A stretch of DNA of 64,000 nt, from assembly GCA_935421135.1 (NCBI GenBank), contig OW285192.1, positions 2,213,501 through 2,277,500 of the forward strand, given 5' to 3'. Numbering within the stretch: position 1 is the stretch's first letter; each line of letters opens with the position of its first letter. Shown here piece after piece: positions 1 to 64,000 of the stretch. The translations under genes were made by a program, and so were the position numbers. The stretch comes from Bugulina stolonifera. Taxonomy: Eukaryota; Bryozoa; Gymnolaemata; Cheilostomatida; Bugulidae. The notes under the pieces are model-generated. The model searched no databases and had not been told where the DNA came from. It saw only the letters and a program-made list of their open reading frames with translations.

Positions 1-183
1 GACTAGTTTGAATAGTAGAGAGGGTAGCAGATAACACAGAAGTATATATTGTGATACTTGAGTGAATCTCATTTCACTGTATAGCTATATAACGCATCTA
101 CCAAAGCATGTTTGTATATCTACATGTAACTTGTTACTAAATAACATCAACTCTTTACAAATACAGATAGTAGACAGATGGAT
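1..183 (-). other. Intron 10 unique sequence, duplicated at 60384-60566
   Basis: This segment matches 60384-60566 with about three differences. It shows that the left edge of the window is the same intron 10 as in the second FBXW7 copy, and that exon 11 should lie about 60 nt left of base 1. Confidence 0.9.
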
Positions 184-3100
184 GTAGTTTGTATGTACTG
201 TATTGTACTTACATATCGTCATGTAGGTGCATGTAGTTTGTATGTACTGTATAGTACTTACATATCGTCATGTAGGTATATGTAGTTTGTATGTACTGTA
301 TACTACTTACATATCGTCATGTAGGTATATGTAGTTTATATGTACTGTATAGTATCTACATATCGTCATGTAGGTATATGTAGTTTGTATGTACTGTATA
401 GTACTTACATATCGTCATGTAGGTATATGTAGTTTGTATGTACTGTATAGTACTTACGTATCGTCATGTAGGTATATGTAGTTTGTATGTACTGTATTGT
501 ACTTACATATCGTCATGTAGGTATAATATGTAGTTTGTATGTACTGTATAGTACTTACATATCGTCATGTAGGTATATGTAGTTTGTATGTACTGTATAG
601 TACTTACATATCGTCATGTAGGTATATGTCGTTTGTATGTACTGTATAGTACTTACATATCGTCATGTAGGTATATGTAGTTTGTATGTACTGTATAGTA
701 CTTACATATCGTCATGTAGGTATATGTAGTTTGTATGTACTGTATGGTACTTACATATCGTCATGTAGGTGTATGTAGTTTGTATGCACTGTATAGTACT
801 TACATATCGTCATGTAGGTATATGTAGTTTGTATGTACTGTATAGTACTTACATATCGTCATGTAGGTATATGTAGTTTGTATGTACTGTATAGTACTTA
901 CATATCGTCATGTAGGTATATGTAGTTTGTATGTACTGTATAGTACTTACATATCGTCATGTAGGTGTATGTAGTTTGTATGTACTGTACAGTACTTACA
1001 TATCGTCATGTAGGTATATGTAGTTTGTATGTACTGTATAGTATCTACATATCGTCATGTAGTTTGTATGTAGTTTGTATGTACTGTATAGTACTTACAT
1101 ATCGTCATGTAGGTATATGTAGTTTGTATGTACTGTATAGTACTTACATATCGTCATGTAGGTATATGTAGTTTGTATGTACTGTATAGTACTTACATAT
1201 CGTCATGTAGGTATATGTAGTTTGTATGTACTGTATAGTACTTACATATCGTCATGTAGGTGCATGTAGTTTGTATGTACTGTATAGTACTTACATATTG
1301 TCATGTAGGTATATGTAGTTTGTATGTACTGTACAGTACTTACATATCGTCATGTAGGTATATGTAGTTTGTATGTACTGTATAGTATCTACATATCGTC
1401 ATGTAGTTTGTATGTAGTTTGTATGTACTGTATAGTACTTACATATCGTCATGTAGGTATATGTAGTTTGTATGTACTGTATAGTACTTACATATCGTCA
1501 TGTAGGTATACGTAGTTTGTATGTACTGTATAGTACTTACATATCGTCATGTAGGTGCATGTAGTTTGTATGTACTGTATAGTACTTACATACCGTCATG
1601 TAGGTATATGTAGTTTGTATGCACTGTATAGTACTTACATATCGTCATGTAGGTGCATGTAGTTTGTATGTACTGTATAGTACTTACATATCGTCATGTA
1701 GGTATATGTAGTTTGTATGTACTGTATAGTACTTACATATCATCATGTAGGTGTATGTAGTTTGTATGTACTGTATAGTACTTACATATCGTCATGTAGG
1801 TATATGTAGTTTGTATGTACTGTATAGTACTTACATATCGTCATATAGGTATATGTAGTTTGTATGTACTGTACAGTACTTACATATCGTCATGTAGGTA
1901 TATGTAGTTTGTATGTACTGTATAGTACTTACATATCGTCATGTAGGTACATGTAGTTTGTATGTACTGTATTGTACTTACATATCGTCATGTAGGTATA
2001 TGTAGTTTGTATGTACTGTATAGTACTTACATATCGTCATGTAGGTGCATGTAGTTTGTATGTACTGTATAGTACTTACATACCGTCATGTAGGTATATG
2101 TAGTTTGTATGTACTGTATAGTACTTACATATCGTCATGTAGATATATGTAGTTTGTATGTACTGTATAGTACTTACATATCGTCATGTAGGTATATGTA
2201 GTTTGTATGTACTGTATAGTACTTACATATCGTCATGTAGGTATATGTAGTTTGTATGTACTGTATAGTACTTACATATCGTCATGTAGGTATATGTAGT
2301 TTGTATGCACTGTATAGTACTTACATATCGTCATGTAGGTGCATGTAGTTTGTATGTACTGTATAGTACTTACATACCGTCATGTAGGTGTATGTAGTTT
2401 GTATGTACTGTATAGTACTTACATATCGTCATGTAGGTATATGTAGTTTGTATGCACTGTATAGTACTTACATATCGTCATGTAGGTGCATGTAGTTTGT
2501 ATGTACTGTATAGTACTTACATATCGTCATGTAGGTATATGTAGTTTGTATGTACTGTATAGTACTTACATACCGTCATGTAGGTGTATGTAGTTTGTAT
2601 GTACTGTATAGTACTTACATATCGTCATGTAGGTATATGTAGTTTGTATGTACTGTATAGTACTTACATATCGTCATGTAGGTATATGTAGTTTGTATGT
2701 ACTGTATAGTACTTACATATCGTCATGTAGGTGTATGTAGTTTGTATGTACTGTACAGTACTTACATATCGTCATGTAGGTATATGTAGTTTGTATGTAC
2801 TGTATAGTATCTACATATCGTCATGTAGGTATATGTAGCTTGTATGTACTGTATAGTACTTACATATCGTCATGTAGGTATATGTAGTTTGTATGTACTG
2901 TATAGTACTTACATATCGTCATGTAGGTATATGTAGTTTGTATGTACTGTATTGTACTTAGATATCGTCATGTAGGTATATGTAGTTTGTATGTACTGTA
3001 TAGTACTTACATATCGTCATGTAGGTATATGTAGTTTGTATGTACTGTATAGTACTTACATATCGTCATGTAGGTATATGTAGTTTGTATGTACTGTATA

Positions 3101-6100
3101 GTACTTACATATCGTCATGTAGGTATATGTAGTTTGTATGTACTGTATAGTACTTACATATCGTCATGTAGGTATATGTAGTTTGTATGTACTGTATAGT
3201 ACTTACATATCGTCATGTAGGTGCATGTAGTTTGTATGTACTGTATTGTACTTACATATCGTCATGTAGGTATATGTAGTTTGTATGTACTGTATTGTAC
3301 TTACATATCGTCATGTAGGTATATGTAGTTTGTATGTACTGTATTGTACTTACATATCGTCATGTAGGTATATGTAGTTTGTATGTACTGTATAGTACTT
3401 ACATATCGTCATGTAGGTATATGTAGCTTGTATGTACTGTATAGTACTTACATATCGTCATGTAGGTATATGTAGTTTGTATGTACTGTATAGTACTTAC
3501 ATATCGTCATGTAGGTATATGTAGTTTGTATGTACTGTATAGTACTTACATATCGTCATGTAGGTATATGTAGTTTGTATGTACTGTATAGTACTTACAT
3601 ATCGTCATGTAGGTATATGTAGTTTGTATGCACTGTATAGTACTTACATATCGTCATGTAGGTATATGTAGTTTGTATGTACTGTACAGTACTTACATAT
3701 CGTCATGTAGGTATATGTAGTTTGTATGTACTGTATAGTACTTACATATCGTCATGTAGGTACATGTAGTTTGTATGTACTGTATAGTACTTACATATCG
3801 TCATGTAGGTATATGTAGTTTGTATGTACTGTATTGTACTTACATATCGTCATGTAGGTATATGTAGTTTGTATGTACTGTATAGTACTTACATATCGTC
3901 ATGTAGGTATATGTAGTTTGTATGTACTGTACAGTACTTACATATCGTCATGTAGGTATATGTAGTTTGTATGTACTGTATAGTACTTACATATCGTCAT
4001 GTAGGTACATGTAGTTTGTATGTACTGTATTGTACTTGCATACCGTCATGTAGGTGCATGTAGTTTGTATGTACTGTATAGTACTTACATATCGTCATGT
4101 AGGTATATGTAGTTTGTATGTACTGTATAGTACTTACATATCGTCATGTAGGTATATGTAGTTTGTATGTAGTGTATAGTACTTACATATCGTCATGTAG
4201 GTATATGTAGTTTGTATGTACTGTATAGTATCTACATATCGTCATGTAGGTATATGTAGTTTGTATGTACTGTATAGTACTTACATATCGTCATGTAGGT
4301 GCATGTAGTTTGTATGTACTGTATAGTACTTACTTATCGTCATGTAGGTATATGTAGTTTGTATGTACTGTATAGTACTTACATATCGTCATGTAGGTAT
4401 ATGTAGTTTGTATGTACTGTATAGTACTTACATATCGTCATGTAGGTATATGTAGTTTGTATGTACTGTATAGTACTTACATATTGTCATGTAGGTATAT
4501 GTAGTTTGTATGTACTGTATAGTACTTACATATCGTCATGTAGGTACATGTAGTTTGTATGTACTGTATTGTACTTACATATCGTCATGTAGGTATATGT
4601 AGTTTGTATGTACTGTATAGTACTTACATATCGTCATGTAGGTATATGTAGTTTGTATGTACTGTATGGTACTTACGTATCGTCATGTAGGTATATGTAG
4701 TTTGTATGTACTGTATAGTATCTACATATCGTCATGTAGGTATATGTAGTTTGTATGTACTGTATTATGCTTACATATCGTCATGTAGGTATATGTAGTT
4801 TGTATGTACTGTATAGTACTTACATATCGTCATGTAGGTATATGTAGTTTGTATGTACTGTATAGTATCTACATATCGTCATGTAGGTATATGTAGTTTG
4901 TATGTACTGTATACTACTTACATATCGTCATGTAGGTATATGTAGTTTGTATGTACTGTATAGTACTTACATATCGTCATGTAGGTATATGTAGTTTGTA
5001 TGTACTGTATTATGCTTACATATCGTCATGTAGGTATATGTAGTTTGTATGTACTGTATAGTACTTACATATCGTCATGTAGGTATATGTAGTTTGTATG
5101 TACTGTATAGTACTTACATATCGTCATGTAGGTATATGTAGTTTGTATGTACTGTATTGTACTTAGATATCGTCATGTAGGTATATGTAGTTTGTATGTA
5201 CTGTATAGTACTTACATATCGTCATGTAGGTATATGTAGTTTGTATGTACTGTATAGTACTTACATATCGTCATGTAGGTATATGTAGTTTGTATGTACT
5301 GTATTGTACTTAGATATCGTCATGTAGGTATATGTAGTTTGTATGTACTGTATAGTACTTACATATCGTCATGTAGGTATATGTAGTTTGTATGTACTGT
5401 ATAGTACTTACATATCGTCATGTAGGTATATGTAGTTTGTATGTACTGTATAGTACTTACATATCGTCATGTAGGTATATGTAGTTTGTATGTACTGTAT
5501 AGTACTTACATATCGTCATGTAGGTATATGTAGTTTGTATGTACTGTATTGTACTTAGATATCGTCATGTAGGTATATGTAGTTTGTATGTACTGTATAG
5601 TACTTACATATCGTCATGTAGGTATATGTAGTTTGTATGTACTGTATAGTACTTACATATCGTCATGTAGGTATATGTAGTTTGTATGTACTGTATTGTA
5701 CTTACATATCGTCATGTAGGTATATGTAGTTTGTATGTACTGTATAGTACTTACATACCGTCATGTAGGTGCATGTAGTTTGTATGTACTGTATTGTACT
5801 TAGATATCGTCATGTAGGTATATGTAGTTTGTATGTACTGTATAGTACTTACATATCGTCATGTAGGTATATGTAGTTTGTATGTACTGTATAGTACTTA
5901 CATATCGTCATGTAGGTATATGTAGTTTGTATGTACTGTATAGTACTTACATATCGTCATGTAGGTATATGTAGTTTGTATGTACTGTATAGTACTTACA
6001 TATCGTCATGTAGGTATATGTAGTTTGTATGTACTGTATAGTATCTACATATCGTCATGTAGGTATATGTAGCTTGTATGTACTGTATAGTACTTACATA

Positions 6101-9100
6101 TCGTCATGTAGGTATATGTAGTTTGTATGTACTGTATAGTACTTACATATCGTCATGTAGGTATATGTAGTTTGTATGTACTGTATTGTACTTAGATATC
6201 GTCATGTAGGTATATGTAGTTTGTATGTACTGTATAGTACTTACATATCGTCATGTAGGTATATGTAGTTTGTATGTACTGTATAGTACTTACATATCGT
6301 CATGTAGGTATATGTAGTTTGTATGTACTGTATAGTACTTACATATCGTCATGTAGGTATATGTAGTTTGTATGTACTGTATAGTACTTACATATCGTCA
6401 TGTAGGTATATGTAGTTTGTATGTACTGTATAGTACTTACATATCGTCATGTAGGTGCATGTAGTTTGTATGTACTGTATTGTACTTACATATCGTCATG
6501 TAGGTATATGTAGTTTGTATGTACTGTATTGTACTTACATATCGTCATGTAGGTATATGTAGTTTGTATGTACTGTATAGTACTTACATATCGTCATGTA
6601 GGTATATGTAGTTTGTATGTACTGTATAGTACTTACATATCGTCATGTAGGTATATGTAGTTTGTATGTACTGTATTGTACTTACATATCGTCATGTAGG
6701 TATATGTAGTTTGTATGTACTGTATAGTACTTACATATCGTCATGTAGGTATATGTAGTTTGTATGTACTGTATTGTACTTACATATCGTCATGTAGGTA
6801 TATGTAGTTTGTATGTACTGTATAGTACTTACATATCGTCATGTAGGTATATGTAGCTTGTATGTACTGTATAGTACTTACATATCGTCATGTAGGTATA
6901 TGTAGTTTGTATGTACTGTATAGTACTTACATATCGTCATGTAGGTATATGTAGTTTGTATGCACTGTATAGTACTTACATATCGTCATGTAGGTATATG
7001 TAGTTTGTATGTACTGTACAGTACTTACATATCGTCATGTAGGTATATGTAGTTTGTATGTACTGTATAGTACTTACATATCGTCATGTAGGTACATGTA
7101 GTTTGTATGTACTGTATAGCACTTACATATCGTCATGTAGGTATATGTAGTTTGTATGTACTGTATTGTACTTACATATCGTCATGTAGGTATATGTAGT
7201 TTGTATGTACTGTATAGTACTTACATATCGTCATGTAGGTATATGTAGTTTGTATGTACTGTACAGTACTTACATATCGTCATGTAGGTATATGTAGTTT
7301 GTATGTACTGTATAGTACTTACATATCGTCATGTAGGTACATGTAGTTTGTATGTACTGTATTGTACTTGCATACCGTCATGTAGGTGCATGTAGTTTGT
7401 ATGTACTGTATAGTACTTACATATCGTCATGTAGGTATATGTAGTTTGTATGTACTGTATAGTACTTACATATCGTCATGTAGGTATATGTAGTTTGTAT
7501 GTAGTGTATAGTACTTACATATCGTCATGTAGGTATATGTAGTTTGTATGTACTGTATAGTATCTACATATCGTCATGTAGGTATATGTAGTTTGTATGT
7601 ACTGTATAGTACTTACATATCGTCATGTAGGTGCATGTAGTTTGTATGTACTGTATAGTACTTACTTATCGTCATGTAGGTATATGTAGTTTGTATGTAC
7701 TGTATAGTACTTACATATCGTCATGTAGGTATATGTAGTTTGTATGTACTGTATAGTACTTACATATCGTCATGTAGGTATATGTAGTTTGTATGTACTG
7801 TATAGTACTTACATATCGTCATGTAGGTATATGTAGTTTGTATGTACTGTATTGTACTTACATATCGTCATGTAGGTATATGTAGTTTGTATGTACTGTA
7901 TAGTACTTACATATTGTCATGTAGGTATATGTAGTTTGTATGTACTGTATAGTACTTACATATCGTCATGTAGGTACATGTAGTTTGTATGTACTGTATT
8001 GTACTTACATATCGTCATGTAGGTATATGTAGTTTGTATGTACTGTATAGTACTTACATATCGTCATGTAGGTATATGTAGTTTGTATGTACTGTATGGT
8101 ACTTACGTATCGTCATGTAGGTATATGTAGTTTGTATGTACTGTATAGTATCTACATATCGTCATGTAGGTATATGTAGTTTGTATGTACTGTATTATGC
8201 TTACATATCGTCATGTAGGTATATGTAGTTTGTATGTACTGTATAGTACTTACATATCGTCATGTAGGTATATGTAGTTTGTATGTACTGTATAGTATCT
8301 ACATATCGTCATGTAGGTATATGTAGTTTGTATGTACTGTATGGTACTTACATATCGTCATGTAGGTATATGTAGTTTGTATGTACTGTATAGTACTTAC
8401 ATATCGTCATGTAGGTATATGTAGTTTGTATGTACTGTATTATGCTTACATATCGTCATGTAGGTATATGTAGTTTGTATGTACTGTATAGTACTTACAT
8501 ATCGTCATGTAGGTATATGTAGTTTGTATGTACTGTATAGTACTTACATATCGTCATGTAGGTATATGTAGTTTGTATGTACTGTATTGTACTTAGATAT
8601 TGTCATGTAGGTATATGTAGTTTGTATGTACTGTATAGTACTTACATATCGTCATGTAGGTATATGTAGTTTGTATGTACTGTATAGTACTTACATATCG
8701 TCATGTAGGTATATGTAGTTTGTATGTACTGTATTGTACTTAGATATCGTCATGTAGGTATATGTAGTTTGTATGTACTGTATAGTACTTACATATCGTC
8801 ATGTAGGTATATGTAGTTTGTATGTACTGTATAGTACTTACATATCGTCATGTAGGTATATGTAGTTTGTATGTACTGTATAGTACTTACATATCGTCAT
8901 GTAGGTATATGTAGTTTGTATGCACTGTATAGTACTTACATATCGTCATGTAGGTATATGTAGTTTGTATGTACTGTATAGTACTTACATATCGTCATGT
9001 AGGTACATGTAGTTTGTATGTACTGTATAGTACTTACATATCGTCATGTAGGTATATGTAGTTTGTATGTACTGTATAGTACTTACATATCGTCATGTAG

Positions 9101-9630
9101 GTATATGTAGTTTGTATGTACTGTATTGTACTTACATATCGTCATGTAGGTACATGTAGTTTGTATGTACTGTATAGTACTTACATATCGTCATGTAGGT
9201 ATATGTAGTTTGTATGTACTGTATAGTACTTACATATCGTCATGTAGGTATATGTAGTTTGTATGTACTGTATTGTACTTACATATCGTCATGTAGGTAT
9301 ATGTAGTTTGTATGTACTGTATTATACTTACATATCGTCATGTAGGTATATGTAGTTTGTATGTACTGTATAGTACTTACATATCGTCATGTAGGTATAT
9401 GTAGTTTGTATGCACTGTATTGTACTTACATATCGTCATGTAGGTATATGTAGTTTGTATGCACTGTATTGTACTTACATATCGTCATGTAGGTATATGT
9501 AGTTTGTATGTACTGTATAGTACTTACATATCGTCATGTAGGTATATGTAGTTTGTATGTACTGTATTGTACTTACATATCGTCATGTAGTTTGTATGTA
9601 CTGTATAGTACTTACATATCGTCATGTAGG
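184..9630 (-). repeat. 49-bp minisatellite, about 190 copies, intron 10 of FBXW7
   Basis: Unbroken direct tandem array of a 49-bp unit with few substitutions per copy. In gene orientation each unit carries CTACATGACGATAT|GTAAGT, which is the last codons of exon 10 plus its 5' splice site. The period was checked from positions 861 and 910. Recurring variants (C/T, A/G, T/A changes and TATTATGC) define subtypes. The second gene copy has only one such unit at 60560-60610. Confidence 0.95.
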
Positions 9631-9797
9631 TGCATACACCGTACAGTAGATGTATGTCCATGTAGGGTATGGAGACACTGGCCTGTCTCTGTATCCCACA
9701 CTCTCAGAGTACGATCTGTAGATCCACTTATAACGATGTTATCCTTCATCTGAGACGACCAGACGCCTCCTGTGTGACCGACCAACGTCCTCAGACA
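9616..9797 (-). CDS. FBXW7: FBXW7 exon 10, WD40 repeat 2 and start of 3
   Basis: Acceptor TTGCAG and donor GATAT|GTAAGT; 182 nt, phase 0 in and phase 2 out. It codes [20 protein letters not shown] through [19 protein letters not shown] and HTSTVR carry the arginines that contact phosphodegrons in human FBXW7. The last 14-17 nt plus the donor are multiplied about 190-fold in intron 10. Confidence 0.95.
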
Positions 9798-12700
9798 CTG
9801 CAAGTACAGACATATTCAATGCATATTATGGTATTAGTAATTACTTCCCCTGTACAAACACTGTACACGGTATTAGTAATTACTTCCCCTGTACATACAC
9901 TGTACACGGTATTAGTAATTACCTCCCCTGTACATACACTGGCACGCGATATTAGTAATTACCTCCCCTGTATATACACTGTACACGGTATTAGTAATTA
10001 CCTCCCCTGTACATACACTGAACACGGTATTAGTAATTACCTCCCCCGTACATACACTGTACACAGTATTAGTAATTACCTCCCCTGTATATACACTGTA
10101 CAAGGTATTAGTAATTATCTCCCCTGTATATACACTGTACATGGTATTAGTAATTACCTCCCCTGTCTCCACGTCCCACACCTTCAAGGTATTATCATCT
10201 GAGCCGCTGACTATTCTATTTCCTGAGAATTCCAGACAAGTTATGACATGATCATCATGACCTCGTAATATCTGTATAACAGAATACAAATGGCATGTTA
10301 GCTTAGCCAATCACAGCAGAGGTATTAAGATGCTTAACCAATCACAGTGCAGGCATCATGATTATCAAGTAGTCAACAAATTACCATACATGTGGCAAAA
10401 CAAATCATCCAAACAAGAACATATTTATATATACGGTGTATATATATCTCTGTGTACAAAGTATTCACTATTGACATAGAGAGAGGTACATTGTACACTC
10501 ATATACATGTACAAAGTATTCACTATTGACATAGAGAGAGGTACATTGTACACTCATATACATGTACAAAGTATTCACTATTGACATGGAAAGAGGTACA
10601 TTGTACACTCACATATATGTACAAAGTATTCACTATTGACATGGAAAGAGGTACATTGTACACTCACATATATGTACAAAGTATTCACTATTGACATGGA
10701 GAGCGGTACATTGTACATACCTTAGTAGGTTTCACCTCACCACACCTCCAGTGATGTTCTATAGTATGGGCTCTGAGGTACATGCTCTTCCAGTCAATGT
10801 TATCATCAGATGAACTCACTTCTATAGTACGATCAGAGCAGCTGGTATTATCATCTAAGGACTCTCCTGGGTCAGTACTAAGGGACTGGGACTTGTATAT
10901 GAGACCTATAACACAGTACTCATCTGTATGTAGCTATATATGAGACCTATAACACAGTACTCATCTGTATGTAGCTATATATGAGACCTATAACACAGTA
11001 CTCATCTGTATGTTGCTATATATGAGACCTATAACACAGTACTCATCTGTATATAGCTATATATGAGACCTATAACACAGTACTCATCTGTATGTAGCTA
11101 TATATGAGACCTATAACACAGTACTCATCTGTATGTTGCTATATATGAGACCTATAACACAGTACTCATCTGTATGTAGCCATATATGAGACCTATAACA
11201 CAGTACTCATCTGTATGTAGCTATATATGAGACCTATAACACAGTACTCATCTGTAGGTTGCTATATATGAGACCTATAACACAGTACTCATCTGTATGT
11301 AGCTATATATTAGACCTATAACACAGTACTCATCTGTATGTAGCTATATATGAGACCTATAACACAGTACTCATCTGTATGTAGCTATATATGAGACCTA
11401 TAACACAGTACTCATCTGTATGTAGCTATATATGAGACCTATAACACAGTACTACTTATCTCTTTGTAGCCAGTGATCCACACACAAGTACAGACATCAA
11501 CTACCTGCCCGCATAGTGATACACCATATAGGCTTGTTATCTCTGTTATGTTTCTGCATTCTGCATTCTTGCACGTGAAAGGTGTAAAGTGCTTCCAAAC
11601 TATTATAAATCACTCCCATAACCACAAAAAAACAATTATAATGATGTGGGAAAATCTAGCCGGCAGTAAATTCCTTGCACAAGGGACACATTTGGTTGAA
11701 AGCTGACTTAAACACACTTAAATATACTTGACACACACTTGAAACACATTAGACATGTAGGCCTACTGGACTTGACCTGCACTCGATATGTACTTGACCT
11801 GCACTCGATATGTACTTGACCTGCACTCTATATGTACCCGATATGTACTTGACCTGCACTCTATATGTACTTGACCTGCACTCTATATGTACTTGACCTG
11901 CACTCTATATGTACTTGACCTGCACTCTATATGTACTTGACCTGCACTCTATATGTATCCGATATGTACTTGACCTACACTCGATATGTACTCGATAGAT
12001 TACCTAAGTCAGCGCCACTCTCTCGACATTTCTGTTTCCAGAGGAGGGTGTCTTCAGTGAGAGCTCTCCAGTATTGGCATGTCTGACCAGCTCGCAGCAA
12101 GTCTTTTGGAGTGAGGAAGGAGAGAACATACAGAGCCAGCTGGAAAATACACCAGTAACACCATTAATACAGTACACATATACAATTTAAGTACACATTG
12201 TAATGCTATAATACTAGTGTTGCACGGTGTTTCGGTATCATTCAGTTTTTATCCTTTGGCTCAAAAGCCGCGAAAATTTATAATGCGAACCAATACCGAA
12301 TGTAGCGGTTCGGTATGATTCAGTTTTAAAAATCAAACCGCGCCTGCCTCCTTAGCGCACCCACTTCCGATAATGGCTGGTGTTGTGAACACGTGAATTC
12401 ATATTATGTATTTTTCAATCTTTATAATCCGATGTCACCCTTGGAATACAGACGTACATGTAGCTGCAGCAATCATTGTCACCCAGTAATGACTTACTTT
12501 AGTTTCACTCAATTCTAGTAGTTATACTTGCATATTATTATAAATAATTAGTATTTAATAATTGTGATTTATTAGAGAAAATTCAAAATGGCACCCATTA
12601 CAGTTAAACGCAGAGTGCGACTACTCCCAAAATTGAGTATTCAGTTTTCGGTTCGACTCGGTGTTTTTTCCTAGATTTAAAAAACTGAATTAAACCGAGG

Positions 12701-15700
12701 GGTAGAAAACAACTTCGGTATCCATACTAATATACTAACACCATACTAATTTACTAATATACTAATATACTAATAAATACTAATATACTAATATATTAAT
12801 ATTATACTAATATACTAAGATATATACTAATGTAGTAGTGCTGGGCGGTTTGGATTTAGATGTACATTCAGTTTTTTTGCTGATTTTTTAAAAAAACTGA
12901 ATGTACATCTAAATTCAAACCGCCCAGTACTACTATAGTTTATACTAGTAATAGCTGTAATACATGTAGGTATAGATATGTCAATAGAAGTACACATTGT
13001 AATGCTATATACTAGTAATAGCAGCATTCTCGCTAACGAATAAAGCATAAAACCGCAAGAGAGATCCAGTAGATCATCGCAAGGTTCCTAAGCTAAACTC
13101 ACCTCTTTGGGAAGAAGGGAAATGAAATCTCTTTGGAACTGAGGCTCAATAACTGCCATGATATGCCGGACATGGGGAGCATCGCAAGAGTCTATTAGCT
13201 GATTAAGTGCATACGTCTTGTCAGCACTGTCCCACGACTTGAACACCTGCAGCCAGCTGTCAAGATGCTTAGGTGGCCTGGACTTGCACGAACTGCGTCT
13301 CCTGCTAAATATAGCACTCAGTTATAATATAGCTGGATGTACAGTCACTACTAACCACATGGAATAAGATGCTATACAATAGACTGAGTACCTACCTGGA
13401 CGGCGTTTGTGGGGAAACATGGAAGTGCCCGTACTGGGATGAGCTAGGACTATTACTATATGATTGTATATTGAGTATCATGCTGGCACTGCCATCAGAT
13501 ATTCCAACAGACATTCCTCTCACACGCTTGCCAGGGGAGGATAACTCTCTCTCAGCTTCTGACTTCCTTTTGTGTGCCTGAAGTATGTTTCAGTATGTAA
13601 TAGAAAGACATAGGCTGACTCTCACCACTACTGCTACTGCTACACTGCCACTACTACAATGTACTACCACTACTACTACTACTGCTATCACTACTACCAC
13701 TACTACTACCGCCACCACTACTACCGCTACTAGCACTACCACTACTACTACTACCACTACTACCACCACTACTACTACGACCACTACTACTACTACTACC
13801 ACTGCTACAACTACGACCACTACTACTGCTATTACTACTACTGCTACTATTATTACTGCTGCTACACTACTACTACTACCACTACTACCACCACTACCAC
13901 TACCACCACTACCACTACTACTACCACTACTACTACTACCACTACTGGAATTATTTTGACACCTACCAGTACATAGTCGGGTGATACATCATCTGCAGCA
14001 TGGCATGTATTACTGGATATAGTGTTTATGGGTTGATATGTCGTATTCTCGTGTAACCTGGAGCACCTGCCAGAGGTGGGGCTGCTTATGGTCGGTAGAC
14101 TGAGTGATGACAAGGATACGCAGGTGTTACTGTTTATAGAATCACAGGATATCTTCACAGGATCACTCATTAATCTGTAGAATAATCACATGAAATACTT
14201 GACAGCAAAGCAGTACCTAGCCTCAGTATCTAGACTCAGTACCTAGACACAGTACCTAGACTCAGTACCTAGACCCAATACCTAGACTCAGTACCTAGAC
14301 TCAGTACCTAGCCTACATACATGCAGTGTACAGCCCTACAGATGTCTTGGGATTGGCCTATCCTTTAGCAAACTTGTAGCTGAGGTGCATGCATGGTAAA
14401 GTTGTGTACTTATACACCTATACCATGTACATCCCATGGAATATGTAACTCATGGAATAACCCAGCCAACACCAATTGAAACTGGGTAATCATGTGTGTA
14501 CCATAGCAGCCTACACATAACATTGCGTGTGCTGTGCTACATATAATTATACTGATCTAATGTGTAGCCTACAGTGCAATGACCTTTTACTGACCTTGGA
14601 GTCGCACAGTTCATACGATAATACTAGTAAGTTACAGCTAATAATACGTCCTTTAATAAAATGTGAACAAGAAGCAAACGCTACATACTTATTTTCACTC
14701 GACAATTTCTCAAGTAATTTGACTACACCAGCTACTAATCTCAAGACCTAAATAGCAGTGTATAATAAGTGTGTGGCAATATCCATGGTGCCAGACCTGT
14801 GAATTTCGTTTGTGGCGTCGTATGAAGAAACTCATCTATAACTCACTAGACAGGAAATAAAATGTCATTTAACAGGTGCAAGTACATTGGCCTATATACA
14901 TTGCACATACATGTAGAGCCTACCTACAGTGTAGATTTTTATGAATGCTTTTCCAGATTTTGCACAAATCAACAAGGTTTGGTAAATACAGTACGGTACG
15001 TCCGATTGGCTGATAGTCAAAATGACAAACTGACTGCTTCCTGTCTACTGAGTGACTGACTCATTGATCTACTGTCTCGCTGATCTACTGACTCGCTGAT
15101 CTACTGACTTGCTGACATACTGACTCATTGACCTAATGACTCACTGACCTACTGACCTACCGACTTACTGACCTACTGACTCACTGACCTACCGACTCAC
15201 TGACCTACTGACTCACTGACCTACTGTCCCGCTGATCTACTGACTCACTGATCTACTGACTCGCTGATCTACTGACTTGCTGACATACTGACTCATTGAC
15301 CTAATGACTCACTGACCTACTGACTCACTGACCTACCGACTTACTGACCTACTGACTCACTGACCTACTGACTCACCGACCTACTGACTCACCGACGTAC
15401 TGAAATACTATCGGACTGACTTACTGTGGGTGTGATGCACTAGAATAAAAGGTATTGCCAGTGTCCACTGTTAGTGTATCAGTAATGGTATGAGATGTAG
15501 TGGCAGCTGGTGGCCTCTCCTGCAGACTGCAGCACTTTGATACAGTTGATACATGTACTTCTGTAGCAGCACTATAATACAGTAAGTAATGAGTAGTATA
15601 GAATAGCACTATAATAGATAGTAGCTACAGTGCTGGGGTAGCATACAATGTACCTGTAGGAACTGGGGATAATGCTTTTCCCTTTTAAAAGGATTTATAA

Positions 15701-17246
15701 CCCATCGAATATAAGAGTTTTGTCAGATTGGGGGTTTCTATATGCAAGAGCTGGCAATAGACATCAATGGTAACGACCTGAATATAATAACACAAGCTGT
15801 TCCCTATATTGTAGCCTACAGCTTACTTACTAATTCTACAGTTAAATGATTGATAAATCTCTAAGCTATTACTTATCTGGTACAAAAGACATTTGAGAAG
15901 TCTACTACTACTCCAAATATCCTAGGACCTACTTGGACCTGGACCTACTTGGACCTGGACCTACTTGGACCTGGGACTTACTAGGACCTGGACCTACTTG
16001 GACCTGGGACCACAACCCTACTTTACATACACATAAGTTTAATACCTGAATATCCAAACAAAGGCAGGCAAGTTTGACAGTGCTAACCAAATGCCCTTGT
16101 CCAGCATTACTATACGAGATGTTCACATTTACTGGTTTTATGTGGCACCCAAGATCTGTATCGTCAAGTGAAGAACTAGTACTGTATCATTGAATTGCTC
16201 CTCTAATATCATCAATGTTAAATTATTTTACTATTTTAAATCCTACAAATTAATAGGCCTATATATTATATAGCTTTTATACTTGGTGAAAACTGTACAC
16301 TGTTGTGAATAATATCAAGTTTAGCGGACAGACACAATCCCTGTAAACAGTTTTATATCTGCTATTGCTATGTGTGGCCTTATTATACCTGCGATCACAC
16401 CGGATTACCCCACACATGAGAAGAAGACCGATGTTGTGTAATTAGCAGAAAGTTTCATTGCTAAAGGCTCTGCTGGCTGTTGGGTATTTCCCAGCATTCC
16501 ATTGTTATATCTATGACAGTCATCATGCCATGCAAAGTTAGTAGCAGTATTGAATATAGGTGTTAGGCCTACACATAAAGGAGCTAGTAGAATTACATGG
16601 CTGATAAACTACATTAATCCCACTACCTGCAAGATGAGAGAAAAGGCACAGAGGTTTCTCACCTTTCATGTCTGGATGAAGATGTTAAATGAAACGGTGA
16701 GGGGGCGGCTATTGACACCCCAGCCAATGCAGAGGCTGCCGAGTTCTCCAGCTAAAATGTTAATTGAATATAACGTATATACAGTGTATATACATCGGGT
16801 GAACTCAGAGGCAGGATATTAGAATAATCTCGTTACATAGTATTGCACTCTACAGGGCAGGTCGTTACAGTTCTGGCCAAAAGTACTAAATTAATACTAC
16901 ATGAGTGTAGACAGAGTCGTCCATAAACACCAGTTATAGGCCCTAACACATATACGGGTAGAAATAGAGACAAAATAAATTATAAAATCATTATTTCTGT
17001 AGTTGGGTAATTCACTCATGTAGAGGTCCTGTAGCTAGCCATTGAACAACTACTTACATTGTGCAGACCAGCAGCTGCAGTGGCAGCAGTGGTCATCTGT
17101 TGGTCCATAGGCTCGGCATCATGTGCAGGTATCTCTACCACCTCAGCCGGTTGTACATTCATTTCGGCAACACTGTCTTCACTATCCTCTTGGTCAGAGT
17201 TGGGTGCAGTGTCATGTAGAACTACCTCTTCAGCTGATGCAGCCAT
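9616..17246 (-). CDS. FBXW7: FBXW7 (Ago/SEL-10) F-box/WD40 protein, exons 1-10, 3' part outside window
   Basis: Substrate receptor of an SCF ubiquitin ligase, which in animals binds phosphodegrons of proteins such as cyclin E, Myc and Notch. Coding exons on the minus strand: 17246-17058, 16751-16663, 15571-15425, 14174-13967, 13577-13396, 13304-13103, 12139-12004, 10905-10721, 10271-10158 and 9797-9616. Every junction has GT-AG ends and the phases agree throughout, giving about 544 residues so far. Order: acidic N-terminus (1-63), Ser/Thr-rich linker, dimerisation region with [17 protein letters not shown] (about 290-339), F-box with [15 protein letters not shown] (340-384), linker, WD1 (447-484), WD2 and the start of WD3. 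Two of the three degron-binding arginines known in human FBXW7 are visible (STDRTL and HTSTVR). The start is the ATG at 17246. Exons 6-10 are certain by family similarity; exons 1-5 rest on splice sites and phase. Exons 11 onward should lie left of base 1. Confidence 0.9.
9830..10165 (-). repeat. 39-bp array carrying the exon 9 donor, about 8 copies
   Basis: Period 39 bp (9841 to 9880). In gene orientation units read ACAGGGGAG|GTAATTACTAA, the end of exon 9 and its donor, followed by a branch-point-like TACTAAT. The first unit is the real exon end at 10158. Confidence 0.9.
10158..10271 (-). CDS. FBXW7: FBXW7 exon 9, WD40 repeat 1
   Basis: Acceptor TATACAG and donor GGGGAG|GTAATTAC; 114 nt, phase 0 at both ends. 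It encodes one whole WD repeat, starting [15 protein letters not shown] and ending [13 protein letters not shown]. The donor is copied in every unit of the adjoining 39-bp array. Confidence 0.95.
10440..10719 (-). repeat. 55-bp array next to exon 8 donor, about 5 copies
   Basis: Units start at about 10456, 10511, 10566, 10621 and 10676. The array begins within a few bases of the exon 8 donor. Some units carry GTGAGT in gene orientation (TATATGTGAGTGTAC), others ATGAGT. Confidence 0.85.
10721..10905 (-). CDS. FBXW7: FBXW7 exon 8, linker before propeller
   Basis: Acceptor TTATAG|GTCTC and donor ACTAAG|GTATGT; 185 nt, phase 1 in and phase 0 out. It codes a Ser/Asp-rich linker ending [12 protein letters not shown], which corresponds to the conserved NWRRGELKSPK segment just before WD1 in human FBXW7. 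The acceptor is the template for a 41-bp array in the preceding intron. Confidence 0.9.
10907..11460 (-). repeat. 41-bp array carrying the exon 8 acceptor, about 13 copies
   Basis: Period 41 bp (10941 to 10982). In gene orientation every unit contains CTGTGTTATAG|GTCTCATAT, identical to the exon 8 acceptor and its first exon bases. The homologous array in the second copy has about 35 units. Confidence 0.9.
11461..11770. other. Intron 7 unique spacer
   Basis: Unique-looking intron sequence between the 41-bp and 22-bp arrays. A 77-codon frame at 11473-11706 has no recognisable domain and lies antisense in the intron, so I do not call it a gene. Confidence 0.5.
11771..11999 (-). repeat. 22-bp array next to exon 7 donor
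   Basis: About nine copies of TGACCTGCACTCTATATGTA-like units directly after the exon 7 donor. In gene orientation units contain GTGCAG|GTCAAG, a weak donor-like string. Confidence 0.8.
12004..12139 (-). CDS. FBXW7: FBXW7 exon 7, F-box
   Basis: Acceptor TTTTCCAG and donor CTTAG|GTAATC; 136 nt, phase 0 in and phase 1 out. It encodes the F-box helices ([15 protein letters not shown], then [19 protein letters not shown]), which bind SKP1. The residue pattern matches animal FBXW7 closely. Confidence 0.95.
12140..12832. other. Intron 6, with degraded repeat element
   Basis: From about 12210 to 12735 there is a repeat-like block with recurring TTCGGTAT and ATTCAGTTTT motifs in both directions (for example 12222-12262, 12304-12330, 12630-12720). 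It is probably a worn DNA transposon. It is followed by an ACTAATAT-rich simple sequence. Confidence 0.45.
12833..12935. mobile_element. Hairpin MITE, 103 bp
   Basis: Two arms of about 46 nt form a near-perfect hairpin; the left arm begins TAGTAGTGCTGGGCGGTTTG and the right arm ends with its complement. The GTGCTGGGCGGTTT end resembles hAT-type termini. Confidence 0.75.
13103..13304 (-). CDS. FBXW7: FBXW7 exon 6, dimerisation region
   Basis: Acceptor ATTTAG and donor AAAGAG|GTGAGTTT; 202 nt. It codes a region with [17 protein letters not shown] that is nearly identical to animal FBXW7 proteins just before the F-box. This segment mediates dimerisation in characterised family members. Confidence 0.92.
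13396..13577 (-). CDS. FBXW7: FBXW7 exon 5, basic linker
   Basis: Acceptor ACTTCAG and donor TCCAG|GTAGGTAC; 182 nt, phase 0 in and phase 2 out. It encodes [20 protein letters not shown], a basic patch that may act as a nuclear localisation signal, as seen N-terminal to the F-box in FBXW7 relatives. That role is inferred. Confidence 0.7.
13620..13950. repeat. ACT/ACC trinucleotide tract filling intron 4
   Basis: An imperfect (ACT)n tract with ACC, GCT and ACA variants occupies nearly the whole intron between exon 4 donor and exon 5 acceptor. In gene orientation it is GTAGTGGTAGTAG, so each unit has GT and AG dinucleotides. Confidence 0.9.
13967..14174 (-). CDS. FBXW7: FBXW7 exon 4
   Basis: Acceptor TTCTACAG and donor ACTG|GTAGGTG; 208 nt, phase 2 in and phase 0 out. 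It codes a Ser/Asn-rich stretch rich in possible phosphorylation sites. An in-frame ATG at 14170 could be an internal start for a shorter isoform. The following intron is almost entirely an ACT/GTA trinucleotide tract. Confidence 0.55.
14205..14315. repeat. 13-15-bp CAGTACCTAGACT array
   Basis: About seven imperfect copies of CAGTACCTAGACT, just upstream of exon 4 in intron 3. Confidence 0.75.
14316..15046. other. Intron 3 unique part
   Basis: Unique-looking AT-rich sequence. Overlapping frames of 65-74 codons occur on both strands but none resembles a known domain. Nothing else seen. Confidence 0.4.
15047..15422 (-). repeat. About 16-bp array carrying the exon 3 donor motif
   Basis: Plus-strand units are CTGACCTACTGACTCA with variants. 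In gene orientation they read CAGTGAGTCAGTAGGT. The real exon 3 donor is CA|GTAAGTCAG, so units resemble it except for A to G at +3. Confidence 0.85.
15425..15571 (-). CDS. FBXW7: FBXW7 exon 3
   Basis: Acceptor TTATAG and donor CACA|GTAAGTCAG. The exon is 147 nt, phase 2 in and out, and codes a Ser/Thr-rich linker. The intron that follows is filled by a 16-bp array whose units repeat GTGAGTCAG, a near copy of this donor. Confidence 0.55.
15572..16662. other. FBXW7 intron 2
   Basis: Mostly unique intron. A tandem array of about 17-bp GGACCTACTTGGACCTG units lies at 15927-16012. No further exon with matching phase is needed here. Confidence 0.5.
16663..16751 (-). CDS. FBXW7: FBXW7 exon 2
   Basis: Acceptor CATTTTAG at 16752-16759 and donor AAAG|GTGAGAAA. 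The exon is 89 nt, phase 0 in and phase 2 out, and codes an Ala/Ser-rich stretch without a recognisable domain. It fits exons 1 and 3 in frame. Confidence 0.55.
17058..17246 (-). CDS. FBXW7: FBXW7 exon 1, start codon and acidic N-terminus
   Basis: The exon runs from ATG at 17246 to a donor AAT|GTAAGTAG and encodes 63 residues. The segment DQEDSEDS is acidic, followed by a Met/Gln/Ala-rich stretch. It ends in phase 0, matching the phase-0 acceptor of exon 2. Low-complexity acidic N-termini are usual in FBXW7 proteins, so identity rests on position and phase, not on conservation. Confidence 0.65.
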
Positions 17247-17440
17247 ATCTAATCAACTCAACAAACTGATTACCAATTTCAATTCAGCTATATTAGTCCA
17301 GTGACAGCTATATTAGTCCAGTGACAGCTATATTAGTCCAGTGACAGCTATATTAGTCCAGTGACAGCTATATTAGTCCAGTGACAGCTATATGAGTCCA
17401 GTGACAGCTACATTAGTCCAGTGACAGTATTTACTTTGGA
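17247..17440 (-). promoter_or_regulatory. FBXW7 5' leader with 20-bp tandem array
   Basis: Immediately upstream of the ATG, 17286-17427 holds about seven copies of a 20-bp unit, ACAGCTATATTAGTCCAGTG on the plus strand. In gene orientation each unit reads GGACTAATATAG, with a branch-point-like CTAAT and an AG, so the array could lie next to a 5'UTR acceptor. No TATA box or start site was identified. Confidence 0.4.
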
Positions 17441-19439
17441 GTCCACATCTGACACCACAAACCCTATTCCACATCAGATGCCACAAAACCATGCTTTAAT
17501 AACTAGTTCAACCAACTTGTAGTTTGCATTGGGAATAAAACGTTGAGGGGCCCACCATATATGTAGGGCTACACTGTAAAGACACGGGGTTGCTTGTAAA
17601 CAAGTAGGCCCATGTGTTCCAAGTCTACTGATTATTTGATCTGATATTGGTGGACATCAAATTAACGAGTGTGTCGGTTTTAAGAGGACCAAATACTGAA
17701 GCATTGAGCCATGACCGCTGTGGGTTCACAGCATAGCTCTAGGAACTCAGTATTTGCTAAAGGTGGAATGAGTTTTGAAATGGTGAACACATCGATGACG
17801 AAAACATTTTAGTTATGAGTGTATTATTTTACTACAAAAATTTTGGCCTATTCTGTGAAGCAGATAGAAGGGAATTTAGAGCTATATTATTTCTACACTC
17901 TATCTATAGCCTATATAGTTCATAGGCAAACAGGATGCAAACTCCACATAATGGTTTGATTTGGCCTGAGATTCAATTATACACTGCAGCTAAAACACAA
18001 CAAGTTGATATAATGCTAGTGAGAGGTTTGCGCCCCCATATAGACCTAGACTAGACCCTTTGGGATAGCCTCTTACATAGGCTACGCCTACAGCCATTCT
18101 ATCAAAAGGATAATTCTGCATCAGACCATTGCAGTTTTCGGCCAAAGTTTCTAAACTTCAAAAACAAATCGCTTTTACTGATAATTTTTCATACTTAGTC
18201 TCTATATAGTCATACAGGCCTACAATTGATTCAACTTTGCCGGTTTTCAAAATCTGGTTTGGTGTCTTGCCACTTAAACTATTAGTGAGATGAGAAAACA
18301 AACACTAATGAAAAATAGTAACACACTGCAAAAATTGTAGACCCAGACCAACAATGTTAAGACTAGAGGCTTCCCTCAAGATTCAATTGTAATCGCCTTA
18401 AACTAAATCATAGACTGGAAGTTCTACCCCATCTAAGGTAAAAAAGTGAGAATCAGCATCAAGGAAGATCAACTTTAACTTGTTTGACTTGACTTTGTTT
18501 ATGTAAACTAGACCTATAGTATTTCCTAGATTAAAAATGTTAAAAACTCAAACTTACATAAAGAAAGGCAAAAGAAAATTCATCATATCATTAGATAATG
18601 ATAATCTTATCTGACTAATGATGAATTTTGCCTTTCTCAACTTCACTTTGTCTATTATTAATTATAATCACAATATCATAAGATAATAGCATTTCAGAAA
18701 TATCAATATGATCTGATAACAGAATCTGATATCGTAATATTATATCCATATTCATATTGATATTTCTCCTACAGTATTATCATTATTATTATTTATTATA
18801 TTATTATAATTATTAAATTAAAATTAATTATCAATTATAACGGATTATTTATACAAATTCAAATTAAAGTTAAGAATTAGAATTTATAATTACAGAAGTT
18901 TTGATTTTTAAATATTTTGAATCTAGGAAATGGGCTAGTTAATTTCAATTTTATTTGAATTGATATTCAATATTTTATTAATTCTAATGAAATCCAAATT
19001 GAAATTTAAAACTGGACTATTTTCATAAACTGATATCCTTTCTTAGTGAACGCAGGTCATAATTTGGCCTTTAGTGGCGTGGAATCCCATTGCCATACGA
19101 GAGAGCTAATGAGACCCCCCGGTCAAAAAAATTGATTGCAAGCGAGTTGCGGGCTAGTGTCAAGGTACAAATAGGTAGATAATTTCATTGGCCAGCGTGG
19201 ATCAGACTGACCAATAGCATTCAGTTGGTTTGGAAACCGTAGTAAAACTGCGGCCCAAGAGAAAGCAAACCTATATCGTCGGAAATCAAGCGTTATGAGA
19301 GGACAACTTCTGACACAATATGAGCTTTCTTTTCAAATTTTTCAATTTCTCCAGCGTTGCCATTGGTTGAGTACAGTGTTTGAAGTGGAAAAATTGAGGT
19401 GGGTACACGGTACATGCAGTCTTGCAGATCAGTATTGTA
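17441..19439. other. FBXW7 5' flank and AT-rich spacer
   Basis: No coding signal seen. At 18563-18636 a hairpin pairs GAAAGGCAAAAGAAAATTCA with its near-complement, and 18690-18775 holds another imperfect foldback around GAAATATCAATATGA, suggesting worn MITEs. The 18770-18900 stretch is very AT-rich. Confidence 0.5.
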
Positions 19440-19743
19440 CATGGCCGTAACTATCTAGGCTGAGGCGGCCCTAGCCGCCTGAACTTTTTGTCAATAAAAA
19501 TAAAAAATCAAGCTATTCTCTCAGTCATAGTTGGAAGGCGTTGCTATCCTGCCTCTAGCATAACATAAACATACTCTGATGAAAATTATGCTATTATGAT
19601 GAATAATATGCCAAAGGCCAGCTTTGGAACTGAGCCTATACAATTTATAATAAGGGTGTTTCAGTACCCCACCCACTGGTTTTCTCTAATTTCTATTTGC
19701 CAGGGAAATAGACTATACTAATTACTTTACAATGAGTGAATTA

Positions 19744-19886
19744 TGTAGTAGTATAACGGACGTGACGTCAGACTAGCAGAGCGTGAGAGTGAGATTGCAG
19801 TTACGATCAGGAGCCTGAGTGAGATAGACCCGCTGTAGAGACGACTCATAACTTGATAGACATAAGGTAACTATTATCATATTACA
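19744..19886 (+). mobile_element. Putative 5' LTR (left copy)
   Basis: TGTAGTAG...ATTACA, 143 bp, directly followed by TGGTGTCAGAATAGTG, which looks like a tRNA primer-binding site. No 3' LTR is present for comparison, so the left border is a guess. Confidence 0.5.
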
Positions 19887-20276
19887 TGGTGTCAGAATAG
19901 TGCACCTACGCCGTAAAGACAGTACCTGAGTTAAACCATATGAAGTTTGGTGGGGAGTAGGTTCATTGAAAGAAAGGTTACCTAACTAGTGTGACGTTGC
20001 TGATGGTGATTGATTATATCATTATTCGGATTATTCATCGATTGAATTGAAATTAAAGTTGAGTTGAAATTGGAACTCAGTCGCTAGTAGAGTGAACTAC
20101 TATTTTTAGTAGTTGCCAACTAAGATAAGTTAGGTCATTTCTAGTTTGATTGAACTAGAGCATCAATAACAATAGGAGGTGATTCTTTTTTTCATACGTC
20201 ATTGTGATTGCTGAGTGAAAGTGTGACTGCACTTGATCTTATTATTCTGAGTGTCTCCATTATTAACATCGGCGAT

Positions 20277-21155
20277 ATGGCGGAGGGCTCCTCGACCAGA
20301 GACGACCGGTTCGTGAAAAAAATTGATTTTTCAAGTGAATCGCTAGCGCTTGATTGGAAAACATTCAAGGCACAGTTTGATATTTTCAAAGTAGCAAAAA
20401 AATGGGGAGATATGGAAGAGGAAGAAAGAATCGCAAACTTGCTTGTCCTAATGGGCCCGGAAAGTGTGCCAATATATACCCAGTTTCAATTTGACGAGGA
20501 CGTGCCCGAAAGAGCAAAAACTCTGGCAAATACTATTGCAATGCTTGACGCTCATTTCGAGCCAGTAAAGAATGTTATCTATGAGCGGGTGAAATTCAAC
20601 AACATAAGACAGGGTAGTAGTACAATACATAAATTCATTACCGAACTGCAGTCCCAAGCAGATAACTGTGAATATGGTGTTGTGAGAGATGAGCTGATTC
20701 GGGATAGAATTGTAGTGGGGGTAACAGACAATAAATTAAGAGAGTACCTTATCGACACTGATGACTTAACACTGCAAAAAGCTATCCAGAGGGCGAAGCA
20801 ATACATAAGCCATCATGAACACGCGGCCATAATGAGTAATAGTGTCGCAGAAGATAATCTGGACACTGTGAGGGGTCGTCATGGACCACGAAGAAACAAC
20901 ACATCTAGGCAGCCGGCTAGTGAGGGGTCTCAGAAAGCAGACAAAAAGAAATGCCCATATTGTGCATGGAGGAGACATGCTAGAGACCAGTGCCCTGCGC
21001 GGAATGCAACATGTTATAAATGTAAAGGAACCGGCCATTGGGCAAAGGCGTGCAAGGGTAAGAGAGAGTCAGGCAGCGGATTGGAGACCAGAACTGAGGA
21101 AGTTGATTGCCAGGAGGAAATGGACGGATTGTTCTTGGGGGATCCGACATTATGA
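20277..21155 (+). CDS. Ty3/gypsy-type gag, left copy
   Basis: Gag-like polyprotein of a retrotransposon, 292 residues from the ATG at 20277. The frame is open from 20208, but the ATG after GGCGAT is preferred because sequence upstream looks like leader. Capsid-like helical region up to about residue 190, then a Cys-rich CPYC...C motif and a zinc knuckle CYKCKGTGHWAKAC (CX2CX4HX4C) for nucleic-acid binding. It ends in TGA followed by CTAG, and pol continues in the same frame. Appears intact. Confidence 0.85.
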   Translation: MAEGSSTRDDRFVKKIDFSSESLALDWKTFKAQFDIFKVAKKWGDMEEEERIANLLVLMGPESVPIYTQFQFDEDVPERAKTLANTIAMLDAHFEPVKNVIYERVKFNNIRQGSSTIHKFITELQSQADNCEYGVVRDELIRDRIVVGVTDNKLREYLIDTDDLTLQKAIQRAKQYISHHEHAAIMSNSVAEDNLDTVRGRHGPRRNNTSRQPASEGSQKADKKKCPYCAWRRHARDQCPARNATCYKCKGTGHWAKACKGKRESGSGLETRTEEVDCQEEMDGLFLGDPTL

Positions 21156-22295
21156 CTAGGGACGTGCGAGTCGGTAGAGTCCACAGCCAGGTCACGGTTA
21201 ATTAATGTGAAGGTAAATGGGACGCCAGTAAAATTTAAAGTTGATACAGGGGCTGCTGTCACAGCAATGCCGGCGCACATGGAACGATACTGCAAAGGTC
21301 TGCTCGGGCCATCTAGAAAAGTATTAAAAGGAGCAGGCAACAATAGACTACTGGTAACGGGGGAGGCAGAGGCCACCCTGGAACTGAATGGTAAGAAAAC
21401 CAAAGGGACTGTTTACTTTATAAAGGGGCTAGTTATGCCGCTTTTGGGGAAGCCTTCTATTGAGCACCTCGATATAATCCGGTTCATGGATAGTGTAGGT
21501 CTGGGTGGGTGCCCTGACTGGAAAGCAATGTATCCCAAACTATTCAGAGGTCTTGGAACAATGGAAAATGAGGTGGACATTCAGCTGAAGGAGGACGTGA
21601 TGCCCTTTGTGCAGACTGCCCCTAGGCGAGTAGCTGCTGCACGCAAGAAGCCGCTACTGGAGGAGCTACGTCGAATAGAGAAACTCGGAGTTATTGAGAA
21701 AGTGGAGACTCCGACAGATTGGTGCTCTCCTTGTTTAGTTCTACCTGAGAAAAACAGGAAACTTAGGGTGTGTATTGACTTCACACAATTAAATAAAGCC
21801 GTGAAAAGGGAGTACCATCCACTACCAACCTCGGAAGAGACGTTTGTCGCGTTGGGAAATTCACGAATATTTAGCAAACTGGACGCCAACTGCGGATATT
21901 GGCAAATAAGGTTGAGTAAAGGGTCACATTTGCTAACCACATTTATAACTCCTTTTGGCAGGTACTGTTGCAAACGACTTCCATTTGGAATTAATTCAGC
22001 CCCAGAGATTTTTCAACGAGAAATGCAGAAAGTATTAATGGGCCTGGATGGAGTTGTCTGTCAAATGGACGACATATTAGTCTACGCAGAGACTCGACAA
22101 GAGCATGATGCCATTCTAAAGCAAGTTTTTGATAGGGTGAGAGCAAGCGGTGTCTCTCTTAATGCGGACAAGTGTAAGTTCAACAAGGCGGAGGTGAAAT
22201 TTCTGGGTCACGTAATTGGGTCAGAGCGTATCAAGGCTGACCCCGAAAAAACTAGATTCACTAGGCGTCGGCGTTTCTTTATGTGCTGGTTGTAG
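21156..22295 (+). pseudogene. Truncated pol: protease and partial RT, left copy
   Basis: In frame with gag after one TGA. The protease motif DTGAA is near 21244, then a linker, then RT with FSKLDANCGYWQ and the catalytic QMDDILVY. The retrotransposon sequence stops at 22254 inside the RT, where the inverted copy joins; the remaining 14 codons to 22295 are read from the other copy's opposite strand. RNase H and integrase are missing, so this copy cannot be autonomous. Confidence 0.85.
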
Positions 22296-22580
22296 AGGTC
22301 GAAGTTGATCGGATATATGGTTCAAATGTTGGAAACTATGTTTAGTGACTTTAATCCTGTCATCCACTGACTGAATATGGATTTTGGGGTTCCTACCGCA
22401 AAATCTAACGGGTCCGATCAGAATATATATAAATGAGTTAGCGAATAGAACAGGATCCTTTAACACATGCAAGACCACCATTTCCCATCAGTTGGCCCCT
22501 GGAATACACACTGTTGTCCAAGAGCTAGATGTAACATGTTTAACTAAAGAATTACCGATGAGGAAGGTCTGCATGCTACA
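22230..22580 (-). pseudogene. Possible SGNH-hydrolase-like fragment downstream of pol
   Basis: In the orientation of the right copy, the sequence after pol encodes FLIGNSLVKHVTSSSW then VCIPGA, resembling block I of SGNH/GDSL hydrolase-like domains (GDS-x-V/L with a following PGA), but with GNS in place of GDS. A frame change near 22485 leads to a further 86-codon frame. Weak similarity; it may be only 3' non-coding element sequence. Confidence 0.25.
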
Positions 22581-22595
22581 ACATGAAAAAGAGTT

Positions 22596-25500
22596 TTATA
22601 AATTTAGACGCTTTGGCGGCCTAATGGTACCACCATAACGAGTCGTTCGGACGACTGGTGAGGGCTCCCTGACCGGCGACGCTGGCGACCGGCTAACTGT
22701 CGTTTGCCTGGATTCTGGTAGTTCGGTGTGTATCCGAGGGTATTCCGCTGCTTCCACAGCTGGCGACTGAATTTCAGGTGTTATGCCAGGTGATCTTCTC
22801 CATGGGGTTGCTGCTTCCTGTGGACTTTTGCTCTCAGCTCGACTTACATGCGCAACGGTTTCTGCACAACAGTATCCCCGAGTCCTTGGCGGCCACCACC
22901 TCTCTTCCTTTTGTGGCGACTACTATGCCCGTGGACTTTTGCTGGTCACCTCCATGTATTACAACCCGCTGACCCAGTTCAATGGGGTTTCTTGCTCTGG
23001 CTCTGTGTCTCGAGTCGTAGTACCTTCCTTGTTTACTTCGCATTGAAGCTTCAAACCTCTGGAGTCGCTTGACGTCAATTGTCTTACTCGGCATCATTCC
23101 CATGGAGTTCAACGAACGCCCAAACATCAACTCTGCCGGCGAGTAACCATTAGCTAGCGGGGTGTCTCGGTATGCGCATAGTGCTGCTTGCAGGTTTAAG
23201 TTTTTATTCAACAACTGCTTGACAGTTCTTACTGCTCGCTCAGTTTCTCCATTAGACTGAGGGTATTTAGGAGAACTAGTAACATGCTTAATGTCCCATT
23301 TCGCCATAAAATGTTTGAACTTCTCTGACCTGAACTGTGGGCCATTGTCACTGACTATTGTATTTGGGACCCCCAATAGGCAGAACAATGCCTCCAACTT
23401 AGCCACGATTACTCCCGCTTCTGAGGTCGTTGTTAACTCGCTAGCTGTAATGAATCTGCTGTAGTAATCCACCACTACCAGGAAGGTTTTCCCTTCCTTC
23501 TCGCATAGGTCAACTGCTAGTCGCCACCACGGCCGCTCCGGCAAAGGGGTACTACTCAGTGGCTCACGTGGTTTCAACCGAAACTCCTCACAGCGAGAGC
23601 ATGCTTTAACCATGTCCCGCACATCTGCCGTCATTCCTGGCCACCATACCAGATCAGTGGCTCTACGAATGCATTTCGTTTCACCCTGGTGTCCTGAGTG
23701 TATTTCCTCGAGGACTCTGTCTCGTTCTATGGCAGGTATAATTATATCCTATTGTCAAAGTACACGATGCCTTCGATAGCTGTCAAGTGATCTCGAAAGC
23801 TGTAGAACTGTCGTGTATGAGCGTCGGTCCTAGCCGAAGGGGGCCACCCATTCGTCGCGTACATCAAGAGAAGTCTACCTTCCTTTTCTGTGAGCATGGC
23901 GGCTTGGTAGCGACGCTATCAATTCCTGAATGAGTAGAGAGTCCCGGTCGCCTTCTCTGGATGTCTCCAACAGCGGAGCTCTAGAAAGTGCGTCAGCTAG
24001 TACCAACTTGACCCCTGGCGTATGTACTATATTATAATTGAATGACATCATCCGCAGCCTAAACCTCTGCACGCGGATTGGTAACTTTGCCAGCTCCTTA
24101 TCACCCAGAACTGCCACCAGTGGCTTGTGGTCTGTCTCGACAGTAAACTCACGCCCAGACAAACAATAACTAAACTTCTCACACGCCCAGCAGATAGCTA
24201 ATGCCTCTTTTTCGATCTGAGCATACCGCTTCTCGGCATCATTTAAAAACCGTGATGCATACGCTACTGGCTTCCACTGCCCGTCACTTAGCTGCAGCAA
24301 CGCTGCACCGAGACCGAATGATGAGGAATCCGCACTAACCATTGTTTTATTCTCCAACTTGTACGGCACCAATGTTGGTGCAGACATCATCAGAGATTTT
24401 ACCTTCTTAAATTCCTTATCATGTTCCGTGGACCAGTGCCAATCACAGTCTTTACCTAGTAACTGTCTTAAATTCACTATACTCTCTGCAATGGCTGCAG
24501 AAAATTTCCCCAAGTAATTTACGATACCAAAAAATCTCCTCAACTCTTTTCGGCAGCTAGGTGTAGGAAATCCCTCTGTCGCTTTAGTTTTTTCGGGGTC
24601 AGCCTTGATACTCTCTGACCCAATTACGTGACCCAGAAATTTCACCTCCGCCTTGTTGAACTTACACTTGTCCGCATTAAGAGAGACACCGCTTGCTCTC
24701 AGCCTATCAAAAACTTGCTTTAGAATGGCATCATGCTCTTGTCGAGTCTCTGCGTAGACTAATATGTCGTCCATTTGACAGACAACTCCATCCAGGCCCA
24801 TTAATACTTTCTGCATTTCTCGTTGAAAAATCTCTGGGGCTGAATTAATTCCAAATGGAAGTCGTTTGCAACAGTACCTGCCAAAAGGAGTTATAAATGT
24901 GGTTAGCAAATGTGACCCTTTACTCAACCTCATTTGCCAATATCCGCAGTTGGCGTCCAGTTTGCTAAATATTCGTGAATTTCCCAACGCGACAAACGTC
25001 TCTTCCGAGGTTGGTAGTGGATGGTACTCCCTTTTCACGGCTTTATTTAATTGTGTGAAGTCAATACACACCCTAAGTTTCCTGTTTTTCTCAGGTACAA
25101 CTAAACAAGGAGAGCACCAATCTGTCGGAGTCTCCACTTTCTCAATAACTCCGAGTTTCTCTATTCGACGTAGCTCCTCCAGTAGCGGCTTCTTGCGTGC
25201 AGCAGCTACTCGCCTAGGGGCAGTCTGCACAAAGGGCATCACGTCCTCCTTCAGCTGAATGTCCACCTCATTTTCCATTGTTCCAAGACCTCTGAATAGT
25301 TTGGGATACATTGCTTTCCAGTCAGGGCACCCACCCAGACCTACACTATCCATGAACCGGATTATATCGAGGTGCTCAATAGAAGGCTTCCCCAAAAGCG
25401 GCATAACTAGCCCCTTTATAAAGTAAACAGTCCCTTTGGTTTTCTTACCATTCAGTTCCAGGGTGGCCTCTGCCTCCCCCGTTACCAGTAGTCTATTGTT

Positions 25501-25683
25501 GCCTGCTCCTTTTAATACTTTTCTAGATGGCCCGAGCAGACCTTTGCAGTATCGTTCCATGTGCGCCGGCATTGCTGTGACAGCAGCCCCTGTATCAACT
25601 TTAAATTTTACTGGCGTCCCATTTACCTTCACATTAATTAACCGTGACCTGGCTGTGGACTCTACCGACTCGCACGTCCCTAG
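22596..25683 (-). pseudogene. Ty3/gypsy-type pol, right copy: protease, RT, RNase H, integrase
   Basis: Reads in frame with gag after TGA. Order: protease DTGAA; RT with QMDDILVY; RNase H with SADSSSFGLGAAL, EKEALAICW and TDHKPL; then a break at about 23890. A second shift of 2 nt at about 23750 returns to frame, giving the HHCC finger (HSGHQ ... CSRC) and an integrase core with the D,D,E pattern (VDYYSRF region, SDNGPQF, NGETERAVR). A stop at 22834-22836 and a frame change precede a typical gypsy-like pol end, RPPKRLNL, at 22596. No envelope gene or 3' LTR seen. Multiple breaks indicate an inactive copy. Confidence 0.85.
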
Positions 25684-26567
25684 TCATAATGTCGGATCCC
25701 CCAAGAACAATCCGTCCATTTCCTCCTGGCAATCAACTTCCTCAGTTCTGGTCTCCAATCCGCTGCCTGACTCTCTCTTACCCTTGCACGCCTTTGCCCA
25801 ATGGCCGGTTCCTTTACATTTATAACATGTTGCATTCCGCGCAGGGCACTGGTCTCTAGCATGTCTCCTCCATGCACAATATGGGCATTTCTTTTTGTCT
25901 GCTTTCTGAGACCCCTCACTAGCCGGCTGCCTAGATGTGTTGTTTCTTCGTGGTCCATGACGACCCCTCACAGTGTCCAGATTATCTTCTGCGACACTAT
26001 TACTCATTATGGCCGCGTGTTCATGATGGCTTATGTATTGCTTCGCCCTCTGGATAGCTTTTTGCAGTGTTAAGTCATCAGTGTCGATAAGGTACTCTCT
26101 TAATTTATTGTCTGTTACCCCCACTACAATTTTATCCCGAATCAGCTCATCTCTCACAACACCATATTCACAGTTATCTGCTTGGGACTGCAGTTCGGTA
26201 ATGGATTTATGTATTGTACTACTACCCTGTCTTATGTTGTTGAATTTCACCCGCTCATAGATAACATTCTTTACTGGCTCGAAATGAGCGTCAAGCATTG
26301 CAATAGTATTTGCCAGAGTTTTTGCTTTTTCGGGCACGTCCTCGTCAAATTGAAACTGGGTATATAATTTATTGGCACACTTTCCGGGCCCATTAGGACA
26401 AGCAAGTTTGCGATTCTTTCTTCCTCTTCCATATCTCCCCATTTTTTTGCTACTTTGAAAATATCAAACTGTGCCTTGAATGTTTTCCAATCAAGCGCTA
26501 GCGATTCACTTGAAAAATCAATTTTTTTCACGAACCGGTCGTCTCTGGTCGAGGAGCCCTCCGCCAT
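25684..26567 (-). pseudogene. Ty3/gypsy-type gag, right copy, frameshifted
   Basis: Same gag as the left copy with a 5-bp insertion near 26363 that breaks the frame after about 70 residues; the downstream part is open to 25684. The zinc knuckle CYKCKGTGHWAKAC is kept. It ends with the same TGA-CTAG context. Confidence 0.85.
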
Positions 26568-26954
26568 ATCGCCGATGTTAATAATGGAGACACTCAGAAT
26601 AATAAGATCAAGTGCAGTCACACTTTCACTCAGCAATCACAATGACGTATGAAAAAAAGAATCACCTCCTATTGTTATTGATGCTCTACTTCAATCAAAC
26701 TAGAAACGACCTAACTTAACTTAGTTGGCAACTACTAATAGTAGTTCACTCTACTAGCGACTGACTTCCAATTTCAACTCAACTTTAATTTCAATTCAAT
26801 CGATGAATAATCCGAATAATGATATAATCAATCACCATCAGCAACGTCACACTAGTTAGGTAACCTTTCTTTCAATGAACCTACTCCCCACCAAACTTCA
26901 TATGGTTTAACTCAGGTACTGTCTTTACGGCGTAGGTGCACTATTCTGACACCA

Positions 26955-27097
26955 TGTAATATGATAATAGTTACCTTATGTCTATCAAGTTATGAGTCGT
27001 CTCTACAGCGGGTCTATCTCACTCAGGCTCCTGATCGCAACTGCAATCTCACTCTCATGCTCTGCTAGTCTGGCGTCATGTCCGTTATACTACTACA
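26955..27097 (-). mobile_element. Putative 5' LTR (right copy)
   Basis: Mirror copy of 19744-19886, with the same primer-binding-like sequence at its inner side. Confidence 0.5.
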
Positions 27098-27404
27098 TAA
27101 TTCACTCATTGTAAAGTAATTAGTATAGTCTATTTCCCTGGCAAATAGAAATTAGAGAAAACCAGTGGGTGGGGTACTGAAACACCCTTATTATGAATTG
27201 TATAGGCTCAGTTCCAAAGCTGGCCTTTGGCATATTATTCATCATAATAGCATAATTTTCATCAGAGTATGTTTATGTTATGCTAGAGGCAGGGTAGCAA
27301 CGCCTTCCAACTATGACTGAGAGAACAGCTTGATTTTTTATTTTTATTGACAAAAAGTTCAGGCGGCTAGGGCCGCCTCATCCGCCTAGATAGTTACGGC
27401 CATG

Positions 27405-28333
27405 ATGAGTAGGTAAGTAATAATTGCATGTTATTAATATCACAACGTTGATATAAAAGATACCCTTTCACATCTTTGTCATTGGAAGATATTTAACAAT
27501 TTGGTATTAAATAATAATATGGGTATTAAATAATGATTGGTAAGATTCCACCAATATACAAGTCTAACAGTCTAACAGCAATAAACATTTTCAACGATAA
27601 AGAGTATAATATACAATGTAATATGTACACACTAGTTACTAGAGATCTAAAATAATGCTCTATATTTATAAATTGAACTGGAAGATCTCAATTGTATACA
27701 GGTATGCTTTCTAAAATTCTCTGAATAACTCATTAAGAACACTGTAAACACAATGCAAATTTTTTATTTCTGTTAGTCAGCTAATAGAGGATATGGACAT
27801 TTTAGTGAACATGGTTTCCTCGTGATCACTATAACTTATAGTAAGTAAGTTGACTGAGATACTAAAGTACAAGTAGACATAATTAGTGTGAAATATGCAC
27901 TCACTGTATATTCCACAGTAAGTGCATGCTCATAGTGTACAAGTAGAACATACATGTACATGTATAATTGCTAACTACATAGTACAAGTAGTAAGTAGAA
28001 ATACAATCATATAATACATGTACATGTACAATATCACTGCTATGGTAAAATAGGGAGTAGAACCATGTCTTGGTAGACATCAGTACATATTAATATATTC
28101 ATTGGAATAAAGTGACAATCAATTTGCTAATTAGAAAGATAACTCTGCATAAATGGCTGTTTGAACTGTATGATCAGAAGCACTGAGGTGGCCCAAAACT
28201 ATGATAATTCAGTCACGCCTTCTGTTCTAGAAGAGACAATTTAAAGCTCTGTATTGTCAGTTAGTTGCATTAAACTGGACAGCACATGTGAGATGTGACC
28301 ATATACCAAGACTTCGAGTTCAAGTGTAATCAG
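27405..28333. other. Spacer upstream of Ig receptor gene
   Basis: AT-rich, with several TACATGTA words around 27950-28030. No gene or clear repeat seen. The promoter of the Ig-domain gene presumably lies here; no core element could be named. Confidence 0.4.
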
Positions 28334-28377
28334 GTATTTCATTGTGTCCTAACACACATTGCTTTTTCTGCTTACAG
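28334..28377 (+). other. Candidate 44-nt intron in Ig receptor 5' leader
   Basis: AATCAG|GTATTT donor, CCTAAC branch-like motif, TTTTTCTGCTTACAG acceptor. All splice signals fit within 44 nt. Confidence 0.45.
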
Positions 28378-28469
28378 CAACTGGGCTATATATTATACAA
28401 AATACAACATGTTTGTCCTGTCAGTAGAGAGACTTACTCTGATCACATTCATGGTTCAGCTTTTACAAG
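28378..28469 (+). CDS. Ig receptor exon 1: leader and signal peptide
   Basis: Begins after acceptor TTTTTCTGCTTACAG; ATG at 28409 is the first in frame. It encodes [20 protein letters not shown], a signal peptide. Donor ACAAG|GTAAGTAG, phase 1. Confidence 0.7.
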
Positions 28470-31400
28470 GTAAGTAGGCAGCTTGAGTTGGCTGAGTCTC
28501 TGACAACGTCATCTGCTACCATACAATATGACATGTGCTCTGCAATCATGGGCACTCAAAAGCTATTGCATGTAATTAGAAATTGAAAGAAGAAGATAAA
28601 TTGAGAGAGCACAACTAATAATTTTAATAAATATCTTATGAGTGCCCATGTCTGCAATATATGACATCGATTGGTAAAATATTTAGTTATGGCTTAGACT
28701 TGGAAGTAAATAGTAGTTTACATACCCAGAAAGAGATTTCTGTGGTTTACTAAACCCCTGGCTACCTTCACACACAAGAGAAATTTTGTCATTGATAGCT
28801 TAAGCTGGACAAGAAAACTGGTAAGGCTAGCTACATGTAGAGATGCTGTTGATGCTGAAGGTACACATAAATCTAATATATGGGAGAAAGGGTAGAAGAT
28901 AGAGTTCACCATATCCAGTATTTGAATTTGTGACAAATGAGCCTCTTTTGCTTGTATTTTAGCTCAAAACTTGACAAGGATTCCAACAATTATAAAGATA
29001 TCTGTGGAGACATATGGAGATGAACAGATCCTCAAATTACCAACAGACTTTCGCTATCAAGTGTTTCACAATAATGATCACAGTGGTACTAAGAATTTGC
29101 TTAGGTGTTACGCCAACAACACGGATAATCTGCACTGGGAGTTTAGAAAAGATGCCGACCAACCGTTTAATGCTGATTTGCCAAATCTATGGAAAGTTAG
29201 AAATATAGCTGCAGGCTTAGAGAATCGAAACGTAATTTACCTTGATAGGTCTGCCTATGAAGTTCTACTAAATTATACTCTGTCCGAATCAGTGCTAGGT
29301 GGATACTATCGCTGTGTAGCTGCTACTGATGGAGAAACCAGACTAGCCGTATCACCTACTGTTCGCATGAGCAGCGTAGGTAAGTCTCTTTAATAAGTAT
29401 AGACTATAGATTATTATAGATTGCATATTGCTGCTATAGTACTAACTTACATGTATCGCTGCTAAATAGTACTAACTTACATGTATTGCTGCTATAGAAC
29501 CAACTTACATCTATTGCTGCTATAGAACCAACTTACATCTATTGCTGCTATAGTACTAACTTACATGTATTGCCGCTATAGTACTAACTTACATGTATTG
29601 CTGCTATAGTACTAACTTACATGTATTGCTGCTATAGTACTAACTTACATGTATTGCTACTATAGTACCAACTTACATGTATTGCTGCTATAGTACTAAC
29701 TTACATGTATTGCTGCTATAGTACTAACTTACATGTATTACTGCTATAGTACTAACTTACATGTATTACTGCTATAGTACTAACTTACATGTATTGCTGC
29801 TATACCCTAAAAGCAGATACAGATCGCGAGTTTTAACTTTCGCGAGTTTCGCGTGTAGCAAACCTGCGAAAAATATCACTCGCTGATAAAATCTTCTTCC
29901 TAACTATAATATAAAGAAATCTCTATTGGAACAGAAAGGTGTCCAAGATTTTGGTTTACATAATCAAGAAAGGTTTTCATACAAAACTGGAAAATTAGTA
30001 TAGCTAAGTTAAAATAAAATGAAGGTCTTAATATTGTATTATTTTAACTCAAAAATATCACAGCAAGAATTGCAAAAAAGAGATTTACTTAAATGTTAAG
30101 GGGAGATAACTACATATCTGTTAACAATTGCAATTAGAATTCTTTCGAAATTATTTGTATGGAAGAAAAGACAACTCTTACTCCACATAACAAAGTTTCT
30201 TTTTTATCGAGAATTAGTAGAATAGGAGTTATCTCCCTCGGCTGTTTAAAAAGTAAGAATTTGTTGTATTGTAATGGTTTCTGTGATTTGGTGCGGTCGT
30301 CCTTGGACGACTATCGACCCAGAAATGAAGTGCCTATGAGTAGTAATAGGACTTCGCATTACATGAAAGATCGAGCGGTCTCAGTAGCCCAAATACTACC
30401 AAAGACGACCCATCTGATCTCAAGTCCGACCTTCAGACTATACAATGAAAGAGAGTAGTTCAACCTAGTAGGCGGTTCGCTAAGCGAATGACCTAGTAAA
30501 AGGAAGAGAAAGTCCCTGTATCAAGTATAGATGTGTCTTTATTGAAAGCCAAGTGTAGACTGAGACAATGAACAGTAAAAACAGTGGCCTTTATATAGTA
30601 GGAGAACTTCCGCCCGACTAGTGTCAGGAAAGACGACATGAGGTCGTCCGGAACTTGCGCAACAATATGGCAGCCGGAAGCCCGACATATATACACAAGG
30701 GTACTAGAGCATTACGTTACAATCAAAACAAGTCTGGCGCAATGTCTATTAATACCATTAACCTTCGCAGAAGGACACAAAGGAGTGCTATAACACGGAT
30801 ATACGTCATGGAAAAATACCATTAATGTACAATAACAATGGGTAGCTAATTATAGATATAATAGACCAACATAATGACTCAGTAAATGCCATACATGAGT
30901 GTACAATGGTACAAGCAAAAGCCAGACATATACGTCATGGAAAAGTACAGTAAAGTATACAATAACAATGCCTAACTAATTATAAACACTTAGACTAACA
31001 GTCGGGCGGCTTATGGCCTGATAATGTAATTAAGACTATTGTTTATCCAGGGAGCCATATAGGAATTAGAGTCCTGGTTTCTGCTGTTCTAGCAAGTAGT
31101 CTAGACACAGCACCATAATGTTAATGTTCCTAGGTGGTCGGGCTCGGCCATCGGGGTCGGCCTTTAGGAGTTGTCCAGACCATCACAGTATTAATAAACA
31201 TTTAAACTCAATAAATTTGTTTTCTAATAGATAAAATTCAAAAACAATGTCAAAGGTAAGTAGCACATATTTTATTAGCTAAAATGCTAAAACCATTTTT
31301 TAAATTTTGTAGTTACACACTAACTCTGAACAAAATATTTTTATACATGTATATGAGTTAACAGAAATTTCAGAAATTTCGCGAGAGGCAAAACATTTCA

Positions 31401-34400
31401 AAGATTTCTATCGCAAATTGCTTCAGTACTAGCTGGCTCGCGAAACTTTCTTACTCAAAATAATTCTGCTTTTAGGGTAGTACTAACTTACATGTATTGC
31501 TGCTATAGTCTAACTTACATGTATTGCTGCTATAGTACTAACTTACATGTATTGCTGCTATAGTACTAAGTCACATGTATTGCTTATGAAAAAGCGGTTG
31601 CTGTTACGCTTGCAAATTGACGAATTCAATTGTATCAAACGTCTTTGGGAACCCTATTGAAACCCTACTACAGAAACTTTAACTGCTACTCACTTCTGGC
31701 ATAAAGATGGATGTACATGTATAAATAGATGCACATGTATAAATAGATGTACATGTACATGTATAAATAGATGCACATGCACATGTATAAATAGAGTTAC
31801 AAACTCTGTAGATCACCAAGCCACAACCCGCACTAAATAATAAATGCTAGGTGGCTAATTCTAGCGTATACCTTGTATGATGTACGCATTGGTAATTCGT
31901 CAACACATATCAGTTTTGAAATTGCTGCTACATCACTTCATTTATTGAGTGCTTTGCTACATTACAAAATTGTTATTTTTGGTGGTAAATATAGTCCATA
32001 GTTTAACAGGACATGCTGTGCTAACGCTCCAATGTCCAGTGTCTAATTTACATGTACAATGTAATTCAGTGAATCACACTATGTGTTATAATGGAGTACT
32101 GCATCCTAAACTAGCTCCACTTTGGTTTAAATCAAACTCTGCTGCTACCATGCTTGTATCCTGGCAACCTGATGTCTATTTAACAAATCACCGCATGGAT
32201 TCTTATCTAATGGTACTAAATACTACCTATCAGCACTGCCTGAATGTGACAAATTTAACTGGTTGTTAATATTACATGTAGTCTGATATATTCATCACAA
32301 GGAGTATTGATGAACATTTCTAGTTGAATTGCAACTCCATTTACCAAGCTGGAGCATTTGTTATACATGTACTATCATGACACAATCATTGCACTTTTGC
32401 ATCAGAGTTACAACAATCAGTTTTATGGCTGCCTTATAATTTAAAGTGGGAGTAGCACCAAAGACTGGGTAGTCTTCCTGAGTTGTCCCCTCTTGTATGA
32501 GCAGAGAAATATAATTGGAAATCATTTATGCTAAATTTAGTTCTTTATTTATCTTTCAGCGCTAATATTGTTTTACCACAAGTAGTTATGTGTATTTTGG
32601 AAAAATACTGGAAAATAGGACACCCACTACCTCTATTCACTCATGGGAGTTTTTAGAAAATATGAAGAAGTTGTCTTATCATTGTAGTACACCTCAAATA
32701 AATGAAAGGTTTTCTTGCTAATTGCACTTTCTTGATGTTTAAAATCAAAAAGACAAGTTTGTATAGGTGGCCAAATATCATGTTATCAAAAGTGTAGAAG
32801 GAATTTATAAACTCTTGGTTAATAGAAAAGTTATTGAATAAAAGCTTTTCCATGTGCTTTATAACAAGGTTAACTGGGTTACTCAGATGACATAGACTGC
32901 CTTTGTTTGAGATCCATTTGTGGTAGATGACATCATCTGCTGTTGCACTGGCAGACCATTTTGAATAGCTCTAAGCAAGTACTATTCAACAAGCTATTCA
33001 GCCTTTTGATTGGTTTTGGTCAATTTTGGAAATACTCCCTCTTTAATAGTACAAGACTGCATCGGCCTAATTGTACTCTGTAAAGCAGCATGAACACGGT
33101 TTGACAACTCACCTAAATACATGTATATTCAAACCATATCTATATTTGATGCGTGTGAGCAGTTGTGTAGGCCTACAATATAAATCAAGATTGCCACCTT
33201 CATAGACGACTCTCCACAACAACTAAAAATGAAAGCTGCAAGAGTGAAAATCCAACAAGTTTGATTCTTCCAATTTGTCAAATTACATGTATTTAATCGT
33301 AACAAACTGTTATTCTTATAATGAGACACCCCACATAATATTTAGTATATTATTTTAGGACAACATTTTAAATTGTTGGGTGCCATAATGTGGATAAACG
33401 AATCCTACGCAGCATAATTTGTATGACTTTAGGCAGTGCTGATAGGTAGTGTTTGGTACCATTGGATAGGTATTTATGTTGTGATGTCCTACCTGTATAT
33501 AGAGATCAGGACTTGTGAGGACACAAGTATGGTGGCAGCAGGACTTGATTTAAACCGAGCGGAGCTGGTTTATGCTACATTGCTCCATTACAGTCTGTTG
33601 CGCGGTAGCGGTAAAAGATGTGAGCGTGATTTGAGAAATGAATGACGGGAGAGAGTGAAGATAACTCCAACTAACATTAGAAAACCTCTACTAGGAAGGA
33701 GCTAGGCAGGAAATAAAGCTTTTGGTTGGGATAAACAAGATTTTGATTTCTAAAGTTTGAAATCTTAGTTGGAGTTGTCTTTTTTTTCTCTCACGCCCTT
33801 TCATTCTCATATCAAGCTCACGTCTTTTACCACCACCTTATATAATGTAAATCGTTGGCATTGTATACTCAAAGTATCATGGTGAGATGACTTTGTGTCA
33901 TGAAGAATTTACTGAATTAAATAAGGCACTGGGCATTGGGTGTCCTTGTCTAGTGTTTATATTATACACAGTGCAACTTGCTTAATTCAAACCCCAAGGG
34001 ACCACCATAATGGCTTTAATTAGGCCGAGTTTGAATTAGTGATCCCCTTATCATGACTTGGATGCCTACTTGACAAATAATATATATAATGTAGTAGCAC
34101 ATGAATGTGCATGTATGCGTTAACTTTCATTTGCTTCAACTGTGAATACAATTGAGGAAAGACAAGTTTTAACATGACAGCTTCCTGCTTAACCCATTTG
34201 GTCCTATTGTGTTCTAATTCGATGGGCATTTCTGTCCTAAGAGAATTCATTGTTTAGCAGGCTTATGGACATAGCTTCATTGTTATGCAATTTGTGTTAA
34301 AAATATCAACATTTTTATATACACATATGCATATATTCCGAATCAGCAGAAAATGTTCTACATTTTGACATGTATTACAACCTTGTGCTATCTATATTGA

Positions 34401-37400
34401 ACATCCAAGAGGGCAATGAACTTTAGCTATATTATTTTTATCATTTCCCTCAATGCACAAGGCTAAGGGCTCACATATCATATCTTCTAATTTGAATTCT
34501 CTCTTAGATGTATTCTATTTTCTTACTTATTCTGAATCTGCAGAAAATTCTCTACTCTAATGTTCAGTACACTCAAAACTTCAATACTGCAGATGGGCAA
34601 CAAGCTATGCATCACATGTACACTACAACAGTATAAAAACGCATTTAGCTAAGAAACAGCAAAGATATCAGTCGGTTTTCCCAGCTTAGCTTTAGCAGAA
34701 CTATATTGCAGTAGGAACTACTAATAACTACTAACTACTATCTGACTAATGCTTGTCGTAATTTTATTATCATTGATTATAGTGTGAGCCTAATCAGTGA
34801 TTTTCATTTACTCTATCCAAGGCCTGGCAAATGGAAAAGCATCTCAAGGAGGTACAGCATTGTTTAAGGCATTACAACCTACTAATCTCACATGTGATTA
34901 TGACGACATGATTAGACCAATAAGACAGCACAACAGCGTTTTTGCAGCTTCACCTGGTGTACCCCTTATAAGCTACAGCTGGAAGGCATTTCCATCGTCA
35001 GTTAAGTTTAATCAGACAAACAGGATGAGAACAAGTCTTATTACAGGTAAATTTTATTGTTTTATGCTACGAGGTCAGTCTTAAAAATAATATAAAACAG
35101 AACATTTATATCAAGTATAGTAGTATATTATAGTAGTATCATATAGTAGTATATTATAGTAGTACGAGGGGTCAGTCTTTTAACAAGATCATAAAACACA
35201 AGGTTAGTAGTGCAATCCAAGATATGGCATCTACTCCTTAGGGAAAATACACGAAGATGTTCATGTACATTGTGTAGCAGATAGGTTTAAGTCATTCATA
35301 GGCACCCGGGCTAGTTATTATGATTATATATGTATATTATTTTGTTGAGCACATTAGTTTAGCCAATGTCTGGGGGCCGATGGTGAGCATCCATCACAGT
35401 ATTATACATACAACATGTACGACTTTATATGAATATGATCATTTTTAAACTAGATGTACTAATGTAATGTCTTAGCAGTATGTACATGTACATTCCTGCA
35501 ACTACCTACTGTACATGTATTTTGCATAGGATTACATTGTGCTTCGAGTCCTTTTGTACCAATTATAACTTGAACCGCTTTTGGTCCAAGACCAACCTTT
35601 AATGTGCTGGTTGACCTTATGATCTTTAATGTACCAGTTGACCTTGTGACCTCCAACTGATCTTCATATTATATACATGTGAGGAGCAATTCTTCAGCAG
35701 CAATGCATGTAATTCACATGATTAAGAATGGAAATGCCTTTTTTGTTCTAATGGAATTTGATTATCGTATCAAGGTTTGAAAGCTTTCAATTCAAAAAAC
35801 AAATCAGGGAATTTTTAGAATTTTGGTAAAACCTTCAACAAATATATAGTATCATATAAATGTACATGTAAATGCACGTGTGCATGTAAATATCAACCCC
35901 AAATTTTAGCATTTCAGCAACATGATTTCTCTGCCTTAATGGCAGTTATTCACAGTACAGCAACATGTCTGTTAATCTTTCTACCCACATTGATATTCTG
36001 GCAAGCCATTCGGAGGCTAAAATTTTGTAATGTTCATCCATATTTGGGAATTCTTTACTATACCATGCCTTTAAAATGCTAATACTAAACATGATTTAGT
36101 CTTGGTGCTAAAAGGTGAGATGTATTGACGATCTATCAACGAGTGCATGTCTGTAGAGATGTGCGCTTACTATACTACTTCTATTGACTTTGTTGAATAT
36201 TACTTTTAGGGAACCTATACTTCTTATCTACTAAAAGTGAGGATGTCTCCAACATTAACGAAGGATTGGAATGTAACATAAGAATTGGGCAGCAGCTTCA
36301 TACACTCGGAAGATATAACTTGGTTAGAGAAAATGAAGACGTAGTTGATTTGAGTGATGAATTTTACCACGAACCAACTGAGGATGAAATAAATTTTGAA
36401 AGAGAATCAGACAAGAATGTGAAGAAAGAAATCAAATGCTTAGAGGGCCTGCCATGTCAGATTGTTTGTATCTTTGGTGGAAGGTAAGAAGTATGAGCAT
36501 TTTGAAAGTACACATTTCCACAAAAAACATTTTTTTGTTGTTTTTTGTCAGACACCTGTTTCAGGAAAAGTGCACAAACAAATATGTGGCTAGTGCAGTC
36601 GTGATGTTATTGGGTTTTTGGCTGATTATCTAGTCTTTGGGGCATTTGCATTAGTGTTGTAGTAAGTTGTCTCAGAGAGAAGATATATTTCTTTTCTCAG
36701 CGTCTTGGGGTGAATGGCTGGCAATGCCAGGCCATTTATATCTATGACCATTTTACAACAGTCATTATCTCTATGACTATTTCACAACAGTCATAAATCA
36801 AGCATATTTTTTATGTGATGGGCGACTAGGACGCCATTATTTTTTTTGTGATGGCGCCTAGGACGCGATTCTCTTTTCTTTGTGATGGCGTCTAGGACGC
36901 GATTCTCTTTTCTTGTGATGGCGCCTAGAACGCATTTTCCTCCTACGCGTGTTTGCCCAAGGAAGCACCCATCTGCAGCAACCAACAATCGCTTCACGTG
37001 CAAACTTCTTTGATGCACCATCTTTTAACAGTGCTGGAGAAACCTTGTTTGGGGAACCCTGTCCACCAAAGGTTTTGAGCAAATAAGTGAGGAACCCTTT
37101 CCCCAAAAAAAGTTGGCAGTTCCAAGGGTATTCTTGGTCTGAATTTTGTCAGAATTCTTTTTTTTTTGTAAAATATAATATGTTGTTCTAATTTGCAAAT
37201 CCTCCCCTATGTGGTTGCTGGTTACTGCAGAAAAGGCGCCGGAGCTCCCCTACCACCAAGAGCGAAGGTAAAGCATTAGTCCGGTCTTGGGTACAAAATC
37301 AAGGGGTGACTTTTAAAAAAAAACAATTATTTTTCTATTCTGACTGAAAATAGTGGCTTGCAATCTATCGATTAATATGAAGATATAATTGACTTTTGCT

Positions 37401-40400
37401 AATTTTCAAGTGATATCGCCACTTTCATTTGTGATGAGTTGATCAAAATTTCTTTTGTGCTGCAAAAGATTATGGATTTATACAGCACTGCCTCCAATTT
37501 TTTAATGAAGATCAGGGTCAGCCAACAAAAGAGCCAGGCACCAATCCAAGCAAGCACCACCCCACTACCGGCAGCCCCGCACGCAAGCGGAAACGCACAG
37601 CCCCAGGCAAGCCAACAACCAGCAGTTATCACCCCACCCAAAGACCGCGCAACCCCACCCACGCACGACACCGCCAGCAACAAAAGCGGCACCCAACCCC
37701 TCCATCACTAACTCATGTATTGATCTGATTGATTTTTGGCTCTAACCCAGTTTCCATGGTGTCTACAGTTTGTCGCTTTTTAGAAAACTGTTGCTATCAT
37801 TACAGACAAAGTAAATCCATAACTATGCTATGTATTTTCGCCACGAGCGAAACGCGCAGATGGGTGCCATCCATAAAACTAAAAATCGCCTAAAGTCCGA
37901 ACATATGTACCTTGTTCTCTTATGACTGAGATATATCCCGAGAGTCTGAGGCAGCAACAGGTCTATGGACACTGTTACCTTCTGATCAGGGTAACAATAC
38001 CTTTTTCCTCCATCATATTTGTTGCTAGTTTTTTACATCATTAAGCTATGCTGTCAGATTAGTTAAGCTGCAACTGTTATACAATGTATTGTTGTTTGTT
38101 TTGTGTTTTTTCTTTCTTTTTTATTATTATTTTTTTTTATCTTTTTTTTTAAGTTTTTAGTACTCTGACACGTACATGCTATCATCACTATACTTAATTT
38201 TTGGTTAGAAACTTAAGCTTGAATAATTCTAAGTCTATACCAACATATTATTTTGTCGCCTCAAAATTGCATTCTGCGTGGGAAACCAATGGTCCCTATG
38301 TCTTAGTTTTGTTCCAACCAACACAGGGCAAGCCACTTCGTTAATAAACACACACCCCAGAAACTAATCAGAGTTCAGAACTAATATATCAGCCCCAGGC
38401 ACGTGGCCCCAGACACCCGCCAGGCCAGCAGCGCCAACCTCAGGGCCGAGATGAACAGCGTCTTGTTGTAGCCAAATATGCACCGCCGGTAGCGCATCCC
38501 CTCCCCTAAGTGGTCACTTTTTTGTTTTTTTGGGAGCATTGCTCTACCATTTCAGATTTTATTTTATTTATGTTTGTATCATCATATACAGATTCGTTTA
38601 TTTTCAACTCCCTCGCTGTGACCTTTTCTCTTCATAAACAAATCCTACTCTACCTTTTTTTTTTTTTGTTTGGTGTCAACACCAAATTTTTGTTTTTTTT
38701 GGGAGCGTTGCTCTACCATTTATGATTTTATTTTATTTATGCCAATATCAGCATATACAGATTTGTTTTTTTTTCCTATTTTTTCTTTTTGATTTTAGCG
38801 TCAGGCCCAGAACTTTTTTGCCCTGAGTCATGATTTAGGCTTTATATTATGTTATATACATATTTATTTTATATATGTTTTATTATAATTTCTCATTTTT
38901 TTATCTTTTCTACTTTTTTTTTTTTTTTGGAGTGTGCTAACGCCGGTAGGCAGGTCCAGCCTGCAGCTTTTTCATTAGCCTACTAATGCCGGCTTTTAGA
39001 GCGCTATCCAGTAGCTGCTCGGGGTAGCTACCGAACGTTAAGTGCAAACAAAACTGCCCGAAGGAAAGGTAGACGAGGCCGCCAGCAGGTGTCGGGGGTC
39101 AGCACCAGGCGTCAACAGCAAATTGTAGTGATTCTGCATAAATTTTGGCTAAGATTTTTAGAATATAAGGAGGTTTAAAGTTTCTCTTTTCTTTTTTTTG
39201 TTAGTAGTGTGTTGTTGGTGTTACCCTTTCAGCCCAGCAACATATTGTTTTGCTAAATTGATCGCCATTTTTGAAGCTGTAGTTTTATTCATAGTTTTGT
39301 GTTTACCCATTTAGTGGCATAGTGCAACATCTCTTTTGGAAGGAGCACCATAGTTACTGTCTGGTATATAAGAGTTTTGCTGGTATGTTTCTTTGGCAGG
39401 TTGAGTGGTAAAAACTGTTCCCGATTTAGGGTTCTGTTTTTGTAGTCATGAATACCACATGCATTATTTGTGGTTGCAGTGATTTGGGCAATACAAGGAA
39501 CTGTTTCTGGTGCTCTAGTAACAATAAACACTTTGCTCAACTACTTTACGAAGAAAATTACTGGTGTGAAACTGAGAATAATAATTAACAGTTTTGAGAT
39601 TACTATTTTTCACAATTTTATTAAAAATCAATTAGGAAGTTGTATTCCTACGATAGGTTCATGCTAACCCATTTAGTGATGCTGCTAGTAACAATAAATA
39701 CTATGCTGATCTTCCTTACAAAGGAATAACTGATATGAAACTTTTATAATAGTTAGGAATTTTTAAATGGCTAGTTAGTCATGCATTATTTTGATTATTT
39801 TGGAAGATATATATTTCTACCATAGTCGCATGCTTATTTATTCAGTAGTGCTGCCTATTTAATATTGTTGTGATATTTCTATAAAATGGGACACCGTAGG
39901 CTACTGTCCAGGTACCATGCTGGTATGTTACATGTGCAAGTATTAACAGTAGCTTATTTCTAAATTTGACTTTATTCGGTATAGTAGTCACGCGATGTCA
40001 CCGGCATTATTGCATCAATGATTAGACAAGTTCAAGAACAATAATTTGCACTGTTGGTATTAAAAAACTCATTTTGTTAATTGTTTTACATAAGAATAAC
40101 TAACGAGTAAGGCTTGAATTTGGTATAACGCTGTTTTAGTTTAGATCAGATTAATTTTATTTCTTGTCATGGACAAATACATTTCAATGTCACCACAATA
40201 TTAGGCATATTCGGATATATGATTGTGCAAGCTAGAGACATGGGAACATGCAGCTAACAGTTTATTTTATCGTTGATACACTGCGGCTCTATCATACTTG
40301 GCCAGGCAACCTGTTAATAATATTTAGTGTAAGCAAGAGGTTCCCCTTCAAAGCGAGCAGCCAAGCCAGAACGCTGAAGCTGCGGCGGGACATTAAAAAC

Positions 40401-43400
40401 AGTTTCATGTGAACCAGTACTCTTTCCGAATAAGCCTAACATGCGTACTTAAGATTAATTCAAAGTTGTTAGGTAGTCATAAATATTGGTAGTATTACTA
40501 TAACTATAGTGCCTAGACGAGTTCAAAGGACTATAACATTGAGTGGTGTTATGGTGATTCCCTATATGCTTTCTAAAATACAATTACTGTATTTTTTTAA
40601 ATGGGACCAAGAATTTCGATGCAGTTGCATAATCCAGTAATAAGAAGTACTCATGAGTCGGGCTCCTCCTTTCTTTTGTCTGAGAGCACCAGGATTTTCT
40701 CTGCTAGTGTATATGTAGTCCAACATATTATGCAAGTCACCTAGTCAATTTCTCTGAAATTTTTGCTCACAATTTCTGAAACTCCTATTATACTGCTCCT
40801 CAAGCAAATAACTATTTCGGGGTTAAGCTAATACACGTAGATGCTTTGCTATTTAGACACATGCTATAGAGTTGTTCTCAAACTTGACATACTTGTACAT
40901 GTACATATAGACTACATCAATACCCAGTCTGTAACAATTTTTTTATTTTGAAGGTAAGCTCTGTTCCTTTGTATATTTGGATTACGGTTTGGGTTTTTGT
41001 ATCTGCAGCACAGAAGCAACAGAGTCCGATTAATACCATGAATGATGTTATGGCGTTTTCAGAGATTGCTATAGTATTTTTACAAACCCAAATAAGTTCT
41101 AATCAGTTTCAATAGTTTTATAATTGCATGTATTCGCTCTTAAGAAACGTTTTTTACGAACGAAGCGTGGTAGGTTGCTGAAGTTTTCTTTGTAAATGAC
41201 CAATCTCAGTTTCCCAAGTAAAATTTTTTGTTATCATCCATTGAAATTTTGCTGCCGCGGGCATCCGCACAGTAAGGCAAGACGTCGCTCTGGCGGAGCC
41301 CCCCCCCCCCCTTCACCACCATGTTGGGAAAAACACGACAAGTTTTCCTATAAAATTCCTCATGAGGTAATTGAGCAGAAGAAGGAGGACCTATCGTATG
41401 GGCCCAGGAGGTACCAGGCCTTAGCCAATGCATTCCAATACTACATAGCTCTGCTCAACAATACTGGTCACCACCACCTTCACCTTAAATAATATAACTT
41501 CACCAGTCCTACTGTAAGTCCTAGGCAGCTAGTAACCAGCTAGCAATTCATTAGAATTGTTAAGTTGATACTTAACAAGCAATAATTTTATCTGCTGAAT
41601 ATCATGCCGCTGTGCCAACTATCAATCAATATAGTAATAATATTGTTACTGTACACTATGATATTCTGTACTCTGCCTACTAATGGGCCCAATTACCTGA
41701 GCATTCCCAGTGGTGGTTATAAAAATTTATGACCTCATTTTACCAAAAGAACTTGGTGACAGCTCTTATAATTCATTAATTTGTCTATTACAATTCCTGT
41801 GATACTATCATCACAAGTAACCATCATCCCAAGGGGAAGAAAAGCAATGATTATAATTATTTGATCAACGTGGTATTATATACATTATAATAATAATATG
41901 TATGACAATATAATTATCTAATAATAGTAATATAGTGTGGTGCTGTCCTGTTCAGCTTCCACAAATCAGTCACAATCAATTATTGACTTCCCCATCAGAC
42001 TATCCATGATAAATTTTTGAAGATGATGACATCCTTCTTCTTGAAGGTGTGGAAGAGGAACGACCACTGTGGTGGTCTATTTGTGAGCTAGCTAAGTACA
42101 TGTACCTGTAAGCTAAGAAAAAAAGCCTTGAAACAAGCTGTAGCCTACCTACCCTATTGTTTTCTCATCCTCACAGATCAAGGAAACATAACTCCAAGCT
42201 AATCAAAGAAAATATAATTTTGGACAAAATTATGACATTTTTTCGTGTGAGTAATATTGAGTATTGGTGAGTGGAGTAATATTGAGTATTGGTAGTAGCA
42301 ACTAGAACAAGAAACCAGAAACTATATTATCCGTACCACTTCTAGTGGGACCATTTCAAGGGGACTGATCTAGTTTGCGTGCTGACCAAACCCAGATCAA
42401 AAGAGTACCCTCAGATTAGTGAGAACCCAGCAATGTTTTCTATATGAACCCTGCGGTTCCGGCAGCTCATTGAAAAGTAGGAAAATGTGGTGGGGACTGT
42501 GAAGATATCATACCCGACTATTTACACTGTACATATTATTACAACACACCTACATGTAGTCATGTACAATGACAAAACTGGACTGGAGTTGCCCACACTT
42601 GACTAACTGACTAATAGATATTACTATGGTAACCAAGTTTATCATAATAACCAATATAATATACAAGACCTGATTGGCCAATGCTTTTCATGTACCATTT
42701 TATTAGCTTTAAAATATCATGTAGCATGCTATTTAATCGAGTTGAATTCTAGTAAGACAAAGTAAAGGATCCATATTATTTGTGCACATAAATATAGCTA
42801 TTATTATTATTATTACAAGGACTTTGTGCTTGGTCTGCGACGCAAGTCTCACTGCATTAATTGCTCGCTTCGCTAGCTGTAATGATGGCGTGTGTTCATG
42901 TGCTTGCATGACCTCTGGTGGCACAGGCTTGTTACAGTGATTTCATGAGGAGTTGGGCTCCCTTGCATTAAGAAGATACTCCAAGTCCGTAGCCTGAGTT
43001 CTAACACCAATGAGTCGGGTGGGGTGGGTCGGGTACCCACCCCGCCCTTATCAGGGTTGAGGGCCTAAGGCTATGACCCCGCCCCGGCAGCGATGCCTGG
43101 GGACCCAGTCTCAACGCCCTAGCACCACCCAGAGCTGATATCCTCACCGGCGGCATTGCAACATATATCAATCACGGGCCCAGGAAGATCTCCAGTGCCG
43201 GCGTAGCCCAAATTCCAACACCCATTTGGCGGGTGAGTCGAGCACCCACCCCACCTTGAGTCCGGTCCAGAGCCTAAGGCTAGAGACCCACCCTGGCAAC
43301 CATGCAGGTGGACCCGGACCCGAGGTCCTAGCGCCACCCAGAGCTGAGATCCTGAGTGGCAGCATTGCAACATATATAAATTCTCCCCATTTTCGACCTC

Positions 43401-46400
43401 GAATCAGATTGGAGGACTGCAAACCGTTTTGTCTTTTGTTATATGATTATTCGAAGCGTACGTAATTATTCTAAGACTAGCAATCTACAGTCGGACTGAA
43501 GGATAGTCCTTAGGCCTATACACTAACAGTCCACAGACGGACAAGGCAGTAGTTCATTATACAAATATATAGTCCTTGTGAATGTTCGCATAGCACTGCA
43601 CAAACACAGGCATACGGGCATCACAGGAACATTCCAAATAGAACTTTTTGAAATTGCCGGATATTTAAATTAATACTGTGGCCACTGTATAATACTTAAA
43701 GCTGTAATTTTGTTACATAGATACATAGTGTTGAGTTTAAGGACGATGGTAGAAGATTTTAGTTCCAGTTTTAATTTGTATTACATGTTGAATGAAAATG
43801 TACAGGAAGAAGGGAAGAAGTAAAGCTGTAAAAGTCAGTAGTTTCGTATAAAATGTAACAAAGCTATAAACAATGTGCAGACAACTCTCAATTGTATTAG
43901 CTGTCAGTGTCTGTGCAGGGGTGTAACAGAAGAGGATTGTCATTGAATGCCAACACATAGATACTATGATCAACGCAGTGGGGGGTCATAGGTCACTGAA
44001 AACACCTCTAGGAGCTAGTTTGACCCAAATTCACCAAAACTCAACCGAATAGACGCTGTTGGATCTGATGAAAATAAGGCTGATATACCATAACTAAACA
44101 TTACACATGCTCAATGCAAGGGTATATGAGCTTTTGAGAATGAAAAAACTCCCCTAAATAACCTATACTTCTGGCAACAGCGGCTAAAATTCAACATGGT
44201 CGTCGTACCAGTTGGTATATCGGGCTGTTATGGACATGCAAGATGAACTACCAAGCTAGTAGCTTATTAGTGTCTTCGAGATTTCTTGAACAAACTCGGG
44301 TCGCGGATAAAAATCCCAAGATCCCCGTCTGGCCAAAAAGACTATTGACCTGGAATTTTGCTTGGCCAGACAAAACCATCCCTAGCTCATTGCTTCTGGC
44401 CCAGGCCAGCGTGTTCGCGACTCTGTGACGGATGTGTGCCGGAAAATATTTTAGTAAATTGGCCTGTGACAAGAATTTTGCTCACCAAAGACACTCTGTA
44501 CAATGTTTATATGTGCTATTGCTATGTAATTCACACTGTAATGATAATGCATTCAAGATCATGCAAGATAGAAAATGTTACTTAGAATGTTACAGTTTAT
44601 CAAGATGCAGAGCCAGCTCAAGACAGTAATATTAAAAATTCATATCGGTTTTCTACATCCACGCCTACATCAGCAATCCATCTGGCTTTCTTATTCGCCC
44701 ATCATGCTTTGTAACAACATGATCGTTAGCTTGCAGAAAGATTGTGGTTCTCAATGGCAAGCCTCAATGTAGGGAATGTCTTCGTTATTTTAATCTGTTG
44801 TTCCTATTTCAGAAAAGGAGAACTAGGCAAGGTGAGAGGGAAAAGAGTTGGTTCATCTGATAAACCAATTGAGAATAATTCCAGCACTGGCTTTGTTTTC
44901 ACTCCTACAGAGACCACTGGTATCCAAACATGGGCTTGTGAGTTATACGATGAGACGACATTCGTTGTATATATAACACTTTTGGTCAAAGTAAGTTGTA
45001 CACATACTAGTTAGTAAGTTGTGAGCAAGCACTTCTGTCTCTTATATATTCACCCATTTAATAACGTATGTTCTGTACATGTGCAACCACACAATCACTA
45101 TGCTAGTTAGAAACCTAAATGGTTGTTTCTGTTCATTGAATTCTACTTTGTAGACTACATCGGATTAGTATTTAGTCAGTGCAGATCTGCTCCTGCATGT
45201 ACCCATTCTAGGTGCATGTAGGAGCAGATCTGCACTGACTCTACTACTCATAGGTCCTACTGAGGAACTGAGACTTTGCAGTTACCAAAGGAAAGGAGTT
45301 TCCCTATTGGTTTAACTTGTTTGTGTGATGCATCATCTCTACACAATGCCGATTTAACCTAATCGATTTACATCATTCTATATCATGAATAAAACTTGGC
45401 AACTGAAATGGCTAAAGTCAACATTGACAATACGTAATAAACACAGATCATCATCATATAACTAAAAATGAAACGGTTTTGAGTCCAATCAGATTTGGGG
45501 GAAAATTTATATATATGTTGCAATGCTGCCGGTCATGATCACGATTACTGGTGGTGATAGGACCTCAAAATCTTTTCAACCAACATCCTTTTCTAATTCG
45601 AGACAAGTTTTCGGTACTTTATCAACCTTTCTACCTCAGTTTGGAACAGATCTCCATAATATATAAAGAGCCCAGTTTCACATTCATGTTCGGTTACTCC
45701 TTTAGACCGTTCGTTGTTCAATAAAATACTGTTACTAACTGTACTAACTGAGCTATACTATTTTATTAGTGCTTATAGCTAACGGTAAGATATTAAGCAC
45801 AATCTCCAAATTTGGGGCCCTCCAGATGCAGCCCCCATCGCTGCTACAAATACTGAATTCTTCAATACCCCCAACACAGCCCTAGGAACTGCTCCTGACA
45901 TACTGTGCTGAGTTGAAGGACTCGACACTAGACTGGCTATAGGAGTCATGCCCTCACGACCAGGTCTCGCATATGACCAAGTCCCCTGCTTATCTCTGCA
46001 TTGTTTGACGTATCCCTTCTCAGCAACCACAGAATGGTGTGAAGGTGGTTTTTATCCATTTCTGGCCATGTGTTGCACTGTTTGGTTGTACTCATTCTCT
46101 AGCATCTGCTTGGTTCGCTGGTTTTGACTCTCTTTTTTCTCTTCATACTCTGTTCTGTATGTGGTGAAGCAGCATCTCAGCTACCCAGCCAGACACAACC
46201 TTGATGGCAATGGTGAGTAACATGGATATTTTAATCAGACCAAAGCCATTACAAAGAGAAGTTGGAGAATAAGCGGATCCCAGATGGATCACCTTGCAAC
46301 GATTCTAAAGAGGTTCATGCTTGCACCTCACCCAACCATATACCAGACTCCACAGTTTAACGGCAATGAAAAAGTGAAGTTCTTCATAGGTAGCGGTTTA

Positions 46401-49400
46401 CTCTCTCCTCTGGGTTCTGAAACAAAGCAGAATTGCTGTATATAGCAATTCTGCTCTGGTACTAAAGCCAGAAGAAAGGGTAACATCGCTACCTACCTGC
46501 ATTTCCGAGAAGTACTTTAAGATTCAGCACAAGAGAGCGGAAGACCTGGCAGTGTTGAAGCCACTTCCTCAGGCCTAGACTTGAATGACTCTAAAAATAC
46601 CCCAGACGACCCTCTAGGAACATGCCACCCAAGTGCCAAAGTTCTCTGATAAAACTTATCAAATGCAGTCAGTGCCCGCCTGTTAGGCCCTTGCATTAAA
46701 CTACTTTGCAAGCTCTCTGGGTGATGCTTACCTGCAGAGGCGCTTGTTAGCAGTAAATGCACCATCTTGTGCAGGTAATGAGCTCTTGCATGCCCAAGGG
46801 TTCAATAGAACAGTCTGGTCCTTACAACAGTCAGATCTGATGACATGCAGCAACCAGCTCTGGATAGCAATCCCAGTTTACTGAAGCCGATGGTCCGGTG
46901 CCTGATCTCAGTCCACCAGCATTTACTAACCTGGCTCAGCTAATGACGCAGTTAGTCACCCAAGTCCAAGATCTAAGTATGACGGTAGAGGACCTGCAAG
47001 CCCAGAAAGTCCCAACAAGTTTCCTCCCACTCTATAGTATGCCCTAAAACCCAGCTTGGGGCTAAGCTGAAAAAAATGTGTCCCTGAGAAATGCTCATGG
47101 CTAGCGACGGCCATCAGAAGAGCTGCCACTTGGGCTAACACAAATGTAAGAAATCCACTCATTGGCTACCACTTCCAACAAAACCCCCTTTGTGGTGCAG
47201 TACTACCACAGGAACTTTGCACAAACTTGCTAATTTATCATGATAAATTAGCAAGTTCGGGCAAAGTTCCTGCGGTATAGTCATTCTTTTCAATTGATAA
47301 ATCGCTTGAATGGATCATGGACCCATTCAGGCGATTTATAGCTGGAGATGTATTTTATGTATTTTGTATCTTGACCACAAAACTCCAGACAAATAATCCT
47401 GAAGATTTTGTGTTTACACTAGGAGAATGTTTTGTGGTGATAAATCGCCACGATGAATCTCCTAGCCAGGCGATTTATTGCTCTGGCGATTAATTGCCTA
47501 GTGTAAACGCTACTTGATGCGCTCACTCACCTCCAGCACTTGAAACTCTGCTTGGGAGTTTCATCCACCGAACTGCTAAGTTAGTGAGTTTCTCTAGAAC
47601 TACAAACTCTGGGTGTCTTGTAGGTGAGAGTATTGAACATGCCTAGAATTATAGATGCGGATACAAACTTTCCAGTGTCAAAGCTAGTCCCTCCAGGCAG
47701 CACAGTAGAATTTGAATGCAAATCTCGTCATGCTAGTGCAACAGGAACTACGCTCTATTTCAATGGAAGACAAGTCACACGAGGTGAGTTAAACATAATA
47801 TATAAGCCTGAAACTTGTTGAATTACATAAAGGCTCAACTCTGCTGATAACTCTGGCTTTTACATGTACTTGGTGCTGAATAGTGAAGAAATATTTATTG
47901 TGGTAGATGTTCAGCATAGCTGTCCATGGCATCCTATGAAAAATAAATAAAACTTTTTTAGATATACATATATATTGTACATATGCAGCATTACAGTATA
48001 CAGAATTATATACAGCATTACATTGTTCTCTCAATGCTGTTAGTTAGATAATTGTTAAATCATTTAACCTGTTGTAGCAAACTGAAGACCATCCAGTGCA
48101 TTCCTCTTCAGTGGCTTGCTTCTACTAGAAAATCAGCTTAAAATCCTAACAAGTCTAGAAATCATGTTTGTGAATATGCAATTAACCGTTTACCAGTTCT
48201 GGAAACACTAATTAACCTTGAAACACTGTACAAGGGTTACATACATATAGTTCTCCCAACATTATAACCAAATATACTTACATGACAATGTATGCCAGAT
48301 ATAAAACACACTACAACCCGATTACCTTTGACTAGCTTACATGAATATATAGAGCCAGTTCAGCCAGTAGACTTAAAATAGCATGGAAGACAAGTCCTGC
48401 ACTGTCCTTGAACCAAGTTAACCAGTCTTCTGCCACGTTTATGGTGGAAGACTACATGTATAAGGAAAGACGTAGATTTTATGCACAAACTATGGGATAT
48501 GTTCTAGGAAAGATTTTAACTATAGCAACTCATAGAAGATGGGAAGATGATACCACAAAGGCGTGCTACAAGCTGGTGGATTTAGTCTACAAGTTCACCA
48601 TTACCTCGGCTTTTCTTACATGTAACTTTACTTTATTCACATTTCTACCAGGCTCGGTGAAACACATGACATTATTTCTCAGAAGACAGAAATGCAATGC
48701 TCCATGTATATAATAATTATACTGTGCAGTGTAATACGCGGTACAATGTTACACAATGCAACGAAATACAATGCAACACAACACAGCACAAAACAATAGA
48801 ATACAACACAACACATTTACAGTACTGTAAAACGCAGCACAACACAGTGCAACATCAGTTCAATACATTGCAACAGAGTGCAACACTGTAAAACACAGTG
48901 CAACACTATACACTACAACGGATTTCAACGCAATACAATGCATAATTGTAATGTAACTATATTTACATACACCTACATGTGCACCTACATGTGCACCTAC
49001 ATGTGCACCTACATGTGCACCTACATGTGCACCTACATGTGCACCTACATTTGCACCTACATGTGCACCTACATGTGCACCTACATGTGCACCTACATGT
49101 GCACCTACATGTGCACCTACATGTGCACCTACATGTGCACCTACATGTGCACCTACATTTGCACCTACATGTGCACCTACATTTGCACCTACATGTGCAC
49201 CTACATGTGCACCTACATGTTCACCTACATGTGCACCTACATGTGCACCTACATGTGCACCTACATGTGCACCTACATGTTCACCTACATGTGTACCTAC
49301 ATTTGCACCTACATGTGCACCTACATTTGCACCTACATGTGCACCTACATGTGCACCTACATGTTCACCTACATGTGCACCTACATGTGCACCTACATGT

Positions 49401-52400
49401 GCACCTACATGTGCACCTACATGTTCACCTACATGTGTACCTACATGTACATGTGCACCTACATGTGTATTCCAAACACTGCACTATGATGCTCCTAATC
49501 TACCTGCATGTGTTCTGAGAAATCATTCCTACCTTAATACTGGGACAGGTATTAATACATGTACGTACACACATGTACACACATGTACAACTATCGGAGA
49601 AAGTTGGCATGCCTAAATGTACTATCATTGACAGAAATGGTAAAAATGTCTGTATTGCCTTATTGAATTTTATAGATTACCCAGAGTTTGGAGAGTTTGA
49701 TTCTAGTATTCCAAAGCTTACCATTGCTAAAGTCGATCTGACTCACTCGGCAAGTGTCTCATGTGAAGTGAGAAATTTATATGGTACTGTACAGAGAACT
49801 AGTAATCTCTATGTGACAGGTAAATCAATTGGTGTATACTACCAGTTATCATTTAATTACACTGGTTTTAAAAATATAATATTGTAGTGGTAAATGTAAC
49901 TCTATACTCAGCCTACGTTGTACTTGTTATGAACACTTATTGTATAACCTTGCTTGTGTTAACTTGTCTGTGTAGTAACATATCATTTATATACTTGTAA
50001 TGTGCATTACTGAGCAATTATGTCCTTTTTATACCCATGTAAAGAGGACCAACCTCTCAGAATTACTTGATATTGATTTTGTACGTGAATTAGATGATTT
50101 TAAGCATCTTTTGTTGAACCCGACATGTTATGGGTCGGGCATCGGCCTTTCGGTCGCCATTTTGTTGTGCAGTTTCCGGACGACATTACGTCCGCCTTTT
50201 ACGACACTACATCGGTCTTTTTACCGGAAGTTCTAATAGTACAATGTATATAAAGCACACTGTTTTTATGTTCATTGTCTCAGTTGATGCTTGAATCTCA
50301 ATAAGGACACCTCTATACTACTTATACAGAGTCTTCACTTCATATTATAGGTCGTTCCAGTTGACAAGGTCACCGGCCTTGCCTCCCGAACTTCCTACTA
50401 GGTCGGAACATACTCTTTCTCAGTATAGCAAGCATAGTCATGGCCTACTAGTACCTGTTGATCTTCCATGTAATAAGAAGACCTAGCACTACTCATAGGT
50501 CCTTCATTTTGGCAAAGGGGTCGTCTTAGGACGACATACACACCAAACCCCCCCACCCAAAAAAAAACATAACAATCAAGTGCTAAACATTTCCCCTCCG
50601 CAGTCAGTGTAAAATAGTCACGAATATCTCCTGTTGACACTACATGTGCATCTGTAGGACAGTAATTAATACAACATAAACATTAACGGTTTCAGTATTG
50701 CATTTTGTGATTTATGTAATATGTTGGAATTAGCATCAGTTGTGATTATATGCCTTTTTGGGTACTTGGGACAATAACTGAAAGATTGATACATTTTTGG
50801 CCATGCACTGAGTAATGCTTTCTTTTGAGACTACCCAAAAGTCACACTTCATGTTATGATTCAGTTATTGCTTGAACTTCAATAAAGACACATCTACTAC
50901 AAGAAGCATCTGGAGTTGTCTGTTCTAGAATACAGTAGTATATTTCCAGCTCTCGGTCCCATCGACCTTGAAGCTTTAAGTGACTAAACTAGCATAGATC
51001 ATACCCATGAGACCATACTATAAGCAATAACTCAAACCGTATGAGTTGTACACGCAATACAATTTACCACACAATCACTGCTCAGTTTATGTAGATGAAA
51101 GCAGGTCTAGTGGACCACTCCTAGACCTTGCCCACACTCGTACTATCATTGCTACTCGTACTTCACGCTACAAAATTTTAAATTATAGAGTTTTAGAAGT
51201 TTACCCTTTAAAATGTTGTTGTTGCATCAACCTGCCACCGTTAACATTTATTTGGATTACCACTTTCAAGGTTTATAAACTGTGTATATGAACATATAAT
51301 AATTTATAGTCACTTTGTCCATTTACACTGTAAATACATGTATTATAGTTTCTTGTTTGTGATTTAGGTGATGAAGTAAAAGTCAAATATGAAGGTAAAT
51401 CAGAATGGATCATCATTCTCGCCACTGTAATCTCAATCACTGTAAGTACAACTCTATCATCATTTAAAAATTTGTAAGTTGTTGAGCGGCCAGTTAGGTA
51501 GATTCTGAGATTCACTTTCTTCATTAGCTCTGATTTACAGCGTACTTTTTTCTACTTCTACTTCCAGTCTTGCCATTATTTGTACAATACGGTTATTAGT
51601 TATTACATGAGTTTGCCAACCTCTGCTATGGATTTCTATCCCACTAGTCTTTATCTTCTATTTTATTGCTTACATTCGATGTGCTGGTCTGATTGCAGTT
51701 CGGTGTAAAGAAACATTCAAATAGGTTGAAATGCTTTGGTGAGTGGGTTCTACAGTTACAGCAGATCCCATCATTAGTTTCATGCCTTCTCAATCCCTTG
51801 TTGCAATCCTATCTATGTAACGCTCTTCCTGGTGTGTTGTAGGTCTAGATATTTATTAGTAGTTCTATTTGATAATCTCCGTTATAAATAATGTTGTTTC
51901 ATATATTGTGGTGGTCTACAGGTCACTCATAGTTGACCCCAGTTGACATTATGAATATTGGATATACATGCAATCACTGCGAATAGCTGACATTACACAT
52001 GCATGCAGGGCCGTAGCGCCTTAAGAAATGTTGGTGGGGCCAAAATATTAGGCCGGGGGTCTAGGTGGTCGCCCAGGCCCCCTGGCAGGGTCCGAGGCAG
52101 CGCCCTGGCCACCGGCGCTCTGAGAGTGCTCTTCAGAAAAATAGAGCAAATTTGAAGCAGTTCAGGCTTATGAAATACAGTGTATACCTGTGTAATAACA
52201 TTAAATATAACCCAGCCTCATACATATATATGCATGTACATGTATACATTGTATCTGTTCACAATTATGACTGAACATAAATCATTCAACTCTAACGACA
52301 TTTACAAATACAAATACTCACTCCTTCACAATGATGAAAAACATGTAGGGCAGGCAGATAGCCGAATCCAAAGAAGTTTGTTCAATTGAAAACTAATATA

Positions 52401-53802
52401 ATTGTTTAGATTTTCAAGGTTTATATTTTTTAACACATCCAGTACATGAACTGTGTATACGGTACCTCTTATACTGGCTACTGAAATAATCTTCAAATTT
52501 AGAGCTATCGCCCCTGACAGGTTTTCAATATCTAAAATGTTACATAACTGCAGTTAAGTACGGTAGCATTTAGAATTTTCTGATATAAAAGTGTTTACCA
52601 CACTTATTATCATCATATCCTTACATATTTTGTAAACCCCGCAAATAGAAAAGTGGAAGGAACTTTAAACACTGATCTGACCATGATAATAAATTGACTA
52701 CATTTCGACTTTGCAACGCTAATGGTTGAGACGGCCAGGCCACACAGCTGCATAGGGCACTACGGCCCTGCATACATGTACATGTATCTATCATGTGTAC
52801 ATACCTCTTGCATAATTGACACTTGAATAACAATCATATCCATATTATTATTGTATGTATGGTAAACGGACAATTAAAAAATGATAGTTCGAAACAGGAC
52901 GTTTCACGACCGGACAGTTCTAAACCAGACCAACTTTGGCTGGTTGAGACCTTCTCATTATGTTGTGTCTGTAGGCTGAGGCCAACTTTGTACATGTAGA
53001 CTGAGGTCTGAGAGCCGATCTTTCACACAGCATAAATAGATTGAATAACTGTTTTATTCCTAAACAGTAATGCTATGTAATTGATAGTACTTTTCCAGTA
53101 ATGTATACGATTTATCAGATTTGTACTTTATGTGACTCTGAGTCAGTTTTTTTGTTTAGCATTGCGTAACAGAAGGGAATTTAATATAAAAGTACATGTA
53201 GAAAGAGTTTGCCAGTTGTTTGTCATTCACTTGTTCGACTGCAATAAGGGCACTTTGTTGTACTAATACAGCTGCTAAAGTTCTGTCATACATGAAGTTA
53301 CAAGTGGATTAATAAGCAGTACTTGTTAAATAGGTTCCCCGTGCTCCTTCACGCAACTACACTACACTATGCCATGCTACACCAAGCCACACTATACTAT
53401 ACTATGAGCGGTGCTTCAATTTTTCCGACCTTACTGAATGCCCAACATTCTCAACTATATTCCCATGGTTATAAGCCATGGTAATTGGCTATCTCCATAG
53501 TTACGTAGTGATACTCAGATTCACACTGTCACATAAACACACTATTGTAATTTTCATTTCAGTTCCTGATCACCCTTGTGTCCATTGCTTACTGGAAGAG
53601 GCTCTTCTGTTTTGCAAGATGCAAAAAACGAATCCTTAAGACCGAGCAAGTAGTTCAACAGGTAGATGACGTGGCTATGATCTACAACTTGGAGGACAAT
53701 GTTTCTAATGCCACTACACAAAATCAACAGACGGCCCAAGCTGTTGGCGGAGTTGTCATGAGTGTTGGCGAGGACGACGAGGAGAAGCAGAGAGTTAAAT
53801 AG
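28409..53802 (+). CDS. Ig-superfamily type I membrane protein, nine coding exons
   Basis: Coding exons 28409-28469, 28963-29379, 34822-35046, 36210-36483, 44813-44990, 47624-47783, 49676-49819, 51368-51441 and 53563-53802 join in frame with GT-AG ends and give 590 residues. Residues 1-20 form a hydrophobic signal peptide. Ig-like folds show Cys...Trp...Cys patterns: domain 1 (21-159; [20 protein letters not shown]), domain 2 in exons 3-4 ([13 protein letters not shown]), domain 3 in exons 4-5 (CQIVCIF, TWACEL), domain 4 in exons 6-7 ([15 protein letters not shown]). A transmembrane helix lies at about 500-522, split by intron 8, followed by a 68-residue tail with no kinase or ITIM motif. Probably a cell-surface adhesion or recognition receptor; the partner is unknown. 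Exons could be missing from the long introns. I do not recognise a specific family. Confidence 0.8.
28963..29379 (+). CDS. Ig receptor exon 2: first Ig domain
   Basis: Acceptor TTGTATTTTAG, donor CGTAG|GTAAGT, phase 1 at both ends. A complete V-like Ig fold in one exon with Cys (LLRCYA), Trp (LHWEF) and GGYYRC. Several N-glycosylation sites, for example NYTL. Confidence 0.85.
29433..29804 (+). repeat. 28-bp array with TACTAAC, left part
   Basis: About 13 units of 28 bp, each containing TAGTACTAACTTACATGTAT then TGCTGCTA. TACTAAC matches the branch-point consensus, and CTATAG closes each unit. The array resumes at 31478 after a transposon. Confidence 0.9.
29805..31477. mobile_element. 1673-bp DNA transposon with TA target duplication
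   Basis: Ends CCCTAAAAGCAGA and its exact complement TCTGCTTTTAGGG (13-bp terminal inverted repeats), flanked by TA on both sides. It splits a tandem array, so the empty site can be read directly. Sub-terminal TCGCGAG motifs occur near both ends. It contains an inserted LTR-like block at 30282-31187. No transposase seen, so non-autonomous. Confidence 0.8.
30282..31187 (-). mobile_element. LTR-like element inside the DNA transposon
   Basis: On the minus strand it starts TGTGATGG and ends AAATCACA, with a TATATAAAGG box and AATAAAGAC near the middle, as in a solo LTR (906 bp). A related plus-strand copy is at 50127-50560 and a short end fragment at 35375-35395. No clear target duplication was seen. 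Confidence 0.55.
31478..31590 (+). repeat. 28-bp array with TACTAAC, right part
   Basis: About four more units of the same array, separated from the left part by a 1.67-kb insertion. Confidence 0.9.
32010..32261 (+). CDS. Possible FN3-like cassette exon in Ig receptor intron 2
   Basis: An open stretch of 84 codons after acceptor GTTTAACAG, phase 1 in. It contains [10 protein letters not shown], a fibronectin-III-like strand, many Cys residues and sequons (NHT, NTT, NVT, NLT). The only phase-1 donor is weak (ACTG|GTTGTT). It could be an optional exon, a degenerate one, or with the upstream ATG at 31949 a small secreted protein. Leaving it out keeps the main frame, since 252 nt is a multiple of three. 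Confidence 0.3.
33603..33837. mobile_element. Foldback element with about 70-bp arms
   Basis: Left arm GGTAAAAGATGTGAGC...ATAACTCCAACT pairs with right arm AGTTGGAGTTGTC...GCTCACGTCTTTTACC. The middle is about 90 bp and unique. MITE-like. Confidence 0.65.
34822..35046 (+). CDS. Ig receptor exon 3: first half of second Ig domain
   Basis: Acceptor TCTATCCAAG, donor TTACAG|GTAAAT, phase 1 at both ends. Contains NLTCDYDD and SYSWKAF, the Cys and Trp of an Ig fold. Confidence 0.8.
35047..36209 (+). other. Ig receptor intron 3
   Basis: Begins with a few TATAGTAGTAT repeats (35110-35165). A fragment resembling the end of the 30282-31187 LTR lies at about 35370-35400. Otherwise unique. Confidence 0.45.
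36210..36483 (+). CDS. Ig receptor exon 4
   Basis: Acceptor TTACTTTTAG, donor GGAAG|GTAAGAAG, phase 1 in and 2 out. It begins with the second half of Ig2 (GLECNIRIG), then a long acidic linker, and ends with [15 protein letters not shown], the start of Ig3. Confidence 0.75.
36484..44812 (+). other. Ig receptor intron 4, about 8.3 kb, repeat-rich
   Basis: Holds three GATGGCGYCTAGGACGCGAT units at about 36810-36930; a C-rich Pro/Ala-coding stretch at 37540-37710; T-rich blocks at 38100-38160, 38510-38960 including a duplicated TTTGGGAGCRTTGCTCTACC segment; a poly-C run at 41301; and two 209-bp satellite units near 43000-43385. A 98-codon frame at 41196-41492 has no recognised domain. No exon with fitting phase was needed. 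Confidence 0.5.
42985..43385. repeat. Two tandem 209-bp GC-rich units
   Basis: GCCTAAGGCT occurs at 43063 and 43272, and GCATTGCAACATATAT ends both units. The two copies have diverged by substitutions. Base content is clearly higher in GC than the surroundings. Confidence 0.7.
44813..44990 (+). CDS. Ig receptor exon 5: second half of third Ig domain
   Basis: Acceptor TTCCTATTTCAG, donor TCAAA|GTAAGT, phase 2 in and 0 out. Contains a basic segment KVRGKRVG and the closing Cys in TWACELYD. Confidence 0.75.
45166..45248. mobile_element. 83-bp hairpin MITE
   Basis: Arms around GTCAGTGCAGATCTGCTCCT and its complement flank a 15-nt loop. The arm tip GTCAGTGCAGATCTGC also occurs at the left end of the GC-rich element at 63389, so both may belong to one family. 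Confidence 0.7.
45640..47170 (+). mobile_element. Degenerate retroelement fragment
   Basis: 45655-45780 looks like an LTR end (ATATATAAAGAG box, then TTCAATAAAATAC). Downstream, an interrupted plus-strand frame near 46310-46390 reads [20 protein letters not shown], similar in form to the N-terminus of retroelement gag proteins. The rest is broken by stops. Low certainty. Confidence 0.3.
47201..47280. mobile_element. 80-bp palindromic MITE
   Basis: Two 40-nt arms meeting at TTTATCATGATAAA with no loop and about five mismatches; the outer part is CAGGAACTTTGC / GCAAAGTTCCTG. Confidence 0.7.
47410..47509. mobile_element. 100-bp MITE with TGTTTACACTAGG ends
   Basis: Inverted ends GTTTACACTAGG and CCTAGTGTAAAC flank a stretch with several GATAAATCGCC / GGCGATTTAT pairs; similar pairs at 47298-47340 suggest a nested relative. 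Confidence 0.6.
47624..47783 (+). CDS. Ig receptor exon 6: first half of fourth Ig domain
   Basis: Acceptor GTGTCTTGTAG, donor CACGAG|GTGAGT, phase 0 in and 1 out. Encodes [13 protein letters not shown] and TLYFNGRQV, typical of an I-set or C2 strand order. Confidence 0.8.
47784..48719 (+). other. Ig receptor intron 6, left part
   Basis: A 101-codon frame at 48408-48713 was inspected; it has no recognisable domain, and skipping it keeps the main phase. Confidence 0.4.
48720..48955 (+). repeat. CAATACAACACA-rich simple sequence
   Basis: Low-complexity stretch of irregular ACA/CAA/TGCAAC words just before the 12-bp array. Confidence 0.6.
48971..49469 (+). repeat. 12-bp array ACCTACATGTGC, about 41 copies
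   Basis: Near-perfect 12-bp tandem array in Ig receptor intron 6, with TTTGC and GTTC variants. Two frames stay open through it by chance of period 12; these are not genes. Confidence 0.9.
49676..49819 (+). CDS. Ig receptor exon 7: second half of fourth Ig domain
   Basis: Acceptor GAATTTTATAG, donor GTGACAG|GTAAAT, phase 1 at both ends. Encodes [20 protein letters not shown], the F-strand region with the second Cys. Confidence 0.8.
50127..50560 (+). mobile_element. LTR-like fragment related to 30282-31187
   Basis: Shares ordered blocks with the minus strand of 30282-31187: GTCGGGC, CAGTTCCGGACGAC, TATATAAAGC, GTTCATTGTCTCAG, CAATAAGGACAC, then ACTCATAGG and CGTCTTAGGACGAC. Probably an LTR fragment in intron 7 of the Ig gene. 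Confidence 0.6.
50561..51367 (+). other. Ig receptor intron 7, right part
   Basis: At 50860-50915 TTGCTTGAACTTCAATAAAG ACACATCTACTAC resembles the polyadenylation part of the LTR family at 50127. Otherwise unique. Confidence 0.4.
51368..51441 (+). CDS. Ig receptor exon 8: stalk and start of membrane helix
   Basis: Acceptor TTGTGATTTAG, donor ATCACT|GTAAGT, phase 1 in and 0 out. Encodes a charged stalk and then [12 protein letters not shown]. Confidence 0.8.
52006..52770. mobile_element. 765-bp non-autonomous hAT element
   Basis: Terminal inverted repeats CAGGGCCGTAGCGCC and complement of CAGGGCCGTAGTGCC, flanked by CATGCATG and CATACATG (8-bp target duplication with one mismatch). The 8-bp duplication and CAGGG ends are typical of hAT transposons. 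No transposase frame. Confidence 0.8.
53563..53802 (+). CDS. Ig receptor exon 9: end of helix and cytoplasmic tail
   Basis: Acceptor ATTTTCATTTCAG, phase 0. [11 protein letters not shown] completes the membrane helix; a Lys/Arg/Cys stop-transfer follows ([12 protein letters not shown]), then an acidic tail ending [11 protein letters not shown] and a TAG stop at 53800-53802. Confidence 0.85.
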   Translation, partial: FLITLVSIAYWKRLFCFARCKKRILKTEQVVQQVDDVAMIYNLEDNVSNATTQNQQTAQAVGGVVMSVGEDDEEKQRVK

Positions 53803-54184
53803 AAGAAGCTGAAATCTACTGCTGTTGGATAGGAGACATCTTCGGCAGTAGAGAAAATAAGGAAAACAACTGAATTTCTAACATTTTGAACATGCTGACT
53901 TAAAGTAACTATGAAAGTCTATAGCTATTACTTGTGTATTGTTCAGACAGAGAAGATACTATAAATCTATTTTAATTAATTAGCTGTTATAGCAACAAAG
54001 AAAGAAAGAAAATAAAAGGCAGATGAACTATACAAGCTGTAATGCATAATAAGTTGTTTAATTGGTTAAATACAATGTATTGTGATGTGTAGCAATTCTA
54101 GTGTTGCGAAAATACAACTCCTATAATACATGTACAACGCTATGTAATCCGATCTCTTTATAGTAGTGTTTGCTATGGTGTAGA
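53803..54184. other. 3' flank of Ig receptor gene
   Basis: AATAAAAGG at 54010 could be the polyadenylation signal about 210 nt after the stop. No further gene seen. Confidence 0.45.
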
Positions 54185-57100
54185 TAACTCTGCACAGTGT
54201 AATATCGAGTATATACAGTACAGTGTAGTATAGAGTATATACAGTACAGTGTAATATAGAGTATATACGGTACTGTGTAATATAGAGTATATATACAGTA
54301 CTGTGTAATATAGAGCATAATTACAGTACTGTGTAATATAGAGTATATATAGCACTGTGTAATATCGAGTATATACAGTACTGTGTAATATAGAGTATAT
54401 ATAGTACTGTGTAATATAGAGTATATATAGCACTGTGTAATATGGAGTATATATAGCACTGTGTAATATCGAGTATATACAGTACTGTGTAATATAGAGT
54501 ATATACAGTACTGTGTAATAACGAGTATATATAGTACTGTGTAATATCGAGTATATACAGTACTGTGTAATATAGAGTATATACAGTACTGTGTAATATC
54601 GAGTATATACGGTACTGTGTAATATCAAGTATATACAGTACAGTGTAGTATAGAGTGTATACAGTACAGTGTAATATAGAGTATATATAGCACTGTGTAA
54701 TATCGAGTATATACAGTACAGTGTAGTATAGAGCATATACAGTACTGTGTAATATAGAGTATATACGGTACTGTGTAATATAGAGTATATACAGTACTGT
54801 GTAATATAGAGCATATACAGTACTGTGTAATATAGAGTATATATAGCACTGTGTAATATCGAGTATATACAGTACTGTGTAATATAGAGTATATATAGTA
54901 CTGTGTAATATAGAGTATATATAGCACTGTGTAATATAGAGTATATACAGTACTGTGTAATAACGAGTATATATAGTACTGTGTAATATCGAGTATATAC
55001 AGTACTGTGTAATATAGAGTATATACAGTACTATGTAATATCGAGTATATACAGTACTATGTAATATCGAGTATATACAGTACTATGTAATATCGAGTAT
55101 ATACAGTACTGTGTAATATAGAGTATATACAGTACTGTGTAATATAGCGTACATACAGTACTATGTAATATAGAGTATATACAGTACTATGTAATATAGA
55201 GTATATACAGTACTATGTAATATCGAGTATATACAGTACTATGTAATATCGAGTATATACAGTACTGTGTAATATCGAGTATATACAGTACTGTGTAATA
55301 TAGAGTATATACAGTACTATGTAATATAGAGTATATACAGTACTATGTAATATAGAGTATATACAGTACTATGTAATATCGAGTATATACAGTACTATGT
55401 AATATCGAGTATATACAGTACTGTGTAATATAGAGTATATACAGTACTATGTAATATAGAGTATATACAGTACTATGTAATATAGAGTATATACAGTACT
55501 ATGTAATATCGAGTATATACAGTACTATGTAATATCGAGTATATACAGTACTGTGTAATATAGAGTATATACAGTACTATGTAATATAGAGTATATACAG
55601 TACTATGTAATATCGAGTATATACAGTACTATGTAATATCGAGTATATACAGTACTATGTAATATCGAGTATATACAGTACTGTGTAATATAGAGTATAT
55701 ACAGTACTATGTAATATAGAGTATATACAGTACTATGTAATATAGAGTATATACAGTACTATGTAATAACGAGTATATATAGTACTGTGTAATATCGAGT
55801 ATATACAGTACTGTGTAATATAGAGTATATACAGTACTGTGTAATATCGAGTATATACGGTACTGTGTAATATCAAGTATATACAGTACAGTGTAGTATA
55901 GAGTGTATACAGTACAGTGTAATATAGAGTATATATAGCACTGTGTAATATCGAGTATATACAGTACAGTGTAGTATAGAGCATATACAGTACTGTGTAA
56001 TATAGAGTATATACGGTACTGTGTAATATAGAGTATATACAGTACTGTGTAATATAGAGCATATACAGTACTGTGTAATATAGAGTATATATAGCACTGT
56101 GTAATATCGAGTATATACAGTACTGTGTAATATAGAGTATATATAGTACTGTGTAATATAGAGTATATATAGCACTGTGTAATATAGAGTATATACAGTA
56201 CTGTGTAATAACGAGTATATATAGTACTGTGTAATATCGAGTATATACAGTACTGTGTAATATAGAGTATATACAGTACTATGTAATATCGAGTATATAC
56301 AGTACTATGTAATATCGAGTATATACAGTACTATGTAATATCGAGTATATACAGTACTGTGTAATATAGAGTATATACAGTACTGTGTAATATAGCGTAC
56401 ATACAGTACTATGTAATATAGAGTATATACAGTACTATGTAATATAGAGTATATACAGTACTATGTAATATCGAGTATATACAGTACTATGTAATATCGA
56501 GTATATACAGTACTGTGTAATATCGAGTATATACAGTACTGTGTAATATAGAGTATATACAGTACTATGTAATATAGAGTATATACAGTACTATGTAATA
56601 TAGAGTATATACAGTACTATGTAATATCGAGTATATACAGTACTATGTAATATCGAGTATATACAGTACTGTGTAATATAGAGTATATACAGTACTATGT
56701 AATATAGAGTATATACAGTACTATGTAATATAGAGTATATACAGTACTATGTAATATCGAGTATATACAGTACTATGTAATATCGAGTATATACAGTACT
56801 GTGTAATATAGAGTATATACAGTACTATGTAATATAGAGTATATACAGTACTATGTAATATCGAGTATATACAGTACTATGTAATATCGAGTATATACAG
56901 TACTATGTAATATCGAGTATATACAGTACTGTGTAATATAGAGTATATACAGTACTATGTAATATAGAGTATATACAGTACTATGTAATATAGAGTATAT
57001 ACAGTACTATGTAATATCGAGTATATACAGTACTATGTAATATCGAGTATATACAGTACTGTGTAATATAGAGTATATACAGTACTGTGTAATATCGAGT

Positions 57101-57190
57101 ATATACAGTACTGTGTAACATAGAGTATAATAGTACTGTGTAAAATAGCGTACATACAGTACTGTGTAATATAGAGTATATATTATAGTA
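54185..57190. repeat. 26-bp satellite, about 115 copies, with 1248-bp higher-order period
   Basis: Units of GAGTATATACAGTACTGTGT plus AATATC with regular variants (GC/GT, TAGC, CGAG/AGAG). Subtype order repeats exactly 1248 bp (48 units) apart: the pattern ending near 54814 recurs at 56062 and that ending near 54927 recurs at 56175. Confidence 0.9.
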
Positions 57191-57642
57191 CTGTGTAATA
57201 TTGTAATGTTTTGCGGTTGTGTAGTGTAATGTCCTGACCATTACAATATGGAGTATAATATACACTAAACAGTGCTGTGCAATATTGTAGTGTTTTGCTA
57301 TGTAGGGTTACGTACGAGTGCCGATGTAGGCACGGGTACGGGAAGCGCTTGGAAGTTGGTAGTGGACGACTAAGGTAGCTTCCACACATTACATAAAGAG
57401 TGAACAGTTAGTTAAGCTCTACGATTGTTGATAAAGACGTAGGTCAAGGCTGAGACTCATGGAAGTGTCCAGGGTCCACTCCACTCCTCTGAAGTGTACA
57501 GTGTACACTCCAGAGGAGTGTACACTGTACACTGTACACGTATACCATCATATTAGTATACTGTATAAGGCACACACTGTACATGTGTATATAGCATACA
57601 ATCATATTAGTACACTTTATAAGGCACACACTTGTCACTCAC
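57191..57642. other. Intron/flank 3' of FBXW7 copy 2 exon 13
   Basis: Contains a palindromic TGTACACT cluster (57482-57540, GTGTACACTCC / GGAGTGTACAC) and two diverged copies of TGTGTGCCTTATA-type units next to the exon donor. No exon for the C-terminal WD repeat was found here. Confidence 0.5.
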
Positions 57643-57853
57643 CTGTTAGAGTCTGCAAACAGGTTCCTGTATTTATATCCCAAACCTTGACAGTAGAGTC
57701 AGCTTTGCCAGACACAAGGAGCCCATCCTGTATCTCCATACCACTGGTTAGACTCTGGTGTCCAGTGAGCGTGTGAAGGCAGGTGCCCGTGTTCACGTCC
57801 CAAACCCTAATAGATGTGTCCAGGGAACCACTGATTATGTGCTTACCATCAAA
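57643..57853 (-). CDS. FBXW7: FBXW7 copy 2 exon 13, two WD repeats
   Basis: Acceptor TCTCTAG, donor AACAG|GTGAGTGA; phase 0 in, 1 out. Encodes HIISGSLDTSIRVWDVNTG and SGKADSTVKVWDINTGTCL, matching FBXW7 WD5 and WD6. Intact. Confidence 0.9.
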
Positions 57854-57959
57854 CTAGAGACAGACATAGGATAAATTATCAATACACAGTGAGCTGTCAT
57901 AGCATGTTACTTAACAGTGATGGAAATGAGTACTGACTAGATACAATGCTGCATAACTT

Positions 57960-59697
57960 AGTACTTACCTACAGATAGTAGATACTATGGGAGGTAGAAC
58001 TTACCTACAGATGGTAGATACTATGCGAGGTAGTACTTACCTACAGATAGTAGATACTATGGGAGGTAGTATTTACCTCCAGATAGTAGATACTATGGCA
58101 GGTAGTACTTACCTACAGATAGTAGATACTATGGGAGGTAGTACTATTACCTACAGATAATAGATACTATGGGAGGTAGTACTTACCTACAGATAGTAGA
58201 TACTATGGGAGGTACTACTTACCTCCAGATAGTAGATACTATGGGAGGTAGTACTTACCTACAGATGGTAGATACTATGGGAGGTAGTACTTACCTACAG
58301 ATAGTAGATACTATGGGAGGTAGTACTTACCTACAGATGGTAGATACTATGGGAGGTAGTACTTACCTACAGATGGTAGATACTATGGGAGGTAGTACTT
58401 ACCTACAGATAGTAGATACTATGGGAGGTAGTAGTTACCTACAGATAGTAGATACTATGGGAGGTAGTACTTACGTACAGATAGTAGATACTATGGGAGG
58501 TAGTACTTACATACAGATAGTAGATATTATGGGAGGTAGTACTTATCTACAGAGAGTAGATACGATGGGAGGTACTACTTACCTACAAATAGTAGATACT
58601 ATGGGAGGTAGTACGTACCTACAGATGGTAGATACTATGGGAGGTAGTACTTACCTACAGATAGTAGATACTATGAGAGGTAGTACTTACCTACAGATGG
58701 TAGATACTATGGGAGGTAGTACTTACCTACAGATAGTAGATACTGTGGGGGTAGTATTTACCTCCAGATAGTAGATACTATGGCAGGTAGTACTTACCTA
58801 CAGATAGTAGATACTATGGGAGGTAGTACTTACCTACAGATAGTAGATACTAAGGGAGGTAGTACTTACCTACAGATAGTAGATACTATGGGAGGTAGTA
58901 CTTTATCTACAGATAGTAGATACTATGGGAGGTAGTACGTACCTACAGATGGTAGATACTATGGGAGGTAGTACTTACCTACAGATAGTAGATACTATGA
59001 GAGGTAGTACTTACCTACAGATGGTAGATACTATGGGAGGTAGTACTTACCTACAGATAGTAGATACTGTGGGGGTAGTATTTACCTCCAGATAGTAGAT
59101 ACTATGGCAGGTAGTACTTACCTACAGATAGTAGATACTATGGGAGGTAGTACTTACCTACAGATAGTAGATACTATGGGAGGTAGTACTTACCTACAGA
59201 TAGTAGATACTATGGGAGGTAGTCCTTTATCTACAGATAGTAGATACTATGAGAGGTAGTACTTACGTACAGATAGTAGATACTATGGGAGGTAGTACTT
59301 ACATACAGATAGTAGATGCTATGGGAGGTAGTACTTACATACAGATAGTAGATACTATGGGAGGTAGTACTTATCTACAGAGAGTAGATACGGTGGGAGG
59401 TACTACTTACCTACAAATAGTAGATACTATGGGAGGTAGTACGTACCTACAGATGGTAGATACTATGGGAGGTAGTACTTACCTACAGATAGTAGATACT
59501 ATGAGAGGTAGTACTTACCTACAGATGGTAGATACTATGGGAGGTAGTACTTACCTACAGATAGTAGATACTGTGAGAGGTAGTACTTACCTACAGATAG
59601 TAGATACTATGGGAGGTAGTACTTACCTACAGATAGTAGATACTATGGGAGGTAGTACTTACGTACAGATAGTAGATACTATGAGAGGTAGTACTTA
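57960..59697 (-). repeat. 36-bp array carrying the exon 12 donor, about 48 copies
   Basis: In gene orientation units contain ATCTGTAG|GTAAGTACTACC. The real donor is CTCTCCAG|GTAAGTACTACC. Blocks of several units recur (58600-58760 and 58930-59070; also 59440-59570), showing segmental amplification. Plus-strand 12-residue repeating frames are a by-product. Confidence 0.92.
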
Positions 59698-59698
59698 C

Positions 59699-59803
59699 CT
59701 GGAGAGAGTAGACCCTGTTTGTGTGACCTTGGAGTACGTGTATACAGGCGTGTGTTACTGGGTCCCACACTCTTACTGTGTAATCATAAGCACCACTAAC
59801 CAC
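59699..59803 (-). CDS. FBXW7: FBXW7 copy 2 exon 12, WD repeat
   Basis: Acceptor TGTGCAG, donor CTCCAG|GTAAGTACT; phase 0 both ends. Encodes VVSGAYDYTVRVWDP and GHTNRVYSLQ. The donor is the template of the 36-bp array. Confidence 0.92.
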
Positions 59804-59894
59804 CTGCACATAGACATAGACAAGATTATTATATTATGTAATAGTAATAAGATTATCTGTGGCACCAAACAATTCTTTAACGTGGCTGCCCAAT

Positions 59895-60060
59895 AGCAGA
59901 GCTAGTTGAGGGGCCACCATGGCCCCTAGAGCTGGATATTATTATAGTTTGATATGGCACAGAGGAAAAACCTTCTTTGGGACACAAACCTCCAGGTCAT
60001 TGGCGGGACTCGAACCCGCGTCCTTGCAGATAACTTGTGTCAATGTTGTATGACTAATTT
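59895..60060 (-). mobile_element. tRNA-derived SINE fragment
   Basis: On the minus strand GCGGGTTCGAGTCCCGCC is a tRNA T-arm/B-box with stem, but no full cloverleaf or clear A box is present. The following GGGGCCATGGTGGCCCC is a stem often found in SINE tails. Confidence 0.5.
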
Positions 60061-60203
60061 ACATGAGCAGTACATACTATTACTACACTATGACATCACA
60101 GCGCACACTATGGCATCACAGTGCACACTATGACATCACAGTGCGCACTATGACATCACAGTACATGGTATTGAATTCATATCTATGAAATATGACAAGT
60201 TAC

Positions 60204-60324
60204 CTTACATTCGTCGTATTGCACACACCGCACTGCTGCAACGTGGCCAATTGGAACGTGAATACACTCGCCTGTCTTTACATTCCACTTGCGTAGAGTG
60301 GTGTCGTTTGACCCTGACACCACT
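60204..60324 (-). CDS. FBXW7: FBXW7 copy 2 exon 11, WD repeat
   Basis: Acceptor ATTCTAG, donor GTAAG|GTAACTTG; phase 2 in, 0 out, fitting exon 10. Encodes VVSGSNDTTLRKWNVKTGEC and GHVAAVRCVQYD. Confidence 0.92.
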
Positions 60325-60594
60325 CTAGAATACACACAGCGTAACTATAAGTAACCTACAGGAGTTAGTAGAGTCAGCAATTGACTAGTTTGAATAGTAG
60401 AGAGGGTAGCAGATAACACAGAAGTATATATTGTGATATTTGAGTGAATCTCATTTCACTGTATAGCTATATAACGCATCTACCAAAGCATGTTTGTATA
60501 TCTACACGTAACTTGTTACTAAATAACATCAACTCTTTACAAATACAGATAGTAGACAGATGAATGTAGTTTGTATGTACTGTATTGTACTTAC

Positions 60595-60776
60595 ATATCG
60601 TCATGTAGGTGCATACACCGTACAGTAGATGTATGTCCATGTAGGGTATGGCGACACTGGCCTGTCTCTGTATCCCACACTCTCAGAGTACGATCTGTAG
60701 ATCCACTTATAACGATGTTATCCTTCATCTGAGACGACCAGACCCCTCCTGTGTGACCGACCAACGTCCTCAGACA
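60595..60776 (-). CDS. FBXW7: FBXW7 copy 2 exon 10
   Basis: 182 nt like copy 1, open, with a Leu to Arg change (GQCRHTL instead of GQCLHTL). It is followed by a single 49-bp unit, not an array. Confidence 0.92.
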
Positions 60777-60799
60777 CTGCAAGTACAGACATATTCAGT

Positions 60800-61350
60800 G
60801 CATATTATGGTATTAGTAATTACTTCCCCGGTACAAACACTGTACACGGTATTAGTAATTACTTCCCCTGTACATACACTGTACACGGTATTAGTAATTA
60901 CTTCCCCTATACAAACATTGTATGTTGTATTAGCAATCACCCCCCCCCCCCCGGCACTTATACTATGAATTGTGGGATATCTGTGACTGCTTCCCCTGTA
61001 CATACACTGTACACGGTACTAGTAATTACCTCCCCTGTACATACACTGGCATACGGTATTAGTAATTACCTCCCCTGTACATACACTGGCACGCGGCATT
61101 AGTAATTACCTCCCCTGTACATACACTGGTGCACGGTATTAGTAATTAACTCCCCTGCACATACACTGTACACGGTATTAGTAATTACCTCCCCTGTATA
61201 ATTATACACTGTACACGGTATCAGTAATTACCTCCCCTGTACATACACTGTACACGGTATTAGTAATTACCTCCCCTGTATATACACTGTACACGGTATT
61301 AGTAATTACCTCCCCTGTACATACACTGAACACGGTATTAGTAATTACCT
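60800..61350 (-). repeat. 39-bp array, FBXW7 copy 2 intron 9
   Basis: About 13 units homologous to 9830-10165, interrupted at 60940-61000 by a poly-C run and a short unrelated stretch. Confidence 0.88.
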
Positions 61351-61437
61351 CCCCTGTCTCCACGTCCCACACCTTCAAAGTATTATCATCTGAGCCGCTG
61401 ACTATTCTATTACATGATCATCATGACCTCGTAATAT
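61349..61437 (-). pseudogene. FBXW7: FBXW7 copy 2 exon 9 with 25-bp deletion
   Basis: Splice sites are conserved, but 25 bp in the middle of the WD1 coding part are absent compared with 10158-10271, causing a frameshift. Confidence 0.9.
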
Positions 61438-61589
61438 CTGTATAACAGAATACAAATGTCATGTTAGCTTAACCAATCACAGTGCAGGCATCATGATTAT
61501 CAAGTAGTCAACAAATAACCGTACATGTGGCAAAACAAATCATCCAAACAAGAACATATTTATATATACGGTGTATATATATCTCTGTG

Positions 61590-61752
61590 TACAAAGTATT
61601 CACTATTGACATGAAGAGAGGTACATTGTAACACTCACATAATTATATGTACAAAGTATTCACTATTGACATAGAGAGAGGTACATTGTACACCCACATA
61701 TATGTACAAAGTATTCACTATTGACATGGAGAGAGAGGTACAATGGACATAC
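61590..61752 (-). repeat. 55-bp array, FBXW7 copy 2 intron 8
   Basis: About three units matching 10440-10719, again starting at the exon 8 donor. Confidence 0.8.
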
Positions 61753-61937
61753 CTTAGAAGGTTTCACCTCACCACACCTCCAGTGATGTTCTATAGTATG
61801 GGCTCTGAGGTACATGCTCTTTCAGTCAATGTTATCATCAGATGAACTCACTTCTATAGTATGATCAGAGCAGCTGGTATTATCATCTAAGGACTCTCCT
61901 GGGTCAGTACTAAGGGTCTGGGACTTGTATATGAGAC
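61753..61937 (-). pseudogene. FBXW7: FBXW7 copy 2 exon 8 with nonsense codon
   Basis: 185 nt as in copy 1, but the Trp codon in DNIDWKSM is TGA. Confidence 0.88.
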
Positions 61938-61938
61938 C

Positions 61939-63388
61939 TATAACACAGTACTCATCTGTATGTAGCTATATATGAGACCTATTTAACACAGTACTCATCT
62001 GTATGTAGCTATATATGAGACCTATAACACAGTACTCATCTGTATGTAGCTATATTTTAGACCTATAACACAGTACTCATCTGTATGTTGCTATATATGA
62101 GACCTATAACACAGTACTCATCTGTATGTAGCTATATATGAGACCTATAACACAGTACTCATCTGTATGTAGCTATATATTAGACCTATAGCACAGTACT
62201 CATCTGTATGTAGCTATATATGAGACCTATAACACAGTACTCATCTGTATATAGCTATATAAAAAATATGAGACCTATAACACAGTACTCATCTGTGTGT
62301 TGCTATATATGAGACCTATAACACAGTACTCATCTGTATGTAGCTATATATGAGACCTATTACACAGTACTCATCTGTATATAGCTACATATGAGACCTA
62401 TAACACAGTACTCATCTGTATGTAGCTATATATGAGACCTATAACACAGTACTCATCTGTATGTAGCTATATATGAGACCTATAACACAGTACTCATCTG
62501 TATGTAGCTATATTTTAGACCTATAACACAGTACTCATCTGTATGTTGCTATATATGAGACCTATAACACAGTACTCATCTGTATGTAGCTATATATTAG
62601 ACCTATAGCACAGTACTCATCTGTATGTAGCTATATATGAGACCATCCTATAACACAGTACTCATCTGTATGTAGCTATATATGAGACCTATAACACAGT
62701 ACTCATCTGTATGTAGCTATATATGAGACCATCCTATAACACAGTACTCATCTGTATGTAGCTATATATGAGACCTATAACACAGTACTCATCTGTATGT
62801 AGCTATATTTTAGACCTATACCACAGTACTCATCTGTATGTAGCTATATATGAGACCTATAACACAGTACTCATCTGTATGTAGCTATATATGAGACCTA
62901 TAACACAGTACTCATCTGTATGTTGCTATATATGAGACCTATAACACAGTACTCATCTGTATGTAGCTATATATGAGACCTATAACACAGTACTCATCTG
63001 TATGTTGCTACATTTTAGACCTATAACACAGTACTCATCTGTATGTAGCTATATATGAGACCTATAACACAGTACTCATCTGTATGTAGCTATATATTAG
63101 ACCTATAACACAGTACTCATCTGTATGTTGCTATATATGAGACCTATAACACAGTACTCATCTGTATGTAGCTATATATGAGACCTATAACACAGTACTC
63201 ATCTGTATGTAGCTATATATTAGACCTATAACACGGTACTCATCTGTATGTAGCTATATATGAGACCTATAACACAGTACTCATCTGTATGTTGCTACAT
63301 TTTAGACCTATAACACAGTACTCATCTGTATGTAGCTATATATGAGACCTATAACACAGTACTCATCTGTATGTAGCTATATATTAGA
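61939..63388 (-). repeat. 41-bp array, FBXW7 copy 2 intron 7, about 35 copies
   Basis: Homologous to 10907-11460 but about 2.7 times longer, with TATTTTAG, TATATTAG and CCATCCTATAA variants that recur in blocks. Confidence 0.9.
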
Positions 63389-63988
63389 AGTAGTATAGTC
63401 AGTGCAGATCTGCACAGACACCCGGTCATTTCCGCGTCTTATTAGCCCTAGATCCAAAAACTCCCCGGGCGGACGACCACCCCACCCGTCCTCTCGCCCC
63501 CTCCCTTTCCCTAAACCTCACTCTATGTGCAAAGCCCTAGAACCTACCCCCCGATCGCGGGTGGGGTTTCAAAAACCTCATCGGCTGTTCCGTAGAACCC
63601 AGTCTAAAGAGCAAACCCCTCGCCCGGTCCCACGGCTCGGGCGAGGGGGCGCGCGCGTACGCGCGCGCCCCCTCGCCCCGCGAACCCCACCCGTCCTCCC
63701 TCCACCCGTCCCCGCCCCTCCCCACCCCTCCCCACCCCAAACCCCTCCGCCTCGCCCTCCGCCTCGCTGCGGTTCTCGTTCGCGAGTCCAGCCGTGGCCC
63801 CACGCCGCCGTCCCCCCGCCCATCCCCCGCCCCTCCCCCGCTCTCCCGCCCCAACGACCCGTCGCTACCCTCGCGGGCGGACCGTCGGCTGGAGTAGGGT
63901 GAAGCGAAGGAAAACACGGGTTAGAGTAATGATAGGCTACATCCGTGCGGAGTGCCCGTGCAGAGTTTACGACGCTGACTATACTACT
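63389..63988. mobile_element. 600-bp GC-rich element with terminal inverted repeats
   Basis: Ends AGTAGTATAGTCAG and CTGACTATACTACT (14-bp exact), with further matching TCTGCACAGACAC / TCTGCACGGGCAC blocks inside. The interior (63440-63900) is strongly GC-rich against an AT-rich background and contains a 40-bp perfect palindrome centred at 63658/63659. No convincing gene; long frames on both strands are Pro/Arg/Gly-rich and follow from base composition. Confidence 0.65.
63639..63678. other. 40-bp perfect GC palindrome
   Basis: Arms GGGCGAGGGGGCGCGCGCGT and its exact complement without a spacer. Could form a cruciform or hairpin. Confidence 0.95.
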
Positions 63989-64000
63989 ATAAGAAACTTA

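What the first reader, a model, noticed from the sequence alone, without database searches (positions are those of the whole stretch)
184..15422. Splice-site-seeded minisatellites in FBXW7 introns
At several FBXW7 exon borders a tandem array starts at the splice site, and its units contain a copy of that site. Donor-type: intron 10 (GATAT|GTAAGT, 49 bp), intron 9 (GGGGAG|GTAATT, 39 bp), intron 3 (CA|GTRAGTCAG, 16 bp) and, in copy 2, intron 12 (AG|GTAAGTACTACC, 36 bp). Acceptor-type: intron 7 (GTTATAG|GTCTCATAT, 41 bp). Intron 8 (55 bp) and the left end of intron 7 (22 bp) also begin at donors. Unit lengths and sequences are unrelated, so this is a repeated process and not one spreading satellite. 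I know of no named class of such arrays. Possible causes: slippage or repair seeded at exon ends, R-loops at donors, or selection for redundant splice sites.
Basis: partly seen in the sequence, partly recalled or inferred. Interest (0 to 1): 0.92.

Follow-up and report, generated by a model that had tools for sequence, protein, structure and literature searches.

The report
Tandem arrays anchored at intron edges
A bryozoan gene carries short tandem repeats that start at the ends of its exons and copy the splice signal over and over; this resembles the 'mirage' repeats described in lancelet genes, and a few other genes of the same genome show it too.

Summary
The arrays are real. In the intact FBXW7 copy (minus strand), four arrays span a splice site (three donors, one acceptor) and carry 9-16 nt of exon; three more start 3-10 nt inside an intron. 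Splicing exons 5-12 at the outermost donors gives one open frame that aligns to human FBXW7 without gaps at junctions i6-i11. The genome matches Bugulina stolonifera, a bryozoan. 'No named class' is wrong: such arrays are called 'mirages' in amphioxus, and tandem repeats at exon-intron boundaries are also reported in human paralogs. Two damaged FBXW7 copies have nearly the same array edges but very different unit numbers (193, 1 and 15 for the 49-bp array). Genome-wide, two donor 9-mers sit in tandem pairs 6-20 times more often than control words; the one acceptor word tested shows no excess. In an independent sample of 154 donors, array starts cluster within about 90 nt of the splice site; 5 reach the exon side, and in 3-4 of these the unit clearly repeats the donor. 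The donor itself is not duplicated more often than the next 15-60 nt of intron, so splice-site-specific seeding is not shown. Verdict: a new member of a known kind, in a phylum where my searches found no report.

The parts
182..9631 (-).
   Evidence: TRF; array overlaps the last 16 nt of the exon and its unit holds GATAT|GTAAGT; block-duplication signal at offsets of 68 and 70 units
9616..9797 (-). FBXW7 exon 8 (my numbering), ending ..GATAT|GTAAGT
   Evidence: aligned to human FBXW7
9830..10166 (-).
10158..10271 (-). FBXW7 exon 7, ending GGGGAG|GTAATT
10453..10717 (-).
10721..10905 (-). FBXW7 exon 6, starting TTATAG|GTCTCATAT
10896..11453 (-).
11770..11997 (-). 22-bp array, starts 6 nt inside intron i5 at its donor end
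12004..12139 (-). FBXW7 exon 5 (F-box part)
15055..15403 (-). 16-bp array, 22 units, in intron i1; link to an exon end unproven
57959..59712 (-). 36-bp array of FBXW7 copy 2, 48.7 units, spans the donor of its exon 10
   Evidence: 14 nt of exon overlapped in all three copies
60558..60614 (-). single copy of the 49-bp unit in FBXW7 copy 2, at the same exon end and donor
60809..61357 (-). 39-bp array of copy 2, 13.6 units
61588..61735 (-). 55/60-bp array of copy 2
61928..63388 (-). 41-bp acceptor array of copy 2, interrupted by a 9.5-kb insertion and continuing outside the window

Best explanation
These are mirage-type minisatellites: short tandem duplications born at intron edges, some of them across the exon-intron junction. 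They are tolerated because the outermost copy keeps the true exon end and splice site, while the extra copies lie inside the intron. Once there are two copies, unit number changes quickly by slippage and unequal or block exchange; the number of units varies while the near edge stays. Shown: anatomy, unit content, nearly the same edges with differing unit number in three FBXW7 copies, an open reading frame when the outermost donors are used, and presence in other genes. Inferred: that the outermost donor is used in RNA, that tolerance rather than benefit keeps the arrays, and the mutational steps. A concentration of array starts in the first ~90 nt of introns is supported statistically in a small sample; its cause is unknown.
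For: Unit content and edges. Splicing exons 5-12 at the first donors gives one open frame of 461 aa that aligns to human FBXW7 2ovp with no gap at junctions i6 to i11 (E 1.1e-214). Reading past the first donor meets an in-frame stop within 1-69 nt at 6 of 7 donors (exons 5-11), and at 243 nt at the seventh. Unit numbers in copies 1/2/3: 193/1/15 (i8), 16.7/48.7/12.7 (i10), 84/about 2/3 (i11), with near edges within about 5 nt of each other. Block duplication at offsets 68 and 70 units, 12-13% identical against a median of 1.1%. Other genes: a condensin exon (Pfam Cnd3 2e-21) with a 36-bp unit made of 30 nt exon and 6 nt intron, and a monocarboxylate transporter exon with a 41-bp unit. Genome-wide tandem pairs per single word: CAGGTAAGT 680/4476 against 16/1440 reversed and 17/2290 for a one-base change; AAGGTATGT 402/4086 against 64/3786 reversed.
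Against: No RNA evidence: donor use is inferred. The word controls are not matched for position in genes, so part of the 6-20-fold excess only says that donors lie where arrays lie. Of 8 CAGGTAAGT arrays read upstream, 2 abut exons proved by homology, 2 have open frames only, 1 lies beside a kinase exon on the other strand and 3 show no coding evidence. The acceptor case in FBXW7 is harder to tolerate under this model, because decoy acceptors lie upstream of the real one.
Confidence: 0.72

Rival explanations
1. A mutational process acts on donor sites themselves (for example transcription- or splicing-coupled breaks, R-loops) and seeds arrays exactly there.
For: Two donor words are strongly over-represented in tandem pairs, while the one acceptor word tested is not (58/7857 against 20/2598 reversed). 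Array near-edges peak within 30 nt of donors (10 of 154 sites).
Against: The 20-mer at the donor is duplicated in 4/143 cases, against 4/135 to 7/112 in interior intron windows. The exact 9-mer at the donor is duplicated in 1/154, against 4/154 at +15 and +30; at acceptors 2/143 against 3/143 and 4/143. Starts spread over about 90 nt.
Confidence: 0.15
2. Extra donors are kept by selection, for redundancy or U1 recruitment.
For: Most inner units keep the donor hexamer (for example 165/190 in the 49-bp array of copy 1). In 6 of 8 FBXW7 arrays it is kept better than the mean of the other hexamers of the unit.
Against: In the largest array it is kept worse than the mean (0.87 against 0.93), and in i10 of copy 1 it falls below every other hexamer (0.60; others 0.67-1.00). 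In 7 of 8 arrays it lies inside the range of the other hexamers; the favourable arrays have 4-44 inner units. Large arrays are present in damaged copies (48.7 units in copy 2).
Confidence: 0.08
3. A geometric effect only: arrays arise anywhere in short introns and appear to start at splice sites because exons stop them.
For: Median intron 354 bp in 45 introns with both ends called. No exon-interior 20-mer was duplicated in the sample.
Against: The 7 array-bearing introns of the sample are still 215-953 bp when arrays are collapsed. The start excess survives a rough intron-length correction (p 0.006). Four FBXW7 arrays and 5 of 154 sampled donors have arrays reaching the exon side, two of the five by only 1 and 3 nt. 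The direct simulation on 7 introns is weak (p 0.31, 0.09 and 0.03 for three window sizes at donors, no excess at acceptors).
Confidence: 0.2
4. Assembly artefact.
For: Long arrays are hard to assemble, and copies 2 and 3 could be false duplications.
Against: Unrelated units, three copies with different lesions and 97.0-97.6% identity outside arrays, and the same anatomy in unrelated genes.
Confidence: 0.03

Closest known systems
Mirage minisatellites of amphioxus (Adh3, globin, troponin C, PGBD5 genes)
   Same: Tandem units that contain an exon-intron boundary; donor and acceptor types; unit lengths of tens of bp (Adh3 10-72 bp, globin and PGBD5 60-160 bp); length instability; splicing reported undisturbed (passages of PMC3087553, and PMC3902484)
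   Different: Different phylum (bryozoan against cephalochordate); up to 193 units here against the 2-7 quoted for globin and PGBD5 (the Adh3 number was not seen); no RNA data here
Variable tandem repeats at exon-intron boundaries of human genes in segmental duplications
   Same: Minisatellite-sized repeats (mean unit about 30 bp, repeated 4 times) at exon-intron boundaries, varying between recent gene copies (passages of PMC2812944)
   Different: There they are reported to change splicing and form novel introns, with RNA support; here no RNA was seen, arrays are longer, and two of three copies are damaged
Intron gain by tandem duplication of AGGT-containing segments
   Same: Tandem duplication that copies splice signals
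   Different: There a new intron is made from exon sequence; here the copies lie inside introns whose neighbouring exons align to human FBXW7 without inserted residues. Known to me from listings and recall
Ordinary intronic minisatellites
   Same: Tandem units, variable number
   Different: Here the first unit includes or adjoins the functional splice site

Membership tests
Mirage minisatellites | Tandem unit contains an exon-intron boundary | tested here: met
   i7, i8, i10 donors and i6 acceptor; condensin exon
Mirage minisatellites | Both donor and acceptor boundaries can be duplicated | tested here: met
   FBXW7 i6 acceptor array in three copies
Mirage minisatellites | Unit number unstable between alleles or copies | tested here: met
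   193/1/15 units between FBXW7 copies; these are paralogous copies, alleles were not seen
Mirage minisatellites | Somatic instability, as reported at Adh3 | not testable with these tools
   no read data
Mirage minisatellites | mRNA splicing not disturbed | not testable with these tools
   only the conceptual splice product was checked
Intron gain by tandem duplication | Novel intron position | not tested
   intron positions of other species were not compared

The most novel reading that the evidence does not exclude
Bryozoan donors are hotspots for the birth of tandem arrays through a process coupled to transcription or splicing, so that a noticeable share of donors (5 of 154 sampled have an array on the exon side) carries a self-copying splice site. 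That would make mirages a general animal route to intron growth and new exons.
Probability: 0.2. Interest if true: 0.82.

Novelty: new member of a known kind. Interest (0 to 1): 0.5.

Why it matters
Mirages have been reported for a handful of lancelet genes, and boundary repeats for human paralogs; both were proposed as a source of new introns. A bryozoan with many such arrays, a chromosome-scale assembly and public RNA-seq makes it possible to ask which splice site is used, how arrays are born, and whether they create introns or exons. The three FBXW7 copies give a natural series of 1, 15 and 193 units at the same boundary.

Tried and rejected
Assumed first that copy 2 shows the ancestral single-unit state; rejected as unproven, because the three copies are almost equidistant (97.6, 97.0 and 97.5%), so copy 2 may have contracted.

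A unit-specific pattern search found nothing and was uninformative. The simulation on introns with both ends known was underpowered (7 introns). The original mirage paper (Canestro et al. 2002, NAR) is not held (with a wrongly recalled DOI, and 41); it is cited through PMC3087553. My searches listed no report of such arrays in bryozoans; outside lancelets they did list the human paper PMC2812944, of which I read passages. The other listed papers were not opened, apart from PMC2206037 and PMC2632668, whose passages name no such arrays.

At least eight pairs of places of the acceptor word lie in opposite orientation 7-15 kb apart, perhaps transposon ends, so the acceptor count is if anything inflated.

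Sample limits. 140 loci were used (30 kinase, 70 WD40, 40 kinesin), taken in rank order from the hit tables with some rows skipped, so they are not random. Dropped before counting: splice-site calls with a PWM score or margin of 1 or less. One search made 279 calls; 204 distinct sites remained, and with extra exons 154 donors and 143 acceptors from 108 and 104 loci. Exon ends are model calls, not annotation, and some will be wrong; some exons lie in the same genes. In one search units with more than 10 mismatches or indels were dropped (for example 7 of about 13 kept in i7 of copy 2). The 17 distinct CAGGTAAGT arrays and the 5 control arrays were counted by eye from the listings; the listing stops at 100 places (C1 up to 23.3 Mb).
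Full report
What was checked. The window is C6:2213501-2277500 of a 235-Mb genome. The lengths seen here for ten contigs (C1-C7 and C9-C11: 36.81, 28.45, 26.37, 20.48, 20.27, 19.55, 19.49, 16.36, 16.13, 14.31 Mb) match those printed for Bugulina stolonifera, an erect bryozoan (passages of PMC10213821). The paper gives 30 scaffolds; the held copy has 27 contigs.

Anatomy. FBXW7 lies on the minus strand. Splicing exons 5-12 (my numbers) at their outermost donors gives one open frame of 461 aa. It aligns to human FBXW7 (2ovp, E 1.1e-214) with no gap at junctions i6 to i11; the gaps lie within exon 6. The N-terminal exons were not included. Arrays spanning a splice site: the 49-bp array (16 nt of exon), the 39-bp array (9 nt), the 36-bp array of i10 (14 nt; in copy 1 it lies left of the window) and the 41-bp array at an acceptor (10 nt). 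Arrays starting just inside an intron: 55 bp (+3), 22 bp (+6) and 52 bp (+10). Further out: a 3-bp repeat (+20) and a 20-bp array (+41). Of 11 donors, i1, i3 and i4 have no array starting within 50 nt.

Three copies. Copy 2 (window 57.6 kb to beyond the window end) and copy 3 (C6 about 2.41-2.42 Mb, L063 and L064) carry arrays at the same places, with near edges within about 5 nt. Unit numbers differ in copies 1/2/3: i8 193/1/15, i10 16.7/48.7/12.7, i11 84/about 2/3, i6 acceptor 13.6 / 35.2 plus 10.6 / 4.6. Copy 2 has a stop codon in exon 6 and a frame break in exon 7, and no exon 12 was found on its strand in window 17501-57700; copy 3 has a stop codon in exon 5. The copies are nearly equidistant, 97.0-97.6% identical over about 2050 sites outside arrays, so the single unit of copy 2 may be ancestral or a contraction. 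The 49-bp array has units identical at offsets of 68 and 70 units far above the median, so part of it grew by block duplication.

Which donor is used. In copy 1, reading past the first donor meets an in-frame stop 1-69 nt later at six of seven donors and 243 nt later at the seventh, intron i7, where the 39-bp units keep the frame open for a while. This supports use of the outermost donor but is not RNA evidence.

Independent sample. From kinase, WD40 and kinesin exons elsewhere in the genome I called splice sites with a PWM and codon model. Among 154 donors, array near-edges number 5 at -30 to 0, 5 at 0-30, 3 at 30-60, 2 at 60-90, and then 1 per 30 nt up to 240. Among 143 acceptors they number 0, 5, 2, 1, 1, 1, 5, 1, 0 over the same nine bins. 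Donor excess within 30 nt against 90-240 nt: p 0.002, or 0.006 with a rough correction for intron survival; acceptors p 0.30. The five donors with an array on the exon side are L023, L057, L086, L100 and L112, at -9, -18, -3, -13 and -1 nt; a copy of the 14 nt around the donor recurs downstream with 1, 1, 3, 1 and 5 mismatches, so the last is doubtful. The exact donor 9-mer has a copy 25-55 nt on in 1/154, against 4/154 at +15 and at +30; with one mismatch allowed 3/154 against 7/154 and 9/154. A placement simulation on the 7 array-bearing introns with both ends called gave p 0.31, 0.09 and 0.03 for windows of 10, 16 and 25 nt at donors, and no case at acceptors.

Genome-wide words. Tandem pairs 16-46 nt apart per single occurrence: CAGGTAAGT 680/4476, its reverse 16/1440; CAGCTAAGT, one base from the donor, 17/2290 in 5 arrays; AAGGTATGT 402/4086, its reverse 64/3786; the acceptor word TTTGCAGG 58/7857, its reverse 20/2598. 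The CAGGTAAGT pairs form 17 distinct arrays with differing units in the first 23.3 Mb of C1 (counted by eye). Single counts include copies inside arrays, and the controls are not matched for position in genes, so the ratios (14, 20, 6 and 1) are not birth rates.

Other genes. I read upstream of the first 8 of those 17 arrays. L149 abuts an exon of condensin subunit 3 (Pfam Cnd3, 2e-21); its 36-bp unit is 30 nt of exon end plus 6 nt of intron. L151 abuts a monocarboxylate transporter exon (all 8 PDB matches are such transporters, best E 0.0038; no Pfam match), with a unit of 41 bp. L145 and L150 have open frames without homology. L147 lies beside a kinase exon read from the other strand, thus at its acceptor. 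L146, L148 and L152 show no coding evidence.

Selection on decoys. Donor hexamer intact in inner units, against the mean of other hexamers: 49-bp array 165/190 against 0.93 (copy 1) and 13/13 against 0.91 (copy 3); i10 9/15 against 0.83, 35/44 against 0.77 and 10/11 against 0.66 (copies 1, 2, 3); i7 5/6 against 0.78, 7/7 against 0.87 and 4/4 against 0.78. Six of eight are above the mean and two, the largest included, below; seven of eight lie inside the range of the other hexamers. There is no consistent sign that inner donors are kept or purged.

Known class. [quoted passage not shown] PMC3902484 (passages) adds PGBD5 and mentions troponin C. PMC2812944 (passages) reports variable minisatellites at exon-intron boundaries of human genes in segmental duplications, some forming novel introns. 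My searches (listed under Tried and rejected) listed none in bryozoans; the library holds open-licence papers only.

Conclusion. This is a member of the mirage kind in a phylum where I found no report of it. The most economical mechanism is tandem duplication at intron edges, tolerated because the outermost splice site stays intact, followed by fast turnover. A donor-specific birth process stays possible but is not shown.

Noticed in passing
63389-64000 and L032 1-8857: The 41-bp array of FBXW7 copy 2 is interrupted by a 9.5-kb insertion with ~540-bp terminal inverted repeats (97% alike), a likely 6-bp target duplication (by eye) and a frame resembling a type-B DNA polymerase (by eye); it looks like a Maverick/Polinton-type element (family features recalled).
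   Followed up: partly
20208-26636: Two retrotransposon-like gag-pol stretches with nearly identical open frames lie in opposite orientation (ORF list).
   Followed up: no
54197-57201: 26-bp array of 115 units in which a ~1.25-kb block recurs (TRF reports the same sub-array at 54642 and 55890), again block duplication.
   Followed up: no
29426-29804 and 31478-31584: The same 28-bp unit, holding a TACTAAC branch-point-like word, forms arrays at two places 2 kb apart in a plus-strand gene that may encode immunoglobulin-like domains (by eye).
   Followed up: no
genome-wide: The control word CAGCTAAGT often occurs in pairs about 192-195 nt apart, which suggests a dispersed repeat family.
   Followed up: no
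genome-wide: Pairs of the acceptor word often lie in opposite orientation 7-15 kb apart, which suggests ends of a transposon family.
   Followed up: no
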